64,000 nucleotides of DNA from Paracoccus sp. SCSIO 75233 (GTDB lineage: Bacteria > Pseudomonadota > Alphaproteobacteria > Rhodobacterales > Rhodobacteraceae): the NCBI RefSeq assembly GCF_027912675.1, contig NZ_CP115758.1, positions 124,001-188,000 on the forward strand, in the 5' to 3' direction. The translations under genes were made by a program, and so were the position numbers. This document shows positions 1-64,000 of this stretch, piece after piece; positions within the stretch are counted from its first letter, which is position 1, and each line of letters opens with the position of its first letter. Below the pieces are notes generated by a model, which saw nothing but the letters and a program-made list of their open reading frames with translations, was not told the origin of the DNA and did not search any database.

Positions 1-1
1 A

Positions 2-1129
2 GATGAGCAACGCATGTTGCTGGAAAACTTCCGCAAGATGGCCGAGGCAGAGTTCGCGCCGCTGGCCGAGAAATACGAGAACCTCGGCCACCCCCCCGAT
101 GCGAAAACCCTGAAGTCCCTGTTCGCCAAGGTCGAGGAATTCGGGCTGATCAGCGGCCTGATCCCCGAAGAGGACGGCGGTGCCGGAATCGACCGCATGA
201 CCTATGGCATCCTATACGAGGAACTGGCCCGGATATGGGCCGATCTGGCAATCGCGGTGCTGATTCAGGGTCATGCCGTGTTCGCGGTCAACCTCTTGGG
301 AAATGTGGCGCAGAAAGAGGCCTATCTGAAGCCGCTCCTGCGCAGCGAACGGATCTGTGCCACCTGTATTTCCGAACCAGAGGTCGGTTCGAACGTACGC
401 GAGGTCAAGACACGTGCGGACCGCGAGGGCGATAAGATTTTCGTCACTGGCCAGAAGCTCTGGATTTCCAATGGGGCCCAGTCGGATTTCGCCATCGTTG
501 TCTGCAATCTGGACGACGGTATTTCCATGGTCATCGTCGACCGCGATACCGGCAACTACGAGAGCCGCGAATTGCGCAAGCTGGGGCTTGTCGGTGCATC
601 GACCTGCGAATTGTTTTTCGACCGTGCCGAAACCAGCGCTGACCATGTTCTGGGTAATGCAGGCGGCGGCCTGTTCCAGACATTGAAACTGTTTGAGAGC
701 GCTCGCGTGTTTGTCGGCCTGACGAGCATTGGCATAGCGCAGGCGGCGTTGGAATGTGCCGTCAAATATGCGCAGGATCGCCAACAACATGGTAAGCCGA
801 TCGGCGGGCACCAGTTGATTCAAGGCTACCTGGCCGACATGGCCACGCACCTGGATGCCGCGCGCCTGTTGTGCCAGCGCGGGCTGCAACTTCTGGACCT
901 GGGCGTGCGCTGTGACACCCAGACCTCGATGGCGAAATGGTATGCAACCGAAATGGCCGTCGAAATCGCCGGCAAAGCGGTGCAGATCCACGGCGGCAAC
1001 GGCATCACCAAAGAGTTCCCCGTTGAACGGCACTTCCGCAATGCAAAGGTCATGCCGATTCCCGATGGCACCACCGAAATCCAAAAACTGGTCATCGGGC
1101 GCAACCTGACCGGGCTTAACGCGTTCTGA
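2..1129 (+). CDS. Acyl-CoA dehydrogenase, 5' end outside window
   Basis: FAD-dependent alpha,beta-dehydrogenation of an acyl-CoA in the cytoplasm. The frame is open from base 2 and reads DEQR before the first ATG (14), which matches the usual ACAD start region, so the true start lies upstream of the window. Visible family marks are the CISEPEVGSNV segment, the GQKLWISNGA strand, the QIHGGNGIT helix near the C-terminus and a RNLTG tail. At the canonical catalytic Glu position (the EGT motif of medium-chain enzymes) this protein has Asp (PDGTTEIQ, about residue 351 counted from the ATG at 14). The position used as base by isovaleryl-CoA dehydrogenase is not Glu either (FESAR). It converges with the ACAD that ends at 1214; nothing is known of its upstream partners. 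Confidence 0.9.
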   Translation, partial: DEQRMLLENFRKMAEAEFAPLAEKYENLGHPPDAKTLKSLFAKVEEFGLISGLIPEEDGGAGIDRMTYGILYEELARIWADLAIAVLIQGHAVFAVNLLGNVAQKEAYLKPLLRSERICATCISEPEVGSNVREVKTRADREGDKIFVTGQKLWISNGAQSDFAIVVCNLDDGISMVIVDRDTGNYESRELRKLGLVGASTCELFFDRAETSADHVLGNAGGGLFQTLKLFESARVFVGLTSIGIAQAALECAVKYAQDRQQHGKPIGGHQLIQGYLADMATHLDAARLLCQRGLQLLDLGVRCDTQTSMAKWYATEMAVEIAGKAVQIHGGNGITKEFPVERHFRNAKVMPIPDGTTEIQKLVIGRNLTGLNAF

Positions 1130-1213
1130 AAAGGGCCTTGGCCGCCCCACCGTCGGCGCTCGTCAGCGTCGAGGGTGGGCACGACCCGGAGTGATCGCGA
1201 TACGGGCGAAGAG

Positions 1214-2377
1214 TCAGTAGGACTTGGGCATCCCCAATGCCTTCTCGGCCACGTAGGAGAGGATCAACTCCTCGCTGACCGGCGCGATGAAGTTCAGTAC
1301 GCTTTCGCGAAAGTAACGCTCGACGTGGTATTCCTGCGCGAAGCCAAAGCCGCCGTGGGTGCGCACCGCGCGGAATGCCGCTTCGTAGGCCGCCGAGCCG
1401 GCGAGGTTGCGCGCGGTATTGGCCTCCAGCCCGCAGGGCTTGCCCTGATCGTAAAGCGTGGCGGCTTTGTAGGTCATCAGTTCCGCCGCCTGAAGGCGCA
1501 TCCACACCGAGGCCAGCGGATGCTGGATCGCCTGGTTCTGGCCGATTGGACGGTCGAAGACGACGCGTTCGCGCGCATAGGCGGCCGCCTTTTCCAGTAC
1601 GTACATCCCAAACCCGACCGCAGCCGCGGCGACAATGATCCGCTCGGCATTCAGCCCGTGGAGCAGGACCTTGAAACCCTCACCTTCCGCGCCGATGCGG
1701 TCCTCTTCGGGCACCTCCAGCCCATCAATGAAGATAGCGTTGGAGTCGACCGCCTTGCGGCCCATCTTGGCAATTTCATGCACGTCGATCTTGCTGCGGT
1801 CGAAATCGGTGTAGAACACTGACATGCCGTCGGTCGGTCGCTCGCAGTCCTCGATGGGCGTGGTCCGGGTCACCAGCAGGATGTGATCTGCGCGCTGTGC
1901 GGTCGAGGTCCAGACCTTGCGCCCGTTGACCACATACCCACCGTCTTCGCGTCGGCGCGCAAAGGTCGAGATATGCGTGGTATCAAGGCCGGCGTCCGGT
2001 TCGGTTACGCCGAAGCAGGAGCGGTGCTCTCCGCGGATCAGAGGCGGCAGCATTCGAGCCTTCTGTTCGTCGGTGCCGAAGCCGACCACCGGTTGCAGCC
2101 CAAAGATATTGATATGCACCGCGGAACTGGCCGCCGCGCCGTAACGCCCGATCTCCTGCATGACCAGCGATGCCTCTGTGATACCCAGGCCCGATCCGCC
2201 ATACTGCTCTTCCATCGTGACGCCATAGAAACCGCCCTTTGCGATCTCGGCCGCAAAATCTTCGGGGAAGGTCCCGGTTCGTTCGCGTTCCAGCCAGTAG
2301 GCATCGTCGAAACGCGAGCAGATCCTGGCCACCGCGTCGCGGATGGCCCGTTGCTCTTCGGTGAGATCGAAATCCAT
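1214..2377 (-). CDS. Acyl-CoA dehydrogenase (isovaleryl-type base position)
   Basis: A 387-aa ACAD that would oxidise an acyl-CoA to the 2-enoyl-CoA with FAD and pass electrons to ETF. The start is ATG at 2377 (MDFDLTEEQ), because AGAAGGAG lies just upstream; the frame is open further but that extension does not look like an ACAD. The usual C-terminal EGT catalytic motif is absent: the sequence there is FIAPVSEEL, ending in ALGMPKSY. Instead a Glu sits in LNAER (about E245), the place of the catalytic base in isovaleryl-CoA dehydrogenase. It is last in a minus operon after CaiB and GntR. A close paralogue with the same C-terminus lies at 29884-31050, so the two form a local subfamily. Confidence 0.93.
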   Translation of the reverse strand: MDFDLTEEQRAIRDAVARICSRFDDAYWLERERTGTFPEDFAAEIAKGGFYGVTMEEQYGGSGLGITEASLVMQEIGRYGAAASSAVHINIFGLQPVVGFGTDEQKARMLPPLIRGEHRSCFGVTEPDAGLDTTHISTFARRREDGGYVVNGRKVWTSTAQRADHILLVTRTTPIEDCERPTDGMSVFYTDFDRSKIDVHEIAKMGRKAVDSNAIFIDGLEVPEEDRIGAEGEGFKVLLHGLNAERIIVAAAAVGFGMYVLEKAAAYARERVVFDRPIGQNQAIQHPLASVWMRLQAAELMTYKAATLYDQGKPCGLEANTARNLAGSAAYEAAFRAVRTHGGFGFAQEYHVERYFRESVLNFIAPVSEELILSYVAEKALGMPKSY

Positions 2378-2381
2378 GCGA

Positions 2382-3257
2382 TCACTCCTTCTTCTGACGT
2401 GGGTGTGGTTCGCCCGAATGCTCGGGCGGGGCGGGTTCCGCCATATGCGGGCGCCAGGAGCCGGGATCTCCTGTGGCGAGATTGCCGAACTGGCGCTCGG
2501 CGGAAAAGACGTCGCTGCGGATCTGCACGAGGTGAGCCATGACCGGGCGGCCTTCGGGATCGAACAAGCGCGAGACCACATGGGCCACCGGCTCGCTGAG
2601 GGTGATGCCCAACAGGTGCGCGGTGGCGATGTCGGCCCGAACGATGGTGATGATCTGGTCGCCCGACAGATCCGTCATGCCGGTGTGGTCGCGCAGCAGT
2701 TGCGAATATAGCTGCGTTTCGTCAGCGCCCTCGGGCAGCATCTCGAAATAGCGTTGCGGCAGCCACAGATCGACCAGCGAATACGGCTGCTGCCCGGCGT
2801 GATGGCGCTTGCGCACATGAACCAGCGGCGTTTCCATCCCCGTCAGGTCGCGGCCAAGATCGGGAAGCTCCTTACAGGGCGCACGCGACAATATATCTAT
2901 ACGCACCTGTGCCCCGAGCGTCAGCGGATCGTAGGCGGGCGCACGTGGCTCGCTCTCCTCGGCCGCCGCAGTCACGAAGGTGCCCAGTCCGCGCGTGCTG
3001 TCGATCATGCCCTCATTGCGCAGAACCCCAAGAGCCTGGCGGACGGTTTCGCGCGCCAGGCCGTATTCGTCGCGCAGGGCCGGAAGGGTTGGCAACTGGC
3101 TGTGTATGGGCCAATCGCCGCAGCGAATCTTTTCGCGAAATAGGCTTGCGAGCTTGAGATACAAGGGGATGCCGTCACGCTGCCGAAGCAGTTCCCTGGC
3201 CGAGCCTTCCTCCGGGCGGGGACAGTGGCCGACGCCGGTGGTCCGGGTGCCGCTCAA
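2382..3257 (-). CDS. GntR-family regulator with UTRA effector domain
   Basis: A 291-aa transcription factor. An N-terminal winged helix-turn-helix (about residues 28-95; LPALRDEYGLARETVRQAL is the recognition region) is followed by a UTRA-type ligand-binding domain. The start is a TTG at 3257 that overlaps the CaiB stop (TTGA), so translation is probably coupled to CaiB; no good ribosome site or ATG precedes the HTH. It sits between CaiB and an ACAD and 1.4 kb from a divergent TRAP operon. The likely target is the shared intergenic region 4514-4722, which holds an inverted repeat inside a promoter spacer. The effector is probably the transported acid or its CoA ester (inference). Confidence 0.9.
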   Translation of the reverse strand: MSGTRTTGVGHCPRPEEGSARELLRQRDGIPLYLKLASLFREKIRCGDWPIHSQLPTLPALRDEYGLARETVRQALGVLRNEGMIDSTRGLGTFVTAAAEESEPRAPAYDPLTLGAQVRIDILSRAPCKELPDLGRDLTGMETPLVHVRKRHHAGQQPYSLVDLWLPQRYFEMLPEGADETQLYSQLLRDHTGMTDLSGDQIITIVRADIATAHLLGITLSEPVAHVVSRLFDPEGRPVMAHLVQIRSDVFSAERQFGNLATGDPGSWRPHMAEPAPPEHSGEPHPRQKKE

Positions 3258-4513
3258 GGCTGGTCGCCGGACCGAGGCACCGCTCCTGTCAGACCGTCGT
3301 TTACCGACGAGTCCTGCTCGGGTTGCACAACGACACCGGCCTTTATCAGTTGAGCAACCCTTTCCGGTGAGAAGCCGAACTCTTCCAGGATCGCCGTGCC
3401 CTGTGCGCCAAGGGCAGGTGCCGGAAGATCGGGGCCCATCTCGACGCCGCGCATCGTATAAGGGCTTCGGACCCGGCGCATCGGCCCCTGCTGGGGATGG
3501 TCATAATCTTCTATCAGGCCAACGGCGCGGACATGCGGATCGTCGGGCAGGTCCTCCATCGCCATCACTGGGGCATTGGGAATATCGAGGGCATCGAACA
3601 GCGCCTGCCACTCTGCGGTGGTCCGCTGCGGCAGGATATGCGTTACAACAAGTTCATAGAGTTCGGGAAAATGCCGCTGTGCGGTCGCCGCGTCGGTCAT
3701 CATGGGGCCGTCGGCCACGTCGTCGCGACCCACAGCACGCAGAAACCGCTGCCATTGATCGAATTTGTAGATCCCGTGCGCGATGAAACCGTCGCTGGTT
3801 TGCGCTGGTTTGCGGAATGGACTCATGACCCGCGCATAGCCGAACCCGCCTTCCGGAGGCCGGAAGGCCGCCCCGTTGAAATGCTGGCTCAACATCACCG
3901 ATATCATCGTTTCGAACATCGGCGTTTCGATGTAGCACCCTTCGCCGGTGGTGCGCTGCCGGAACAGGCCGGCCAGCATCGCCTGACCCAGCGCCAGCCC
4001 GGTGATCTTGTCGGCGGCCACCATCGGCACAAAGGCGGGGGCACCTGCGTTGCGCCCGTTGGCCTCGGCCAGACCCGACCGGGCCTGAATCAGGTCATCG
4101 AAGGCGGGCAAGTCGGCATAGGGCCCGTCCTGCCCGAACCCGATCGCGGCGCAGTAGACGATGCGCGGATTGACCTCCCGCACGGCGTCATATCCAAGAC
4201 CCAGCCGCTCGATCGCAGGCACTCGCATATTGTGAACCACGATGTCCGCCTGACTCAGCATCTCCAGCAGCGCCGCACGCCCTTCGGGGGATTTGAGATC
4301 AAGCGCAATGCTGCGTTTGTTCCGGTTCACCGCCATCCACTGAGCGGTCATACCCGGCACGCGCGAGGCGCCGAGGCGCCGATAATAGTCGCCTTCCGGC
4401 GCTTCGACCTTGATCACATCAGCGCCGAAATCGCCCAGGAACTGGGTGGCGTAGGGGGCCAGGAGAATATGGCCCAGCTCTACCACGCGCACCCCGTCGA
4501 GCATTTGAAACAT
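3254..4513 (-). CDS. CaiB/BaiF family CoA-transferase
   Basis: A class III CoA-transferase (419 aa) that moves CoA between carboxylic acids without ATP. Family marks are the N-terminal VVELGHILLAPYATQ and GADVIKVEAPEGD, the NKRSIALDLKSPEG strand, and AFDDLIQARSGLA, which carries the Asp aligned with the catalytic Asp of formyl-CoA transferase. The start is ATG 4513, four bases after a run of nine G on the coding strand that can serve as ribosome site; a GTG at 4531 is less likely. It is the first gene of CaiB-GntR-ACAD and divergent from the TRAP operon at 4723, which suggests that the imported acid is charged by CoA transfer and then dehydrogenated. Confidence 0.92.
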   Translation of the reverse strand: MFQMLDGVRVVELGHILLAPYATQFLGDFGADVIKVEAPEGDYYRRLGASRVPGMTAQWMAVNRNKRSIALDLKSPEGRAALLEMLSQADIVVHNMRVPAIERLGLGYDAVREVNPRIVYCAAIGFGQDGPYADLPAFDDLIQARSGLAEANGRNAGAPAFVPMVAADKITGLALGQAMLAGLFRQRTTGEGCYIETPMFETMISVMLSQHFNGAAFRPPEGGFGYARVMSPFRKPAQTSDGFIAHGIYKFDQWQRFLRAVGRDDVADGPMMTDAATAQRHFPELYELVVTHILPQRTTAEWQALFDALDIPNAPVMAMEDLPDDPHVRAVGLIEDYDHPQQGPMRRVRSPYTMRGVEMGPDLPAPALGAQGTAILEEFGFSPERVAQLIKAGVVVQPEQDSSVNDGLTGAVPRSGDQP

Positions 4514-4604
4514 GATTCCCCCCCCCGGCACCGGATCGGCTGCACCGACCGCACGCTACAAAAGACTAAAAGACTGTATTGCTAGTTTTTTTGCACGGGG
4601 AGCG

Positions 4605-4632
4605 TTGACATGCAAGGGGGCCTTGCTAAGTT
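4605..4632 (+). promoter_or_regulatory. Sigma70-like promoter of the TRAP operon
   Basis: TTGACA at 4605-4610 and TAAGTT at 4627-4632 are separated by 16 bp, a near-consensus housekeeping promoter about 90 bp before the first TRAP gene. The -35 is perfect and the -10 is weaker. The spacer is filled by an inverted repeat, annotated separately. Confidence 0.55.
4612..4626. promoter_or_regulatory. Candidate operator (GCAAGG-GGG-CCTTGC)
   Basis: A perfect 6+3+6 inverted repeat lies exactly between the -35 and -10 boxes. This is a classical repressor position. The neighbouring GntR gene (2382-3257) is the obvious candidate binder. The repeat is read directly from the sequence; the regulator assignment is inference. 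Confidence 0.5.
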
Positions 4633-4706
4633 TGGCGCCACAATGAGGCTAAGGCGGCTCGTTTCCGGCGTGGAAATCGCCGATGGAAATGGCCCGAAAT
4701 AGCGCC

Positions 4707-4723
4707 AAAAAAAAGGGGGGGGG
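4707..4723 (+). repeat. A8G9 homopolymer tract at a start codon
   Basis: Eight A followed by nine G abut the GTG (4723) and ATG (4732) start choices of the TRAP small permease. The G run can act as the ribosome site. A second run of seven G lies at 4751-4757, inside the reading frame. Such tracts can slip during replication and would change ribosome-site spacing or reading frame. Confidence 0.6.
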
Positions 4724-5325
4724 TGGCCGCAATGGAACCGCCGAAGAAAAGGGGGGGCGCGCGCGGCCTGTTGGCCGTTTCGCGGGGGCTGGCCGTGCTA
4801 GAGACCGGGTTTGCGGCGCTGGCCTGTGTCGCACTGGCGGTGATCATGCTGATCGTGGTCGTGGATGTTGCGATGCGCTACGCGCTTTCGATGCCACTGG
4901 GCTGGTCCTACGACCTGATCGGTCTCTACCTTGTGGTCACGGTATTCTTCCTGATGCTGCCCGACACACTCCATCATCACGGGCACGTGGCAATCGATCT
5001 GTTCCAAAACATACTTCCGCGACGGGTTCGCCATCTGGGGCAGGCGGTGGGCTATGCTGCAGGGGCAGTTGTCATGGCGCTGATCGCGTTCGAGGCCTGG
5101 GGCCGCTTCCAGAGCGCCTATGCCGGGCAGGACCGGATCGCCGCGCTGGTCCCATGGCTGACCTGGCCGGCCTATCTGGTCGTCCTGATTGGCACCGCGC
5201 TGCTGACGCTGCGCCTGATCTACCGGGTGGTCGGGCACGCGTTTTCCATCTTCTCGCGCCACGATCTGGTTGAAATGCCGCCCCCGCCCGAGACCACCGC
5301 GCTCCAAGGGGAGGACGTCCTGTGA
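4723..5325 (+). CDS. TRAP transporter small permease (DctQ family)
   Basis: The four-helix small membrane subunit of a tripartite ATP-independent periplasmic transporter, which works with the large permease to couple sodium- or proton-driven uptake to a periplasmic binding protein. Hydrophobic segments lie at about residues 26-48, 61-83, 104-124 and 145-168, with the DctQ-like VVVDVAMRYAL after helix 1. The start is GTG 4723 or ATG 4732, both just after a nine-G run. The next gene starts inside its stop codon region (GTGA overlap at 5322), so the pair is translationally coupled. It heads the operon 4723-7717, divergent from CaiB. The G7 run at codons 10-12 is unusual. Confidence 0.9.
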   Translation: MAAMEPPKKRGGARGLLAVSRGLAVLETGFAALACVALAVIMLIVVVDVAMRYALSMPLGWSYDLIGLYLVVTVFFLMLPDTLHHHGHVAIDLFQNILPRRVRHLGQAVGYAAGAVVMALIAFEAWGRFQSAYAGQDRIAALVPWLTWPAYLVVLIGTALLTLRLIYRVVGHAFSIFSRHDLVEMPPPPETTALQGEDVL

Positions 5326-6608
5326 CGGTGGCTCTGGTAATTGCGCTTCTGGCCGGGCTGCTTGTGATCGGGCTGCCGGTGGCCTTGGCAATGGCGATTT
5401 CGGGGTCTGTAGGGCTCTATCTGTTCGGCGGCATGGCGGTACTGGGCGGCATCCTGAAGACTGCACCCCTAAGTACCGCGAATTCCTACGAAATCATCAC
5501 CATCCCGATGTTCATCCTGATGGCCGAATTCGTGATCATCTCGGGCGTGGCGCAAGATCTCTTTCGCGCTGCAACCATTTGGGTCGGCCGTCTCCGCGGC
5601 GGCCTGGCCATGGCTACCGCGGTAGCCGGGGCGGGCTTTGGCGCGATCTCGGGGTCGAGCACGGCAGCGGCGGCAACGCTGGCATCCACTTCGATCCCGG
5701 CGATGATCGACGAAGGCTACGACCCCAAGCTGGCCAGCGGCGTCGTGGCGATTTCGGGCACACTGGCGATGTTGATTCCGCCATCTGTGGCGCTGATTCT
5801 CTATGGGATCATTGCCGATGTCTCGGTCGGACAGCTGCTGGTGGCGGGGGTGATACCGGGGATTCTGGTCGCTCTGACCATCATGGCCACGGTCGCGGTT
5901 CTGGTGCGGATTGATCCCTCGGTCGCGCCTGCCGGCCAGCCTTACAGCTTTCGCGATAAATTTGCGTCGCTGTCGCGTGTCGGGCCAATGCTGCTGCTGT
6001 TCCTGGCCGTCACCGGCACGATCTACTCGGGCATTGCCACGCCGACCGAGGCATCGGGGATCGGCGCCTTCGGCGCGATGCTGCTGGCGCTGCACGAGCG
6101 CAAACTGGGATTCAGCCAAGCCTGGGGTTGCCTGAGACGGGCGGCGCAGACCACCTGCATGATCCTTTTCGTGATCCTCGGCGCGCATATCTTTGGCTAT
6201 TTCTTCACCCTCACGCGGGTGACCAACGATTTGACCCAATGGATCGGCGGCCTTGGTATTTCGCCGATGGGGGTGATGGTGGTGATCCTGATCATCTACG
6301 TCTTTCTGGGTGCCTTCATGGACCAGATCGCCATCCTCATCCTGACGGTGCCGGTGCTTTTGCCGCTGGTCCTGTCGCTGGGCTTCGACCCGATCTGGTT
6401 CGGGGTGATCGTCGTGGTGACGGCCGAGGTCGGCATGGTCACTCCGCCGCTGGGCATGAATGTCTTTGTGGTGGCCCGATATACCCGGCGACCCTTGGGC
6501 GAAATCTTTCGCGGGACGTTTCCGCATGTTCTGGCGCATTTGCTGGTGATCGCGTTGCTCACTGCATTTCCCGTGCTGGTGCTGTGGCTGCCCTCGACAA
6601 TGAACTGA
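5322..6608 (+). CDS. TRAP transporter large permease (DctM family)
   Basis: The 428-aa large membrane subunit, which forms the transport core with about 12 hydrophobic segments. Family hallmarks include the GAISGSSTAAAATLAS turn around residue 110, the LIPPSVALILYG segment near residue 150, and the TPPLGMNVFVV motif near residue 380. It starts with GTG at 5322, overlapping the small-permease stop. It lies between the small permease and the binding protein, with 62 bp before the latter. The substrate is unknown; family members carry carboxylic and keto acids, which fits the CoA-handling genes on the other strand. Confidence 0.95.
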   Translation: MTVALVIALLAGLLVIGLPVALAMAISGSVGLYLFGGMAVLGGILKTAPLSTANSYEIITIPMFILMAEFVIISGVAQDLFRAATIWVGRLRGGLAMATAVAGAGFGAISGSSTAAAATLASTSIPAMIDEGYDPKLASGVVAISGTLAMLIPPSVALILYGIIADVSVGQLLVAGVIPGILVALTIMATVAVLVRIDPSVAPAGQPYSFRDKFASLSRVGPMLLLFLAVTGTIYSGIATPTEASGIGAFGAMLLALHERKLGFSQAWGCLRRAAQTTCMILFVILGAHIFGYFFTLTRVTNDLTQWIGGLGISPMGVMVVILIIYVFLGAFMDQIAILILTVPVLLPLVLSLGFDPIWFGVIVVVTAEVGMVTPPLGMNVFVVARYTRRPLGEIFRGTFPHVLAHLLVIALLTAFPVLVLWLPSTMN

Positions 6609-6670
6609 CGACGTCGGCCTGCGCAATAGCGCCAGTCCATAACCCTAAAAGACAGGAGGAGAATGAAATC

Positions 6671-7717
6671 ATGACCAGAATATCCAAATTCCCATCGCCC
6701 TTACGGACAGCGGGCTGGGCCCTGAGCGTTGCCTTGCTACCGCTCGCCGTGCAGCCGGTTGCAGCGCAGGAGATCGAACTGCGCGCGGCCGACAGCCTGC
6801 CCACCGGCCATTACATTGCCCAGAGCCTGATCGAACCTTTCATGGAACGGGTGAGCGAGCGGACCGGGAAAACCGAGTTCGCGTACTTCCCGGCTCAGCA
6901 ACTCGGCAAGGCCAAGGACCTGCTCTCGCTGACCCAGACCGGCGTGACCGATATCGGCTATGTCGGCCCCTCCTATGTCAGCGACAAGATGCCCCTTTCG
7001 GCGGTCGGGCAGTTGCCCGAGGCGTTTTCGACGTCGTGTGAGGGCACGATGGCCTATTGGGAGATCGCCAAGCCCGGCGGCGCGCTAGACCAGGCCGAAT
7101 TCGCGCCGAACGGCGTGCGCCTGCTGATGGCGATGGTGCTGCCGCCCTACAACCTGCTGACGTCGAGCCGTGAGATCACCGGTTTGGACAGCATGGACGG
7201 CCTGAAGATCCGCAGCACTGGCGGCGCGCTTGACCTGACCGTCCAGAAAATCGGCGGCGTGCCGGTGCAGATGCCGGCGCCCGAAGTGCGCGAGGCGCTG
7301 TCGCGCGGGACGATCGACGCCGGGCTCTTCCCCTATCCCAGTGTCACCCCTTACGGAATGGAAACATTCCTTGACTGGGGTACGCAGGGGATGAACTTTG
7401 GTTCCTTTGTCGCGACCTACGTGATCAGGCAGGAAAAGTGGGACAGTCTGCCCGAAGACGTCCAGCAGGCGATCACCGAGATCGGCGAAGATTTGACTAG
7501 GGAAGGATGCGAAACTGCCGACCGCCAGAACCTTGAAGTCAAGCAGCAGATCGCCGAGGCGGGCGTGACCTTCGTTGACCTGCCCGCCGGAGATGTCGAA
7601 AAGCTGAACCAGATCCTGTCGACGGTTGGGTCCGAATGGGCCGAGCAACTCGATGCCCAAGGCAAGCCCGGAACCGAGATCCTGGAAGCCTTCCGGTCCG
7701 CGCTGAAAAGGAACTGA
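6671..7717 (+). CDS. TRAP solute-binding protein (DctP family)
   Basis: A 348-aa periplasmic substrate-binding subunit. The start is ATG 6671 after AGGAGGA; the longer open frame upstream overlaps the large permease and has no signal sequence. An N-terminal signal peptide (hydrophobic core GWALSVALLPLAV, cleavage near VAAQE) is visible. The domain features GLKIRSTGGALD, which contains the Arg that pairs with the substrate carboxylate in characterised DctP proteins, and VREALSRGTIDAGLF. It is the last gene of the TRAP operon. A 6-bp GC hairpin follows at 7733-7754. Confidence 0.94.
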   Translation: MTRISKFPSPLRTAGWALSVALLPLAVQPVAAQEIELRAADSLPTGHYIAQSLIEPFMERVSERTGKTEFAYFPAQQLGKAKDLLSLTQTGVTDIGYVGPSYVSDKMPLSAVGQLPEAFSTSCEGTMAYWEIAKPGGALDQAEFAPNGVRLLMAMVLPPYNLLTSSREITGLDSMDGLKIRSTGGALDLTVQKIGGVPVQMPAPEVREALSRGTIDAGLFPYPSVTPYGMETFLDWGTQGMNFGSFVATYVIRQEKWDSLPEDVQQAITEIGEDLTREGCETADRQNLEVKQQIAEAGVTFVDLPAGDVEKLNQILSTVGSEWAEQLDAQGKPGTEILEAFRSALKRN

Positions 7718-7732
7718 TACCAGATCGTGGTC

Positions 7733-7754
7733 GGCCCGGCTCCTGTGTCGGGCC
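7733..7754 (+). terminator. Weak hairpin after TRAP operon
   Basis: GGCCCG (7733-7738) pairs with CGGGCC (7749-7754) across a 10-base loop, 16 bp after the DctP stop. No T-run follows, so rho-independent activity is uncertain. Confidence 0.3.
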
Positions 7755-8292
<538 letters not shown>

Positions 8293-8388
8293 AATGGGCG
8301 GAGCCGGAAGCTTGGGACAGGCGGGTCCGGTTGGCCGCGAACCGATCCTGGCCAGCCGGGCACCGGCTGCCCGCCTGGCCTGGTTCCG

Positions 8389-9574
8389 TCAGGCGTCGGC
8401 GCGCGGAAGGCGGATTTCGGACAGAACCTCCTCCGTGTGCTCGCCCAGCCGCGGTGGCAGCCGGCGCACCCGGCCGGGGCTGTCCGAGAACTGGACCGGT
8501 ATCCGGAGCGTCACGACGGCGCCCTCTGTCGGGTGCTCGTGGCGCTCGAAATACCCGGTTTGAACCAGATAGGGATCAACCAGCAGATCCTCCAGGCTGT
8601 TGGCCGGTCCATTCGGCACGTCGGCCGCGTCGAACCGGCGGCGCCACTCGGCGGTTGTATTCCCCGCGATTGCCTCGGCGAGGAACCAATATAACTAGTC
8701 AATGTGATCGGTGCGCAACTCTGCTGTGGCAAATCGTGGATCGTCGCGCAGCTCGGGCCGGCCTATGGCGTCGAAGAGACGCAGCCACTGGTTGTCCATC
8801 GCCGCCATCACACAGATGTGCCCGTCCTGCGTTGGATAAGGCCGATGATGGGGCGAGAATACCCGGCTGTAACCCATGCCCAGATCGGGCCGGTCGAGCG
8901 TTGCGCCCCAGAGATGCTCGATCAGATTGAAGTTGACCATCGCATCCATCATCGGCACGTTTACCTGCTGCCCGTGGCCGGTGCGCTCGCGCCAGACGAA
9001 GGCCATCGCGATGGACGATGCCTGGATGTAACCGCATAGTTGTCGGCGATTACCGTGGGTAATAGCGCGGCTCATCGGTGGCCCGGGCCATCATCCCGGC
9101 TACGCCGCTGGCGCCCTGGATCACATCGTCGAAAGCAAGCCAGTCGCGGCGCTCACCATCCAGCCGGAAGCCAGAAGACGAGGCATGAATGATGCGGGAA
9201 TTGACCGCGCGGATCGCCTCGTAGTCGACGCCCAGCCGTTCGGCGGCGCCGGGGCGTATCGAATGCACCAGCACGTCCGCGGAACGCACCAGATCAAGGA
9301 GCGCGGCCCGCGCGTCGGGTTTCTTCAGGTCGAGCACGACCGAGCGTTTGTTGCGGTTTGTATTGAGGAACAGTGCCCCCATCTTCGGGTTGCGCGACGG
9401 TCCCACCTGGCGTGTGTAGTTGCCGTCGGGTGACTCGATCTTGATGACGTCGGCCCCCATGTCGCCGAGGATCTGGATCGCCACCGGTCCAAGCACGTTG
9501 ACCGAAAGATCAAGCACCCTGTAACCCGCAAGCGGTCCGTCCCCCTCGGCTGGCTGCTGCGGCTGACTGTCCAT
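8389..9574 (-). pseudogene. Broken CaiB/BaiF CoA-transferase
   Basis: The gene begins at ATG 9574 (MDSQPQQP, with AAGGGA upstream) and reads as a good CoA-transferase through GADVIKIESPDGNY, NKRSVVLDLKKPDA and AFDDVIQGASG. The frame is then lost near 9050-9075. The expected reading YYPTVIAD-LCGYIQASS is restored if two single bases about 20 bp apart are put back. The new frame continues to RTDHID and meets an in-frame TAG at 8695-8697, after which the same frame resumes (LYWFLAEAIAGN) to the natural end at 8389. Two small deletions and one nonsense mutation together make the gene inactive. Confidence 0.88.
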
Positions 9575-9589
9575 TTTCTTTTCCCTTTG

Positions 9590-9747
9590 CGGTATCGCAC
9601 CCTTCGAGTCAGCAATGCGCGCCGTAGTCTGGCGGTCAGTCGACCCGCGACCCAAGGGCGCAGCGCCGCGAGCGAAGCTTGCGATCGCTGTATTGCTGTT
9701 CTGACGGCGTGCGTGGTCGTGGCGCTTCCGTGACGAACTTGTCCCAT
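9590..9747 (-). mobile_element. IS481-type transposase remnant
   Basis: On the minus strand an open frame beginning at 9747 reads MGQVRHGSATTTHAVRTAIQ and then RSQASLAAL, the characteristic N-terminus of IS481-family transposases, preceded by a GGAAGGAGG ribosome site. After about 30 residues the match decays, probably through a frameshift, and the catalytic DDE domain is absent. The right limit is approximate. The scrap lies between the broken CaiB gene and the beheaded ABC binding protein, so insertion and later deletion probably removed the 5' end of the latter. Confidence 0.65.
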
Positions 9748-9820
9748 AGGGCCTCCTTCCATTCCTGCGAAAGGATCACACCATTAAACCGTGGGATCAA
9801 ACACCTAAGCCGAAGAAATC

Positions 9821-10939
9821 GTGATGCCGGCGATCGTCGCCATGTCGGGAGCGATCGCCGTGACCGGACAGGATGCGCAAAAGGGGATCGCAGTTGCCCT
9901 TGAGCACATCAACGCCGATGGCGGCGTCGCCGGTCGGCCGCTGAAGATCCAACTTTACGACACACAGGGCAATCCCGGGGTGGTGCGCCAGGTGATGGAG
10001 CGGTTGACCCGCCTCGAGCGGGCTCCGGTCATCCTTGGCTGCGAGATCAGCGCAGGCACATCGGCTGCGGCGCAGTTCGCCGAGCAGGCGCGGGTTCCTC
10101 ACCTGAACTCGCCGGCGGTGTCGGCCGAGCTCCTCGAGCGCGGTTACAAATGGTATTTCTCCGATCAGATCACAGCCGATACCGAGGCGGCCACGGTCGT
10201 GGAATTCTTCGAACACCTGATGACGCAAGGCGACGTCGTCCCGGCGTTGCTTTATGAAGACAGCCCGCGCGGCGCCGGAACCATCGAGCGGATCGAAGTT
10301 CTGCTGGAGGAGCGGGGCATCGAGATCGCCGCTAGCGCGCCGTATTCGCGCAGCGATCGCAACCTTCTGCCGCCGGTCAAGCGGGTGCAGACATCGAGTG
10401 CCAACATGGTGATCTGGGCCGGCTACACCGAAGATGTGGTGACCAAGCTCCAGGCAATGCAGCAGCATGACTTCAAGCCCTACATTGTCGGAATCAGTGG
10501 CGGTCCGGTTGATGTGCGCACCCCGCAACTGGTGGACAGGGGCTTCGTCGAGGACGTCAATCTCAGCACGGTGGACTACTTAAATCCCGACATGGACCGC
10601 GCCCAGCGTTTTGTGAAGGCTTACGAGTAACGGCACGGCATCGTGCCGTCAAGCTATGCGTCGATGTGCAACCGCGGTGTCTACACGCTGAAGGCCGTGC
10701 TGGAGAAGACGCTTGAGTCCGGCCAGAAACTGACGACCGAGAACCTTCGCGCCGCCATCCTTAAGATCGACATCCCCGGCGATCAGCTGATCTCGCCGTT
10801 CTCGCGGATCAAATTCGACGAACACGGCAGGAACGTCGGATCGCAGAACCTGATCGCGCAATGGAAGAACGGCGGCACGAAAAAGGTCACGATCTGGCCG
10901 CCAGAGGTGGCTGTGGAAGAGCCCAATCCTCTGAACTGA
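9821..10939 (+). pseudogene. Broken ABC branched-chain amino-acid-type binding protein
   Basis: A type I periplasmic binding protein of the Leu/Ile/Val (HAAT) class: TGQDAQKGIAVALEHINADG, GCEISAGTSAAAQ and a C-terminal FSRIKFDEHGRNVGSQN are family-like. The gene lacks the signal peptide and first strand (the frame begins VMPAIVAMSG at 9821, directly after an IS481 remnant). It also carries an in-frame TAA at 10628-10630, after which the same frame resumes with RHGIVPSSYASM. It cannot make an exported receptor. With the following LivF fragment it is the relic of an ABC importer; no LivG, LivH or LivM genes are seen here. Confidence 0.88.
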
Positions 10940-10965
10940 TGCGAAAACTATAACCGGGGCCCAAG

Positions 10966-11652
10966 ATGAAGCTGTCGATCGAGTCTCTCGTCTCCGGTTA
11001 CGGTCTGCTCGACGCGCTCCACGGCGTCAGCATCGAGATCGGCCGAGGGCGAGGTCGTGGCTGTGATCGGACCGAACGGCGCGGGCAAATCCACCCTTCT
11101 GCGCACGATTTCGGGCCTTGTGGCCGCCCGTTCCAGAGCGATCCGCCACGATGGCAAGGAAATCGGCGGTTTTGCCGCCAGCGAGATTCCGCGCCTCGGC
11201 CTCGTCCATGTTCCTGAGGCGCGGCACGTCTTCGGGTCACTCACGGTCGAGCAAAATCTGATCGTGGGTGCGAGCGCCGCACTCGACGCGAAAGACCGAA
11301 AGGACGCCCTTTCCGATGCTGAGCCAGAAGGCCCGCGAACTTGCCGGAGGGCTCTCAGGCGGTCAGCAGCAGATGCTGGCGATCGGGCGCGCTTATGGCC
11401 CGGCCCAGCATGATCATGCTCGACGAGCCGTCGCTCGGCCCCGCGCCTCTGATGGTCGAGCAGATGTACGAGGCCCTCGACGGTCGGCGCCGCACCGGCC
11501 TGAGCATTCTTCTGGTGGAACAGGATGTCTACATGGCGCTGGATTTCGCCAGCCGCGCCTATGTTCTGGAAAACGGGACAATCGCCCTCGCCGCAGCCTC
11601 TGACGTCTTGCGCCACGACGATCACGTGCGCCGTTCGTATTTGGGAATCTGA
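10966..11652 (+). pseudogene. Broken LivF-type ABC ATPase
   Basis: The sequence holds every part of a LivF ATP-binding subunit but in changing frames. The N-terminus SLVSGYGLLDALHGVSIEIG shifts near 11045 through one extra C, before the Walker A GPNGAGKST. The second shift is near 11300, before LSGGQQQMLAIGRA, and the third near 11395, before the Walker B MIMLDEPSLGPAPL. The last frame runs to the end RRSYLGI. Three frameshifts in 687 bp show a long-dead gene. It follows the broken binding protein by 26 bp, as in a former liv-like operon. Confidence 0.9.
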
Positions 11653-11726
11653 CCCGCCCTGTGCCCGCATTCCGCCTGCCATTCAGACCGGCAGCGGCGA
11701 CAGACCGTGCGCAAACTGCGGACCGA

Positions 11727-12881
11727 TCAGCCCCGTAGCGCCGAGATGCCCAGGGCCCCCTGTGCCAGAAGCAGCGCCTGAAGCTGGTTGGTGCCTTCAG
11801 CGATCGTGAGATGTCGCACATCGCGATAATAGCGCTCGACGGGGAAATCACGGGTGTATCCGGCCCCGCCGTGCACTTGCAGGGCAGTCTCGCAAACCCG
11901 CAGAGCCGTATCGGAGTTGTGACGCTTGGCCATGGAACAGGCCCGGCCGCGATCCGGTGCCCCGCGATCCAGCGCGTCAGCGGCCCGGCACGCCAGCAAC
12001 CGCGAGGTTTCCACGCCAGTCAACATATCTGCGATCATCTGCTGGACCAGTTGAAACCCGCCGATCTTGCGTCCGAACTGTTCTCGCGCGCCCGCATATC
12101 GCAGCGCCGCCTCATAGGCGGCAATTGACAGGCCCAGGCAGGTGAAAGAAACGAAACAGCGCCCCACGTTCAGATAATGCTTGGCGATGGCGAACGCCTC
12201 GCCCTCGGCGCCGATCAGGTGGTCTGCGGGCAGCAATACGTCCTCAAACAGCAGCTCGCCTAGCGGGCATGAATTCATGCCCATGCTGCGGACCTCTCGG
12301 GTTGAAAACCCTGCTGTTCCCGCCTCGACCACGAAGGCCGATACCTCCGCGCGTTCGCCGTCGCCCGACCGCGCGAAAACCACCCCGAGATCGGCCCCGG
12401 TCCCGTTGGAGATATACAGTTTGCGTCCGTTCAGCCGCCAGCCATCACCGTCGCGCCGGGCCCGTGTTTCCACGTTGCTGGCGTCCGAGCCGACGTTCGG
12501 CTCGGTCAGCGCAAAAAAGGCTGTCTTGCGACCCGAAACCAGATCGCCCAGCCACCTTGCCTGTTGCTCCGGCGTTCCATGCTGCGCGACGATCATCAGG
12601 ACAAGGTTCGACGTGCTGACGATGCTGCGCAGCGACGGCCATACCTGAGACAGCTCGCACAGCAGCGCGCAATATGTCAGATAATCAAGCCCGGCACCGC
12701 CTTGCGCCTCTGGCAAAAGACCGCCCAGCAGGCCGAACTCGCCCATCTTCTGCAACACTTCGGGCGGCGGCGGACGGTGGGCATCCTCGTGCGCCTCGAC
12801 CAGGGGCGCCACCTCGGCGTCAAGGTATTTGCGGAAGCTGCGCCGCGCCGTTTCCTGCCAGTCGTCCAGCTCAAACTGCAT
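11727..12881 (-). CDS. Acyl-CoA dehydrogenase (EGT-type base)
   Basis: A 384-aa ACAD with the canonical catalytic Glu in AEGTNQLQ (E362), the FAD-contacting FALTEPNVGSDASN and GRKLYISNGT segments, and the ALQVHGGAGYTRDFPVERYYRD C-terminal helices. It probably dehydrogenates a saturated acyl-CoA in the pathway of this operon. It is the last gene of an 11-gene minus-strand operon that begins with a TRAP transporter at 23788, with 6 bp to the preceding CaiB-family gene. A second EGT-type ACAD (18938-20110) is in the same operon, so two dehydrogenation steps or two substrates are handled. Confidence 0.94.
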   Translation of the reverse strand: MQFELDDWQETARRSFRKYLDAEVAPLVEAHEDAHRPPPPEVLQKMGEFGLLGGLLPEAQGGAGLDYLTYCALLCELSQVWPSLRSIVSTSNLVLMIVAQHGTPEQQARWLGDLVSGRKTAFFALTEPNVGSDASNVETRARRDGDGWRLNGRKLYISNGTGADLGVVFARSGDGERAEVSAFVVEAGTAGFSTREVRSMGMNSCPLGELLFEDVLLPADHLIGAEGEAFAIAKHYLNVGRCFVSFTCLGLSIAAYEAALRYAGAREQFGRKIGGFQLVQQMIADMLTGVETSRLLACRAADALDRGAPDRGRACSMAKRHNSDTALRVCETALQVHGGAGYTRDFPVERYYRDVRHLTIAEGTNQLQALLLAQGALGISALRG

Positions 12882-12887
12882 CGGTCC

Positions 12888-14009
12888 TCACTCCAGCTTT
12901 TCGGCTTGGTCCAGAATTTCGGCCTGATGCTCGCCCACTGCCGGGACGTGGCCCGCCGGATCACTCATCCCAGCCATCGGCACCGGGAAGGCCATCACCT
13001 GGGCCGCGCCGGCTGAGCGCACCATCCCGCGCGCCTTGAGCTGCGGGTCCCGGGCCAGATCCTCCAGCCCGTTGACCGGGGCGAAGGGAACATCCTCGGC
13101 CTCGAAGATCTCCGCCCAATGCGCATAGGGACGCGCGGCGATCAGCGGGGTCAGGGCGGCGCGGATATCATCCGTGCGGTCGGTGCGTGCGGCGAAGTCG
13201 TCAAGCGCAGGATCGTCGAAGCCCGTCATCCCGGTGGCACGGATCAGGCGGCGGAAGAAATGCGTCTCGATCGCGCCGATGGTGATGTATTTACCGTCGG
13301 CGGTCGCGAAGATACCATAGGCGGCGCGGCGCAGGATATCGGCCTTTGTGATCTCGCGCCCGGCCTGGCGTCCGGCGTCCCACACACCGTAGCGCGGGGC
13401 GACCCAGCTGGCCAGCGCGTCGGTGATCGCCACGTCCAGATACTGGCCCCGCCCCGTGGCGTCGCGTCCGTGCAACGCAGCAAGAATGGTGATGATGGCA
13501 TACATGGCTGCCGAGAGATCCCCGATCGGCACGCCCGTCGTGTATTCAGGCGGTCCGTCGGGCGCGCCCGAGATCGCCACCGCGCCCGCCATCGCCGCGT
13601 AGTTCAGATCATGCCCCGGCCAGTCGCGCGCCGGCCCGGTCTGACCATAGCCGCTGACCGAACAGTAGACGAGGCCGGGATTGAGCGCCGAAAGCGTCTC
13701 ATAGTCGATGCCCAGCCGCGCGGTCACGCCCGGGCGATAACCCTCGATCACGACGTCCGCCCGTTTGGCCAGCCGCAGGAAAGCCGCGCGGTCTGTGTCA
13801 TCCTTTAGGTTCAGGGCGATGCTTTTCTTGCCGCGGTTCACGGCGGCAAAGAGGCCGGGGAACATGGCGCGCGCGGCGTCGCCCGCAGGACGTTCGACCT
13901 TGATGACCTCGGCCCCCATCTCGGCCAGTTGCTGCGTTGCATAGGGCCCAGGCAGAAGCTCGGTCAGATCGAGAACGCGAAGCCCCGAAAGCGGTGCAGT
14001 GCCGGTCAT
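12888..14009 (-). CDS. CaiB-family protein, alpha-methylacyl-CoA racemase-like
   Basis: A 373-aa member of the CaiB/BaiF family. The motif WPGHDLNYAAMAGAV matches the GHDxNY motif of alpha-methylacyl-CoA racemases, where the Asp is catalytic, more closely than the transferases elsewhere in the window. It could therefore epimerise a 2-methyl-branched acyl-CoA before stereospecific dehydrogenation. The start is ATG 14009 with AGGAGA upstream and a 4-bp overlap with the lyase-like gene; a longer open frame upstream is not family-like. A CoA-transferase role remains possible. The racemase reading implies methyl-branched substrates. Confidence 0.88.
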   Translation of the reverse strand: MTGTAPLSGLRVLDLTELLPGPYATQQLAEMGAEVIKVERPAGDAARAMFPGLFAAVNRGKKSIALNLKDDTDRAAFLRLAKRADVVIEGYRPGVTARLGIDYETLSALNPGLVYCSVSGYGQTGPARDWPGHDLNYAAMAGAVAISGAPDGPPEYTTGVPIGDLSAAMYAIITILAALHGRDATGRGQYLDVAITDALASWVAPRYGVWDAGRQAGREITKADILRRAAYGIFATADGKYITIGAIETHFFRRLIRATGMTGFDDPALDDFAARTDRTDDIRAALTPLIAARPYAHWAEIFEAEDVPFAPVNGLEDLARDPQLKARGMVRSAGAAQVMAFPVPMAGMSDPAGHVPAVGEHQAEILDQAEKLE

Positions 14010-14824
14010 TTTTGCTCTCCTGTGCTGTCTGCGCGGTCCGGGTCGGCAATCCCGGCGCATTCCGCCGAGTCGTCCTGTTCCAGGATCATGTCCCAGATCT
14101 TCTGACCCTGCGGATTTTCGAGCTCTTCCATCAGATGCGCCAGAAGCCCGGCGGATCGGCCAATCAGGGCGAAGGCCCGCGCCCAGATCGGCGCAAGCCC
14201 CATGTCCGAAACGGTGGCCCCGACCGCGCCGGCGGCGTTGATGGGCAGCAGACGTCCATATTCCTCGCGGGCGGCGGCCTCGACGGCCGCCATGAAGCGC
14301 CAGTGCCGCCCGTCGAACCCATTCTCGCCGGCGATCCGGCGCAGGACCGGCGTGCGGGGGTCGCCGTCGACATGGATCGGATGACCGAGGCCTGGCACGA
14401 TCCGGCGCGCCGCGCGAAAGGCGCGCACGGCCTCTTGCGCGCGGGCGGCATAGGCTGCGTCGTCGTCGCTGTCGGACAGCTCGCCGATCTCGTCGCGGGT
14501 AAAGGCCGCGGCGTTCTGCATGGTGCCGAGAAAATGGTTCCCCGCGCCCAGCAAGCCCGCGGCCACCGCACCCTGAAGCGATTCCGGCGCGCCGAGAATG
14601 GTCATCCGCGCGGCGATGGCGCTGGGGGTAAGGCCGTGATCGGTGGCGGTGACGATGATCGCGTTGGTCATCGCGCGGGTGCGGGCATCCGGCTCTTTCC
14701 CCGTGGCGGTGAAATAGATCATGTCGACGAAATCCATCTTGCCCAGGATCTCATCGGCCAGATCGCGCCCGCGCACATAGATGCGGTCGCGGGTGGTGAA
14801 ACCGATGTCCGTCTTTACCGTCAT
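14006..14824 (-). CDS. Citrate-synthase-fold lyase, citryl-CoA lyase-like
   Basis: A 272-aa protein of the short citrate-synthase-fold group annotated as citryl-CoA lyase. Recognisable landmarks are TDHGLTPSAIAARMTI, LQGAVAAGLLGAGNHFLG and VPGLGHPIHVDGDPRTP, where His residues correspond in layout to the active-site His of citrate synthase. It is much shorter than full citrate synthase (about 430 aa). It lies in a catabolic operon with ligases, MaoC and ACADs, with ATGA-type overlaps on both sides. The best guess is retro-Claisen or aldol-type cleavage of a 3-hydroxyacyl-CoA made by the MaoC hydratase. The substrate is unknown. Confidence 0.82.
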   Translation of the reverse strand: MTVKTDIGFTTRDRIYVRGRDLADEILGKMDFVDMIYFTATGKEPDARTRAMTNAIIVTATDHGLTPSAIAARMTILGAPESLQGAVAAGLLGAGNHFLGTMQNAAAFTRDEIGELSDSDDDAAYAARAQEAVRAFRAARRIVPGLGHPIHVDGDPRTPVLRRIAGENGFDGRHWRFMAAVEAAAREEYGRLLPINAAGAVGATVSDMGLAPIWARAFALIGRSAGLLAHLMEELENPQGQKIWDMILEQDDSAECAGIADPDRADSTGEQK

Positions 14825-16932
14825 TGCCTTGCCTTTCCTTCTATCTCGGTCGGAGCGCGCAGGATCACCGCGTCAAGCACCGTCGCACCCGCCGGACCGG
14901 CGCGCACCGGATTGAGATCCATCTCCGCGATGTCGCCGCGCGCACCCAGGGCGGCCAGGATCACGAGAAGATCGGCCAGCGCGCCCAGATCGGCGCCGGG
15001 GCGGCCGCGCAGCGGACCCAGCAGTGCGCGTCCGCGGATCTCGTCGATCATCGCCAGCGCCTCGTCCCGCCCAAAGGGCGCGGCGCGGTGCGTGACGTCA
15101 GAAAGCGCCTCGACCATCACGCCGCCGAGGCCGAAGCTCACCACCGGGCCGAACACCGGATCGCGGTGCAGTCCCGCCATCACCTCGACGCCCGGCCCCT
15201 GTTCCATGCGCTCAACCAGAGCGCGCTCCAGCCTGTGCCCCTGTGCTGAAAGCGATGTCATCATCGCGCCCCAGGCCGCCGCCAGCGCCTGCTCATCCAT
15301 CAGCCCGACGGCCACGGCCCCGGCTTCGGTCTTGTGCAGAAGACCGGGCACCAGCGCCTTGAGCACCACCGGAAAGCCGATCCCGCGCGCCGCCTCGCCT
15401 GCCTGTCTGGCACTGGTCACGACCCGTCCTTCGGGCACGGTCAGACCCAGGTCGGCCAGCACCGCCTTGGCGGCAGCCTCGTCAAGCTCGCCGGGCGGAA
15501 ATGCGGGTAGAGCAAGCGTGGAGGTCCCCGAGGGGCTCCAGTCGCCGCGCCAGATCAGCCGCTTCAACGCCGTCACTGCCTTGCCGAGGCTGCGAAAAGG
15601 CGCCAGCCCTGCCGCGTTCAGCGTGGCATAGCCAGCGGCGCGATGCCCGCTCATCCAGACCGGCAGGAGCAGAGCCGGGCTGTCCGGCGCCAGCGCGACC
15701 ATGTCGTCGGCGGACCGGTCGGTGATCGGGCCGTAGTCGGCGGGAATCGGCAGAAGCACAACATCGGTGGCCGGGTCCCGCGCCACCAGCGACAGGCAAT
15801 CGCGGTTGAGCTTGTCTTGGGTGAAGACCTGGGTGGTCAGGTCCACCGGGTTATCGACCGCCGCATAAGACGGGGCCAGCGCACGCAACCCCGCGCGGGT
15901 GCCGGGGGCCAGTTCGGACAGGATCAGCCCGGCGCTGCCCACCATATCGGCGGCCAGCGCCGCTGTGCCACCCGAGAAGGAATAGACGCAGATCCCCCGC
16001 CGCGGGGCGATGCCGACGCGCTCGAACAGCGCCACCGTATCGATCAATTCGTCCAGATCCTCCACCTCGACGATGCCATGCTGGCGAAACAGTGCCGAGG
16101 TGACCGCCGCCGATCCGGCAAGCGCGGCGGTGTGCGAACGGGTGGCAGCAACGCCATAGTCCGACTTGCCCACCTTCATCGCCACCACCGGCTTGCCGGC
16201 GCGAGCAGCGGCGCGGGCAGCTGCCAGAAAGCGCGGCCCGTCGCGGAAGCCTTCGGCGAGAAGGGCGATTACCTTTATGTCGGGATCGCCCACCATGTGG
16301 TACACGACATCGGCCATGGTCAGGTCGGCTTCGTTGCCGGTAGAGCACCACAGGCCAACGCCGATACCCCGTTCGCTTGCCTGGATGAAGGCGCGGCCAA
16401 GTCCGCCGCCCTGGGTGACAAGCCCAATGCCGCCGCCCAGCGTGTCGTTCTTGAATACCGGTGAAAAGGTCAGCCCAAGGCGGCGGTTGATGTTGCTCAG
16501 CCCTGGCGAGTTCGGCCCGTAGATGCGCATCCCGCTTTGCCGGGCGATTTCAGCCATCTCGGCTTCGACGGCACGGCCCTCATCCCCGGTTTCGCCAAAG
16601 CCAGAGGTGAAGACCACCGCAAACCCCGTTCCTGCTGCCGCGCAATCGCGCAAGGCGCCCACCACCGCATCGGCTGGAAGGCACACCACCGCCACATCGA
16701 CGGGGCCAGGCAAGGCCGACATTGCAGAATAGGCGCGCAAACCATGCACCCTTTCACGCCCGGGGTTGACCGGAAAGATCTGCCCATCGAAGTCGGAATG
16801 CTCGGCAAGGTTCAGCAAGGTGTCGCTGCCCACGCTACGGGGCCTTTCACTGGCGCCCAGGATCGCCACGCTGCGTGGCGACAAGAGCCGCGAAAGATCG
16901 GGAAAGTCGCGGGCGACCACCGGCTCAGCCAC
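14821..16932 (-). CDS. ADP-forming acyl-CoA ligase, fused alpha-beta
   Basis: An NDP-forming acetate--CoA ligase family protein (703 aa): carboxylate + ATP + CoA gives acyl-CoA + ADP + Pi. An N-terminal CoA-binding Rossmann domain (SVAILGASERPRSVG), succinyl-CoA-ligase-like domains with the phospho-His loop TRSHTAALAGSAA, and a C-terminal ATP-grasp domain (FPVVLKALVPGLLHKTEAGA; FGPVVSFGLGGVMVE) are all present. The start is taken as GTG 16932, just before AEPVVARDF and overlapping the MaoC stop; an upstream ATG at 16989 lies inside MaoC. An AMP-forming ligase is in the same operon, so two CoA-activation steps are likely. Confidence 0.92.
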   Translation of the reverse strand: MAEPVVARDFPDLSRLLSPRSVAILGASERPRSVGSDTLLNLAEHSDFDGQIFPVNPGRERVHGLRAYSAMSALPGPVDVAVVCLPADAVVGALRDCAAAGTGFAVVFTSGFGETGDEGRAVEAEMAEIARQSGMRIYGPNSPGLSNINRRLGLTFSPVFKNDTLGGGIGLVTQGGGLGRAFIQASERGIGVGLWCSTGNEADLTMADVVYHMVGDPDIKVIALLAEGFRDGPRFLAAARAAARAGKPVVAMKVGKSDYGVAATRSHTAALAGSAAVTSALFRQHGIVEVEDLDELIDTVALFERVGIAPRRGICVYSFSGGTAALAADMVGSAGLILSELAPGTRAGLRALAPSYAAVDNPVDLTTQVFTQDKLNRDCLSLVARDPATDVVLLPIPADYGPITDRSADDMVALAPDSPALLLPVWMSGHRAAGYATLNAAGLAPFRSLGKAVTALKRLIWRGDWSPSGTSTLALPAFPPGELDEAAAKAVLADLGLTVPEGRVVTSARQAGEAARGIGFPVVLKALVPGLLHKTEAGAVAVGLMDEQALAAAWGAMMTSLSAQGHRLERALVERMEQGPGVEVMAGLHRDPVFGPVVSFGLGGVMVEALSDVTHRAAPFGRDEALAMIDEIRGRALLGPLRGRPGADLGALADLLVILAALGARGDIAEMDLNPVRAGPAGATVLDAVILRAPTEIEGKARQ

Positions 16933-17416
16933 CTTGCGGCGCCCGCCGGACGAGCAGTTTCCAGACCCCTTCCACCACGGTTTCGCCACGCTGGTTGATG
17001 ACCTCGCGCCGGAACGACAGGATGCCGCGTTCGGGTTTCGAAGTCTCGCGCTTCTCGGCTACGGTAACGCGCACGCCAATCGTGTCGCCGATGAAGGTGG
17101 GGTTGGGAAAGCTGCACTGCATGTCGAGCAACCCCAGAAGCGAGGGTTCCAGGAACGTGTTCATCAGCATCCGCGTGGTCAGCCCGGACATCACCGACAC
17201 CACCAGAAGCCCGTGCGCGATACGCTGGCCAAAGGCCGAATCGGCGGCATATTCGGCATCGACGTGCAGCCGGTTGAAGTCGCCTGACAGGCAGGCGAAA
17301 TTAGCCACGTCGGCCTCGGTGATGGTACGGGTGGGGCTATCGAACTGGTCGCCTTCGTTCAGGTCCTCCCAGTAGAGTTGCTGGCCCTTGAGGGCCGAAA
17401 GATCGGGCCGTGTCAT
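16925..17416 (-). CDS. MaoC-type enoyl-CoA hydratase
   Basis: A 163-aa single hot-dog protein expected to add water to a 2-enoyl-CoA, giving the (R)-3-hydroxyacyl-CoA. The hydratase motif is intact: LSGDFNRLHVDAEYA carries the Asp and His of the catalytic dyad, and FGQRIAHGLL follows. It overlaps the AMP-forming ligase (17413) by 4 bp and the ADP-forming ligase on the other side. It is the only one of the three MaoC proteins in this window with both catalytic residues, so it serves as the local reference for the altered ones at 34532 and 49247. Confidence 0.93.
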   Translation of the reverse strand: MTRPDLSALKGQQLYWEDLNEGDQFDSPTRTITEADVANFACLSGDFNRLHVDAEYAADSAFGQRIAHGLLVVSVMSGLTTRMLMNTFLEPSLLGLLDMQCSFPNPTFIGDTIGVRVTVAEKRETSKPERGILSFRREVINQRGETVVEGVWKLLVRRAPQGG

Positions 17417-18927
17417 TGGGTTTCCTCCTCTGGCAGCGCTAGCACTGCCTCTTTCAGTTCAGCCTTGAGAACGCGGCCGGTCAGGTTGCGCGGCACCGCC
17501 GTCATAAAGACCACGCGCCGCGGGCGCTTGTATCGGTCAAGCCGGGTTTCGGCATGGGCGATCACATCGGCCGCTGTCAGCTGCGCGCCCGGCGCGGGCA
17601 CGATCACTGCGCAGATCGCCTCGGTCCAGTGCGGATCGGGCAGGCCGATGCAATGCGCCTCGGCAATCGCCGGGTGGCCGGCCAGCGCCTCCTCGATCTC
17701 GGGGGCGTAGACATTGATGCCGCCGCTCTTGATGATGTCGCGCTTGCGACCCGTGAACCAGAGCAGCCCTTCGTCGTCGATCCGGCCCAGATCGCCCACG
17801 GTCAGATAGTCGCCGCGCCGGGTTTCAGCGGTCAGCGCCTCATCCTTGTAATACCCGTCGTAGCGGCTTTCGCTGCGGGTGCAGATCTCGCCGACCTCGC
17901 CCTGCGGCACCTCGTTTCCATCGTCGTCCAGCAGTTTGAGTTCCACCCCGAAGAAGGGGCGGCCGACGCAGTTGCCCGCAAGGTTGCGGCGCAGATCCCG
18001 AGCGGTCAGGTTGGCATAGGGTCCTGCTTCGCTGGAGGCGGCATAGATCATCAGCGCATCGCCGAACTTGTCGAGCGCGGCACGCTTGAGGTCGAGATAC
18101 ATCTCGCCGCCGCCAGATTGCAAAGTCCCCAGCGACGACAGATCGGCGCTCGCGAACCCCTCGGCCTCGACCATCCGCTGGAGCATGGCGGGCAGCAGCA
18201 TGGTGGCGGTCAGCCGCTCGTCTTCGATCAGCCGTAGCGCGGCGGCCCCGTCGAAGCGGCGCATCAGATAGACGCTGGCACCCAGATAAAGCGGCAGCAG
18301 CGTATAGGTGCAGCCGGCCGACAGGCAGATCGGCAGCGCCGACAGCGCCCGGTCGTCGGGGCGGAAACGCTGCTCGATGGCGCGTTCCTCCATGCCGAAG
18401 AGACTGCGCAGCGCGCCCTTGGGCTTGCCGGTGGTCCCCGACGTGTGCAGCATGATCGTGGTGCCGTCCTGCCCTTGCGGCGGATCGGGCGGTGTGTCTG
18501 CCAGAAGGTCCGACAGGCGCGGCAGTCCTTGCGGGGCCCCGTCGCCGATGGTGACGATGTCGTCCACCACGGTCCGGAACAGATCGGCATGATCCAGCGC
18601 CGCATCGCCCAGCAGCAGGGTTTTGCTGTCCGAGCGGGCAACCACATCGGCCATGACTTCGGGCGCGATGCGATAGTTGATCGGTGCGGGAATTGCGCCT
18701 AGCCCCGTCACCGCCACATAGGCGGCAAGGAAATCGGGATGATTTTCCGAGATCACCGCCACCTTGTCGCCCGGTCCGATGCCGCGCCGCGCCAGCACCG
18801 TCATCATCCGTTCCACCCGGTCAAGGAAATCCGTATAGGTCTGGCTCCTCCCCTCGAACACCACCGAGGGTTTCGTGGGGAACCGCCGCGCGTTCAACCT
18901 CAGGGCCTGGAGAAAGGTCATCGGCAT
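17413..18927 (-). CDS. AMP-forming acyl-CoA synthetase
   Basis: A 504-aa member of the acyl-adenylate-forming superfamily: carboxylate + ATP + CoA gives acyl-CoA + AMP + PPi. The P-loop HTSGTTGKPKGALRS (about residue 160), the GDLGRIDDEGLLWFTGRKRD hinge, and the C-terminal PRNLTGRVLKAEL with the catalytic Lys are present. Substrate choice cannot be read. It sits between ACAD (10 bp) and MaoC (4-bp overlap) in the 11-gene operon and probably activates the acid imported by the TRAP system encoded upstream at 20872-23788. Confidence 0.94.
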   Translation of the reverse strand: MPMTFLQALRLNARRFPTKPSVVFEGRSQTYTDFLDRVERMMTVLARRGIGPGDKVAVISENHPDFLAAYVAVTGLGAIPAPINYRIAPEVMADVVARSDSKTLLLGDAALDHADLFRTVVDDIVTIGDGAPQGLPRLSDLLADTPPDPPQGQDGTTIMLHTSGTTGKPKGALRSLFGMEERAIEQRFRPDDRALSALPICLSAGCTYTLLPLYLGASVYLMRRFDGAAALRLIEDERLTATMLLPAMLQRMVEAEGFASADLSSLGTLQSGGGEMYLDLKRAALDKFGDALMIYAASSEAGPYANLTARDLRRNLAGNCVGRPFFGVELKLLDDDGNEVPQGEVGEICTRSESRYDGYYKDEALTAETRRGDYLTVGDLGRIDDEGLLWFTGRKRDIIKSGGINVYAPEIEEALAGHPAIAEAHCIGLPDPHWTEAICAVIVPAPGAQLTAADVIAHAETRLDRYKRPRRVVFMTAVPRNLTGRVLKAELKEAVLALPEEETQ

Positions 18928-18937
18928 GGCCGCCTCC

Positions 18938-20110
18938 TCAGGTGAAGGCCGAGATCCCGAGAACCTCGCGCCCTATGATCAATGTCTGGATTTCCGATGT
19001 GCCTTCGGGGATCAGCCCGCCGCGCGTGTCGCGGAACAACCGTTCGACGGGGTAGTCGGTCGAATAGCCCAGCCCGCCGTGCGCCTGCAGCGCCATCGAG
19101 GCCACCTCATGCGCCGCCTCGCTGGCATAGAGCTTGGCAATCGAGCATTCCTTGCGCCCAGGCAGACCCGCGTCCAGCGCTTGGGCGGCACGGTCAGTCA
19201 ACGCGCGCGCCGCTTCGGTGCGGATGGTCATGTCGACGATCAGCTTCTGCACCAGCTGATAGCTTCCGATCACGTTGCCGAACTGCTTGCGCGTCTTGAC
19301 GTAATCGGTGGACAGGTCCAACGACCGCTGCGCCGCGCCCACCGCGCCCGCCGCCACGTTGAGCCGGCCATAATTCAACCCCGTAAGGATCGCCTTGAGG
19401 CCCTTTCCCGCAGGACCCAACAGGTTTTCCTTTGGCACCTTTGCGTCTTGAAAGGCCAGCTGCGATGTCGCGGTGGCCTTGATGAACATCGTGCCCACCC
19501 GCGAAGCTTCGAAATCGGTCTCCTCGAGGTCCACGATGAACAGACTCAGATCGCCATCACAGCCTTCCGTGAATGTCCGTGCCACCAGGATTCCGACCCG
19601 GCCGTTGACGCCGTTCGTCGTCCACAGCTTGCCGCCATTGATCAGCCAGTGGTCGCCCTTGTCCTCGGCGCGGGTCTGCACCGAGGCAACATCAGAGCCG
19701 TGGTCGGGTTCGGTGATCCCCACCCAGACCGGCATCTGGCCAGCCATGACGGGTTTCAGCCACTTTTCCTTCTGGCGCGCATCGCCCAGGTGGTGGAACA
19801 GTGCGATCACGATGTTCACGGTGTTGAGCAGAACCCGGAGTGAAAGCCAGCGGTATCCTGCTTCCTCCATCATCATCGCCCAGGTGCGATAGCTGAGGCC
19901 GTAGCCACCGGCCTCTTCCGAGAGAAGCCCGCCAAGATAGCCGAACTGGCGTAGCTCGCCCATTATCGCCCAGGGCAGATCGCCCGTCGCCTCGCATTGC
20001 GAGATGCGCTCTTCGGTCAGCTCGCGCGCCATGAAGCCCCGGATGCTGTCTCGCAGCATCCGCGTCTCTTGATCCTCGACACAGGCGGAGGCCGGGACAT
20101 GTTTAGCCAT
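18938..20110 (-). CDS. Acyl-CoA dehydrogenase (EGT-type base)
   Basis: A 390-aa ACAD starting at ATG 20110 (MAKHVPASACVEDQ), overlapping the SDR stop by a few bases; a longer open frame upstream lies inside the SDR gene. It keeps the canonical catalytic Glu (PEGTSEIQTLIIGRE, E369), VGITEPDHGSDVAS, and MALQAHGGLGYSTDYPVER. It is predicted to dehydrogenate the CoA ester made by the adjacent ligase. It differs clearly from the second ACAD of the same operon (11727-12881), which suggests different substrates or two rounds of oxidation. Confidence 0.94.
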   Translation of the reverse strand: MAKHVPASACVEDQETRMLRDSIRGFMARELTEERISQCEATGDLPWAIMGELRQFGYLGGLLSEEAGGYGLSYRTWAMMMEEAGYRWLSLRVLLNTVNIVIALFHHLGDARQKEKWLKPVMAGQMPVWVGITEPDHGSDVASVQTRAEDKGDHWLINGGKLWTTNGVNGRVGILVARTFTEGCDGDLSLFIVDLEETDFEASRVGTMFIKATATSQLAFQDAKVPKENLLGPAGKGLKAILTGLNYGRLNVAAGAVGAAQRSLDLSTDYVKTRKQFGNVIGSYQLVQKLIVDMTIRTEAARALTDRAAQALDAGLPGRKECSIAKLYASEAAHEVASMALQAHGGLGYSTDYPVERLFRDTRGGLIPEGTSEIQTLIIGREVLGISAFT

Positions 20111-20852
20111 ATCGCCCCCCGGTGATGTGAAGCGTCTCGCCCGAGATGTATTCCGCCGCATCCGAGGCGAGGAACACCACGCCGTTGGCGATGTCGCGTT
20201 CGTTGCCAAGGCGCTGCACGGTATTCATTGCCAGAGCGCGCGACTTTATCCGGTCGTAGTTTGGAAGCGCCTCGATCATCTCGGTGGCGATGAACCCCGG
20301 CGCGATGGCATTTACGGTGACATTGAAGCGCCCCTGTTCCATCCCCAGCGCCCGGGTGAAGCCGATGATGCCGGCCTTGGCGGCGGCATAGTTGGTCTGT
20401 CCCGGATTGCCGAGATAGGCGCGAGAGGAGATGTTGATCACCCGGCCCCACTTCTGTTCCATGAAGTACGGCACCACGGCGCGCGAGCAGGTATAGGCAC
20501 CCTTCAGGATCACGCCCACAACAGCGTCCCAGTCCTGTTCGGGCATCTTGGTGATGTAGTTGTCGCGCGGAAATCCGGCATTGTTGACCAGGATGTGGAC
20601 GGCGCCAAATGCTTCGATCGTGCGCGAGACGAGGGCTTCGACCTGTGCCTCGTTCGTGACATCGCAGACCACGCCGATCGCGTCGTATCCGTCGGCCTCA
20701 AGAGCGGCGCGGGTGGCTTCTGTGGTTTCGGGGTCGATATCGGTGATCACCACCTTCGCCCCCTCTTCGGCCAGCGCGCGGGCGGTCACTGCGCCGATCC
20801 CGCGACCCGATCCGGTGACGATAGCCACCTTGTCCTTTAGTCCCAGTTCCAA
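20103..20852 (-). CDS. Short-chain dehydrogenase, FabG-like
   Basis: A 249-aa classical SDR with TGSGRGIG for NAD(P) binding, NNAG, and the catalytic Ser (INISSRAYLG), Tyr and Lys (TNYAAAK). A C-terminal SGETLHITGGRYG completes the fold. In this operon it most likely oxidises the 3-hydroxyacyl-CoA produced by MaoC to a 3-oxoacyl-CoA, or reduces in the reverse sense. Asp in VVITDIDPE after the second strand favours NAD over NADP. It is 19 bp downstream of the TRAP large permease and overlaps the ACAD. Confidence 0.93.
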   Translation of the reverse strand: MELGLKDKVAIVTGSGRGIGAVTARALAEEGAKVVITDIDPETTEATRAALEADGYDAIGVVCDVTNEAQVEALVSRTIEAFGAVHILVNNAGFPRDNYITKMPEQDWDAVVGVILKGAYTCSRAVVPYFMEQKWGRVINISSRAYLGNPGQTNYAAAKAGIIGFTRALGMEQGRFNVTVNAIAPGFIATEMIEALPNYDRIKSRALAMNTVQRLGNERDIANGVVFLASDAAEYISGETLHITGGRYG

Positions 20853-20871
20853 GTTACGCTCCTTCAGGTTG

Positions 20872-22161
20872 TCAGTATTCGCCCGAGAACACGGTTACGA
20901 TCTCGGGAAAGAATGCGATCAGGGCCAAGACCGCGAACTCGGCCAGCACGAAAGGCAGCACCCCGACAAAGACCCGTTTAAGAGGTACGCCGGTGATCGA
21001 GCTGGCGACGAAAACGTTCATTCCGATTGGGGGGGTAATCAGCCCGATTTCGACCGTTTTGGTCACCAGGATGCCGAACCAGATCGGCGAATAGCCAAGC
21101 TCCATGACCATTGGAAAGACGATCGGCATGGTCAGGATCAGGATCGCCAGCTGATCCATCACGCAGCCCAGCAGGATGTAGATCAGGATCAGGATTAAAA
21201 TCACCACGCCCGGCCCGATCTCAAGCCCTTGCACGTACGAAACCAGCGCCTGCGGTGCCATGGTCAGGGTGACAAAATAGCCGAAAATGTGCGCCCCGAT
21301 AATAATGGTGAAGATCATTGCAGTCGGGCGCGTTGTACGTTCGAGCGCCCCCATGAATTCGCGCCAGCCCATACGTCTGAGCAACACGGCGGCAATCATG
21401 ATCGCGCCAAAGCAGCCGACCGCGGCGGCTTCGGTCACGGTGACAGCGCCAGAATAAATCCCGGCCACGACAAAGACGAACAGCAGAACCACCGGCCAGA
21501 TGTCGCGCAGTGACGCGAAGCGCTCACGCCACCCATGGCTTTGCACTGGTGGCGCCAGATCGCGGTTCAGCGTCGCCCAGACCATCGTGATCCCGGCAAA
21601 GCTGAGCGCGGTAATGAGACCCGGCAGAATGCCGGCAATGAACAGCCCGCCGATCGAGGTTTCGGTGATGATACCGTAAACCATCAGCACAACCGAAGGC
21701 GGGATCATGATCGACAACGTCCCGGCGGCCGCAACCGTGCCTACGATCATGCCGCGGTCATAGCCATATTTCTCAGCCTCGGGCGCGACGGTGCGCGCCA
21801 TCGTGGCCGTCGCCGCGGTGGACGAGCCCGAAACCGCCCCGAAGCCTGCGCTGGTAAAGACCGTGGCCACGGCCAGTCCGCCGGGCAAATGGCCCACCCA
21901 CCTGTTGGCGGCGCGGAACATGTCCGACGAAATCCGACTGGCCGACAGGATCTCGGCCATCAAGATGAACAAGGGAATGGCGGTCAACAGCCAAGAGGCG
22001 GTGTTGCGATACGGGGCCACCGACAGGATGCCGAGCGCCAGATTGAGCCCGCCGATCAGATACAGGCCGACGGTGCCGGCGATGCCCATCGCGAAGCCTA
22101 TCGGCATCCCGACGACGAGAAGCCCCGCCAGCAATAGCGACACAGGTGCAAGAAATTCCAT
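20872..22161 (-). CDS. TRAP transporter large permease (DctM family)
   Basis: A 429-aa membrane core subunit with about 12 hydrophobic segments. Hallmarks are GAVSGSSTAATATMART, MIPPSVVLMVYG and TPPIGMNVFVAS. It closely parallels the permease at 5322-6608 but is distinct in sequence. It is the third gene of the operon from 23788, 2 bp after the small permease, and leads straight into the SDR-ACAD-ligase genes, so transport and catabolism are transcribed together. Confidence 0.95.
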   Translation of the reverse strand: MEFLAPVSLLLAGLLVVGMPIGFAMGIAGTVGLYLIGGLNLALGILSVAPYRNTASWLLTAIPLFILMAEILSASRISSDMFRAANRWVGHLPGGLAVATVFTSAGFGAVSGSSTAATATMARTVAPEAEKYGYDRGMIVGTVAAAGTLSIMIPPSVVLMVYGIITETSIGGLFIAGILPGLITALSFAGITMVWATLNRDLAPPVQSHGWRERFASLRDIWPVVLLFVFVVAGIYSGAVTVTEAAAVGCFGAIMIAAVLLRRMGWREFMGALERTTRPTAMIFTIIIGAHIFGYFVTLTMAPQALVSYVQGLEIGPGVVILILILIYILLGCVMDQLAILILTMPIVFPMVMELGYSPIWFGILVTKTVEIGLITPPIGMNVFVASSITGVPLKRVFVGVLPFVLAEFAVLALIAFFPEIVTVFSGEY

Positions 22162-22163
22162 AC

Positions 22164-22733
22164 TCAGCCAATCCGATCCGAAGCGCCGCGAAGGTGCTGA
22201 ACGTCACCCGCCGCATTTACGAGAAGGCGCAGAACGATCAGCACGCAGCCAATCGGCGCAATCACAAGCGTGGTGACGAGAGGCGCGTCGATGTCGCCGG
22301 ATGTGCGATATCCGAAGTCCCACGCCTTAAGCGCCTCGCGCGAGGCACCGTAACAGATCAGCGCAAAAAACGCGGCCGCTGCCAATCGCAAGACGACATT
22401 GAAACCGGCCCGCAGCCCTTCGGGCAGAGCATCAAACACTATCCCCACTCGCACGTGGCCATCATACATTTCCAGATAGCTCAGGCTTCCGAACACGATG
22501 ATGGGCATCAGATATAGCTCTGTAGCGCCAATGACCCCTTCGATCGGGTCATTCAGGATATAGCGCGTAAAGACCTGTATGAGGATCAGCACCAGCATGA
22601 CCATCATCGCAGCGCGCGACAGCCAGTTCATCCCGGTATCCACCCGGTCCATCGCTCGGCCCAGAGGACCGTGCAATCCAACTCTCGGCGACGGCACGGC
22701 GTCCTCTCGGGGATCAAGATCGTGACGGGACAC
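22164..22733 (-). CDS. TRAP transporter small permease (DctQ family)
   Basis: A 189-aa four-helix membrane protein. Hydrophobic segments lie at about residues 38-58, 70-92, 108-128 and 150-170, with the DctQ-type LIQVFTRYILNDPI after helix 1 and a charged N-terminal extension of about 35 residues. It lies between the binding protein (11 bp) and the large permease (2 bp). Confidence 0.92.
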   Translation of the reverse strand: MSRHDLDPREDAVPSPRVGLHGPLGRAMDRVDTGMNWLSRAAMMVMLVLILIQVFTRYILNDPIEGVIGATELYLMPIIVFGSLSYLEMYDGHVRVGIVFDALPEGLRAGFNVVLRLAAAAFFALICYGASREALKAWDFGYRTSGDIDAPLVTTLVIAPIGCVLIVLRLLVNAAGDVQHLRGASDRIG

Positions 22734-22744
22734 GGTTGCGCGCC

Positions 22745-23788
22745 TTACTGCGTCTGGTGCTTTTCGATGTTCGCACGAAACATCTCCAGCACTTCGCCCG
22801 CAGGCAGTCCGCGCTCTTGCAGACCAGAGACCCAGGCATCGAACACCGGCGCTGTGGCCGATTTGACCTTTTCGCGCTGCGCTTCATCCAGAACGATGAC
22901 CTCGATACCGCTGTCCCGCATCTTGTCCTCAAGCTCGGCGGCCGATCGGTCGGTTTCTTCGGCAACTCGCTGCATCGCCTCCTGCGACGCCTGTTGAATG
23001 GCCTGTTGATGCTCTGGCGACAGATCCTGCCAGACCTCCTCGCGGATCGCGTAGGGCGCCCAATACACAAAAACATCCAGACCCAGAACGGCGGTATCGA
23101 TTACCTCGTCCAGCTTGTAGGAATAGATGCTGGTGGTGGGAAAGATCGTGCCGTCGACGGTGCCGGTGCGGATGGCCTGATAGGTTTCCGGGCTGGGAAT
23201 ATCAACCGGCGCGCCCCCTAGGGCCTTGACCGACTCCGCCATGTTCCCGGCAATGGTTTTCAGTTTCAGCCCTTTGATGTCATCAATGCCGCTAACATCC
23301 TGGTCGCGGGTGAACAGGTTGTAGGTCGAGGTCATTACACCCCAGACTGGGCGCATCCCGTTGGCCAGGAAGTCGTTTTGCAGGATCGGATCCGACGTCA
23401 CCGTTTCAAAAAAAGCGGGCGTCCCGACAACGCTCTGCGAGAAAAGGCCAGGAAGCGTGTGCACGCCCGCCAGCGGCATCGTGCCCCCGTTATAGGCCGG
23501 CGGAACATAGCCGATGTCCACCACGCCTGTCTGCACCATCGAGAACATATCGCGCAGCGAACCCAACTGACCGGCACCGAAATACTGAAACTTGACCTCG
23601 CCATCGGTCAGCTCGGTTACGCGGTCCATCCAGTAGGTGGTGCCGGTCTCGACGATGTAGTGGCCGGGCGGAAAGGTATCTGCAACCTTGAGTGTCACTT
23701 CGGCCGCCGCAATTTGCGGCATCGTTCCGACCGCGATCACCAGCGCCGCCCCTGCGGCAAACCGATCGAGTTTTGTGTTTCTTGTCAT
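22745..23788 (-). CDS. TRAP solute-binding protein (DctP family)
   Basis: A 347-aa periplasmic receptor and first gene of the 11-gene operon. The start is ATG 23788 after GGGAGGAAG; a longer frame to 23848 lacks a signal peptide at its start. The signal sequence is visible (FAAGAALVIAVGTMPQIAAAE). At the position of the carboxylate-binding Arg of characterised DctP proteins the sequence is GLKLKTIAGN, with Lys in place of the Arg seen in the window's other DctP proteins (GLKIRSTGG, GVKLRTGG). This may mark a different ligand class. Confidence 0.93.
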   Translation of the reverse strand: MTRNTKLDRFAAGAALVIAVGTMPQIAAAEVTLKVADTFPPGHYIVETGTTYWMDRVTELTDGEVKFQYFGAGQLGSLRDMFSMVQTGVVDIGYVPPAYNGGTMPLAGVHTLPGLFSQSVVGTPAFFETVTSDPILQNDFLANGMRPVWGVMTSTYNLFTRDQDVSGIDDIKGLKLKTIAGNMAESVKALGGAPVDIPSPETYQAIRTGTVDGTIFPTTSIYSYKLDEVIDTAVLGLDVFVYWAPYAIREEVWQDLSPEHQQAIQQASQEAMQRVAEETDRSAAELEDKMRDSGIEVIVLDEAQREKVKSATAPVFDAWVSGLQERGLPAGEVLEMFRANIEKHQTQ

Positions 23789-23821
23789 GGCAGTCTTCCT
23801 CCCTGTGGCGTTGTCGATCAG

Positions 23822-23835
23822 CGCACCATGGTGCG
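23822..23835. promoter_or_regulatory. Perfect 14-bp palindrome upstream of TRAP operon
   Basis: CGCACCATGGTGCG is a perfect palindrome 34 bp upstream of the DctP start at 23788, in the likely leader or promoter of the 11-gene operon. It could be an operator. A separate element, ACACATATATGCG, lies about 50 bp further upstream (near 23887) and shares GCATATA (on its complement) with the dyad in front of the IclR gene at 27601. Confidence 0.35.
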
Positions 23836-23848
23836 GTGAACCGGTCAA

Positions 23849-24007
23849 TGTTTATGGGTGGCCGGGAGCGCAACTGTCGCGAGATCACACATATATGCGA
23901 ATACGCGAACTGAATCCGCGGCGACGCAACAGAGAAGATCGAACGCCAATCGTGGGTGGGAATCTCCAGCGCTTTCACGGCCGAAAGAAAGGATTCCGTG
24001 GCCTGCC
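23849..24007. other. Left flank of IS66, former intergenic DNA
   Basis: No gene is recognised here. Removing the IS66 and one target copy joins this stretch to 26503-26797, giving about 450 bp that once separated the IclR gene from the TRAP operon. A frame open across the junction does not look like a protein family. Confidence 0.5.
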
Positions 24008-24015
24008 GATCAACA
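24008..24015. repeat. IS66 target-site duplication, left copy
   Basis: GATCAACA directly precedes the left inverted repeat and is repeated exactly at 26495-26502 after the right one. Eight bp is the usual duplication length for IS66 elements. Confidence 0.95.
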
Positions 24016-24037
24016 GTAAGCGGCGGCTGCGCCCCAC
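24016..24037 (+). repeat. IS66 left terminal inverted repeat
   Basis: This 22-bp end starts GTAAGCGGCGGCTGCG. It pairs with the complement of 26473-26494 with two mismatches (positions 11 and 14). Confidence 0.95.
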
Positions 24038-24088
24038 GTTGTAGATGAGCTCCGGCACTGCGAGGTGATATCCATCTCATGATGGGGA

Positions 24089-24508
24089 GTGTGTTTCGCA
24101 ATGTGCGCGACAAATTCGTTTCTCAGATCTCTGGGCGTCGAGATCTACGGGTCAGGTCATCGGCGCTGGCCGGACGACGTGAAGGCTCGCGCTGTGGCAG
24201 AGACTTTGGAGCCGGGAGCGACCGTGAATGCGATTGCCGAGCGATATGACATCCGCCCAAACCAGCTCTCGGCTTGGCGGCGTCTGGCAAAGCAGGGCCA
24301 GCTGGTTCTTCCTCCGGCGGAACTCGGAGAGCCGGTCTTCGCGCCTCTGGTCATTTGCGATCCGACTGAGACGCCCGAGCTTTCCGACGCGAAGCCCCAG
24401 CAGGTGATCCGGATCGTCAAGGGAACAACCCGGATCGAGCTGTCTTCTGACACGTCGGCAGGTCAGATCGCCGCGATCGTGCGCACTCTGGAAGCGCCTG
24501 CATGCTGA
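24089..24508 (+). CDS. tnpA: IS66 accessory protein TnpA
   Basis: A 139-aa IS66 Orf1 protein with a helix-turn-helix region: RRWPDDVKARAVAETLEPGA followed by TVNAIAERYDIRPNQLSAWR. It is required with TnpB for transposition of this family. The listed start is GTG 24089; an ATG at 24101 is possible. It overlaps tnpB by 7 bp. Confidence 0.92.
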   Translation: MCFAMCATNSFLRSLGVEIYGSGHRRWPDDVKARAVAETLEPGATVNAIAERYDIRPNQLSAWRRLAKQGQLVLPPAELGEPVFAPLVICDPTETPELSDAKPQQVIRIVKGTTRIELSSDTSAGQIAAIVRTLEAPAC

Positions 24509-24855
24509 TGCCGTCTCAAGGGGTCCGCATCCTGGTGGCGACGAAGCCGGTAGACTTCCGCAAGGGGCATGATGGACTGGCAGCCTTGGTGCAGTCGACC
24601 TTGACCGAAGATCCGTTCACCGGGACGGTCTTTATCTTTCGGGCGAAGCGCGCAGACCGGATGAAGATCCTGTTCTGGGACGGCAGCGGTCTCGTCATGG
24701 CCTACAAACGGCTGGAGGAGAGCACCTTCACCTGGCCCGCGATCCGGGATGGTGCGATGACCCTGAATCGCGCCCAGTTCGAGGCGCTGTTCGCCGGGCT
24801 GGACTGGCGGCGGGTGCGGTCTCTGGAGACGCGCGCCCCCGCTGTGGCAGAGTGA
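24502..24855 (+). CDS. tnpB: IS66 accessory protein TnpB
   Basis: A 117-aa IS66 Orf2 family protein, typical in length. The signature VDFRKGHDGLAALV, the FRAKRADRMKILFWDGSGL stretch and the LFAGLDWRRV end are family hallmarks. Its biochemical role is not established. It starts at ATG 24502 inside the end of tnpA, implying coupled translation; tnpC follows after 54 bp. Confidence 0.96.
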   Translation: MLMPSQGVRILVATKPVDFRKGHDGLAALVQSTLTEDPFTGTVFIFRAKRADRMKILFWDGSGLVMAYKRLEESTFTWPAIRDGAMTLNRAQFEALFAGLDWRRVRSLETRAPAVAE

Positions 24856-24909
24856 CTCAGGGCGGGGAAAGCCGGCCTGACAAACGCAGGAGCGGGATAT
24901 GATGCCGCC

Positions 24910-26466
24910 ATGTCCAGCGCCCTATCCCTCGACCTGTCGGCCATTCCGGAAGACCAGCGTGACGCTGTTCTGGCCGTCCTGCGCGAGCGTGATGCACTCA
25001 GGGAAGCCAACAAGCGCCTCGAGCACCTCGTCGCCGAACTGAACCAGGTCGTGCATGGCAAAAGGTCCGAGAAACTGAGTGAGGACGAGCGGCAGCTGGC
25101 CTTCGAAGATCTGGAAACTGCCGTCGTCGAGGCAGAGGCCCAGCAGGATGAAGACGCCACGGCCTCGTCCGGTCCGCGGCGATCCAAGGTCGCCCGCCGC
25201 AATCGGGGCAATCTGCCTGAGAGCCTCCCCCGGATCGAGCAGATGATCGAGCCGGCCAGCCTGGAGTGTCCCTGCGGCTGCGGCACGATGCACCGGATCG
25301 GCGAGGACCGCAGCGAGCGGCTGGACATCGTGCCGGCCCAGCTCCGCGTCATCGTGACGGTTCGACCCAAGTATGCCTGCCGTGCCTACGCCGAAGGGGT
25401 CACCCAGGCGCCAGCCCCTGCCTTCCTGATCGAGGGCGGGCTGCCGACCGAGGGCGCCATTGCGTATGTGCTCGTCGCCAAGTTCGCCGACCATTTGCCT
25501 CTCTATCGCCAGAGCCAGATCCTCGCGCGTTCCGGGATCGACCTTCGGCGCAGCACGCCCGCCGATTGGGTCGGCACCGCGGCCTTCCACCTTGCCCCGG
25601 TGGTCGACCGGCTCGCCGAGCACCTGAAGGGCTCGGGCAAACTCTTCATGGACGAAACGACGGCGCCGGTTCTGGAGCCCGGGCGAGGCAGGACGAAGAC
25701 TGGCTTCCTCTGGGCGCTGGCCCGAGATGATCGGGGCTGGGGCGGCGATGACCCGCCCGGCGTGGTCTTCACTTACCGCCCGAGCCGCGCCGGCGTGAAC
25801 GCGGAGCAGATCCTGCAGGGCTTCGACGGCATCCTGCAGCTGGACGGCTATCCCGGCTACGATCGGCTGACGCGCCCCTCGCGCAAGGGCGGCGCGCCGA
25901 TCACGGTTGCGCACTGCTGGGCACATGCCCGCCGGAAGCTGAAGGAAGTCTTCGACCGTGATGGATCGGAGATCGCCGCCGAGGGGCTGCGCCGGATCGC
26001 CGAGTTCTACCGGATCGAAACCGAGATCCGCGGCATGGGACCGGGACAGCGCCTGTCGGCGAGACAGACACGCACCGCGCCGCTGGTGGCCCAGTTCGGC
26101 GAATGGTTGCAGAGCCAGCGCCGCCGGATCTCCGCCAAGTCCCGCCTCGGAGAGAAACTCGCCTATATCCACCGGCAGTGGGACGGGCTACAGACCTTCC
26201 TGCAGGACGGACGCGTCGAGATCGACTCCAATGCCGTGGAGAATCTCATCAGGCCGATCGCCCTGACGCGGAAGAACGCACTCTTCGCCGGCCACGACGA
26301 AGGTGGTCGGACCTGGGGCCGCATCGCCTCGCTCATCGCCACAGCAAAGATCAACGAAATCGTACCCTTTGTCTATCTCAAGGCGACGCTCGAGGCGATC
26401 GCGGCAGGGCATCCCGCGAACCGGATCGACGAGTTGCTACCCTGGAACTTCAAGCCGTCGAGCTGA
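24910..26466 (+). CDS. tnpC: IS66 transposase TnpC
   Basis: A 518-aa DDE transposase. It has an N-terminal leucine-zipper-like segment (about residues 25-55), a Cys-rich zinc-binding segment (LECPCGCGTMHRIG), and the catalytic core: Asp in LFMDETTAP, Asp in LQLDGYPGYDRL, and Glu in SNAVENLIRP. In the second half of the zinc segment the sequence is KYACRAYAEGV, where family members usually have a second Cys at the Tyr position; this may weaken the zinc site. The frame is complete. It ends 6 bp before the right inverted repeat. Confidence 0.97.
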   Translation: MSSALSLDLSAIPEDQRDAVLAVLRERDALREANKRLEHLVAELNQVVHGKRSEKLSEDERQLAFEDLETAVVEAEAQQDEDATASSGPRRSKVARRNRGNLPESLPRIEQMIEPASLECPCGCGTMHRIGEDRSERLDIVPAQLRVIVTVRPKYACRAYAEGVTQAPAPAFLIEGGLPTEGAIAYVLVAKFADHLPLYRQSQILARSGIDLRRSTPADWVGTAAFHLAPVVDRLAEHLKGSGKLFMDETTAPVLEPGRGRTKTGFLWALARDDRGWGGDDPPGVVFTYRPSRAGVNAEQILQGFDGILQLDGYPGYDRLTRPSRKGGAPITVAHCWAHARRKLKEVFDRDGSEIAAEGLRRIAEFYRIETEIRGMGPGQRLSARQTRTAPLVAQFGEWLQSQRRRISAKSRLGEKLAYIHRQWDGLQTFLQDGRVEIDSNAVENLIRPIALTRKNALFAGHDEGGRTWGRIASLIATAKINEIVPFVYLKATLEAIAAGHPANRIDELLPWNFKPSS

Positions 26467-26472
26467 ACTCCG

Positions 26473-26494
26473 GTGGGGCGTAGACGCCGCTTAC
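26473..26494 (-). repeat. IS66 right terminal inverted repeat
   Basis: Read on the minus strand this 22-bp end begins GTAAGCGGCGTCTACG and matches the left end at 20 of 22 positions. Confidence 0.95.
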
Positions 26495-26502
26495 GATCAA
26501 CA
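26495..26502. repeat. IS66 target-site duplication, right copy
   Basis: GATCAACA, an exact copy of 24008-24015. Confidence 0.95.
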
Positions 26503-26644
26503 CGATGATGGTCGGCCTCTTTCGCGGCGCCTCTCTTCAAGCCGGTATTCTTGGGGCGGGCCGAAACCGTGGTCGCACTGCTCTGGGCAGCGCATCCTAC
26601 ACCGCCCGGCCTTCGGGGATGCCGGTGCTAACGACGCCCCGCCG

Positions 26645-26668
26645 GTCAGGCTCAACCTTGAGCCTGAC
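26645..26668. repeat. Perfect 11-bp hairpin in IS66 right flank
   Basis: GTCAGGCTCAA and TTGAGCCTGAC form a perfect inverted repeat around a 2-bp centre. It lies 130 bp beyond the 3' end of the IclR gene at 26798 (minus strand) in DNA with no recognised gene (26503-26797). There is no adjacent T-run. It could be a transcription end signal for the IclR gene or a protein-binding site. Confidence 0.5.
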
Positions 26669-26797
26669 GCGAAGAGGCTATTTCCGCCGCCTGAAAACGG
26701 ACCCTGACATTGGCAAGTGGCGCGTTTCGTCCGCGCCCCCCAAGTCCCGTCTTCGTCAAGCCGGGCCATTTTTTACGGCGCTGGCTGATCCAGGCGG

Positions 26798-27601
26798 TCA
26801 GGCGGTCAGGGACTGTTGACCCATCTTCTTCAGATTTCGAACGATTTCTTCGTGCATGATCCCTACGATCTCTTTTTCGGATCTCAAGATAACATCAGTT
26901 GGAGCGCCAACCCCGACAGCGAAAAGCCGCGAGTTCAGATGGTTAGGAAACGGCATGGAAATCAAGCCGCTCCCTTGAACCACCTGATCGGTTGAGAGGT
27001 AATAGCCCTTGGCACGGGTTTCTGCCAACGAGGCCACGAAAGCTTTCACATCCACTGCCGGTTTGTCGGGCGCGCGATAGGCGTTGATCCTGCGGAACAG
27101 ACTGCGCACTTCGTCGTCACTGAAACGACTCATCAGAACGCGCCCGACACCTGAGTTACCCAGCGGACGACGTGTCCCGAGCGATATGTGGTGGATCGGC
27201 GAATCTTTCGGGCGGACAACTTGCACGTACTCGGCTTCGTCCCCATTCTTGGTTGCCAGAACCACCACATGCCGTGTGCGTTCCGAAATTGCCTTGAGCA
27301 GCCGGTGGATGGTGCCTTCGCCGAACAGATCTGGATTCATCCACGACCCTAAAAGCGGAACGCGCTCGGTGGGAAAATAACTCTTCTTTCGGGCATCGTG
27401 GGTCAGAAATCCAAGCTTCACCAAGCTTTTGAGCAGCGCCGAGGTACTTGACTGCGGGTACCCCAGTTCCTTGGACACTTCCACGACCGAAAGCGGTCGC
27501 TGAACTTCATCGAAATACACCAAAGTCTGACAGGTGCGCGCCACCGATTTCACAATTTGATCGCCGCCTGTTCTTGCTGAAGTCTGATGCGCGGTTTCCA
27601 T
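26798..27601 (-). CDS. IclR-family transcriptional regulator
   Basis: A 267-aa regulator with an N-terminal winged HTH (LSVVEVSKELGYPQSSTSALLKSL, about residues 40-63) and a C-terminal IclR effector domain of GAF-like fold (LGTRRPLGNSGVGRVLMSR; AVGVGAP). The start is ATG 27601 after GGGAGGAG; a longer frame lacks a ribosome site. An 18-bp dyad lies just upstream, suggesting autoregulation. The neighbours are a ligase-ACAD-CaiB operon on one side (same strand) and, across the IS66, the 11-gene TRAP operon; either may be its target. Confidence 0.93.
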   Translation of the reverse strand: METAHQTSARTGGDQIVKSVARTCQTLVYFDEVQRPLSVVEVSKELGYPQSSTSALLKSLVKLGFLTHDARKKSYFPTERVPLLGSWMNPDLFGEGTIHRLLKAISERTRHVVVLATKNGDEAEYVQVVRPKDSPIHHISLGTRRPLGNSGVGRVLMSRFSDDEVRSLFRRINAYRAPDKPAVDVKAFVASLAETRAKGYYLSTDQVVQGSGLISMPFPNHLNSRLFAVGVGAPTDVILRSEKEIVGIMHEEIVRNLKKMGQQSLTA

Positions 27602-27616
27602 GATCTCCTCCCTTCG

Positions 27617-27634
27617 TGTGCAGTTATATGCACA
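27617..27634. promoter_or_regulatory. Dyad upstream of IclR gene (TGTGCA-N6-TGCACA)
   Basis: TGTGCAGTTATATGCACA has perfect 6-bp arms around a 6-bp AT-rich centre, 15 bp before the IclR start codon. The spacing fits an autoregulatory operator. The complement GTGCATATA resembles GCATATATGTG at about 23889, in front of the TRAP operon, on the far side of the IS66. Confidence 0.5.
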
Positions 27635-27745
27635 GCGTTCCATACGGAAGGATGGCCGCGCTTGTAAATTCTGTCAACTGTTAGAAAACTGCCGGGGGCA
27701 CGCCGCAAGCGGCTTGGGGATCAGGAAAGATTTCGGGTTCGGTTG

Positions 27746-29860
27746 TCAGTGGCCTCCTCGATTGGCGGGTATGATCACACCGTCAGCGGCGACGGCTCCC
27801 TGCCCGCTTGCTCCGACGATCAATGGATTGACATCAATGGTCTCAAGCGCGGCCCCGTGATGGGCGGCAAAAGCAGACAGTCGGGCAAGGGCGCCGGCGA
27901 GGGCGTCGATGTCGCGTTCGGGCGCGCCCCGGAATGCGTCCAGCAGTTTGCGGCTGCGGATTTCGTCAATCATACGGCGCGCTTCGACAGGTCCGAATGG
28001 TGCGACGCGGAAAGACACGTCTTCGAGGGCCTCGACAAACACCCCGCCCAGACCGAACATGACCACCGGGCCGAAAGCCGGGTCCTGGGTCACGCCGAGT
28101 ATAGCCTCCAGTCCAGGTGCTGCCTGTTCCGCCACGACCAGCCCGTCGATCCGCGCACCGGGCATCTTCTCGGACGCCAATTCCAAGATTCGTGCCCCGG
28201 CAGAGCGGACATCTTCGGCCGAACGCAGATCAAGCGCGACGCCCCCGATGTCGGATTTGTGCAAGATGTCGGGCGAGGCAATCTTCAGCACGACCGGGAA
28301 TCCCATTTCTTGCGCTGCCTGAGCTGCCGCTTCGGGGGTGGTGGCCAGGGTTTCGCGCACGATCCCGATTCCGGCCTCTGCAAGCAGGGCCTTGGCCTCG
28401 ATCTCGTTCACAATTCCGTCCGGCAACGGCGACAGGTTGGAGAGTTCGGGTATCGGGTCCTTTTCGCCTGCCCGCGCGAAGGAACGGGCAAAATAGCGCA
28501 ATGCGGCCATCGCCCGGACTGCACGGGTCGGTTCCTCGAACACGATGAACCCCGACTTTTCGTACGCGGCGCGCCCCTCTGGCTCTGTCAGCGAACAGAA
28601 CAGCATTGGCCGATCGGGATATTTCTCGCGAATGCGCTCCAGTCCGCGCCGAATGGCTTCGTTCAGGTCGGCGACAAGTCCGACCGTCGACATGAAGATG
28701 ATGGCCCCATCGATCTCGCCGTCACCAAACAACACATCCATGTTGGTTTCCAGAAGATCGATCTGGTTGACCAGCTGCGCCGTCACATCGACCGGGTTTC
28801 GGACACCGGCAAATGGCAGCACCTCTTTCAGCTTTTTCTGTGCATGATCGGGAAGCGCAGGCACGTCCAGTTTCAGCTTTTCGGCTTCGTCGGCCATCAG
28901 CACCCCGACCCCGCCCGAGACTGTCACAAGGCCCAGCCGGTCGCCCTGCATCATCGACGCGGATTCGGCACAGGCATAAGTCACATCGAACATTTCATCG
29001 ACCGATTGCGCCCGGTAAACGCCGTACTGCCGGAACGCCGCGTCATAAACCGCGTCTGCCCCAGCCAATGAGGCGGTATGCGACTGCGCGGCCTCTGCTC
29101 CGACCGCGCTGCGCCCGACCTTCATCATGACCACCGGCTTTCCCCGGGCCCGCGCCAGCTCAAGTGCCTCGACCAGCCTGTCGCGATCGGTTGCCCCTTC
29201 GAGATATCCCATGATGACGCGGGTATCGTCATCCTGCGCGCAATAGGCCACGGCATCGGCAAAATCGACATCGCAGGAATTGCCCGTCGTCGCCCAGATA
29301 TTGACCCCAAGTCCGCGCATTCGAACGAGCGTCATGCAATACGAGCCGAACGCGCCGCTTTGACTGACGATCGACACGCCGCCGGGTTTTGGCAGGTGTT
29401 TTTCGACCCCGGGCGTGAATGTCGCATAGAGGTTGTGGCGCACATTCGCGATGCCAAGGCAGTTCGGCCCCACAAGCCGCATGCCGCCCTCGCGCGCGAT
29501 GTCGACCATGCGCGCCTGAAGGGCGGCCCCGTCGGCATCGACCTCCGAGAACCCCGAACTGAAGATCACCGCCCCCCGCACACCTTGGGCCGCGCACTGT
29601 TCGACCGCCTGAACGGCCAGCGGCGCGGGCAGCGCGATCACGGCCAGGTCCGGTGTCGTGGGTGCCTCCGAGATCGACGGATACGCCGTCAGGCCCTGCA
29701 CCTCTGGCGATTTCGGGTTGATAGGCAGGATCGGGCCGTCGAAACCGTGCCGCTTGAGAAAATCCACCGGCCTTCCGCCGATGCGCTTGGGATCGCTTGA
29801 GGCGCCAATCACCGCTACCGAGCGAGGGTTGAAAATGGCATCCATTCCATGAATTCGCAT
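27746..29860 (-). CDS. ADP-forming acyl-CoA ligase, fused alpha-beta
   Basis: A 704-aa NDP-forming CoA ligase that makes acyl-CoA with ATP going to ADP. The CoA-binding Rossmann domain (SVAVIGASSDPKRIG), the ligase-CoA domain with phospho-His loop AAQSHTASLAGADAV, and the C-terminal ATP-grasp domain (FPVVLKIASPDILHKSDIGG; VVMFGLGGVFVEA) are in the usual order. The start ATG 29860 has AAAGGAA upstream. It is the last gene of CaiB (32295), ACAD (31050), ligase. The family layout matches the protein at 14821-16932 and the split pair at 32452-34535, so the window holds three versions. Confidence 0.94.
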   Translation of the reverse strand: MRIHGMDAIFNPRSVAVIGASSDPKRIGGRPVDFLKRHGFDGPILPINPKSPEVQGLTAYPSISEAPTTPDLAVIALPAPLAVQAVEQCAAQGVRGAVIFSSGFSEVDADGAALQARMVDIAREGGMRLVGPNCLGIANVRHNLYATFTPGVEKHLPKPGGVSIVSQSGAFGSYCMTLVRMRGLGVNIWATTGNSCDVDFADAVAYCAQDDDTRVIMGYLEGATDRDRLVEALELARARGKPVVMMKVGRSAVGAEAAQSHTASLAGADAVYDAAFRQYGVYRAQSVDEMFDVTYACAESASMMQGDRLGLVTVSGGVGVLMADEAEKLKLDVPALPDHAQKKLKEVLPFAGVRNPVDVTAQLVNQIDLLETNMDVLFGDGEIDGAIIFMSTVGLVADLNEAIRRGLERIREKYPDRPMLFCSLTEPEGRAAYEKSGFIVFEEPTRAVRAMAALRYFARSFARAGEKDPIPELSNLSPLPDGIVNEIEAKALLAEAGIGIVRETLATTPEAAAQAAQEMGFPVVLKIASPDILHKSDIGGVALDLRSAEDVRSAGARILELASEKMPGARIDGLVVAEQAAPGLEAILGVTQDPAFGPVVMFGLGGVFVEALEDVSFRVAPFGPVEARRMIDEIRSRKLLDAFRGAPERDIDALAGALARLSAFAAHHGAALETIDVNPLIVGASGQGAVAADGVIIPANRGGH

Positions 29861-29883
29861 GGGACTTCCTTTGATGTTCGTAA

Positions 29884-31050
29884 CTAGTAGGATTTTGGCA
29901 GGCCGAGGGCATGTTCCGCGATAAACGAAAGCACCAGCTGCGGGGTGACCGGCGCGATGCGGAACAGGATGGCCTCGCGAACAAGACGCTCGACATGGTA
30001 TTCCTTGGCGTATCCGAACCCCCCGAAGGTCAGCTGCGCGGTCTGTGTCGCCTTCACCGCCGCTTCGGCGGCCAGATATTTTCCTGCGTTGGCTTCATTT
30101 CCGCAGGGCTTGCCCGCGTCGTAGAGCGCGCCGGCGTGCATCGCCATCAGGTTGGCCGCCTCCAGTTCCGCCCAGCTGGCGGCCAGGGGGTGCTGTACAC
30201 CCTGATTCTGACCGATTGGTCTGCCAAAAACGACGCGCTCATTGGCGTAATCCGCGGCGCGCCGAAGCGCATTCCGCCCGATTCCGACTGCTTCAGCGGC
30301 AATTAGAACCCGTTCGGGGTTCAGCCCGTGCAGGATCTGACGAAAGCCCTGGCCTTCTTCGCCGATCAGATCCCCGGCGGGGATCGGAAGCCCGTCGATG
30401 AACAGTTCGTTCGAGTCGACACATTTGCGGCCCATCTTTTCGATCTCGCGCACGGTGACGAAAGATCGGTCCAGATCGGTGTAAAAAAGGCTTAATCCTT
30501 CTGTCGGTTTCTTGACGTCCTCAAGCGGGGTCGTGCGCGCCAGCAACAGGATCTTGTCGGCCTCCTGGGCGGTTGAAATCCAGACCTTCTGGCCGTGCAC
30601 CACATATCGGTCACCCTGTCGCACGGCGCGTGTTTTCAGTTTGGTGGTGTCCAGACCGGTTGTCGGCTCGGTCACCCCGAAACACGCACGTTCATCGCCT
30701 GCCACCAAAGGCGGAAGGTATTTCTTTTTCTGGTCATCGGTGCCGAATTTCACGACTGGGTTCAGACCGAAGATATTCATGTGAATCGCCGATGCGGCGC
30801 TGTTGCCGCCGCCGGATTCCGCAATGGCCTGCATCATGATCGCGGCATCGACGATGCCAAGACCGGCACCTCCGTACTCTTCGGGGATTGCAATCCCCAG
30901 CCAGCCATCGCGGGCCAGCTTTTGATGCAGCTCTCGCGGGAAACCGCCTACGCGATCGCGTGTCAGCCAGAATTCGTCGTCGAATTCTTCGCAGATCCGC
31001 AGGATCGCATCGCGGATTCCCTGCTGTTCGGATGTCATCTGATAGGTCAT
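29884..31050 (-). CDS. Acyl-CoA dehydrogenase (isovaleryl-type base position)
   Basis: A 388-aa ACAD. As in the enzyme at 1214-2377, the C-terminal EGT motif is replaced (FRIAPVTPQLVL, ending ALGLPKSY), while Glu in LNPER (about E247) occupies the base position of isovaleryl-CoA dehydrogenase. FGVTEPTTGLDTTKL and GQKVWISTAQ are the flavin-contacting strands. It sits between CaiB (30 bp) and the ADP-forming ligase (23 bp). Both copies of this subfamily are linked to a CaiB gene, which suggests a common two-step module. Confidence 0.94.
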   Translation of the reverse strand: MTYQMTSEQQGIRDAILRICEEFDDEFWLTRDRVGGFPRELHQKLARDGWLGIAIPEEYGGAGLGIVDAAIMMQAIAESGGGNSAASAIHMNIFGLNPVVKFGTDDQKKKYLPPLVAGDERACFGVTEPTTGLDTTKLKTRAVRQGDRYVVHGQKVWISTAQEADKILLLARTTPLEDVKKPTEGLSLFYTDLDRSFVTVREIEKMGRKCVDSNELFIDGLPIPAGDLIGEEGQGFRQILHGLNPERVLIAAEAVGIGRNALRRAADYANERVVFGRPIGQNQGVQHPLAASWAELEAANLMAMHAGALYDAGKPCGNEANAGKYLAAEAAVKATQTAQLTFGGFGYAKEYHVERLVREAILFRIAPVTPQLVLSFIAEHALGLPKSY

Positions 31051-31080
31051 GATTTTCTCCTCACGTCTTGCAGACCCGGC

Positions 31081-32295
31081 TCAGCGGCCCGGTTCGGCCA
31101 CAGTGCCTTGTTCGATTAGGGTGTCGATTTGCCCGGTGTCGTACGCGAGCTCTTGTAAAATCGCCCGGGTGTCAGCACCCAGTTCGCGGCGCCCAAGCCA
31201 GCGCAGCCGTCCCGGCGTCTTGTCCAGCTTTGGCACGGGTCCGACGACCTTGGTGTCGTCGCCCTCCACCCCAACAATGTCCCTTCGCGCGGCGATCTGC
31301 GGATCGGCCAGGATGTCATCGACGTCATAGACCATCGCAGCCACGGCATCGTGGGCCTGGAAGATGTCAATCGCCTTCTGCGCGTCATGCTGTGCCACAA
31401 ATGCGCCGAGACGGTCCACAATCTCGTCCATGTGCTCCGCGAAGCCATCGAGGCTTTGGAATTGCGGCTGTTCCGCCCATTCCTTTCCGCCCGCGGCTTC
31501 CAGAAGCCGCCGCCCGGTCGCGGCACTGCCTGCGCTGATTGTGACCCATTTCCCGTCGCGGGCGCGAAACACCCCCGCCGGGGCGTAGGAATTGGGCGCC
31601 TGGAGCCCGTTTCGGTCAACCGGCAGCCCCGCGCCGGTTCGCGTCGGAACGTGATAGTCGATCAGGCGCAACAGCGGCTCGAAAATAGCCAGGTCCACCA
31701 CTTGCCCCCGGGCGCGGCCGTTCTGCACCGCATGCAGCGCCATCATCGCGCCGTAGGCCGCCATCAGGCCTGTGGTCGAATCCGCAGCGGGAAAGCCGGG
31801 GTGCATCGGCGCGTTGTCGGCAAAGCCGGTGATGTGCGCCAGTCCGCTCATGGCCTCGCCGGCCCGACCGAAACCCGGCCACGAGGCGCGCGGCCCCGTC
31901 TGGCCATAGCCCGAGATCCGCACGATCACCAGATCGGGGTTCCACTCATGCAGGACCTCTGGGGCCAACCCTGCCCGTTCCAGAACACCGGGTCGAAAGT
32001 TCTCGATAAGCACATGGGCGTTTTCGACCAGCCGGCGCAGAATGGCGCGGCCGTCTTCACTCTTCCAATCCAGCGCCATCAGACGCTTGTTTCGTGCCAG
32101 GGTCTTCCACCAGGCGCCAACGCCATCACTGGCCCGCGCGCTCAGTACCCGCAGCATGTCACCCTGCCCCGGACGCTCGATCTTGACCACGTCGGCGCCA
32201 AAATCGGACAGCAATGCGCCGCACATCGGTGCTGCGATCACATGCCCCAGTTCAATCACCCTGACATCGCTCAGTGGCCCATTTTCCATTTTCAC
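31081..32295 (-). CDS. CaiB/BaiF family CoA-transferase, variant active site
   Basis: A 404-aa class III CoA-transferase homologue: VIELGHVIAAPMCGALL, GADVVKIERPGQGD and SGYGQTGPRASWPG are typical. At the place where the CaiB protein at 3254 has AFDDLIQARSG, including the catalytic-type Asp, this one reads GFGRAGEAMSG. It therefore lacks the Asp and belongs to a divergent subgroup whose mechanism I cannot assign. It is first in the operon CaiB-ACAD-ligase and divergent (156 bp) from the plus operon at 32452. Confidence 0.88.
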   Translation of the reverse strand: MKMENGPLSDVRVIELGHVIAAPMCGALLSDFGADVVKIERPGQGDMLRVLSARASDGVGAWWKTLARNKRLMALDWKSEDGRAILRRLVENAHVLIENFRPGVLERAGLAPEVLHEWNPDLVIVRISGYGQTGPRASWPGFGRAGEAMSGLAHITGFADNAPMHPGFPAADSTTGLMAAYGAMMALHAVQNGRARGQVVDLAIFEPLLRLIDYHVPTRTGAGLPVDRNGLQAPNSYAPAGVFRARDGKWVTISAGSAATGRRLLEAAGGKEWAEQPQFQSLDGFAEHMDEIVDRLGAFVAQHDAQKAIDIFQAHDAVAAMVYDVDDILADPQIAARRDIVGVEGDDTKVVGPVPKLDKTPGRLRWLGRRELGADTRAILQELAYDTGQIDTLIEQGTVAEPGR

Positions 32296-32451
32296 GTGTC
32301 TGCCTCGTTCTGCGAATTTTCCGACGTCAAGCCCTAGTTTGCGGCTCTGAAAGCCTCATTCTGCTCGGAACTAGAATCCATTGCGAGAACAATCGAACAA
32401 CCGTTAGATCGCCGAAACGAGCCGATGTTTTTTCACTTGACGGAGGAAAGA

Positions 32452-33867
32452 ATGGCAGAGCCAAACACGAATCGAATGACGGCATGCCGGCCCACGGTAG
32501 CCGACGCACTGGACGGGTTGTTCGACCCTCGCACCATTGCGGTGGTCGGCGCGTCCCGCACCAAGGGCAAGTTGGGGCAGGCCGTCATGGCCCTGCTGAA
32601 GAGCAACGGTTACAGCGGCACGATTATCCCCGTGAACCCTTCGGGCGGCGAGATCGAAGGCCTTCCGGCTGTGCGCAGTCTGGACGAGATTGACAGCCCG
32701 ATCGACGTGGTTGTGCTGGCAACGCCGGTCGGGGTCGCGCTGGACGCTCTGGAGACCTGCACCAGGCTCGATGTAAAGGTCGTGGTCGGGGTCACCTCGG
32801 GCTTTTCCGAAGCCGGGGAAGAAGGGCATGACAACGAAGAGCGCTTGCGCCGGATCATGCAAGACGCGCCCTTCAGACTGGTCGGACCGAACTGCGAAGG
32901 CGTGGTGCGCCCCGCGGCGGACCTGCAACTGACCTTCAGCCCGATGTTCAACGATCTTCGGCCTGGTCCCGTGGCCATGATTTCCCAGTCCGGCGCGCTT
33001 GCGGGCCTTATGGCGTTGCGCCTGGGCGAACGCGGCGTGGGCATCAACGCCATCGTTTCCAGCGGCAACGAAACCGACCTGACCGCAGCGGACCTGCTGG
33101 ATTATCTGGGCAACGACCCCCAGACGCGGGTGGTTCTTTGCTACGTCGAGGAACTGCGCGACGGACGCCGTTTTTCCGAAGCGGCCCAGCGGCTGACACA
33201 GGCGGGGAAGCATATTGTCGCGGTCAAGGGTGGGCGCAGCCGCGCCGGGTCACGCGCGGTCCAGTCGCATACCGGCGCCATGGCCGGGGACGACCGGGTG
33301 ATCAGCGCGGTCTTTCGCGAAACCGGTGTCATCCGCGCCCGTGAATCCGTCGCCGCCGTCGATGCCGTGACGGCGCTCGCCGCGGGTCGACGACCTGCCG
33401 GAAACAGGGTCGGGATCATTTCTGTCACCGGCGGGCTTGGCGTCGAAATGACCGACTTGGCCGAAAGCGCCGGCTTCGAGGTTCCGGTGCTGGATGAAAC
33501 GACGCAGACGGCGCTGTCGCGCTATGTGCCCTTTTATGGGTCGGTGACAAACCCGGTCGATCTGACCGGTGTGGTTTTGGCGAATCCCACATATGTCGGA
33601 CGCTGTCTGGAGGCCGTTGCCGCCGATCCGGGCGTGGATATTGCCATCGCAATTATCACATTTGTGCCAGATCAGCAGTTCATCGAGGCCTTGGCCGAGG
33701 CGTTCGACAGCACAGACAAGCCGATTCTGATCGTCTGGACCGGTTCGGCACGCAGCAATGCCTCGGGCGAGGCGCTGCGCGAACGAGCCGTTCCTGTCTA
33801 TGATTCGCCCGCTCGGGCGGCATCGGGCCTCGCCGCACTCGCGGTCGCGACAGGAGAAGTGGCATGA
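32452..33867 (+). CDS. ADP-forming acyl-CoA ligase, alpha-type subunit
   Basis: A 471-aa stand-alone CoA-binding and ligase half of an NDP-forming acyl-CoA synthetase. The CoA-binding domain (TIAVVGASRTKGKLGQA) and the phospho-His loop (AVQSHTGAMAGDDRV) are present, and the ATP-grasp domain is encoded by the next gene. The start is ATG 32452 after GGAGGAAAG; the upstream ATG at 32425 has no such site. It heads a six-gene operon that ends in DUF35. The split form contrasts with the fused ligases on the minus strand nearby. Confidence 0.92.
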   Translation: MAEPNTNRMTACRPTVADALDGLFDPRTIAVVGASRTKGKLGQAVMALLKSNGYSGTIIPVNPSGGEIEGLPAVRSLDEIDSPIDVVVLATPVGVALDALETCTRLDVKVVVGVTSGFSEAGEEGHDNEERLRRIMQDAPFRLVGPNCEGVVRPAADLQLTFSPMFNDLRPGPVAMISQSGALAGLMALRLGERGVGINAIVSSGNETDLTAADLLDYLGNDPQTRVVLCYVEELRDGRRFSEAAQRLTQAGKHIVAVKGGRSRAGSRAVQSHTGAMAGDDRVISAVFRETGVIRARESVAAVDAVTALAAGRRPAGNRVGIISVTGGLGVEMTDLAESAGFEVPVLDETTQTALSRYVPFYGSVTNPVDLTGVVLANPTYVGRCLEAVAADPGVDIAIAIITFVPDQQFIEALAEAFDSTDKPILIVWTGSARSNASGEALRERAVPVYDSPARAASGLAALAVATGEVA

Positions 33868-34535
33868 CCCAAAGAGAAACGCTGGAAAACTGGCAGCGTG
33901 CCGGGCGCACGGTTATCCACGAGGCCGATGCGAAGGATCTGCTGCAACGGATTGGAATCCCGGTGCCCCGACGTGACCCCGACCACGGGCGCTGTGTCGC
34001 CAAGCTGTGTCACGATGACTATCCGCATAAGTCCGATCACGGGCTCGTCCGTTTGGGTCTTTCCCCCGACGAGGCGAAACAGGCCGCCGCGGAAATGGCG
34101 GAACGTTTTGCGGGCGGCACGGCGCTGATCGAGGAAATGGAAGAAGGGTCCGTGGCCGAATGGATTATCGGCTGCAAACGCGACGACACCTTTGGTCCGA
34201 TCGTTCTGGCCGGTCCTGGCGGCATCCTTGTAGAACTGATTGATGCCGCCGAAATCAGGCTTGCGCCCGCCACCCCGCAAACTGCCGCGGCCATGCTGCG
34301 ATCGGGTCCGGGGGCGCGGTTGCTGACTGGACTACGCGGCGCAGAACCGGCCGACAAAGATGCCCTGGCAGACCTGATTTCACGCATATCTGTTTTCTTT
34401 GCCGAGAACGCCGATCTGATCTCGGAAATTGAAATCAACCCTGTGATGGTTCGGGCCGACGGGAAGGGATTGGTCGCCGCCGATGCCTTGATCGTTTTGT
34501 CATCAAAGGCGGACGGACAGGAGAAATCAACGTGA
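33864..34535 (+). CDS. ADP-forming acyl-CoA ligase, ATP-grasp subunit
   Basis: A 223-aa ATP-grasp domain protein completing the ligase encoded by the preceding gene (ATGA overlap). Landmarks are VAKLCHDDYPHKSDHGLVRLG (the ATP-grasp lysine strand and HKSD loop), FGPIVLAGPGGILVELI, and ISEIEINPVMVR, which holds the metal-binding residues. The two proteins probably form a heteromeric acyl-CoA synthetase. The subunit is slightly shorter than the same domain in the fused enzymes, with some loop loss near the N-terminus. Confidence 0.9.
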   Translation: MTQRETLENWQRAGRTVIHEADAKDLLQRIGIPVPRRDPDHGRCVAKLCHDDYPHKSDHGLVRLGLSPDEAKQAAAEMAERFAGGTALIEEMEEGSVAEWIIGCKRDDTFGPIVLAGPGGILVELIDAAEIRLAPATPQTAAAMLRSGPGARLLTGLRGAEPADKDALADLISRISVFFAENADLISEIEINPVMVRADGKGLVAADALIVLSSKADGQEKST

Positions 34536-35032
34536 TACGTCACCCTTTTGGAGAGTTGTCACTTGGCCAGACCGGCATTTCGAGCGGTCGGACGATGACC
34601 GAAACCGATGTCGTCAATTTCTGCATGTTGACCGGGAACTGGCTGGAACTTCACTCCAACGTCGAGCACGCCAAATCGTCTCTGTATGGCCAGCGCCTCG
34701 TGCAGGGCAGCCTCGTGTTCTCGATCGTCAATGCGATGATCCCCTTCGACAGTTCCGTGCTGGCCGCTTTCTATGGCTGTGACAAGCTACGCTTTTTGCG
34801 GCCCACTTTTATCAACGACACCCTTTGGGCCCGCACCGAAATCATCGACCTGAAGGACCATGACGAAAGGCACGGCGTCGTGACCAGCAAACTGGAAGGC
34901 ATCAACCAGCGGGACGAAACGGTCCTGCGCTGCGAGTTCAGCCTGCTGATCCGCAAGTCGCGTCTGGATCGCCCCGGAGAACCGGCCAAAATCCGTGCGG
35001 CGCACGACAAGACACAAGGACAGAGCGCATGA
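34532..35032 (+). CDS. MaoC-like hot-dog protein with altered dyad
   Basis: A 166-aa MaoC-family protein. Compared with the intact hydratase at 16925-17416 (GDFNRLHVD, IAHG), the motif here is GNWLELHSN followed by LVQG: the catalytic Asp is Asn while the His remains. It may be a non-catalytic partner, a binding subunit, or an enzyme with changed chemistry. GTG 34532 overlaps the previous stop, with GGAG upstream; ATGA overlap with the ACAD follows. In steroid side-chain degradation MaoC-like subunits work as heteromers with a DUF35-bearing partner; here a DUF35 gene is in the same operon. Confidence 0.9.
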   Translation: MIRHPFGELSLGQTGISSGRTMTETDVVNFCMLTGNWLELHSNVEHAKSSLYGQRLVQGSLVFSIVNAMIPFDSSVLAAFYGCDKLRFLRPTFINDTLWARTEIIDLKDHDERHGVVTSKLEGINQRDETVLRCEFSLLIRKSRLDRPGEPAKIRAAHDKTQGQSA

Positions 35033-36171
35033 ACTTTCTGACACCCGAGCAAGAGATGTGGCGCGCCACCGTCGAGCGTTTCGTCGACGAAGAGATCGGC
35101 CGCGATTATATCCGCAATTGCGACCGCGAGCGCAAATACCCCTACGAAGCCTATGAAAAAGTGGCCAAGCAGGGCTGGCTCGGCATCCTGTTTTCAGAAG
35201 AGAGCGGCGGTCTTGGCGGTGACATCATGGATTATGCCCTGATGTGCGAAGGGTTGGCCAAATACGGCTTTGACTTCTCGACCGGGTTGATGGTGGCGAC
35301 GTTCACCGCGATGAATGTCGAGAAATTCGGCACGCCCGAGCAAAAAGAGCGGTACATCCAGCCCTTCCTCAATGGCGACATCCGCTTTTCGATCTCGATT
35401 TCCGAACCGGGCGCGGGGTCGGATGCGGCATCGACAAAGACCCGCGCGCGGCGCGACGGCAACGGCTGGGTCGTCAACGGGCAGAAACTGTGGTGCTCGG
35501 GCGCTGCGGCCGATAACGCAATCCTTGCAATGCTGACCCGGACCGACCCCGACGCGCCCAAACACAAGGGGCTGTCGGTTTTCCTGATCCCCAATGACAC
35601 CGAAGGTCTGGACATCCGCAAGCTGCCGACCATGGCGCGCCGCGCAACCGGCACCACCGAGATTTTCGTGGACGACGTGAAACTGCCGGCCGATGCGCTG
35701 CTGGGCACGGAAAACGATGGCTGGAAGATCATCACCGACCATCTGGAACTGGAACGCGTGGCCGTGGCCGCCGCCTATGTGGGCAATGCCCAGACAGCCG
35801 TAGACGATGCTCTGCGCTACGCCCACGAACGGATTCAGTTCGACAAGCCGATCTTCGACTTTCAGGTGATCCGCCACATGCTGGCCGACATGCAGACCCA
35901 GGTCGATGCCGCCCGGCTGTTGGTTTATCGCGCCGCCAGCCTGGCCGCAGCCAAGACGCCCTGCACGCGAGAGGTCTCGATGGCAAAGCTCTATGCCTCC
36001 GAGACGCTGCAGACGGTGACGCGCAACGGAATGCAGATCCTGGGTGGCCACTCGATGCTGCCCGAAGCAGATATGGAGCGGTATTTCCGCGAAGGGATGC
36101 AAAGCACCATCGGCGGCGGAACCTCGCAGATTCAGCGTACGCTCATCGCCAAGACCATGCGCCCGGGCTAA
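35029..36171 (+). CDS. Acyl-CoA dehydrogenase (isovaleryl-type base position)
   Basis: A 380-aa ACAD with FSISISEPGAGSDAAS and GQKLWCSGAA. The canonical EGT position is GGGTSQIQR, without Glu, but HLELERVAVAA provides Glu at the isovaleryl-CoA dehydrogenase base position (about E242). It is probably an active enzyme that introduces the double bond whose hydration and cleavage the flanking MaoC-like and thiolase-like proteins would perform. It overlaps the MaoC-like gene by 4 bp; the thiolase-like gene follows after 47 bp with a strong GAAGGAG site. Confidence 0.94.
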   Translation: MNFLTPEQEMWRATVERFVDEEIGRDYIRNCDRERKYPYEAYEKVAKQGWLGILFSEESGGLGGDIMDYALMCEGLAKYGFDFSTGLMVATFTAMNVEKFGTPEQKERYIQPFLNGDIRFSISISEPGAGSDAASTKTRARRDGNGWVVNGQKLWCSGAAADNAILAMLTRTDPDAPKHKGLSVFLIPNDTEGLDIRKLPTMARRATGTTEIFVDDVKLPADALLGTENDGWKIITDHLELERVAVAAAYVGNAQTAVDDALRYAHERIQFDKPIFDFQVIRHMLADMQTQVDAARLLVYRAASLAAAKTPCTREVSMAKLYASETLQTVTRNGMQILGGHSMLPEADMERYFREGMQSTIGGGTSQIQRTLIAKTMRPG

Positions 36172-36218
36172 CAGTTCGGGGCGCACCGGGACAGCCCGAC
36201 AAGAAGGAGAAAGAGCAT

Positions 36219-37391
36219 ATGAAGAACGGACGAGAACCGGTGGTCGTCGGCATCGCCGACGCGCCGCTGAAGGACGGCAAGTTCGTCACCAAGGCTTCGG
36301 TCCTTGGTCATGCCGCATTTGTGGCAAAAGCCGCCGTCGAAGAAGCAGGACTGAAGTTGAGCGATGTCGACGGTCTTCTGACGGCCGGCATGTGGGGGGT
36401 CCCCGGCCCCGGCCAACTGGCCACGGTGACGCTGGGCGAATATCTGGGCATCATGCCGACATTCGTCGATGGCACGAATATTGGCGGTTCGGCATTCGAG
36501 GCCCATATCGCACATGCCGCCATGGCTCTTCGCGAAGGCTATTGCGAGGTTGCGCTGATTGTCTACAGCTCGGACCAGAAATCCCTGCGCAGCCGCAATC
36601 TAGGGGGTCGGCCTTCAGTCCTGTCCATGCAGCATGAAACGCCTTACGGAATGCCCACGCCTGTGGGCGGCTATGCGATGGCCGCACAGCGCCATATGCA
36701 TGAATTTGGCACCACGTCCGAGAATCTGGCCGAAATCGCCGTCGCGACGCGGAAATGGGCACAGTTGAACCCCGAGGCGACGCGTCGCGATCCGCTGTCC
36801 ATTGACGACGTGCTGTCCAGCACGATGATCTCGGAGCCGCTGCATCTGCTCGATTGCTGTCTCGTCACCGACGGGGCCGGCGCCCTCGTCATGACCACCG
36901 CCGAGCGGGCCAAGGACCTCAACACCCGTCCCGTCGCGGTCAAGGGCTATGGCGAGGCGCATACCCACTGGGCCATCGGCGAAATGCCGGACCTCGCCCG
37001 CCTGCTTCCCGCGCAAAAGGCCGGGGAACGCGCAATAAAAATGGCCGGGGTGAGCCATTCGGATATCGACCTGGTCGAGATCTATGACAGCTTTACCATC
37101 ACCGTGCTGCTCTCGCTCGAGGCTCTCGGCTTCTGCAAGATCGGCGAAGGCGGGGATTTCGTGTCGGGCCAGCGCACGGCACCAGGCGGGGCGTTCCCAA
37201 TGAACACCAGCGGCGGCGGCCTCTCGGCGCTGCATCCGGGCATGTTCGGAATGTTCCTGCTGATCGAGGCCGTCCGGCAGCTTCGCGGCGAAGGCGGCGA
37301 GCGCCAGGTCAAGGGCGCCGAGACCGCTCTGGTGCATGGTACCGGGGGTACGCTTTCCTCAGGTGCGACCGTGATTTTGCAGAAGGGCTAA
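36219..37391 (+). CDS. Thiolase-superfamily protein lacking catalytic Cys (Ltp2-like)
   Basis: A 390-aa protein of the SCP-x/lipid-transfer thiolase group. Both thiolase cysteines are missing: at the acyl-Cys position it reads DGTNIGGSAFE, and near the C-terminus VHGTGGTLSSG. The NTSGGGLSALHPGMFGM loop, with a His-Pro, is retained. Cys-less members such as actinobacterial Ltp2 act as retro-aldolases in complex with a DUF35 protein, and here a DUF35 gene follows directly. A retro-aldol cleavage of a 3-hydroxyacyl-CoA is therefore my leading hypothesis; ordinary thiolysis is unlikely. A paralogue lies at 57282-58427. Confidence 0.9.
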   Translation: MKNGREPVVVGIADAPLKDGKFVTKASVLGHAAFVAKAAVEEAGLKLSDVDGLLTAGMWGVPGPGQLATVTLGEYLGIMPTFVDGTNIGGSAFEAHIAHAAMALREGYCEVALIVYSSDQKSLRSRNLGGRPSVLSMQHETPYGMPTPVGGYAMAAQRHMHEFGTTSENLAEIAVATRKWAQLNPEATRRDPLSIDDVLSSTMISEPLHLLDCCLVTDGAGALVMTTAERAKDLNTRPVAVKGYGEAHTHWAIGEMPDLARLLPAQKAGERAIKMAGVSHSDIDLVEIYDSFTITVLLSLEALGFCKIGEGGDFVSGQRTAPGGAFPMNTSGGGLSALHPGMFGMFLLIEAVRQLRGEGGERQVKGAETALVHGTGGTLSSGATVILQKG

Positions 37392-37395
37392 GACG

Positions 37396-37800
37396 ATGAG
37401 CATTGAAAAACCGCTTCCGGTGATCGACCATGACAGTGCCCCCTATTGGGAGGCCACGCGCGAGGGCCGCCTCGACATCCCGCTTTGCGGCGATTGCGGC
37501 AAACATCATTTCTATCCCCGCTCTATTTGCCCGTATTGCCATTCCGACAATCTGCGCTTCAACACCGTGAGCGGACGCGGCAAGGTGCATACCTTCACCA
37601 TCGCGCGCCGTCCGGCAGGGCCGACTTTCGCGGATGACGTGCCATATGTCGTGGCATTGATCGAGCTGGAGGAAGGCCCCCGGATGATGAGCCGGATCCA
37701 GACCGGCGACCCCGAGAAGGTTCATATCGGGGCCAAGGTGGAAGTGACGTTCGTCAAGGCAACCGACGAAGTGACTTTTCCCTACTTCAAAATGACCTGA
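37396..37800 (+). CDS. DUF35 OB-fold zinc-ribbon protein
   Basis: A 134-aa protein: an N-terminal helix (APYWEATREGRLD), a rubredoxin-like zinc ribbon with two CxxC pairs (LCGDCGK and ICPYCHSD), and an OB-fold (GRGKVHTFTIARR; MMSRIQTGD) proposed to bind the CoA part. DUF35 proteins are obligatory partners of thiolase-like enzymes in archaeal HMG-CoA synthesis and of Ltp2 aldolase in steroid degradation. It lies 4 bp after the Cys-less thiolase-like gene, last in the operon, and is followed by a strong terminator. Confidence 0.94.
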   Translation: MSIEKPLPVIDHDSAPYWEATREGRLDIPLCGDCGKHHFYPRSICPYCHSDNLRFNTVSGRGKVHTFTIARRPAGPTFADDVPYVVALIELEEGPRMMSRIQTGDPEKVHIGAKVEVTFVKATDEVTFPYFKMT

Positions 37801-37834
37801 GGCCAGAGGCACCGCCACTTCGGGGCCGAATGTG

Positions 37835-37871
37835 GAAGAGCCGTCGCAGAGGTTGTCTGCGGTGGCTCTTC
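37835..37871 (+). terminator. Strong rho-independent terminator
   Basis: A 16-bp stem (GAAGAGCC... pairing with ...GGCTCTTC, with two G-T pairs inside) closes a 5-base loop and is followed by GCTTTTC. It ends the plus operon 32452-37800, 34 bp after DUF35. It faces the convergent TRAP permease gene ending at 37884 and may act for both strands. Confidence 0.82.
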
Positions 37872-37883
37872 GCTTTTCGGAGG

Positions 37884-39827
37884 TCACCCGGCGCGGCCGG
37901 GCTGCGGTGCTCCGCGCAAAAACCGCCACGCCAAGAGCCCGGCCAGCGCCAGCCCACCAACGATGTCGGCCGCAGGCGCGGCGTAAAACAGCAAGCCGGC
38001 AGCCGACAGGAACAGCAACCGGCCGATGACCGGCACCTTTCCACGAAACCAGCCGCTTGTGCCGACGCTGACGGCAAAAACCGCGGCGCAGGCCACGCCC
38101 ATATCCAGTAGGATTTGCACCGTGCCGCCCTGGGCCAGTATGCCCGGCCGGAACACAAAGAGAAACGGCACCACATAGATCGCTCCGGCCAACATCAGCG
38201 CGCGACCCGCCACCCGCCAGAAATTGGCCCCTGCCAGGGCGGCGGCGGCATAGACACTGGCGCAGACCGGTGGCGTGATGGCCGACAGGATCGCATAGTA
38301 GAAGACAAAAAGATGAGCCGTCAGTTCGGGTAGGCCAAGCCGCACGAGACTGGGCGCGGCGATTGCCGCCGCCAGCACATAGGAGGCCGTCGTCGGCACG
38401 TCCATACCCAGCAAGATCGCCAGCACCGCCGCCAGCAACAGGGCCACGATCAACCCCTGACCGGACACAGAGAACAACAGGTTCGAGACTTTGACCCCGG
38501 CACCCGTCGCCGTCAGAACCTTGACGACGATGGCGGCGCAGGCTAGCAGCGCGGCGATCATCACCAACGCCCGCCCTGCTTCGATCATCCCCTCATAGAG
38601 GTCGCGCGCCAGCTTGGCCCAAGAGGCCAGCACGCCCTGCTCTCTTCCGTCACGCGCGAACGGGCGCACCACCACACAGGCCAAAACCAGTATGATAACA
38701 GCACCGGCACCTGCAAAGCTCGGCGTGTAGCCGTTGAACAGGAAGTAGACCATCGCCGCGATGGGAAGAAACAAGGGAATTGACTTGTCCGGTGCGAGGA
38801 ATTCCGCCGGTTCGGGCATTTCGCTCCTCGGTGTCGGTTGCAACCCTGTGCGACGCGCATAGAGATCCACCCCGAGCCATACCGCCAGGTAGTAGAGAAA
38901 TGCCGGACCGATCGCCGCAACGACAATGTCGGTATAGGGAATGTTCAGGAACTCAGCCATGATGAAGGCCGCTGCCCCCATCACCGGCGGCGTAAGCTGG
39001 CCGGCGGAGGAGGCAACGGCCTCGACCGCCCCGGCAAAGGCCGGTGGATAGCGCAGCCGCTTCATCGTGGGAATGGTGATCGAGCCGGTCGCCATGACGT
39101 TGGCCACTGCCGAACCGGTCACCGTCCCGAACATCGCCGAAGACAGGGCACAGACCTTTGCCGGGCCGCCATACGTTCGACCGGCGATCCACGTTGCCAT
39201 TTTCATGAAAGCATCCGTTGCCCCGGTCGACAGCAGGAGCGCCCCCAGAAGCACATAGATCACGATGACCCGTGCCCCGATATCCGCAAGGTAGCCGAAC
39301 AGGCCGGTGGTCGAGCTGTAAAATGTCTCGACAGCGGTACGTGCCGAAACGCGCGGCGGGCGCCAGGCGCCGTCGATCAGGTCATAGCCGAAATAGAAAT
39401 AGATCACGGTGCAAAGGGCCAGCAGCGGCAGGAACCATCCGATCACCCGGCGCGCGGCCTCGAGGGTCAGCAGAACAGCTATCAGACCTGCCGCCTTGTC
39501 GATCGGCCCATAGCGCACCATGATATCCGAAAAGCGATCCCGGTTCAGGATCACGTAGAGGCAAACCGCGAACGCCAGTAGTCCCAGCATGATGTCCACA
39601 GCCCGTTCAATCCCGCTTCGCGCACCGGTCCGCGAGGCGCGTGCCGCATAAAGAAAGAACGCGCCGCCGATACCGAAACCGATAAAGATCGGCCGCTGAA
39701 CCAGCGGTTCGAACTGCCCGAATAAGGCATTGTAGAAATGCAGAGCGACGAATGCCGCCAACAATACTCCAAGCGCCTGCCCTCCGCGCCGTTCCCAATT
39801 GGGTATTGCGGTCGATGTCTGCGTCAT
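37884..39827 (-). CDS. TRAP transporter fused permease (TAXI type)
   Basis: A 647-aa fusion of the small and large TRAP membrane subunits, the form that works with TAXI binding proteins. The N-terminal third corresponds to the four-helix small subunit; the rest is the large subunit with MFGTVTGSAVANVMATGSI, LTPPVMGAAAFIMAEF and ITPPVCASVYAAAAL. Extra hydrophobic segments follow at the C-terminus. It is the last gene of a minus operon with a CoA-transferase pair, 89 bp after the TAXI binding protein. The substrate is unknown; the coupled CoA-transferase suggests an organic acid. Confidence 0.94.
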   Translation of the reverse strand: MTQTSTAIPNWERRGGQALGVLLAAFVALHFYNALFGQFEPLVQRPIFIGFGIGGAFFLYAARASRTGARSGIERAVDIMLGLLAFAVCLYVILNRDRFSDIMVRYGPIDKAAGLIAVLLTLEAARRVIGWFLPLLALCTVIYFYFGYDLIDGAWRPPRVSARTAVETFYSSTTGLFGYLADIGARVIVIYVLLGALLLSTGATDAFMKMATWIAGRTYGGPAKVCALSSAMFGTVTGSAVANVMATGSITIPTMKRLRYPPAFAGAVEAVASSAGQLTPPVMGAAAFIMAEFLNIPYTDIVVAAIGPAFLYYLAVWLGVDLYARRTGLQPTPRSEMPEPAEFLAPDKSIPLFLPIAAMVYFLFNGYTPSFAGAGAVIILVLACVVVRPFARDGREQGVLASWAKLARDLYEGMIEAGRALVMIAALLACAAIVVKVLTATGAGVKVSNLLFSVSGQGLIVALLLAAVLAILLGMDVPTTASYVLAAAIAAPSLVRLGLPELTAHLFVFYYAILSAITPPVCASVYAAAALAGANFWRVAGRALMLAGAIYVVPFLFVFRPGILAQGGTVQILLDMGVACAAVFAVSVGTSGWFRGKVPVIGRLLFLSAAGLLFYAAPAADIVGGLALAGLLAWRFLRGAPQPGRAG

Positions 39828-39916
39828 GTTCTCTCCGAGAGCGGTAACGGCGGGGTGCCCGCAGCACCCCGTCTGGATCAGCCTATGGCCGCCGTCGTGA
39901 CGGCCCGCGATTCCGG

Positions 39917-40888
39917 TCAGCTTCCGGCCGCCTCTCTCCAGTAACGTTCCGCACCTGGATGATAGGGTATACCGGTCTCGATTGTGGCGACGGCATCGGC
40001 GGCGATGTCGTAATCCGCAAGCTGCGGCCAGGCTTCGACCAGCAGGTCCATGTTCTGGTGGATGCTGCGAGCGATGTCATAGGCGCTCTGGTCATCCATG
40101 ACGCCGGTGCGGGTCAGGAAGAAGACGTTGAGCTTGGGTACCCGCATTTCCTCGGATCCCGGAATAAGCCCTGCGGGAAGAGTCGTGAAACCGACGCCCT
40201 CCATGGCTTCTGTCGCCGCTTTCTCCTGCTCTTCGGTGAAGCCGATCAACCGCATCTTGGTGCTTGTCATCAACTCTTGCAGGGTTGCATCGACAGAGTT
40301 TGCGGCCCCGTATTTGCTATAACCGATGATCTGGCGGTTCTTGATGCCTTCCACCGCGTCGCCAACGGCGCCATGCACCAGGTCCGCGTTGATATCGAAC
40401 ATGGACAGGACACCGGTCGTCAACGTCTCGGCCGCCGATCCGCGGATGCCGGGATTGAACTTCTTTCCGTCCAGTTCGTCCAGCGTCGTCACACCAGACT
40501 CTTCGGTGACCGCGATCAGCAGGATCGAGGCGCTGTAAGGATAAAGCGCAACCGTATCTGGGATTGCGTTACCTTCGAACTTGCCGGTCCCGTTTCTGGC
40601 GGAGATCAGAATGTCGGTGGTGGCAAGCCCAAGGTCGATCTCGTCGCGCGCCAGCCGCAGCACATTGTCCACGCTGGCCCCGGTTTCGATCACGCTGACA
40701 TTGGTGCCTTCCATGCCGGTCTCGATCGCCTTGCTCATCGCAACCGAAATGGTGAAATGGCTCGACGTCGGGCTGGTCGTGCCCATCGTGAGATCCTTGG
40801 CAGATGCCGCGCCGCCAAGGGCTATCGCGCCCATGGCCGCGATAGCACCCACCGCCGCCCGGTATCCGGTCAACTTGCGTTGGATCAT
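39917..40888 (-). CDS. TAXI-family TRAP solute-binding protein
   Basis: A 323-aa periplasmic receptor of the TAXI group, structurally distinct from DctP. The signal peptide (AVGAIAAMGAIALGGAASA) is followed by LTMGTTSPTSSHFTISVAMS, and the TAXI-type ending is IPYHPGAERYWREA. The ribosome site GGGAGGA precedes ATG 40888. It lies 45 bp after the CoA-transferase beta subunit. Confidence 0.94.
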   Translation of the reverse strand: MIQRKLTGYRAAVGAIAAMGAIALGGAASAKDLTMGTTSPTSSHFTISVAMSKAIETGMEGTNVSVIETGASVDNVLRLARDEIDLGLATTDILISARNGTGKFEGNAIPDTVALYPYSASILLIAVTEESGVTTLDELDGKKFNPGIRGSAAETLTTGVLSMFDINADLVHGAVGDAVEGIKNRQIIGYSKYGAANSVDATLQELMTSTKMRLIGFTEEQEKAATEAMEGVGFTTLPAGLIPGSEEMRVPKLNVFFLTRTGVMDDQSAYDIARSIHQNMDLLVEAWPQLADYDIAADAVATIETGIPYHPGAERYWREAAGS

Positions 40889-40933
40889 TTTATCCTCCCG
40901 TTTTTGCCTTTAAAGTAACGTCAGCCCGGTCGC

Positions 40934-41701
40934 TTAAGCACGCAGGGCCCCCGATGTATCGATCCGCTCTCTCAGAACGCGCAATTCTTCCTCCGTTGGT
41001 GGCCGCGTTTGCGGCACCTCGCCTCTGATCGCCAGATCGAACCCCGTATGACGCTGGACCTCTTCGGGCGTATTTCCCGCATGCACCGATTTCAGTCGCA
41101 TTCGCAGCGTCGTCTTGTCGAAATCCATAACCGCTCGCGGTGTCACCACCAGGCGCGGTCCTTCATTGACCAGCCCGGCGTCGCGTTTCGCGGCAGGCCC
41201 GGACAGATGTCCGGGTATTGTGATGAAATCGACCGTTTCCACAAAGTTTCGCGCCGTATGCACGGTGGGGCAAATGTAATACCGCGACGAGGTGTGGCAG
41301 TATGACAGGTTTGCTGCCCCCGGCCCGCGCATCTTTGGTGCGTGCAGCGTGCCGCCGACGTGGTGCAGGTTGATGTTGCCGTACACATCGTGCTGCAAGC
41401 CACTGTGAAAGAAAAAATCCAGCCCGTGATGGCTGTGGCCGAACAACTCGATAAAGGTCTCGGCGGCCTCGCAGCGGCCGAGCGCACGATCGTCCAGCAT
41501 CGACGGATACAAACGCCCCGGCTCGGGGTTGAAGAACATCTCGCCGCCGACCGTCAGGTTCGGTGCATGCAGCTCGCGGGCTAGCGCAATGGCCGCCATC
41601 GGCACCAACGCGGCTGCACCCGCCGCACCCAGTTCTCCGTCGGCCAGATCGCGGGCCAACACGACGACCATCTGTTCAATTGGGGAAACCGCTGCACTCA
41701 T
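40934..41701 (-). CDS. Class I CoA-transferase, beta-type subunit
   Basis: A 255-aa beta-type subunit of a two-chain CoA-transferase of the glutaconate/3-oxoacid class. Typical are APNLTVGGEMFFNPEPG, FFHSGLQHDVYGNINL, and the VTPRAVMDFDKTTLRMRLKS C-terminal region. I could not place the catalytic Glu with confidence. Homologues of this pair in steroid-degrading bacteria (IpdAB) are not transferases but ring-opening hydrolases, so the reaction is open. It overlaps the alpha gene by 4 bp. Confidence 0.88.
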   Translation of the reverse strand: MSAAVSPIEQMVVVLARDLADGELGAAGAAALVPMAAIALARELHAPNLTVGGEMFFNPEPGRLYPSMLDDRALGRCEAAETFIELFGHSHHGLDFFFHSGLQHDVYGNINLHHVGGTLHAPKMRGPGAANLSYCHTSSRYYICPTVHTARNFVETVDFITIPGHLSGPAAKRDAGLVNEGPRLVVTPRAVMDFDKTTLRMRLKSVHAGNTPEEVQRHTGFDLAIRGEVPQTRPPTEEELRVLRERIDTSGALRA

Positions 41702-42651
41702 TCGTTCCGTGCCTCGGCTTCGAGCACGGCGAAATACCCGGCTCCCCCGACCGCTTCGATGTAGTCGCTCTGGTTTTTCGGTCCGGTCACATGGCGGGCG
41801 ATATAGGTGTCCAGCCCCGTGCTGTCGCCGGTCCGGGCGGCATCCCCCAGATCGGCGTAGGCGTCGATATGGTCCTCGTCCATCGCATAGTTGGGAAAGC
41901 TCGCGGTTGGGTGCGCGCCATAGGGCACCTCGACCACGGCATCGACATAATAAGACGGCACGGTAACCCGCGAGGGATCGTCCAGAACGACCTCGTCCGG
42001 CACGATCCGGTCCACGCTGGCAATGACCATGTCAGACGCGCGTGCCATCAGCTGATCGGCGTAGACCATCGTGCTGAGATGGCGCAGGTTTCCCCAACGG
42101 TCGGCTTCCTGCGCGTGCAAGAACGTCACTCTGGGGCGGATCGGCCCGACGGCGTGAATACGGCGGCCGGAGAACGGGCAGTCGATTTCGTGCAAAAGCG
42201 GGTTGTGCTTCAGAACGTCCGATCCGCGCAGCGCGTCGATTGGCTGGAACGGCACGCCATGAGCCGACGCCATCAGCCCGCCCACCACGGTCAGCGCATC
42301 CAGCGCGTGCGCGGTCACCTGCCCTGCCTCGACCGCGCGGCGGAAATTGGGGCAAAGCCGGTTTTCCAGCGTAACGCCGGGAATAAAGACCTGTGCGACC
42401 GCGCCTGCCGCAATCATCAGGTCGACATCATACCCCGCGCCCGGCGAGGAATACACATGCAGACCATCTGCGCCCGCGGCCAGCAACGCGCGCACCAGTG
42501 CGACAGGGCGGCTTTGCTTGAACAGACCACCGAGACAAAGCTCGGGGCGTTCTTCCAAAGCGCCTCGTGCCAGCCGGGCTGCGTCTTGCAGGCCTGTGAC
42601 CTTGCTGCGACGTGTGGGTTTCGCTTGGCCTTCCATCGTTGGGCGTGCCAC
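41698..42651 (-). CDS. Class I CoA-transferase, alpha-type subunit
   Basis: A 317-aa alpha-type subunit. The GYDVDLMIAAGAVAQVFIPG and VTFLHAQEADRWGNL segments are typical of glutaconate-type CoA-transferases. It heads the operon alpha-beta-TAXI-fused permease, so import and CoA charging (or, if IpdA-like, ring hydrolysis) are co-expressed. A perfect CACATATGTG palindrome lies 81 bp upstream of the start. Confidence 0.9.
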   Translation of the reverse strand: MARPTMEGQAKPTRRSKVTGLQDAARLARGALEERPELCLGGLFKQSRPVALVRALLAAGADGLHVYSSPGAGYDVDLMIAAGAVAQVFIPGVTLENRLCPNFRRAVEAGQVTAHALDALTVVGGLMASAHGVPFQPIDALRGSDVLKHNPLLHEIDCPFSGRRIHAVGPIRPRVTFLHAQEADRWGNLRHLSTMVYADQLMARASDMVIASVDRIVPDEVVLDDPSRVTVPSYYVDAVVEVPYGAHPTASFPNYAMDEDHIDAYADLGDAARTGDSTGLDTYIARHVTGPKNQSDYIEAVGGAGYFAVLEAEARNE

Positions 42652-42731
42652 TCCGATAGTGATTGCGCTGACCCATCCTAGTTGACGCTATGGGGTCCAT
42701 CACCTTCCGACTAGCGCAAAGCCTGATCGAA

Positions 42732-42741
42732 CACATATGTG
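42732..42741. promoter_or_regulatory. CACATATGTG palindrome 1
   Basis: A perfect 10-bp palindrome (context ACACATATGTGG) lies upstream of the CoA-transferase/TAXI operon that starts at 42651 (minus). The same 10-mer occurs only twice more outside genes, at 44638 and 49939, each in front of another catabolic operon. Confidence 0.6.
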
Positions 42742-42782
42742 GAAATGCTTGCGCCCGGTTCCTGACAGGCAATTGAGACCGG

Positions 42783-44210
42783 TCAGAACCACCCTGCCGC
42801 GACACCGCCGCCAACGATGAGCGTGATGAGGAGGATGCTCGCAACACCGAAGATCCCGTTCCACCGCAAGCCGATGGTCAGCGGCCGCTCGCCCACGATG
42901 GAGGAGGCGTAGACCACCGCCGTGATGGCCGGTCCCATGCAGATGATGCTGCTCCAGCCACCAGCCAGTGCAAGGCCCAGAGCAAGCGGCGACAAACCTT
43001 CCACGCCGACGCGGTTGACCACCTCTGCCAGCAGGACCACCGAGATCATCGGATGCACGCCCAGCAGCCCCGTCAGAAACACCGTCATGATCAACAGCAC
43101 GACGGTCAGCACAGGCCGCGTTGCGATCCAGCCAAGATGGTCGGCAATCCATTCGACCGGAACGACCTCCAGCGCGACGAGGCCGATGAACCCCGCCGAC
43201 GCGATGACGCTCATTTCGGTCGCGAAACCCGGTGCCTGGGTCACAAACCGGCGCGATATACCGGCAAGGCTGCCACTGCCGCTGCGCATAACCGACCAGA
43301 GCAGCGCATAGATCGGCACGATGGTGATCAGGACGGTCTGGAAACTGTACTGGGTCAACCGGTCCAGCGTGACCACGGCGGCGCCCAAAAAAAGCACATG
43401 CCCGGACACGATCAGGACGGCCCAGGGGCTCCAGTCCGGCAAGTCACCGCTCAGGGCCGGTGCCCGGCCGCGCGCCGAGGGCGGGCGCCACCATTCCACC
43501 GTGTCGAACAGCCATCCCAGAAGAAACAGAATCCCGGCCAGAGCAATCCCGTAAGGCGCCAGGGTCGTCCATTCGAGCCCCGGTATTGTGAGAATCATCA
43601 GATTGAGAGCGATTCCGAACGGCGTCCAGAACGCGATCGAGGAAAACCCCCGCATACAGGCGCTCACCATCCTGCGCTTGCGAGCCTGGAACACGAATTC
43701 GTCCATCTCGTGCCGATGCGCCGCCAGCCCTTTCATTATGATCTCCAGCATCACCCCAAGCCCGCCGAGATTTAGAAGCACCCCGAACAGATGCCCGCCC
43801 GCACCCAGAGAGGCGTAGCGACGGGTCGGCGGCTGCAGTGTCAGGAATTCACCGGCAACCTCGACAATCGGGTCTTGGGTGGCCGCGATGCGCAGGAAGG
43901 CGACAGCCGTCAGCAGAGCGGACAGGAACACGACGCGCCCCGCCGCCTGGACGAAGATGCCGGGGTCGATTCCATTGGCCAGCGCCAGAAGGGCGATCGC
44001 GAGCGAGAAGAAAAGCAGCACCCATCCGACACGGGCGATGTAGCGGGACGAAATGGCAAGATAGATGCAGAAAAACGGCGCGGCAGCGATGGACGCGACG
44101 GCGGAGGGCAAGACACCCTGAATGATGGCAGCGCCAAGACAAATCAGCAGACAAATGGCCGTAAACCTGTTGCGCTTGCCGGAACGTTTCAGGCGCTCGA
44201 CAGGCGACAT
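42783..44210 (-). CDS. Uncharacterised multi-spanning membrane protein
   Basis: A 475-aa protein with about 12 hydrophobic segments spread along its length and two short cytoplasmic-looking charged loops (around residues 160-180 and 240-255). The C-terminal GVHPMISVVLLAEV and LALAGGWSSIICMGPAITAV are reminiscent of ion-transporter superfamily permeases, but I do not recognise a named family. A run of seven G serves as ribosome site, three bases before ATG 44210. It lies between the CoA-transferase/TAXI operon and the MmgE operon, so a role in uptake or efflux of pathway acids is plausible (inference). Confidence 0.8.
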   Translation of the reverse strand: MSPVERLKRSGKRNRFTAICLLICLGAAIIQGVLPSAVASIAAAPFFCIYLAISSRYIARVGWVLLFFSLAIALLALANGIDPGIFVQAAGRVVFLSALLTAVAFLRIAATQDPIVEVAGEFLTLQPPTRRYASLGAGGHLFGVLLNLGGLGVMLEIIMKGLAAHRHEMDEFVFQARKRRMVSACMRGFSSIAFWTPFGIALNLMILTIPGLEWTTLAPYGIALAGILFLLGWLFDTVEWWRPPSARGRAPALSGDLPDWSPWAVLIVSGHVLFLGAAVVTLDRLTQYSFQTVLITIVPIYALLWSVMRSGSGSLAGISRRFVTQAPGFATEMSVIASAGFIGLVALEVVPVEWIADHLGWIATRPVLTVVLLIMTVFLTGLLGVHPMISVVLLAEVVNRVGVEGLSPLALGLALAGGWSSIICMGPAITAVVYASSIVGERPLTIGLRWNGIFGVASILLITLIVGGGVAAGWF

Positions 44211-44637
44211 CTGCCCCCCCTTTTCCGAAGGCGCTCGTTGTGTCTGTGACGCAACGGCAGATGCGGTCTTTCATGGCACGACGGCGGAAATGCGATGCCG
44301 ACAATTTCCCATTCACAGGCAAGGACACACAAGGTGCTCATCTTGTCGGCGCAGGGCGGACTAGCCCGGATTTGTGGTGGCACTGACCGCCTTGGTTCCG
44401 GGCCTCCGAGGATACATCGTCTGGCGGTCAATGACACAACGATGCCTCGAAATGTCTCTCCGCACATGCGTGCTTGTCTGCCCGACTTTTCACGCCGATA
44501 CCCTCAACCACGTCTGTTCTTCTTTCCGAAGTTCTACGGTCACGTCCAACGCCCGATCCTGCACGGAAACAGAGGAAGGATGAGCACCCAGAATATCCAA
44601 CGGCAGCAAGGATCACAACGCAAGCATCCCGCTCCAA

Positions 44638-44647
44638 CACATATGTG
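44638..44647. promoter_or_regulatory. CACATATGTG palindrome 2
   Basis: A perfect palindrome in the context ACACATATGTGC, 73 bp before the MmgE start. Its centre lies about 61 bp upstream of the start point implied by the adjacent promoter boxes, a position typical for activator sites. Confidence 0.6.
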
Positions 44648-44667
44648 CGAAAGAGTGGGGCCGAGAG

Positions 44668-44697
44668 TTGATAGCGCCCGCCTTGATGAGGCAATAT
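44668..44697 (+). promoter_or_regulatory. Candidate promoter of the MmgE-ACAD operon
   Basis: TTGATA (44668-44673), an 18-bp spacer and CAATAT (44692-44697) lie just before the AAAGAAG ribosome site and ATG 44720. The boxes are imperfect, in keeping with a promoter that needs an activator. Confidence 0.4.
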
Positions 44698-44719
44698 GCA
44701 GTGTCAGAGAAAGAAGTGG

Positions 44720-46150
44720 ATGATCAGCGATTTCACCATCCGTTTGTCGCGGTTCGTCGCCGCGCCGCACCGGCTGAGCGTTGCAGACGCCGAGCAGGCC
44801 GCGCTTTGCGTTGAGGATACCATAGCCGCCATCTATGGCGGGTGGCATGAACCGGTGGTTCGCCGGCTGGCGGCGCTTGACGCGGGCGGACCGGCAGTCC
44901 CGGCAGGAGCTGCTGAAGGTGGCAGTCCCGAACAGGCCGCGTTCCTGAACGCGGTTGCCGGTCATGCGCTCGATTTCGACGATGTCCATACGGTCAGCGT
45001 CACCCATCCCAGTGTTGTAATCGTGTCGGCGCTGCTGGCCACCGTGGATGTCCGGCCGGACACGGCCGGCCGCATTGCCCCCGCGCTTGCGGTCGGAACA
45101 GCCGTCAATGTCGCGCTCGGTCAGATCCTGGGTTTTGGCCACTACAACAAGGGCTGGCACGCAACGTCGACCATCGGGGTTCTGGCATCGGCGGCAGCGG
45201 TCGCGCATCAGCTTGGGCTCGACGACGACGCAGTCCGCAACGCCCTGTCCCTGGCCGCGTCGCTGGCCGGGGGAATGCAGATCAATTTCGGCGCCATGGC
45301 GAAACCGATCCAGGCCGGAAACGCCGCCCTTGTCGGATTGCGGGCCACCCGGATGGCCGAGGCCGGCATCACGGGCGCCCCGGACATCTTCGCGGCGCGC
45401 GGCTTCTTCGACCTTTATGCCGGCCCGGACGGGATTGCGGCCGACCCCGCAGCGGTGGAACCGCGGATCGATCTGGGCACGGTGTCCCGCAAGCTGTATC
45501 CCTGCTGCTACCTCACCCACAGGATGATCGCCGCCGGGCGGCACCTTCACGCCGAACGCGGCGGCGAGGCGGTGCCCGAAGGATCGGTGATTGAAATGAC
45601 AGTGCCCGAAAGCGTCATGGTCCCGTTGCATGTCACCGACCCCAAAGATGGAATGCAGGCCAAGTTCTGTGCCGCCTATACGCTCGCCGTGGCCCTGCAG
45701 CAGGGCCAGGTCGGGCTGGTGGATTTCGAAGGGGACAGCCCCCATCGCCCCGCGGTGCGCCGGCTTATGGACATGGTGCATATCCAAACCATGCCGGAAG
45801 CGGGGCGGGATCACGCTGGCGTGGACCATGGGACGGTCCATGTCCGCCTGCGCAAAGGGAACGTAACCCTGGCCGAAACCTCGGTCGCGGCGCACCCCGG
45901 CTCTCCCTCGGATCCGGCAACCCCTGCCGCGATCGGCGACAAAATCGCCGATTGCCTCGGAAAATATCGCAGGGACGGGGGCGCGGCGCCCTCTGCCAGT
46001 GCGTTCCGCCGGGATCTGCGCACGCGGCTGCATCTGCCGCCACTGCGAGAGGCGTCGGCCCCCGACGGGCAAAAAAACCATGCGCGGCAGGACAAGCCCG
46101 TGAAGGAAATGTCCAGCGCCGATCAAACACCGTCTGAAAGGACCGTCTGA
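44720..46150 (+). CDS. MmgE/PrpD family protein
   Basis: A 476-aa member of the 2-methylcitrate dehydratase fold, which also includes cis-aconitate decarboxylase and iminodisuccinate epimerase. Marks are FLNAVAGHALDFDDVH with the conserved Asp-Asp-x-His, GHYNKGWHATSTIGVLASAAA, and the LYPCCYLTHRMIAAG loop. The start is ATG 44720 after AAAGAAG. The C-terminal 60 residues are charged and low in complexity beyond the family's usual end. It heads an operon with two ACADs (1-bp overlap with the first), so it may dehydrate or isomerise a pathway intermediate; the reaction cannot be fixed. Confidence 0.9.
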   Translation: MISDFTIRLSRFVAAPHRLSVADAEQAALCVEDTIAAIYGGWHEPVVRRLAALDAGGPAVPAGAAEGGSPEQAAFLNAVAGHALDFDDVHTVSVTHPSVVIVSALLATVDVRPDTAGRIAPALAVGTAVNVALGQILGFGHYNKGWHATSTIGVLASAAAVAHQLGLDDDAVRNALSLAASLAGGMQINFGAMAKPIQAGNAALVGLRATRMAEAGITGAPDIFAARGFFDLYAGPDGIAADPAAVEPRIDLGTVSRKLYPCCYLTHRMIAAGRHLHAERGGEAVPEGSVIEMTVPESVMVPLHVTDPKDGMQAKFCAAYTLAVALQQGQVGLVDFEGDSPHRPAVRRLMDMVHIQTMPEAGRDHAGVDHGTVHVRLRKGNVTLAETSVAAHPGSPSDPATPAAIGDKIADCLGKYRRDGGAAPSASAFRRDLRTRLHLPPLREASAPDGQKNHARQDKPVKEMSSADQTPSERTV

Positions 46151-47208
46151 TGGAATCGATGATTCATGACATGGCAGAGCGACTGTTCCGCGACCATGTC
46201 ACCCACCGCATGCGCGAAGACGCCGCCTCGGGACAATGCCCCGAGGCGCTCTGGACGCAGATCGAGGAGGCAGGGTTAACCATGGCGCTGGTGCCAGAGG
46301 ACGCAGGCGGTTTCGGCGTGCCACCGGCCGAGGCGCTCGGTCTTGTGCGTATTGTCGGGGCGCATGGCCTGCCCTTGCCTCTGGCTGAAACCCTGATCGC
46401 AAACGCCGTTCTGGCGGCCGCGAATATGGCCCTTCCCGGTGGCAGGCTGACCATCGCCGAAGGCGAAGCGCTGCGGTTGGAACGGCGCGGCAAGAAGATC
46501 CATGCGAGCGGGCATCTGACACTGGTGCCCTTTGCCCGCTGGGCGAACCGGATCGTGACCATTGGCGTCCTGGACGGTGTCGATCACGTCCTGTCCCTGC
46601 CGGTGAAGGATCTGATCGTTGACCCGGCGCAGGATTTTGCCGGGATGCCACGCGACGACATCGAACTCGATTATACCCTGACAGAGACCGATGTCACCCC
46701 CTTGCCACGACCCGTGGGAGGGATGCGCGGGCTTGGTGCACTTATCCGCAGTCTTGCCACCACCGGGGCGATGGAGACCATCCTGAAGATGAGCGTTCAA
46801 TACGCCAACGACCGGGTGCAGTTCGGACGGCCAATCGGCAGGTTCCAGGCGATCCAGCACAATCTTGCGACAATGGCCGGAGAAACCGCAGCCTCGCGCA
46901 CGGCCGCCGAGATGGCGGCCGGCAGCTATGACACACCGGCCTTTGCGCTGGCCGTTGCCGCCGCCAAGGCCCGCGCCGGAGAAGCGGCCGAGAAGGTCGG
47001 GGCCCTGGCCCACCAGATTCACGGGGCCATCGGTTATACCCAGGAACACGCGCTTCACCATTTCACCAAACGGATTTGGGGCTGGCGTGACGAGTTCGGC
47101 ACCGAGCTTGACTGGACCAGGGAACTTGGGCGGGCCGCCCTGTCGAGCCCCCACGACACCTTCTGGCATTTCATCACAGACAGCGCTGCAAAAGGGACCC
47201 AGGCATGA
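46150..47208 (+). CDS. ACAD-family subunit without catalytic base
   Basis: A 352-aa ACAD homologue with shortened middle domain. The C-terminal helices are clear (VQYANDRVQFGRPIGRFQAI; HQIHGAIGYTQEHALHHFTKR), but neither catalytic Glu position holds Glu: the EGT position is replaced by FGTELD and the isovaleryl-type position by a Thr-Gly-rich stretch (SLATTGAMETI). It overlaps the next ACAD by 4 bp. This pattern matches the heteromeric ACADs of steroid degradation (for example ChsE1-ChsE2), where one subunit lacks the base. Confidence 0.9.
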   Translation: MESMIHDMAERLFRDHVTHRMREDAASGQCPEALWTQIEEAGLTMALVPEDAGGFGVPPAEALGLVRIVGAHGLPLPLAETLIANAVLAAANMALPGGRLTIAEGEALRLERRGKKIHASGHLTLVPFARWANRIVTIGVLDGVDHVLSLPVKDLIVDPAQDFAGMPRDDIELDYTLTETDVTPLPRPVGGMRGLGALIRSLATTGAMETILKMSVQYANDRVQFGRPIGRFQAIQHNLATMAGETAASRTAAEMAAGSYDTPAFALAVAAAKARAGEAAEKVGALAHQIHGAIGYTQEHALHHFTKRIWGWRDEFGTELDWTRELGRAALSSPHDTFWHFITDSAAKGTQA

Positions 47209-48353
47209 CCCTCACCGCTTTTTCTCCCCCCCCGCCCGGCGCCGACTATGACGACCTCCGGCAAGAGGTCCGCGCGTTCCTGGCCGACGAACTGGCCGAT
47301 TTCCCGCCCATAAAACGCGCGCAGTCGTGGAATGGGTTCAGCCGTGATTTTTCACGAAAGCTGGCGCAGCGCGGCTGGGTCGGCATGACCTTCCCAAAGG
47401 AATACGGCGGCCACGCGCGCAGCGCGCTTGAGCGGTATGTCGTGTCCGAAGAGCTACTGGCCGCCGGTGCCCCGGTGATTTCGCACTGGATCGCAGATCG
47501 GCAGAGCGGTCCGCTCATACTTGCCAAGGGCACCGACGATCAGAAACGCCGGATCGTGCCGCGCATCGCCGCGGGCGAACTGTGTTTCTGCATCGGGATG
47601 AGCGAGCCGGATTCCGGCTCGGACCTGGCGGCGACGCGCACGATGGCCACCGAGGTCGACGGGGGGTTCCGGATCAACGGCACGAAGGTCTGGACGACCT
47701 ATGCGCATGTCGCCGATTACATGATCCTGTTCTGCCGCACCGGCAAGAGCGACGACCGCCACGGCGGGATGAGCCAATTTCTGGTCGATCTCAAGGCCAC
47801 CGACAACATTCAGATCACCCCGATCATCGACTTGGGCGGTGAGCATCATTTCAACCAGGTGGTATTCGACGATACCTTTTTGCCCTCCGATGCGCTGCTG
47901 GGCGAAAAGGGCGAGGGCTGGTCGCAGGTCATGAGCGAACTGGCGTTCGAGCGCAGCGGCCCCGAGCGGTTCCTGTCGTCGTTTGCCCTGATCGAGGAAC
48001 TGATCCGATTGCTGCGCGACGACGCAACCGAAGCGCAGCAGGCCGAGATTGGCCGTTTGTCCGCGCATCTGATGGTGCTGCGGCAGATGTCACGATCGGT
48101 GGCCGGAATGTTGAACGAAGGAGAGAACCCGTCACTTCAGGCTGCCATTGTCAAGGATCTGGGAGCGCTTTTCGAACAGGACATTCCGCGCCTGGCCCGA
48201 AGTCTTGTGTCGCGCCCGGCGGTGCCTGGCGGGAGCGATAGCTATGCGGCTGTTCTGGCGTATACCGAACTCGCCGTTCCGTCGTTTTCGTTGCGCGGCG
48301 GCACACGCGAAATTCTTCGCGGTATCATTGCGCGGGGACTCGGACTGAGATGA
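47205..48353 (+). CDS. Acyl-CoA dehydrogenase, base-bearing partner
   Basis: A 382-aa ACAD with IGMSEPDSGSDLAATR and NGTKVWTTYA. The EGT position is RGGTREILRG, without Glu, but SELAFERSGPER puts Glu (about E249) at the isovaleryl-type base position, as in the base-bearing subunits of steroid ACADs. It is predicted to form a heterotetramer with the upstream protein. A run of eight C lies in codons 8-10 and could slip. It ends 40 bp before the convergent IclR gene. Confidence 0.92.
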   Translation: MTLTAFSPPPPGADYDDLRQEVRAFLADELADFPPIKRAQSWNGFSRDFSRKLAQRGWVGMTFPKEYGGHARSALERYVVSEELLAAGAPVISHWIADRQSGPLILAKGTDDQKRRIVPRIAAGELCFCIGMSEPDSGSDLAATRTMATEVDGGFRINGTKVWTTYAHVADYMILFCRTGKSDDRHGGMSQFLVDLKATDNIQITPIIDLGGEHHFNQVVFDDTFLPSDALLGEKGEGWSQVMSELAFERSGPERFLSSFALIEELIRLLRDDATEAQQAEIGRLSAHLMVLRQMSRSVAGMLNEGENPSLQAAIVKDLGALFEQDIPRLARSLVSRPAVPGGSDSYAAVLAYTELAVPSFSLRGGTREILRGIIARGLGLR

Positions 48354-48393
48354 TCCCGCCTGCGGAATGACAACAACGGCGGGCGGCACACGT

Positions 48394-49218
48394 CTAGTGC
48401 CGGCCGGTTTCCCCAACCTCCGAACGATAGCCGAGTGCTCGGGAGAGCTGTTCAGCGGCCGTTTTGGCAGCGGCAACATATCGCTTCTTGTTACGCTTGG
48501 CGCGCTCCAGAGGAGCACCAATCACCAATGCTCCTGCCAAGTGTCCGTCGGCGCGAAAGACCGGAACCCCGAACCCCGCTGCATCTACATGCGCGGTTCC
48601 AGCTGTACTGGAATACCCGGTTTTGCGAATCTCCGAAATTAACCCGCGCAGTTCATTTTCATCGGTGATCGAATTAGGCGTCAGCGGCTTTAATTCAGTG
48701 CGCCGAAAATAATCGTCCAGTTCCTGCTGCGTGTCAAAGGCCAGCATGACCAGCCCCGATGCCGAACAGAACAATGGCCGGTTGATCCCCTGTTGGGCGA
48801 CATACCGAACGGGCTGGGGGCTTTCGATGACCGACGAATAAATGACTTTCTCGCCGTCCCGGACAGCAAACAGGATGGTTTCACCGGTCTGGTTAACCAC
48901 ATCATTCATCACCCCGCGCAGGACCGATTCGAACGGGTGGTTGGTCAGAATTGACTGGGCGAACTGAAAAATCCTCGGACCCAGAAAGTAATTGTCTTCC
49001 TCGCGCATCAGATACCCCTTCTCGGTGAGGGGCCGAAGCAGCACCAGCAAACTGCTCTTGGGGCAATCAATCGCGATGCTGAGTTCCGAAAGAGACATGT
49101 GACGTTTGCAGCGCGCCAAAAGATCGAACAACGCAAGGATACGCGTCAAGGACCGGGGCCCTTCCGATGTGCGCCCGGCGGCTTCGGCTGGGCCAGATTG
49201 CGCGGTTTTCATAGTCAT
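48394..49218 (-). CDS. IclR-family transcriptional regulator
   Basis: A 274-aa regulator: N-terminal HTH (MSLSELSIAIDCPKSSLLVLLRPL, about residues 41-64) and IclR effector domain (INRPLFCSASGLVMLA; GFGVPVFRADGHLAGALVI). ATG 49218 or 49212; GGAG upstream suits the second better. It is co-oriented with and 28 bp after a MaoC-like gene. It is the nearest regulator to three CACATATGTG palindromes (42732, 44638, 49939) and the best candidate to bind them. IclR proteins both activate and repress, so the sign is open. Confidence 0.92.
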   Translation of the reverse strand: MTMKTAQSGPAEAAGRTSEGPRSLTRILALFDLLARCKRHMSLSELSIAIDCPKSSLLVLLRPLTEKGYLMREEDNYFLGPRIFQFAQSILTNHPFESVLRGVMNDVVNQTGETILFAVRDGEKVIYSSVIESPQPVRYVAQQGINRPLFCSASGLVMLAFDTQQELDDYFRRTELKPLTPNSITDENELRGLISEIRKTGYSSTAGTAHVDAAGFGVPVFRADGHLAGALVIGAPLERAKRNKKRYVAAAKTAAEQLSRALGYRSEVGETGRH

Positions 49219-49246
49219 GTCTCCAGTGCCGCTATCCGGAACAGGC

Positions 49247-49729
49247 CTATGCCTTTCCTGGCTCTTTATCCGTCATGCGGGCCTTGATCATCCGCAACGG
49301 CGTATACTCCAATACCTGTTCTCCGGTTTGCTTGAACACCTTGTTTCGCGTCCGCACCAATCCGCGGTTCGGACGGCTCTTCGACCGGCGCGATTCTGTT
49401 ACCTCGACCTCACAATGGATGGTGTCCCCGGCAAATGTGGGCCCCATGACCTTCAGTTCCATGTCCAGAAAGGCAAAGCCGGTATGTTGCATTGTGGATT
49501 GGGTCAAGAGCCCTTCCATAAAGGTATAGACCAGCGCACCGGGCGCGGCGAAACCGGGGATATTGGATTCCTTCTCTCGGAAGTCACGATTGATGAACAA
49601 GACCTCAAGCATGCCGGTAACACTTACAAAATTCGTGATATCGGTTTCGGTGACGGTGCGGCCAATGGTCCGAAACCTGCGCCCCACTGGCAAATCTTCA
49701 TAACAAAACCCGAGTCCTACAGTTTCCAT
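49247..49729 (-). CDS. MaoC-like hot-dog protein without dyad
   Basis: A 160-aa MaoC-family protein starting at ATG 49729 (AAGGGA upstream). TVTETDITNFVSVTG aligns with other MaoC proteins, but where the hydratase at 16925 has GDFNRLHVD this one has GMLEVLFIN: both the catalytic Asp and His are absent. It may be a structural half of a heteromeric hydratase or a CoA-binding scaffold. It is transcribed with the IclR gene and divergent from the ACAD-TRAP-DUF35 operon at 50050, for which it could supply a subunit. Confidence 0.88.
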   Translation of the reverse strand: METVGLGFCYEDLPVGRRFRTIGRTVTETDITNFVSVTGMLEVLFINRDFREKESNIPGFAAPGALVYTFMEGLLTQSTMQHTGFAFLDMELKVMGPTFAGDTIHCEVEVTESRRSKSRPNRGLVRTRNKVFKQTGEQVLEYTPLRMIKARMTDKEPGKA

Positions 49730-50049
49730 TTCGCACAATTCCCTTGATCAGTTCCATTTTCTGAGAGGGTTCGGCCACATCTGTCCTGCGCCCGGAACAC
49801 GCCCCGGTTCCTTCACGTTAGGCGGCAAGCTCCGCAGCAATCAATCGACTGCCTCGTTTTTGCGGCTTTCACGTCGATTGAGCACATTCTTGATGAATCG
49901 CATTCTTCGCTCCAGTGGCCCCTTTTTCCACGCCACAGCACATATGTGGTTTTACGCGGCTGGTGCCGGATAGCGTTTGGGACATACCGAACGCGTACCT
50001 TACCTTTTTGTGAACAGGCGCCAAATGCCATGACCCGAAGAGGACCAGC
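49730..50049. other. 320-bp divergent regulatory region
   Basis: This lies between the MaoC-like gene and the plus operon at 50050. It contains the CACATATGTG palindrome at 49939. No gene is recognised, and no promoter is clear enough to annotate. Confidence 0.55.
49939..49948. promoter_or_regulatory. CACATATGTG palindrome 3
   Basis: A perfect palindrome in the context GCACATATGTGG, about 100 bp before the first gene of the eight-gene operon 50050-58427. It is identical in its 10-bp core to the sites at 42732 and 44638. Confidence 0.6.
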
Positions 50050-51162
50050 ATGAATTTCGGCTTTTCCGACGAACACGATGCCATACGCGACACGCTGGCA
50101 CGAATGCTGAGCGATCACGCCACTCTCGCGGTGGCGCATGACTGTCTTGAGGCTGCCGACGGGTTCGATTCCGCAACCTGGACCGCCTTGGCGGACGGCG
50201 GATGGCTGGGCCTTGCAATTGCCGAAGACTACGGGGGGGCGGCGATGGGGGCGATCGAACTGGCCATTGTCGCCGAAGAGATCGGCCGTAGCCTGGCCGC
50301 CATACCTTTTGGCCCGGTTCTTGGCCTGGCGATCCCCGCGATTCAGGACTTGGGCACGCAAAGCCAAAGGGAAAATCTGCTTCCCCGGATCGCCGAAGGC
50401 CGCATGATCGTTACCGTCGCGCTTGCCGAGGATGGAGGGTCTGCACCGGAACGGGTCTCGGCAAAAGTGCTGCAGGATCGCCTTTCGGGACGGAAATCGC
50501 CAGTTTCGTTCGCATCCGATGCGTCATTCGCGATCGTCGCCGCCCTGGACGAAGGCGGCACCGCGCGCCTTTATCTGGCGGATCTTTCGGACCCCTCGGT
50601 GTCGATCAGCGCGCTGGATGCGATCGACCGCACCCGTCCGACGTCCGAGATCGTCTTTCACGACACGCCGGTTGAACTGCTTCCCGGGTCCGATCCCGCA
50701 GCGATCCGGACTCTTCTGGACGGCGCCGCAGTGTTGGCCGCCTTCGAACAGATCGGCCTGGCCGAGCGGGCGCTTTTCCTGACCAGAGACTATGCCTGCG
50801 AGCGGCAGGCGTTCGGACGCCAGATCGGCAGTTTTCAGGCGGTCAAGCACCGGCTCGCGGACATGTTCGCCAAGATCGAGCTGGCACGGTCCAATGCTTT
50901 TTTCGGCGCCTGGGCGCTGGCGAGCGGGGATGAACGGCTGTCCGAAGCGGCGGCGGTAGCACGCCTCGCGGCTCTCGATGCAGTGCAATTCACCACTGAG
51001 GAATCGGTGCAGCTTCACGGTGGGATCGGGTTCACCTGGGCGGCCGACCCGCATTTGTTTCTGCGGCGAGGATGGCAGTTGAAGGCCGAACTCGGCCTGG
51101 CCGATTTGTGGCGCGAGCGGCTGCTTTGCAATCTGGCGGACGGCCAAAGGGCCGCGAACTGA
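50050..51162 (+). CDS. ACAD-family subunit without catalytic base
   Basis: A 370-aa ACAD homologue. The N-terminal FSDEHDAIRDTLARML and C-terminal CERQAFGRQIGSFQAVKHRLADM and VQLHGGIGFTWAADPHLFLRR are clear. The middle domain is weakly conserved (VALAEDGGSAPE, lacking the usual EPxAGSD). Neither Glu position is filled: LLDGAAVLAA and LKAELGLAD. It starts after GAAGAGGA and is 16 bp from the next ACAD, which has a base. The pair resembles the heteromeric steroid-type ACADs. Confidence 0.9.
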   Translation: MNFGFSDEHDAIRDTLARMLSDHATLAVAHDCLEAADGFDSATWTALADGGWLGLAIAEDYGGAAMGAIELAIVAEEIGRSLAAIPFGPVLGLAIPAIQDLGTQSQRENLLPRIAEGRMIVTVALAEDGGSAPERVSAKVLQDRLSGRKSPVSFASDASFAIVAALDEGGTARLYLADLSDPSVSISALDAIDRTRPTSEIVFHDTPVELLPGSDPAAIRTLLDGAAVLAAFEQIGLAERALFLTRDYACERQAFGRQIGSFQAVKHRLADMFAKIELARSNAFFGAWALASGDERLSEAAAVARLAALDAVQFTTEESVQLHGGIGFTWAADPHLFLRRGWQLKAELGLADLWRERLLCNLADGQRAAN

Positions 51163-51178
51163 CAAGGACAAAGTGCAG

Positions 51179-52405
51179 ATGGATTTCAGCGACAGCCCGG
51201 AAGAAGCCGCGTTCCGCGCCAAGGCGCGCGACTGGCTTGATGCCACCGCGACCCGCCGCAATGGAAGCGAAAAGGCCCAGGACCATTTCATGGCCCGCGA
51301 CGCCGACGAAGTTGCCCGTGCGCGCGACTGGCAGGCACGAAAGGCCGACGCAGGCTGGGCGGGGCTGACATGGCCCCGTGCTTTCGGTGGGCGTGACGCC
51401 ACTCCGATCGAGCAAGTGATCTGGAATCAAGAGGAAGGGCGCTACGCCGTCCCGCCCAACGTCTTTCTGATCGGGATCGGGCTGGTCGGGCCTACGGTCA
51501 TGATCCACGGCACCGAAGACCAGAAAACAAGATTCCTGCCCCGGGCTCTCACGGGCGAAGACATCTGGTGCCAACTTTTTTCCGAACCCGCCGCCGGGTC
51601 CGATTTGGCCGGTATCCGCACCCGTGCACGCCGCGAAGACGACGAATGGGTGATCTCCGGTCAGAAGGTTTGGACCTCGGGGGCGCATTATTCCACTCAC
51701 GGCATCCTGCTGGCGCGCACCGATCCACAGGTGCCCAAGCACAAGGGAATGACCATGTTCCTTGTGGACATGTCCGACCCGGCCATCGAAACCCGTCCTA
51801 TTCGCCAGATTTCGGGCAGCTCCAGTTTCAACGAAGTGTTCATCGACAACCTGCGCGTGCCAGACAGCGCCCGCTTGGGCGGTGTATCCGAAGGGTGGAA
51901 AGTGGCGCTGACCACACTCATGAACGAACGGTTCAGTATTTCCGTCGGCCGGGCCAGTGGCGGTGCGCGGGCCGAGGAATTGATTGATCTGGCTACCCGT
52001 GTCGAACGGAACGGTCGCCCGGCCATCGAGGACGACGAGGTGCGCGCGCGCATTGCCGATTTCATCGCGCGTCAACGCGGACTGGAATTCACCTCTTACC
52101 GGGTCATGACGTCGCTTTCGCGCGGCCAGGCACCGGGTGAAGAGGGCTCGATCGGCAAGCTGTTGCTGGGCAAGCTGCGGCAGGAAATGGGCGCTTTCGG
52201 GATGGATCTGGCGGGAACTTCGGCGGGCATATCAGCCAAGGTCGGGGATGACGTGGCGCGCTGGCGAAACGAATACCTGACCGCGCCGGGCAACCGGATC
52301 GCGGGGGGATCGGACGAGATCCAGCGCACGATCATTGGCGAACGCATTCTCGGGCTGCCGCCTGAAATACGCGTCGACAAGGATGTCGCGTTTTCAGAGC
52401 TTTGA
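51179..52405 (+). CDS. Acyl-CoA dehydrogenase, base-bearing partner
   Basis: A 408-aa ACAD with QLFSEPAAGSDLAGIR and GQKVWTSGAHY. Glu in LMNERFSI (about E250) is at the isovaleryl-type base position; the C-terminus is GGSDEIQRTIIGERILGLP, lacking EGT. The start is ATG 51179 with AAGGA upstream; a GTG six bases earlier is possible. It is likely the catalytic partner of the preceding subunit. The TAXI binding protein follows after 49 bp with AGGAGGAG. Confidence 0.92.
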   Translation: MDFSDSPEEAAFRAKARDWLDATATRRNGSEKAQDHFMARDADEVARARDWQARKADAGWAGLTWPRAFGGRDATPIEQVIWNQEEGRYAVPPNVFLIGIGLVGPTVMIHGTEDQKTRFLPRALTGEDIWCQLFSEPAAGSDLAGIRTRARREDDEWVISGQKVWTSGAHYSTHGILLARTDPQVPKHKGMTMFLVDMSDPAIETRPIRQISGSSSFNEVFIDNLRVPDSARLGGVSEGWKVALTTLMNERFSISVGRASGGARAEELIDLATRVERNGRPAIEDDEVRARIADFIARQRGLEFTSYRVMTSLSRGQAPGEEGSIGKLLLGKLRQEMGAFGMDLAGTSAGISAKVGDDVARWRNEYLTAPGNRIAGGSDEIQRTIIGERILGLPPEIRVDKDVAFSEL

Positions 52406-52454
52406 TCTGAATGGGCGCCACCCGGGACCAACGACCAACAAGGAGGAGAATATC

Positions 52455-53600
52455 ATGAAGTTCAAGATAACCGGGATCGCTGCCGCATGCCTGGCAATGG
52501 CCACCTCGGCTGGCGCGCAAGACATCGATCTGCCTGACGTGATCGCTTGGTCGGCCTATGACACGGGATCGGCCGGTCATGCGCATTCCATAGCCATCGG
52601 CAACATGATGCGCAGCAAATACGGATCGACGGTCCGCGTGCTTCCGGGGCGAAACGACGTCTCGCGGATGACGCCGCTCAAAAACGGGACGGTCGATTAT
52701 TGCCTGTGCGGCATCGCCTCCTATTTCGCTGCCGAAGGGGTTTTCCTTTTTGCTGCGCCTGAATGGGGCCCGCAGCCGATCCGCGCGGTGCTTCAGGCTG
52801 TCGGCGACTACGGTCTGGGTGTCGCCGTCGCGGCCGATGCCGGCATCGAGACGATTACGGACCTCAAGGGCAAACGGGTCGGTCGCGCCGTCAGTTCGCC
52901 GGCGATCGATGTCAACATGGAGGGGCTGCTGGCCTTTGCGGACCTGACATGGGACGACGTGGAGGCAGTGGAATTCTCGGGCTATGTGAACACGCTCCAG
53001 GGCATTCTCGAAGACCGTGTGGATGCCGCCTTTGCACTGACGACGACCACCGTAAACTACCAGATCGAGTCAAGCCCGCGCGGCCTGAAATGGCTTGAAA
53101 CACCCGCGGACCAGACAGAAGCATGGGAACGCTACACCAGCGTAACGCCCTTCGTGACACCGCATATGGTGTCTGTGGGGCCGGGCATCGACCCTGCCTC
53201 CCCACTGCCCATGGCGCAGTACCCCTATCCGATCCTGGTCACTAACTCCGATCAGGATTCCACCGAGGTGCGCAACATCGTAGCCGCGCTTGACGCAGGG
53301 TTCGACGATTACAAGGATGCCGCCCCCGGTGCCAATGCGTATGCGATTGATCGCCAGATCCTGTCTTGGGTGATGCCATGGAGCGATGGCAGCGTTGCCT
53401 ACTTCAAGGAAAAGGGTCTGTGGACACCGGAAGCCCAGGCAAACCAGGACAAATTGGTGGAACGGCAAGAGGTGCTCTTGCGGGCCTGGGGCACATTTGT
53501 CGGGGACGCTCCAGAGGGTGAAGAAGAATTTGCCGCTGCATGGATGAAAGCCCGTGCCGACGCACTGGAAGCGGCCGGCCACGAAGTCTTTTTCCGCTGA
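52455..53600 (+). CDS. TAXI-family TRAP solute-binding protein
   Basis: A 381-aa periplasmic receptor. Signal peptide: FKITGIAAACLAMATSAGAQ. Then WSAYDTGSAGHAHSIAIGNM (the TAXI start), VRVLPGRNDVSRMTPLKNG, and VGRAVSSPAIDVNMEGLLAF. It is longer than the receptor at 39917 (323 aa) and only distantly similar, so it probably binds a different ligand. The start is ATG 52455 after AGGAGGAGAA. It pairs with the fused permease that follows. Confidence 0.92.
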   Translation: MKFKITGIAAACLAMATSAGAQDIDLPDVIAWSAYDTGSAGHAHSIAIGNMMRSKYGSTVRVLPGRNDVSRMTPLKNGTVDYCLCGIASYFAAEGVFLFAAPEWGPQPIRAVLQAVGDYGLGVAVAADAGIETITDLKGKRVGRAVSSPAIDVNMEGLLAFADLTWDDVEAVEFSGYVNTLQGILEDRVDAAFALTTTTVNYQIESSPRGLKWLETPADQTEAWERYTSVTPFVTPHMVSVGPGIDPASPLPMAQYPYPILVTNSDQDSTEVRNIVAALDAGFDDYKDAAPGANAYAIDRQILSWVMPWSDGSVAYFKEKGLWTPEAQANQDKLVERQEVLLRAWGTFVGDAPEGEEEFAAAWMKARADALEAAGHEVFFR

Positions 53601-53668
53601 TGCGACACAGCGCGGCGCCCCACAGGCGCCTTGCACAAAGCAACGCAGCACAAAACTGGAATACGGGC

Positions 53669-55636
53669 ATGGCACAGGAAACACAGGAAGCGCCGGCGCA
53701 ACCGACCGGTATGGGCACCCTGCCCGCGTTTGTTCGCTGGTCGCTCGTCGTCTCGGCGCTGCTTTTGACCGCGGCGTCGGTCAACCATCTGTTCAATCTG
53801 GGCTTCTTCATGAACGTCCGGTTGCTTGAAATTCACTACCTCTACGTGATGCTTCTGCTGACGCTGCCACTGGTGTTCCTTGTCTTTCCCTGTTCAAAGT
53901 CAGATCCTTACGGATCGACGCGATGGTGGGATTACTTTCTGGCCCTGCTGGCCCTGATCACCTGCGCCTTCTTTGCCTACTACGGGCGCAGCGTGGTGAA
54001 CAAAGGGTGGGATTTCGCCGCTCCTCTTAATGCCGTGATCGCCAGCTTCGCCTTCTGGTTCCTGCTGCTCGTGGCCGCGCGCCGCACCGGCGGCTGGACG
54101 CTGTTCGCGGTAATCCTGGTATTTTCCATCTACCCCATGATCGCCAACTATGCGCCCGGCCCGATCCAGGGCTTCCAGCGCTCGCCCGTCGAAACGGCGA
54201 TCTTCCACGCGATGAGCGGCGAAAGTGTGCTGGGCATACCGATGCGCAGCTTTGTCAATCTTGTCGTGGGGTTCATGATCTTCGGCGTTGCGATGCAACA
54301 TACCGGCGCAGGTCCGTTTTTTATCGACATCGCCTTTGCCGCGCTCGGAAATGTCCGGGGCGGGCCGGCCAAGGTAGGAGTTCTGACCAGCGGGCTGACC
54401 GGTTCGATGAGCGGCAGCGTGATCACCAATGTGCTGACGACCGGATCAATTACCATTCCAGCGATGAAAAAGGTGGGGTTCAGGCCCACTTATGCGGCGG
54501 GGATCGAAGCGGCGGCGTCGACGGGGGCGGTGCTGATGCCCCCTATCATGGGCGCCACGGCCTTTGTCATGGCGACATTCCTGGCGACCGACTACACCAA
54601 CATCGTTGTGGCGGCGGTGCTTCCTTCGCTGTTCTACTTTTTCGGCCTGTTCGCACAAATCGACGCATACTCGGCGCGCAACGGACTGAAAGGCGTTCCG
54701 CGCGCCGACCTTCCCAGGATCGGCAAGGTGCTGCGCGAAGGCTGGTACTTTCTCGCCGTCTTCGGGCTGCTGATCTGGATGTTGCTCTACCTCAAGCGGG
54801 AGGCGATCGCTCCATTCTATGCGACCGCGCTGCTTCTTGTCCTGAACCAGCTGCTCTCAAAATCACGCTGGGGGCGAAAGGAGCTGATGAATTTTCTGAT
54901 CGCCACGGGACAGTTGTTCGTCGAACTTGTTGCCATTCTTGCGGCGGTCGGGCTGATCGTCGGCGGACTGGCGGTGACCGGGATGTCCGGGACGATCTCG
55001 AACGATCTGCTGTTCATCGCGGGCGGCAACATCTTTCTGCTTCTGCTGCTGGGGGCTTTGACCAGTTTCATTCTTGGAATGGGCATGACCGTGACCGCCG
55101 CCTATGTGATTCTGGCGGTGTCGCTGGCACCCGCCCTGGTCGCCGGCGGGCTCGATCCGATCGGCGTCCATTTATTTATCCTTTACTGGAGCATGCTGAG
55201 CTATATCACCCCCCCCGTCGCGCTCGCGGCTTTCGCCGCGGCGGCCATCGCCCAGGCCAAACCCTTTGCGACGGCCTTCGAAGCGATGAAGCTTGGAAGC
55301 ATCGTCTATATAATTCCCTTCTTCTTCGTCCTTGATCCGGCGTTCATCCTGCAAGCCGGTCCACTCGAAAGCCTGCTTACGGTTCTGCGCGCCGGTCTCG
55401 GCATTCTGCTGATCTGCGCCGGTATTCAGGGGTATCTGTTTGGCGTCGGGCGGATCGAAACCGGACTGCCAGGAACAATCGCCCGCGTCCTTCTTGGTAT
55501 TGCCGGTCTGGCCTTCGCCTTTCCCTCGAACGCGGGTCTGGCGGTTCCGATCCTCGGCGCGGTGGGCGCAGGTGCCGCTATGGCGGCAGTGGCTGTCGCT
55601 TTGGTGATGGTCTCGGCCAAGCAGGAGACAGCGTAA
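53669..55636 (+). CDS. TRAP transporter fused permease (TAXI type)
   Basis: A 655-aa fused small-plus-large TRAP membrane subunit. Landmarks are GLTGSMSGSVITNVLTTGSI, LMPPIMGATAFVMATF and ITPPVALAAFAAAAIA. ATG 53669 is chosen because MAQETQ begins a short soluble leader before helix 1; an in-frame ATG at 53600 that overlaps the previous stop is possible and would add 23 residues. A run of eight C (55209-55216) lies in the TPPVA motif. It is paired with the receptor at 52455. Confidence 0.92.
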   Translation: MAQETQEAPAQPTGMGTLPAFVRWSLVVSALLLTAASVNHLFNLGFFMNVRLLEIHYLYVMLLLTLPLVFLVFPCSKSDPYGSTRWWDYFLALLALITCAFFAYYGRSVVNKGWDFAAPLNAVIASFAFWFLLLVAARRTGGWTLFAVILVFSIYPMIANYAPGPIQGFQRSPVETAIFHAMSGESVLGIPMRSFVNLVVGFMIFGVAMQHTGAGPFFIDIAFAALGNVRGGPAKVGVLTSGLTGSMSGSVITNVLTTGSITIPAMKKVGFRPTYAAGIEAAASTGAVLMPPIMGATAFVMATFLATDYTNIVVAAVLPSLFYFFGLFAQIDAYSARNGLKGVPRADLPRIGKVLREGWYFLAVFGLLIWMLLYLKREAIAPFYATALLLVLNQLLSKSRWGRKELMNFLIATGQLFVELVAILAAVGLIVGGLAVTGMSGTISNDLLFIAGGNIFLLLLLGALTSFILGMGMTVTAAYVILAVSLAPALVAGGLDPIGVHLFILYWSMLSYITPPVALAAFAAAAIAQAKPFATAFEAMKLGSIVYIIPFFFVLDPAFILQAGPLESLLTVLRAGLGILLICAGIQGYLFGVGRIETGLPGTIARVLLGIAGLAFAFPSNAGLAVPILGAVGAGAAMAAVAVALVMVSAKQETA

Positions 55637-55637
55637 T

Positions 55638-56051
55638 ATGAGCGCACAAGACGGCAGACCGGACATCCCCGCCCCGTTCAACGCATTGCTCGGCGTGCGC
55701 TTCGTCTCGTGGTCCGATGGCAAAGCCGAGCTGCGGTTGGCCATCGGACGCGATCACCTGAACGGCGCTTTTTCGGTGCATGGCGGTGTCTACGCGACCA
55801 TGCTGGACAACGCGGTCACCTTTTGCGCGGCCTACGCGGGGGATGGCCGCCCAGGTCATCGCTGCCTTACGCTTTCGCTTACCACCAGTTTCGTCGCCCC
55901 GGCGACCGAAGGAGACACGCTGACGGCCCGCGCGCGCATTGTCGGGGGCGGACGCAAACTGGTTTTTGTACAGGGCGAGATCTTCAATCAGGACGGGCAC
56001 CATCTGGCCCATGGCGATGCCGTGATCAAGCGGCTCGCACCACCGTCGTGA
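55638..56051 (+). CDS. PaaI-type acyl-CoA thioesterase
   Basis: A 137-aa hot-dog thioesterase. The PaaI motif is FSVHGGVYATMLDNAVTFCA, with His-Gly-Gly and the catalytic-type Asp. It would hydrolyse dead-end CoA esters and free CoA, a common safety valve in aromatic and branched acid catabolism. It follows the permease immediately (1 bp) and precedes the SDR by 60 bp. Confidence 0.9.
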   Translation: MSAQDGRPDIPAPFNALLGVRFVSWSDGKAELRLAIGRDHLNGAFSVHGGVYATMLDNAVTFCAAYAGDGRPGHRCLTLSLTTSFVAPATEGDTLTARARIVGGGRKLVFVQGEIFNQDGHHLAHGDAVIKRLAPPS

Positions 56052-56111
56052 CCACCTGAGTGAACCGATGGTGAGCGAGACCAAACAAACGAAGGACAAA
56101 AGGAGACAGAA

Positions 56112-56888
56112 ATGATCAACCCGATGGCATTGGACAATCAAGTGGTTATCGTCACAGGCGCCGGACAGGGTATCGGCCGCGGTGTGGCGGCGCTGTCGGC
56201 AGAGCTGGGCGCCAAGGTCGTGGTGAACGATCTGAACGAGGACGGCGTCAAGGAAACCGCCGAACAGATCGGTGGCAATGCCCGCGCCATCGTGGGGAAT
56301 GTGGCCGACCCGGACTTTCCCGGGAAGCTCGTGAAATTCGCCTTCGACGAATTCGGCGACATCAACGGGCTTGTGAACAACGCCGGGATCGTGCGCGCCG
56401 CGATGATCCACAAGATGGACCGGGCCACCTGGCAACAGGTCATCGACGTGAACCTCACCGGTGTCTTCGCCTGCCTTCAGGCCGTGGGGACCTATTACAA
56501 GGACCGGGTCGAAAAAGACCCCGAAAGCGCCGCGCGCCGTGCCATCGTGAATATCTCATCCGATGCCGGGCGTCGCGGCACCATCGGTCAGATCAATTAT
56601 GGCGCGGCAAAATCCGGGGTTCTGGGCCTGACAATGAGCGCCGCGCGTGAATGGGGCCGTTACCGCATCAACGTCAATTCAGTCTGTTTCGGAATGGTCG
56701 AGACACCAATGACTGAGACCATCCGCTCTGAAAAATTCGCCGACAGGTATATGGCGCAGATTCCGATGGGACGGATGAGCACCCCTGAAGAAGTCGCGCA
56801 GCCCGTCTGTTTCCTGTTGTCCAACGCGGCATCCTATATCACCGGCCAGCACCTGAGCGTGAACGGTGGCTTCCACATCGGGTTCTGA
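56112..56888 (+). CDS. Short-chain dehydrogenase
   Basis: A 258-aa classical SDR: VTGAGQGIGRG, LVNNAGIVRAA, the catalytic Ser in VNISSDAGRRG, and Tyr and Lys in INYGAAKSG. VVNDLNED (Asp after strand 2) favours NAD. It resembles the multifunctional-enzyme type-2 dehydrogenase group, which oxidises (R)-3-hydroxyacyl-CoA. In this operon it could oxidise a hydroxyacyl-CoA before cleavage, or a product of the retro-aldol step. GGAG precedes the ATG. Confidence 0.93.
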   Translation: MINPMALDNQVVIVTGAGQGIGRGVAALSAELGAKVVVNDLNEDGVKETAEQIGGNARAIVGNVADPDFPGKLVKFAFDEFGDINGLVNNAGIVRAAMIHKMDRATWQQVIDVNLTGVFACLQAVGTYYKDRVEKDPESAARRAIVNISSDAGRRGTIGQINYGAAKSGVLGLTMSAAREWGRYRINVNSVCFGMVETPMTETIRSEKFADRYMAQIPMGRMSTPEEVAQPVCFLLSNAASYITGQHLSVNGGFHIGF

Positions 56889-56889
56889 G

Positions 56890-57285
56890 ATGGCCGGCAT
56901 TGGACAAGGCCCAGGGCCGGACGCCGTCTTCGCCGCGAAGCTGGCCGAGGGCGTCTTCGAGATTCAGAAATGTGGCGGCTGCGGCACCCATGTATTCCAT
57001 CCGCGCGTGATCTGTCCGGCCTGCGGCAGCGCGGATCTGGGATGGTTCGCGCCAACCGGGAGGGGCACCGTCTATGCGCGAACGGTCGTGCGCCGAAAAC
57101 CGGAACGAGGCGGCGATTACAACGTGGTTCTGGTGGACCTGGAGGAAGGGGTACGAATGATGTCGCGCATCGACGGTATCGCGCATGACCAGATTGTCGC
57201 CGGGCTGAAAGTAACCGCGTCGATCGGCGAAGGCGCCGAAGGTGACCCCGCCGTGGTTTTCCGGCCAGAAGGAGAAGCAAATTGA
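56890..57285 (+). CDS. DUF35 OB-fold zinc-ribbon protein
   Basis: A 131-aa DUF35 protein starting at ATG 56890, directly after the SDR stop. It has CxxC zinc pairs (KCGGCGTH and ICPACGSAD), then the OB-fold with GRGTVYARTVVRRKP and VRMMSRIDGI. It is the partner type of Cys-less thiolase-like aldolases. It overlaps the next gene (TTGA), as expected for subunits made in equal amounts. It is homologous to 37396-37800 but clearly diverged. Confidence 0.94.
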   Translation: MAGIGQGPGPDAVFAAKLAEGVFEIQKCGGCGTHVFHPRVICPACGSADLGWFAPTGRGTVYARTVVRRKPERGGDYNVVLVDLEEGVRMMSRIDGIAHDQIVAGLKVTASIGEGAEGDPAVVFRPEGEAN

Positions 57286-58427
57286 GTTTACGGGGAAAAG
57301 CCGCCATCGTCGGTGCAGCGCTGGCAGGCTGCGGCGAGGCCCATGGCAAAAGCTCGATGGAGATCACAATCGAGGGGGTGCACGGCGCGCTTGCCGATGC
57401 GGGGATCGCACTTGGCGAGGTCGATGCCGTTGCCACCTGCCAGCCGCTGGATATGCTGTCGGGTCTTACACTGGCGCAGGAATTGGGCTTGAACCCCAGG
57501 TTCACGATGAACAACCGCATGGGCGGCTCGTCGTTCCTGTCGCACACGCTCTGGGCCGCGATGCTGCTCGAATTGCGGCTCGCTGATACCGTGTTGATCT
57601 GCTACGGATCGAACCAGCGCACCGCCTCGGGCAAGCTGATGACTGCGCTTGGCCTGCCGACCTACGAGGCCCCCTACCGACCGTTGTTCCCGCTGTCGTC
57701 CTATGCGCTGGCCACAGACCGTCACATGACGCAATTCGGCACAACGCGCGAACAGCTGGCCGACGTGGCGGTGGCGGCCCGGGCCTGGGCCCAAAAGAAC
57801 CCCGACGCTTTCATGCGCGATCCTCTGACGCGCGAGGATGTCATCGCCTCGCGGCCGGTTTCCGACCCTCTGCGGGTGCGCGACTGCTGCCTTGTGACCG
57901 ATGGCGGTGGCGCGATTGTGATGCGCCGGGCCGAGACGGCCAAGGATCACCCCAGACCTCCGGTGTATTTGCTGGGCGGCGGCGAGGGCACGACGCACCG
58001 CGACATCTCCGAAATGGCGGACCTGACCGTGACCGGCGCTGCGCAATCAGGGCGAACGGCCATGGACATGGCGGGTGTCAAACCCGCGGACATCGACGTG
58101 GTCCAGCTCTACGACGCGTTCACCATCGATGTGATCCTTTTTCTAGAAGATCTGGGCTTTTGCAAGAAAGGCGAAGGCGGTGCGTTTGTGGCGAACGGCG
58201 GCATCGCGCCTGGCGGCCACCTGCCGGTCAATACCAATGGTGGCGGCCTGTCATGCGTGCATCCCGGGATGTACGGCATCTTCACGCTGGTCGAGGCGGT
58301 GCGGCAACTGCGCGGCGATGCTGGCGATCGCCAGATCGGCAGTGCCGAACTGGCCCTGGCCCACGGCAACGGCGGTGTCCTGTCCAGCCAGGTGACGAAT
58401 ATCCTGGGCACCGAAGCCACCCTCTGA
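57282..58427 (+). CDS. Thiolase-superfamily protein lacking catalytic Cys (Ltp2-like)
   Basis: A 381-aa protein of the SCP-x thiolase group, starting with TTG 57282 behind AAGGAG and overlapping DUF35. The acyl-Cys position reads NNRMGGSSFLSH and the second Cys position AHGNGGVLSS, so neither thiolase Cys exists. NTNGGGLSCVHPGMYGI is retained. It is probably a retro-aldolase in complex with the preceding DUF35 protein, releasing a short acyl-CoA from a 3-hydroxyacyl-CoA. It is the last gene of the operon, followed by a strong hairpin at 58448. Confidence 0.9.
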   Translation: MSLRGKAAIVGAALAGCGEAHGKSSMEITIEGVHGALADAGIALGEVDAVATCQPLDMLSGLTLAQELGLNPRFTMNNRMGGSSFLSHTLWAAMLLELRLADTVLICYGSNQRTASGKLMTALGLPTYEAPYRPLFPLSSYALATDRHMTQFGTTREQLADVAVAARAWAQKNPDAFMRDPLTREDVIASRPVSDPLRVRDCCLVTDGGGAIVMRRAETAKDHPRPPVYLLGGGEGTTHRDISEMADLTVTGAAQSGRTAMDMAGVKPADIDVVQLYDAFTIDVILFLEDLGFCKKGEGGAFVANGGIAPGGHLPVNTNGGGLSCVHPGMYGIFTLVEAVRQLRGDAGDRQIGSAELALAHGNGGVLSSQVTNILGTEATL

Positions 58428-58447
58428 ACAGACGAAGGAAGCAATGA

Positions 58448-58473
58448 AGCGGCCCTTCTTGCGAAGGGCCGCT
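58448..58473. terminator. Bidirectional hairpin terminator
   Basis: A perfect 11-bp stem, AGCGGCCCTTC with GAAGGGCCGCT, around a TTGC loop lies between two convergent operons (plus ending at 58427, minus ending at 58496). T-runs are short on both sides, but the stem is very GC-rich. Confidence 0.72.
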
Positions 58474-58495
58474 GTGTATTCAGGCCTGAAACGGC

Positions 58496-59629
58496 TCAGT
58501 TCGGGTAGGTTGCGAAGTCGATCTTGGAATAAATCTCCTGACGCAGAAGGTCTGCATAAGGCTGATGATTGTCCCGGATCGGTTGCAGCGGCTCAACCAG
58601 ACCGTGCCATTTCTCGATCAGCTCGCGATAGGTTGCGATCAGCGGTTCCGGATCTTCGATGCCGCGTTCCTCGCGCGAGATGCGGGCGATCTCTTCAAGA
58701 TCGGCGGTGCGGAAATCAATGAGATCCTGAAGAAACTCAGGCGACGGCTGGTGTACCTGCAGGCCAAGCCCACCCGCCTCTTTCAGCACGTCGAGATCGT
58801 CGGTTTCGTAGTACACCTCGGTCTGCGCCACGGCCTCGGGTATGTTCTTGACGAATTGCTCGCGTTGCTCCGGCGAAAGTGAGATCCAGAATTTCGGGCC
58901 GGCGGCAAAGATCGAACCGGAATGATAGGTGCCCAACGGCAACTCCGTCAGGTGCTTGGCAACCTCGATCAGACTGTGCCCCTTGAGCGCACCGACCGGC
59001 TGCACCGCAGCGGTGACGACACCGTGGCTCATCGTGTCGTACATCTCGCTCGACGGCACGTTTACCGGCTCTGCCCCAAGGCGTGTCGCCCAGCGGTCCC
59101 AGACCGACCCGCCCGTGCGCAGCTTGACCCCTTGCATATCGCTGATTTCGACGATCGGCTTGGTGGTCAGCAATACATAAGGCGCAGTGCTGATCCCGCT
59201 CAGCGCCACCATGCCGTTCTTTGCGAACTCGTCCTTGCACGGCTGGCAGTGCAGCATCACGAATTCGCTGGTCGCGCCGGCCATGGCATAGTGGTCCTCG
59301 CCCAAAAGAGCGAGATCGGCGACGAGCTGCGCATAGGGCATTTCCGACCTGAAATAGGTCAACGCCAGCAGACCTACATCGGCGACGCCGTCGCGCAGGC
59401 CGGACAGTGTTGGCTTGGGGCCAAGCAAGGCGCCGCCGGCAAACAGCTTGAAGTCGAAGGCATCCGGAAATTCAGATTCGGTCATTTCGGCAAAGGCGGC
59501 ATGGCCACGCGATGTCGCGTGATTGGGTGACGTCCAGTTGGATATAGTCACCCGCTTTTCGGCCAGGGCCGGTGTCGCCGCTAGAACGGTCGTCGCCGCC
59601 AGCGCGGCAAACGCATTGGTCAGTTTCAT
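58496..59629 (-). CDS. TRAP solute-binding protein (DctP family)
   Basis: A 377-aa periplasmic receptor. Signal peptide: FAALAATTVLAATPALAE. GVKLRTGGSVWDRW keeps the carboxylate-binding-type Arg, and YDTMSHGVVTAAVQPVG follows. A Cys pair in HCQPCKDE (about residues 130-133) is unusual for the family and might form a disulfide. ATG 59629 is preceded by AGGAGGAGA. It is the last gene of a minus operon with both TRAP membrane subunits, a crotonase and two ACADs. Confidence 0.93.
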   Translation of the reverse strand: MKLTNAFAALAATTVLAATPALAEKRVTISNWTSPNHATSRGHAAFAEMTESEFPDAFDFKLFAGGALLGPKPTLSGLRDGVADVGLLALTYFRSEMPYAQLVADLALLGEDHYAMAGATSEFVMLHCQPCKDEFAKNGMVALSGISTAPYVLLTTKPIVEISDMQGVKLRTGGSVWDRWATRLGAEPVNVPSSEMYDTMSHGVVTAAVQPVGALKGHSLIEVAKHLTELPLGTYHSGSIFAAGPKFWISLSPEQREQFVKNIPEAVAQTEVYYETDDLDVLKEAGGLGLQVHQPSPEFLQDLIDFRTADLEEIARISREERGIEDPEPLIATYRELIEKWHGLVEPLQPIRDNHQPYADLLRQEIYSKIDFATYPN

Positions 59630-59695
59630 GTGGTCTCCTCCTCTTTTTCAAGACCCCGCTATTGCGCGGGGTTCGTCACGGCCGGGATGGCCAAA

Positions 59696-61003
59696 TCAGT
59701 TGCCGAGCTCTGGCAGGAACATGATCAGTTCGGGAAAGGCGACCATGATGATCAGGACCACCACATCCGCAGCCAAAAACCACAAAACACCCTTGAAAAT
59801 CAGTGAAATCGGGACCGCATCACCGACGATGCCCTTGATCACGAACACGTTCAGCCCCACCGGTGGGGTGATCAGAGCCATCTCGACCAGCTTGGTTGCA
59901 AGCACGCCCAGCCAGATCAGGCTGATATGGTTCGCCTCGTAGATCGGCAGAAGGATCGGCAGCGTCAGCAGCAGGATGCCCAGCGGATCGAGGATCATGC
60001 CCAGCAGACAAAAGATCACGGCCGTGCCGAAAACCAGCATCACATAGCTGGCCCCCATATCAATCACCAGGTCGGTCATCGCTTCGGGGATACCGCTGAT
60101 CGCCAGAAACCTCGAAAACAGGTTGGCACCGACCGCGATGATGAAGATCGCCGCAGTCATTTTTGCAGTGTCCATCAGCGCGATCCTGGAAACTTTCCAG
60201 TTCAGGGTGCCGCGCGCCGCCGCAATCACGAAGGACAACGCCGCCCCGACAGCCCCGGCCTGCGTGGGTGTGAATATCCCGGTGAACAGACCGCCGAAAA
60301 CGCCCACCACCAGCAAGATCACGGGCCATGTCTCGCTCAGGGCCTCCAGCCGTTCGGACCATGTCGCGCTTTCGTCGAGCGACGGCGCGAGCGCGGGATT
60401 GATCCACACACGAACGATGATCACGGCCCAGTACCCCAGCATCGTCAGTACGCCCGGCACGATCGCGGCCAGAAACAGCTTGCTGATCGCGACCTCGGCA
60501 AAAATACCGTAGATGATCAGAAGGATGCTCGGCGGGATGAGCGACCCCATGGTGCCGGCTGCGGCAACCACGGCGGTACTCAGCCCGGGATCGTAGTCGC
60601 GCTTCAGCATTTCCGGCACCGCGATCCGGCCCATTGCCGCGGCGCAGGCCAGGCTGGAGCCGGCCGCCGCCGAAAACAGCGCCGCGCCGCCCACGCTGGC
60701 GACCGCCAGCCCGCCCGGCAGGAATGACAGCCAGACCCGGGCGGCCTTGAAGATCCCGCGCGTGATGTCGGTCTGGTAACAGACGTATCCCATCAACAGG
60801 AACATCGGGATCGAACTGAGGGTCCAGTGCGCGGCAAAATCATAGGGCACCGCCGTCAGCAGGCCGAAAGCCGCGCCGCTTCCCAGCATCGCCCAGAACC
60901 CGAAGAAGGACACGATACCCAGCGCGACCGCGATCGGAACGCGCAGCAAGACCAGCAGGATGACAGAAACGATGCCGCAAAGGCCGATCTGGAAAAAGCT
61001 CAC
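59696..61003 (-). CDS. TRAP transporter large permease (DctM family)
   Basis: A 435-aa membrane core subunit with about 12 hydrophobic segments. ALFSAAAGSSLACAAAMGRI, LIPPSILLIIYG and TPPVGLNVFVIKG are the family markers. It lies 10 bp after the small permease and 66 bp before the binding protein gene. Confidence 0.94.
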   Translation of the reverse strand: MSFFQIGLCGIVSVILLVLLRVPIAVALGIVSFFGFWAMLGSGAAFGLLTAVPYDFAAHWTLSSIPMFLLMGYVCYQTDITRGIFKAARVWLSFLPGGLAVASVGGAALFSAAAGSSLACAAAMGRIAVPEMLKRDYDPGLSTAVVAAAGTMGSLIPPSILLIIYGIFAEVAISKLFLAAIVPGVLTMLGYWAVIIVRVWINPALAPSLDESATWSERLEALSETWPVILLVVGVFGGLFTGIFTPTQAGAVGAALSFVIAAARGTLNWKVSRIALMDTAKMTAAIFIIAVGANLFSRFLAISGIPEAMTDLVIDMGASYVMLVFGTAVIFCLLGMILDPLGILLLTLPILLPIYEANHISLIWLGVLATKLVEMALITPPVGLNVFVIKGIVGDAVPISLIFKGVLWFLAADVVVLIIMVAFPELIMFLPELGN

Positions 61004-61013
61004 CGTTCCACTC

Positions 61014-61535
61014 CTATTCGTACATGTCGTGATTGGGGCCGGCCATGCCAGCGTCGGTGAAAGGCCTCTGGATCAGCTTGGCCAGCAAGAGCAGAACCAT
61101 CAGCCCCGCACCAAGAGGCAGACAGAAGCGACCGGGCCAGACGGTCACCGCCGCCATGCCCATGGATTGCTCGCCGATGAGGTATTTTTCGACGGCATCG
61201 ATCCAGGTCTGCCAGGTGAGCAGCCCGTAGAACACCGCAGACAGCGCCAGAGCCAGCATGTCGAGAGCGGTCCTCGCCCCCGTCGGGAGCAGATCGTGGA
61301 TCAGGTCGACCTTGATGTGCTCGTTGGTGTATTCGACGAAGGGAAGCGGCAGAAAGACCAGCCCGACCATGTAATAATACGACACGTAATCCACCGTGCC
61401 CGGCAGGGGCTCGGCGATGAACTGGCTCAGGATGACATCGAGCGTGACGTGGACCATCATCAGGGCCGCCAGGGCAGTCGCAATATAGGTGATAATCCGC
61501 GACACCCTGCCAAGTCGTGCAATGACTGTTTCCAT
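61014..61535 (-). CDS. TRAP transporter small permease (DctQ family)
   Basis: A 173-aa four-helix subunit. ATG 61535 (METVIARLG) is preferred because GGGAAGAG lies upstream; an ATG at 61580 that overlaps the crotonase stop has no ribosome site. Helices lie at about residues 17-37, 48-70, 86-106 and 125-150. Confidence 0.9.
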   Translation of the reverse strand: METVIARLGRVSRIITYIATALAALMMVHVTLDVILSQFIAEPLPGTVDYVSYYYMVGLVFLPLPFVEYTNEHIKVDLIHDLLPTGARTALDMLALALSAVFYGLLTWQTWIDAVEKYLIGEQSMGMAAVTVWPGRFCLPLGAGLMVLLLLAKLIQRPFTDAGMAGPNHDMYE

Positions 61536-61576
61536 CACTATCTCTTCCCTGTCGTAAAAAGGGCCAATCCGCTTGG

Positions 61577-62353
61577 TCATACGCCACGGAAAACCGGTTT
61601 TCTCTTGCTCAGAAAGGCGTCGATGCCTTCGGCGTGATCCGCGCTCTTGATGATTTGCCCCTGAATGATGGCTTCTGTTTCAAGAAAGCTCTCCAGAGAC
61701 GGTTGCATCGCGGCGCGCATCAGCCGCTTGGTACCGGCCAGGGCAAAGGTTGGCCCCGCGGCCAGGTCTGTCGCATAGTCCAGGGCCGCCCGGTCGAGGG
61801 CATCATCGGGATGAACCTGGCTTGCCAATCCCAGGCTCAGGGCTTCATCCGCCGGCACCATCCGCGCTGAGAAGGCAAGGTCCGTCGCACGTTGCCGACC
61901 GATCAGATTCTGAAGGAAAAACGCCGCGCCGCCATCGGGGGCCAGCCCGATCTTGCGAAAAACCTGACCGAATCTTGCCGTCTCGGAGAGCAGGATAACG
62001 TCGCAGGCGAGCGCCATGCTCAGACCGATCCCGACCGCCGGACCGCGCACCGCGGCAACCACAGGCTTCTCGCAATTGAATATGGAAAGGATCATCTGGT
62101 GCGCCCTGTACAAGCGCGCCCGATCACCCCAGACATCGTCCTTGCCCATGGTCGAAATATCCGCACCCGCACAAAAAGCGCGGCCCTCGGCCCGCAGTAA
62201 TACGGCGCGAATCCGCGGGTCAGTTTGGATATCGCGAAACGCGTCCAGGAGTTCGACGCGCATGTCGAGGGTCAGCGCATTCAGCTTGTCGGGCCGGTTC
62301 AACGACACGACGGCCAGACCTTCTGAGTGTTCCACAGTGATATCGCTTGTCAT
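61577..62353 (-). CDS. Crotonase-family enoyl-CoA isomerase-type protein
   Basis: A 258-aa crotonase with the oxyanion-hole segments GRAFCAGADIS and RGPAVGIGLSMA. The two Glu residues of enoyl-CoA hydratase are missing (LSMALACD and FGQVFRKIG at those places). Asp in IGLAPDGGAAFFL matches the acid of PaaG-type isomerases instead. Double-bond isomerisation is therefore more likely than hydration. The start is ATG 62353 with GGGAGGGG upstream; it lies 28 bp after an ACAD. Confidence 0.9.
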   Translation of the reverse strand: MTSDITVEHSEGLAVVSLNRPDKLNALTLDMRVELLDAFRDIQTDPRIRAVLLRAEGRAFCAGADISTMGKDDVWGDRARLYRAHQMILSIFNCEKPVVAAVRGPAVGIGLSMALACDVILLSETARFGQVFRKIGLAPDGGAAFFLQNLIGRQRATDLAFSARMVPADEALSLGLASQVHPDDALDRAALDYATDLAAGPTFALAGTKRLMRAAMQPSLESFLETEAIIQGQIIKSADHAEGIDAFLSKRKPVFRGV

Positions 62354-62381
62354 GACCACCCCTCCCTTTGGCGAAGATTCG

Positions 62382-63536
62382 TCAGTCAGTGAACAGCGCC
62401 CGAGCAATCCCGTTCTTATGTATCTGGGTCGTTCCCCCGGTGATCGTCAGCATCCGCACATCCCTCACCATCCGCTCCAACGGAAGCGAACCGAAATAGC
62501 CGTAGCCACCGAACATCTGCATGGCGTCATGGGTGACGCGCTGTGCCATTTCGGTGGCCTGAACCTTGGCGATCGAAGACAATGTTGGATCGGGCTGGCC
62601 GCGGTCGATCAGCGACAGCGCCGTATAACACAACGACCGCGCGGCCTCGATCTGCACCTTCATGTCCGACATCATCCATTGCAGCCCCTGCATCTCGGAC
62701 AGCGCCTTGCCGAATTGCCGGCGGGTCTTCATGTAGTCGCGTGCAAGGTCGAACGCCCCCTCGGCGACACCAAGCGCCAGTATCCCCATGCCGACGCGCG
62801 TGGCGTTATAGACACCCAGCGGGCGGACAAAGCCGCTGGAGTTGCCGGCCAGCCCTTCGGTCACGACGTTTTCGGACGGCACCCGCACATCGTCGAAATG
62901 GATCTCGCATTCGTTGCAGCCGCGCGCGCCCATCTTCTGTTCAAGAATATGGACCGAAACGCCGGGGCTTTTGCGGTGCACCAAAACGGTTCCGATGCCT
63001 CGCGCGCCTTTGCTTTCGCAGAACCGAGCATAGACCAGAAGGTAATCGGCCCTGTCGCCGAAAGTGGTAAAGATCTTGCCGCCGTTCAGCACAAACCCGT
63101 CCCCGTCCGGGCGCAGCGATGTCGTCACCGCGGTGGCGTCCGACCCGGCCTCGGGCTCGGACCAGGAGATCGCGCATTCGATCTCGCCCGCGGCGAAGCG
63201 GGGCAGGAAAGCCTGCTTCAACGCCTCGCTGCCGCAGGTGGCGATGATCCGGGGCGAGACGTTCTGATCGTGAACGATCAGCGCGGTATTGAAATCCACC
63301 TTGGCCAGTTCTTCGATCACGAGATAGCAATCCACCAGCGGCGTACCGCCACCGCCGTATTCTTCGGGAATGGTCATGCCCAGATAGCCAAGCGCGCCCA
63401 GGCGATGGTGGTTTTCCTCGGGGTAGATGCCGTCGCGGTCCCAGCGTGCGGCGCGGTCCCGGAATTCCCCGAGCGCCAGTTTGCGCGCGGCATCCTTGAG
63501 AGCGACCTGTTCTGTCGTTAGCAACGAGGGATGCAT
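62382..63536 (-). CDS. ACAD-family protein, both base positions changed
   Basis: A 384-aa ACAD of normal length. AISWSEPEAGSDATAV, NGGKIFTTFG and QMFGGYGYFGSLPLERMVRD are well conserved. The EGT position reads ITGGTTQIHK and the isovaleryl-type position VYNATRVG, so no Glu is at either site. The upstream neighbour (5 bp) has Glu at the latter site, so the two may form a heteromer. Otherwise this would be a catalytically altered dehydrogenase. Confidence 0.9.
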   Translation of the reverse strand: MHPSLLTTEQVALKDAARKLALGEFRDRAARWDRDGIYPEENHHRLGALGYLGMTIPEEYGGGGTPLVDCYLVIEELAKVDFNTALIVHDQNVSPRIIATCGSEALKQAFLPRFAAGEIECAISWSEPEAGSDATAVTTSLRPDGDGFVLNGGKIFTTFGDRADYLLVYARFCESKGARGIGTVLVHRKSPGVSVHILEQKMGARGCNECEIHFDDVRVPSENVVTEGLAGNSSGFVRPLGVYNATRVGMGILALGVAEGAFDLARDYMKTRRQFGKALSEMQGLQWMMSDMKVQIEAARSLCYTALSLIDRGQPDPTLSSIAKVQATEMAQRVTHDAMQMFGGYGYFGSLPLERMVRDVRMLTITGGTTQIHKNGIARALFTD

Positions 63537-63541
63537 CCGCC

Positions 63542-64000
63542 CTACCCCCGCCGCTGGTCGAAGCTGTGGCCGTAGACCATGGCGGCGATCGTATTGCGCA
63601 GGATTTCGACGGTGCCACCGCCAAGCGCGAAGCCGCGCGCGTCACGCACCATACGTTCCAGCGGGTATTCGCGCGTGTAACCATTGTGACCGTGGATCTG
63701 CAGCGCTTCGTTCGTGACCCTCTGCGCCATTTCGTTGGCGTAAAGCTTGGCCATGGTCGCATCCATCGGATCGGGAAAGCCGTTCGGCGCGGGGTTGGTC
63801 GCGGCCCGATAGACCATCAGACGCGCAGCATGGATCTGTGTGGCCATGTCGGCGATTTTCCATTGCAGGCCCTGGAATTCCTTGATCGGGCGCCCGAACT
63901 GATGGCGAATCTCGGAATACGACTTTGCAGCATCGAAAGCGCCCTGCGCCAGCCCCACGCACATCGCTGCGTTGCCCACCCGCTCGGGTCCGAAACTGCT
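63542..64000 (-). CDS. Acyl-CoA dehydrogenase, 5' part outside window
   Basis: Only the C-terminal 150 or so residues are in the window. The frame is open to the window edge and reads SSFGPERVGNAAM, giving Glu at the isovaleryl-type base position. EIRHQFGRPIKEFQGLQW and LQIHGHNGYTREYPLERMVRD identify an ACAD. The EGT position is GGGTVEILRN. It is the first visible gene of the minus operon ending at 58496. Confidence 0.92.
   Translation of the reverse strand, partial: SSFGPERVGNAAMCVGLAQGAFDAAKSYSEIRHQFGRPIKEFQGLQWKIADMATQIHAARLMVYRAATNPAPNGFPDPMDATMAKLYANEMAQRVTNEALQIHGHNGYTREYPLERMVRDARGFALGGGTVEILRNTIAAMVYGHSFDQRRG

Follow-up and report, generated by a model that had tools for sequence, protein, structure and literature searches.

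Which reaction is catalyzed by a thiolase-fold protein that has lost the nucleophilic cysteine of thiolases, and on which acyl-CoA would it act when its gene stands beside those of a CoA ligase, an acyl-CoA dehydrogenase, a MaoC protein, and a DUF35 protein? The question is raised by a stretch of 64,000 nucleotides from Paracoccus sp. SCSIO 75233 (the window, to which all coordinates refer), in which six such genes lie on the + strand at 32452-37800. Open reading frames and Pfam matches bear out the coordinates and gene types that an earlier, sequence-only reading had assigned to this operon. The features are listed below.

26798..32295, - strand: divergent block of IclR, fused ADP-forming ligase, acyl-CoA dehydrogenase, and CaiB CoA-transferase (context)
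32452..33867, + strand: ligA, alpha part (CoA-binding and Succ_CoA_lig) of a split ADP-forming acyl-CoA ligase (PF13607, E 1.5e-51; PF13380, E 1.3e-22)
33864..34535, + strand: ligB, ATP-grasp part of the split ligase (PF13549, E 1.6e-40)
34532..35032, + strand: MaoC hot-dog protein (PF01575, E 1.9e-15; best PDB match 1q6w, E 4.8e-30)
35029..36171, + strand: acyl-CoA dehydrogenase (PF00441, E 7.7e-48)
36219..37391, + strand: THL, thiolase-fold putative retro-aldolase with Gly90, Tyr289, Ser291, and His339 (PDB search, alignments, tree)
37396..37800, + strand: DUF35 partner, zinc ribbon and OB fold (PF01796, E 4.2e-23; PF12172, E 4.5e-13)
37835..37871, no strand assigned: hairpin, probable terminator, between convergent genes (16-bp stem without interruption)
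37884..42651, - strand: fused TRAP permease, TAXI receptor, and two glutaconate/IpdAB-type CoA-transferase subunits (context)

Four of the five junctions within the operon show a coding overlap or a 4-base gap (33864/33867, 34532/34535, 35029/35032, and 37391/37396), and the fifth gap is 47 bases long. The ligA reading frame is open from the ATG at 32425, with 32452 being the in-frame ATG that serves as the RefSeq start on a near-identical plasmid; against TIGR02717 ligA reached 396 bits, under the cut-off of 567. A simple scan found no promoter-like site 5' of ligA. The operon had been described as terminated, which agrees with the strong hairpin downstream, where a 16-bp stem including two G-U pairs is followed by GCTTTTC (z -2.37; 4 of 200 shuffles fold equally well), though a simple terminator scan did not include it among its sites (5 terminator-like sites vs. 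5.1 in shuffles).

The residues of THL bear most directly on its chemistry. Gly90 occupies the position of the thiolase nucleophilic cysteine, where the N-terminal active-site helix begins, and Tyr289 (motif YDSF) that of the catalytic tyrosine of Ltp2 and Sal. In a residue alignment of 85 rows (the window and 84 loci, one row being blank), Gly and Tyr were each found in all 84 rows with letters, and both were also invariant in a separate 59-row alignment. Residue 291 was Ser in 63 rows, Ala in 8, Cys in 7, His in 5, and Asp in 1, while residue 339, the thiolase-type histidine, was His in 77, Tyr in 5, and Gln in 2. Four Cys-containing paralogues from the same genome keep the nucleophilic cysteine and have His-Asp, as opposed to Tyr-Asp in THL. 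The description of THL as Cys-less therefore holds for the catalytic positions but not for the whole protein, which retains four non-catalytic cysteines (109, 213, 214, and 306). In the portion of PMC12329534 considered here, the matching tyrosine is essential in Sal and acts as the base in Ltp2, and glycine in place of cysteine is the stated reason why Sal cannot perform thiolysis. A PDB search with THL returned 4u4e (E 2.5e-128), followed by Sal (1.2e-59) and Ltp2 (1.7e-45). The VIA-align and Foldseek lists do not separate the aldolases from archaeal Cys thiolases, and fold was consequently not used as proof.

Phylogeny, which had been proposed as a check that could overturn the retro-aldol reading, places THL outside the Cys thiolases and so does not refute it. 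A tree of 55 rows recovered a third clade containing THL (99/99) next to Ltp2 (100/100) and Sal (100/100), with the split from the Cys thiolases supported at 100/99, and a constraint grouping five THL rows with five Cys-thiolase rows was rejected narrowly (p-AU 0.043). Ltp2 is only weakly placed as the sister of the third clade (82/66), and the Ltp2 clade does not contain THL. These 55 rows were kept from 71, six being dropped because branches were long or sequence was missing (own_L101, L079, L070, L084, own_L099, and L064) and ten for thinning; a quick tree of 70 rows agrees, and in it L070, L079, and L084 fall outside the third clade. Three signatures (G-Y-S-F-H, G-Y-C-Y-Q, and G-Y-H-F-Y) account for all of the 120 nearest hits listed for THL, Sal, and Ltp2, a uniformity that is uninformative on intermediates because these rows are nearest hits only, and the locus set also includes YDAF/His (8), YDHF/His (5), YDCY/Tyr (5), YDCF/His (1), YDDY/Gln (1), and YDCY/Gln (1). 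Judged by sequence, THL is neither Ltp2 nor Sal and belongs to a separate, supported clade with the signature Tyr289, Ser291, and the thiolase-type His339. It also scores over the NCBIfam cut-off for the PRK06158 subfamily (486 bits vs. 421).

The third clade is widespread and, judged by record titles, includes members of Pseudomonadota, Actinomycetota, Chloroflexota, Bacillota, Tectomicrobia, Thermodesulfobacteriota, and one halophilic archaeon, several of them metagenome bins; THL was matched by 7998 of 8000 scored candidates at E <= 0.001, not all of which need belong to the clade. PRK08313 and PRK07937, which we take to be Ltp3- and Ltp4-like, were also considered as a home for THL and rejected, their rows lying outside the third clade and carrying YVPF or other motifs. 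For PRK07937, this comparison refers to four separate rows, since the frames chosen for L123 and L126 were wrong ones that duplicated two PRK08313 rows.

The DUF35 protein encoded directly after THL has the zinc ribbon C31-x2-C34-x10-C45-x2-C48, and its model (pLDDT 94; THL and DUF35 were modelled as separate chains) has a TM of 0.90 to the DUF35 of Sal. Glycine for cysteine, the catalytic tyrosine, and an adjacent DUF35 gene, which characterize the broad kind of thiolase-fold aldolase with a DUF35 partner, are thus all present at the THL locus. Residues, tree, and DUF35 partner together place THL, as far as comparison of homologues can tell, with the Ltp2/Sal aldolases and not with the Cys thiolases, and they support the predicted retro-aldol cleavage in place of thiolysis.

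The remaining enzymes suggest what THL may receive. In alignments to 7y0a and 8sgs, the acyl-CoA dehydrogenase has Glu242 in the motif LELER and Gly363 where short-chain acyl-CoA dehydrogenase has Glu; the position of Glu242 is presumably that of the base used by isovaleryl-type enzymes, with a preference for branched substrates. In the MaoC protein (numbered from the GTG at 34532, the RefSeq start lying 21 codons later), Asn36 replaces the dyad Asp in all 27 rows, and His41 is kept in 26 of them. Asn and His stand at equivalent places in the second domain of 8hgn (β-methylmalyl-CoA dehydratase) and 4e3e, so hydration by this protein is still conceivable, though it is the weakest step of the route proposed below. 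A second MaoC-like protein at 49247-49738 has lost both dyad residues (Met, Phe), as have two relatives at 91-93% (L022 and L087), and neither residue is present in the MaoC adjoining THL on the Polaromonas JS666 plasmid; this is no more than a lead towards a ChsH1/ChsH2-like pair, in which a catalytic and an inert MaoC would be encoded apart.

A ligase, a dehydrogenase, a hydratase, and a Cys-less tyrosine enzyme, with no 3-hydroxyacyl-CoA dehydrogenase in the operon, fit shortening by retro-aldol reaction. The operon probably encodes a four-step shortening of an acyl-CoA, by ligation, dehydrogenation, hydration, and retro-aldol cleavage with an aldolase of the third clade, for which a small β-branched or alicyclic-acetate substrate is likelier than a steroid. 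From family membership, homologues, and residues, we infer that the split ADP-forming ligase would form the CoA thioester, that the dehydrogenase would produce the 2-enoyl-CoA, probably with Glu242 as base, that MaoC may hydrate it to a 3-hydroxyacyl-CoA, probably a tertiary alcohol, and that THL and DUF35 would split the C2-C3 bond by a retro-aldol reaction. Tyr289 would deprotonate the 3-hydroxyl, and His339 would be the likeliest acid to return a proton to the enolate, the products presumably being acetyl- or propionyl-CoA and a ketone or aldehyde. The order ligase, dehydrogenase, hydratase, and lyase on a tertiary 3-hydroxyacyl-CoA is that of (1-hydroxycyclohexyl)acetyl-CoA lyase (EC 4.1.3.35), in which cyclohexylacetate degradation ends after the same steps. 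In the excerpts covered, this lyase, which offers no sequence to compare, is tabulated among orphan activities (PMC1940265), and the EC numbers entered for cyclohexaneacetic acid read "unknown" (PMC4591350).

Comparison with known systems shows where the resemblance stops. Sal-Shy (9myr), the bile acid aldolase of Comamonas testosteroni for the steroid C5 side chain, has YDCY, a catalytic Cys304, and Gln352, whereas THL has Ser291 and His339 at the aligned positions, and the DUF35 of Sal, as described in the text consulted, has a Cys3His1 zinc site and is fused to MaoC, unlike the separate Cys4 protein found here. Ltp2-ChsH2 (6ok1), the cholesterol aldolase for the steroid C3 side chain, has YDHF and the acid Tyr344 instead of YDSF and His339, and the clades are separate. 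The sequence-only reading had likened the operon to the igr module (ChsE1/2, ChsH1/H2, and Ltp2), which stands for the classes of enzyme (MaoC, acyl-CoA dehydrogenase, thiolase-like, and DUF35) but not for their make-up: in igr, a heteromeric MaoC has the His/Asp dyad in one half and DUF35 fused to the other, whereas here the ChsH1-ChsH2 heteromer is absent, one MaoC carries Asn36/His41, DUF35 is free-standing, and THL lies outside the Ltp2 clade. Atf1/ChsH4 of Mycolicibacterium neoaurum, both named as key genes in the account consulted, likewise combine an aldolase gene and a free-standing DUF35 gene in one operon, but Atf1 is 56% identical to Sal1, lies near it in the published tree, and has a steroid substrate. 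IpfDE of ibuprofen degradation, compared by description and not by sequence, resembles the present case in being plasmid-borne and non-steroidal, and differs in acting after a ring dioxygenase; its step is called a retro-aldolase reaction, leading to propionyl-CoA, in the introduction of PMC9195938, which in the part covered also writes "ipfDE-encoded thiolase." A retro-aldol step therefore need not be steroidal, though both terms are used there. The only solved third-clade structure seen, 4u4e, is a "putative thiolase" from Sphaerobacter thermophilus, and "4U4E" does not appear in PMC12329534 or in the 10 literature matches listed of 29.

These comparisons leave three other readings to be weighed against retro-aldol cleavage of a tertiary alcohol, and some of the evidence comes from plasmid unnamed2 of Sagittula sp. 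P11, which carries nearly the same DNA (see below). THL might cleave a secondary 3-hydroxyacyl-CoA to an aldehyde, as Sal and Atf1 do, and not a tertiary alcohol to a ketone, which we regard as rather unlikely. An aldehyde is the product of Sal, Atf1 is assigned the same chemistry in the account consulted, and the ibuprofen step points the same way, but the Glu242 position, on the preference assumed above, suggests a branched substrate, and no aldehyde dehydrogenase stands among the named listed genes of the Sagittula plasmid, for which the PLSDB table is incomplete. A xanthine-dehydrogenase-family gene pair, possibly an aldehyde oxidase, is located at 244-247 kb on that plasmid. It is less probable again that THL is a non-aldolase acyl enzyme using His339 without a nucleophilic cysteine for acyl transfer, condensation, or decarboxylation: the prevalence of His339, the name acetyl-CoA acetyltransferase given by RefSeq and PRK06158, and the DUF35-type chains likewise contained in the PhlABC and MucABC acyltransferase complexes would suit such a role, but the invariant glycine and tyrosine and the distance from the Cys thiolases in the trees argue against it.

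A true steroid side-chain module of the igr or Sal/Shy type is very improbable and was rejected. Its enzyme classes are alike, and among the PDB matches Sal and Ltp2 rank directly behind 4u4e, but the clade and signature of THL are separate and the single MaoC is without its Asp. Steroid ring genes had been reported as not visible, and this stands in the data searched, with no ring-degradation set among the named genes listed for the Sagittula plasmid and no match in the genome for the KshA_C profile, a weak test that gave a hit in 1 of 14 control genomes and there below the cut-off. The genes listed for that plasmid include a class III extradiol dioxygenase, at 240.5 kb; steroid extradiol enzymes belong to another class. 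The substrate of the proposed retro-aldol route thus appears, as had been suspected, to be non-steroidal.

Among such substrates, a β-branched or alicyclic-acetate acyl-CoA fits best, any single compound being much less certain than the route itself. Three biotin-dependent carboxylase sets, AtuA, and HMG-CoA lyase on the Sagittula plasmid point to isoprenoid or methyl-branched acids, and the TRAP, CaiB, and glutaconate-type CoA-transferase genes next to the operon point to small acids that may be dicarboxylic; no choice is made between these clues. More tentatively, and somewhat against the odds, THL may represent a third family of acyl-CoA retro-aldolases with the thiolase fold, catalytically distinct (Tyr289/His339 vs. 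Tyr/Tyr in Ltp2 and Tyr/Cys in Sal) and serving non-steroid β-branched or alicyclic acids. Such a family could supply the missing gene for orphan lyases such as EC 4.1.3.35, and a conjugative plasmid would now be spreading it among marine Roseobacters. In the literature covered, catalytic residues within the Cys-less group have been dissected for Ltp2 and Sal only, and no function for the plasmid block or the third clade was found among the best matches in open-licence papers. Third-clade members are often annotated as acetyl-CoA acetyltransferase; if the clade is an aldolase family, many bacteria and some archaea would have misannotated branched- and alicyclic-acid pathways, and there would be candidate genes for an old orphan lyase reaction.

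The operon belongs to the mobile catabolic DNA of the Roseobacter group. Over 48,222 bases the window shares 99.99% identity with plasmid unnamed2 of Sagittula sp. P11, and over the other 15,778 bases the figure is 99.98%. That plasmid measures 274 kb, has RepABC, relaxase, and T4SS genes, and is typed as conjugative. The 17 kb around the operon recur at 99.994-100% identity in Salipiger pentaromativorans, Sedimentitalea nanhaiensis, Mesobacterium pallidum, and Lutimaribacter pacificus. Similarly, a Sulfitobacter alexandrii plasmid matches the operon region at 100.0%; Sulfitobacter plasmid papers name pDSM110277_a, without a function for the operon block in the parts covered (PMC9025767; PMC13386836). 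At least 80% of window positions 27000-50000 is held in one place by 25 of 31 matching plasmid records, as against only 2 of 113 for positions 1-24000, so it is the operon with its surroundings that stays together as a unit. A close THL orthologue (95-100%) occurs in 2 of 61 genomes searched, its own included (own genome, 1 of the same genus, 35 of the same family, and 24 of the same class), and some THL match in 33.

A point absent from the sequence-only reading is that the operon is part of a conserved block, roughly 23 kb long, on a conjugative plasmid. Of 28 Rhodobacterales loci (L005-L032), 24 have the whole set of the fused ligase, dehydrogenase, and CaiB, the operon, and TRAP, TAXI, and the two CoA-transferase subunits; together with the E-values of THL against 4u4e, Sal, and Ltp2, this raises the operon above chance. 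In the four incomplete cases, L027 and L030 end at contig ends, L017 starts late and has no match for the operon's dehydrogenase, and L022 is without the middle and right-hand block. IclR is not part of the set counted as conserved. Around 28 of the 52 loci outside this group, the neighbours included AMP-binding proteins (9), short-chain dehydrogenases (6), and acyl-CoA dehydrogenases (6) among 130 frames, a noisy tally in which many frames look spurious.

A conjugative plasmid of Sagittula sp. P11 is a near-identical match for the entire window (1-64000). Near-identical copies of the region around the operon (the operon itself at 32452-37800) occur in several genera, which points to its very recent spread. 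The Sagittula plasmid also has the same insertion element as the window:

24089-26466, + strand, IS66-type insertion element.

Two additional pairs of the thiolase-fold putative retro-aldolase (THL) and DUF35 protein belong to the same clade as the operon THL, one at window 56866-58427 and the other on contig C15 of genome G000 (135067-136437; locus L114), and in both the YDSF motif is replaced by YDAF. A THL homologue (72%) with DUF35 is likewise found on Polaromonas JS666 plasmid 2 (loci L086 and L090), inside a large gene cluster that includes two carboxylase sets and an HMG-CoA lyase, with a P450 farther along. At locus L113 (G000, contig C25), frames that by eye resemble Rieske dioxygenase subunits and a reductase stand in line with an AMP-ligase match, a Sal-like protein whose motif reads YDDY, and a DUF35 protein. 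This arrangement is reminiscent of the ibuprofen ipf genes, the Rieske/reductase part of the likeness being judged by eye.

Three further features lie in the window:

40934-42651, - strand, CoA-transferase pair, one subunit nearest to 6coj (E 1.1e-22), which is IpdA and has a steroid-ring role, the other to glutaconate CoA-transferase 1poi_B (E 5.2e-26).
14006-14824, - strand, gene named citryl-CoA lyase in RefSeq, with a match to the citrate synthase C-terminal domain.
49247-49738, - strand, second MaoC-like protein, both catalytic residues absent (TGMLEVLF), as in its counterparts at loci L087 and L022.
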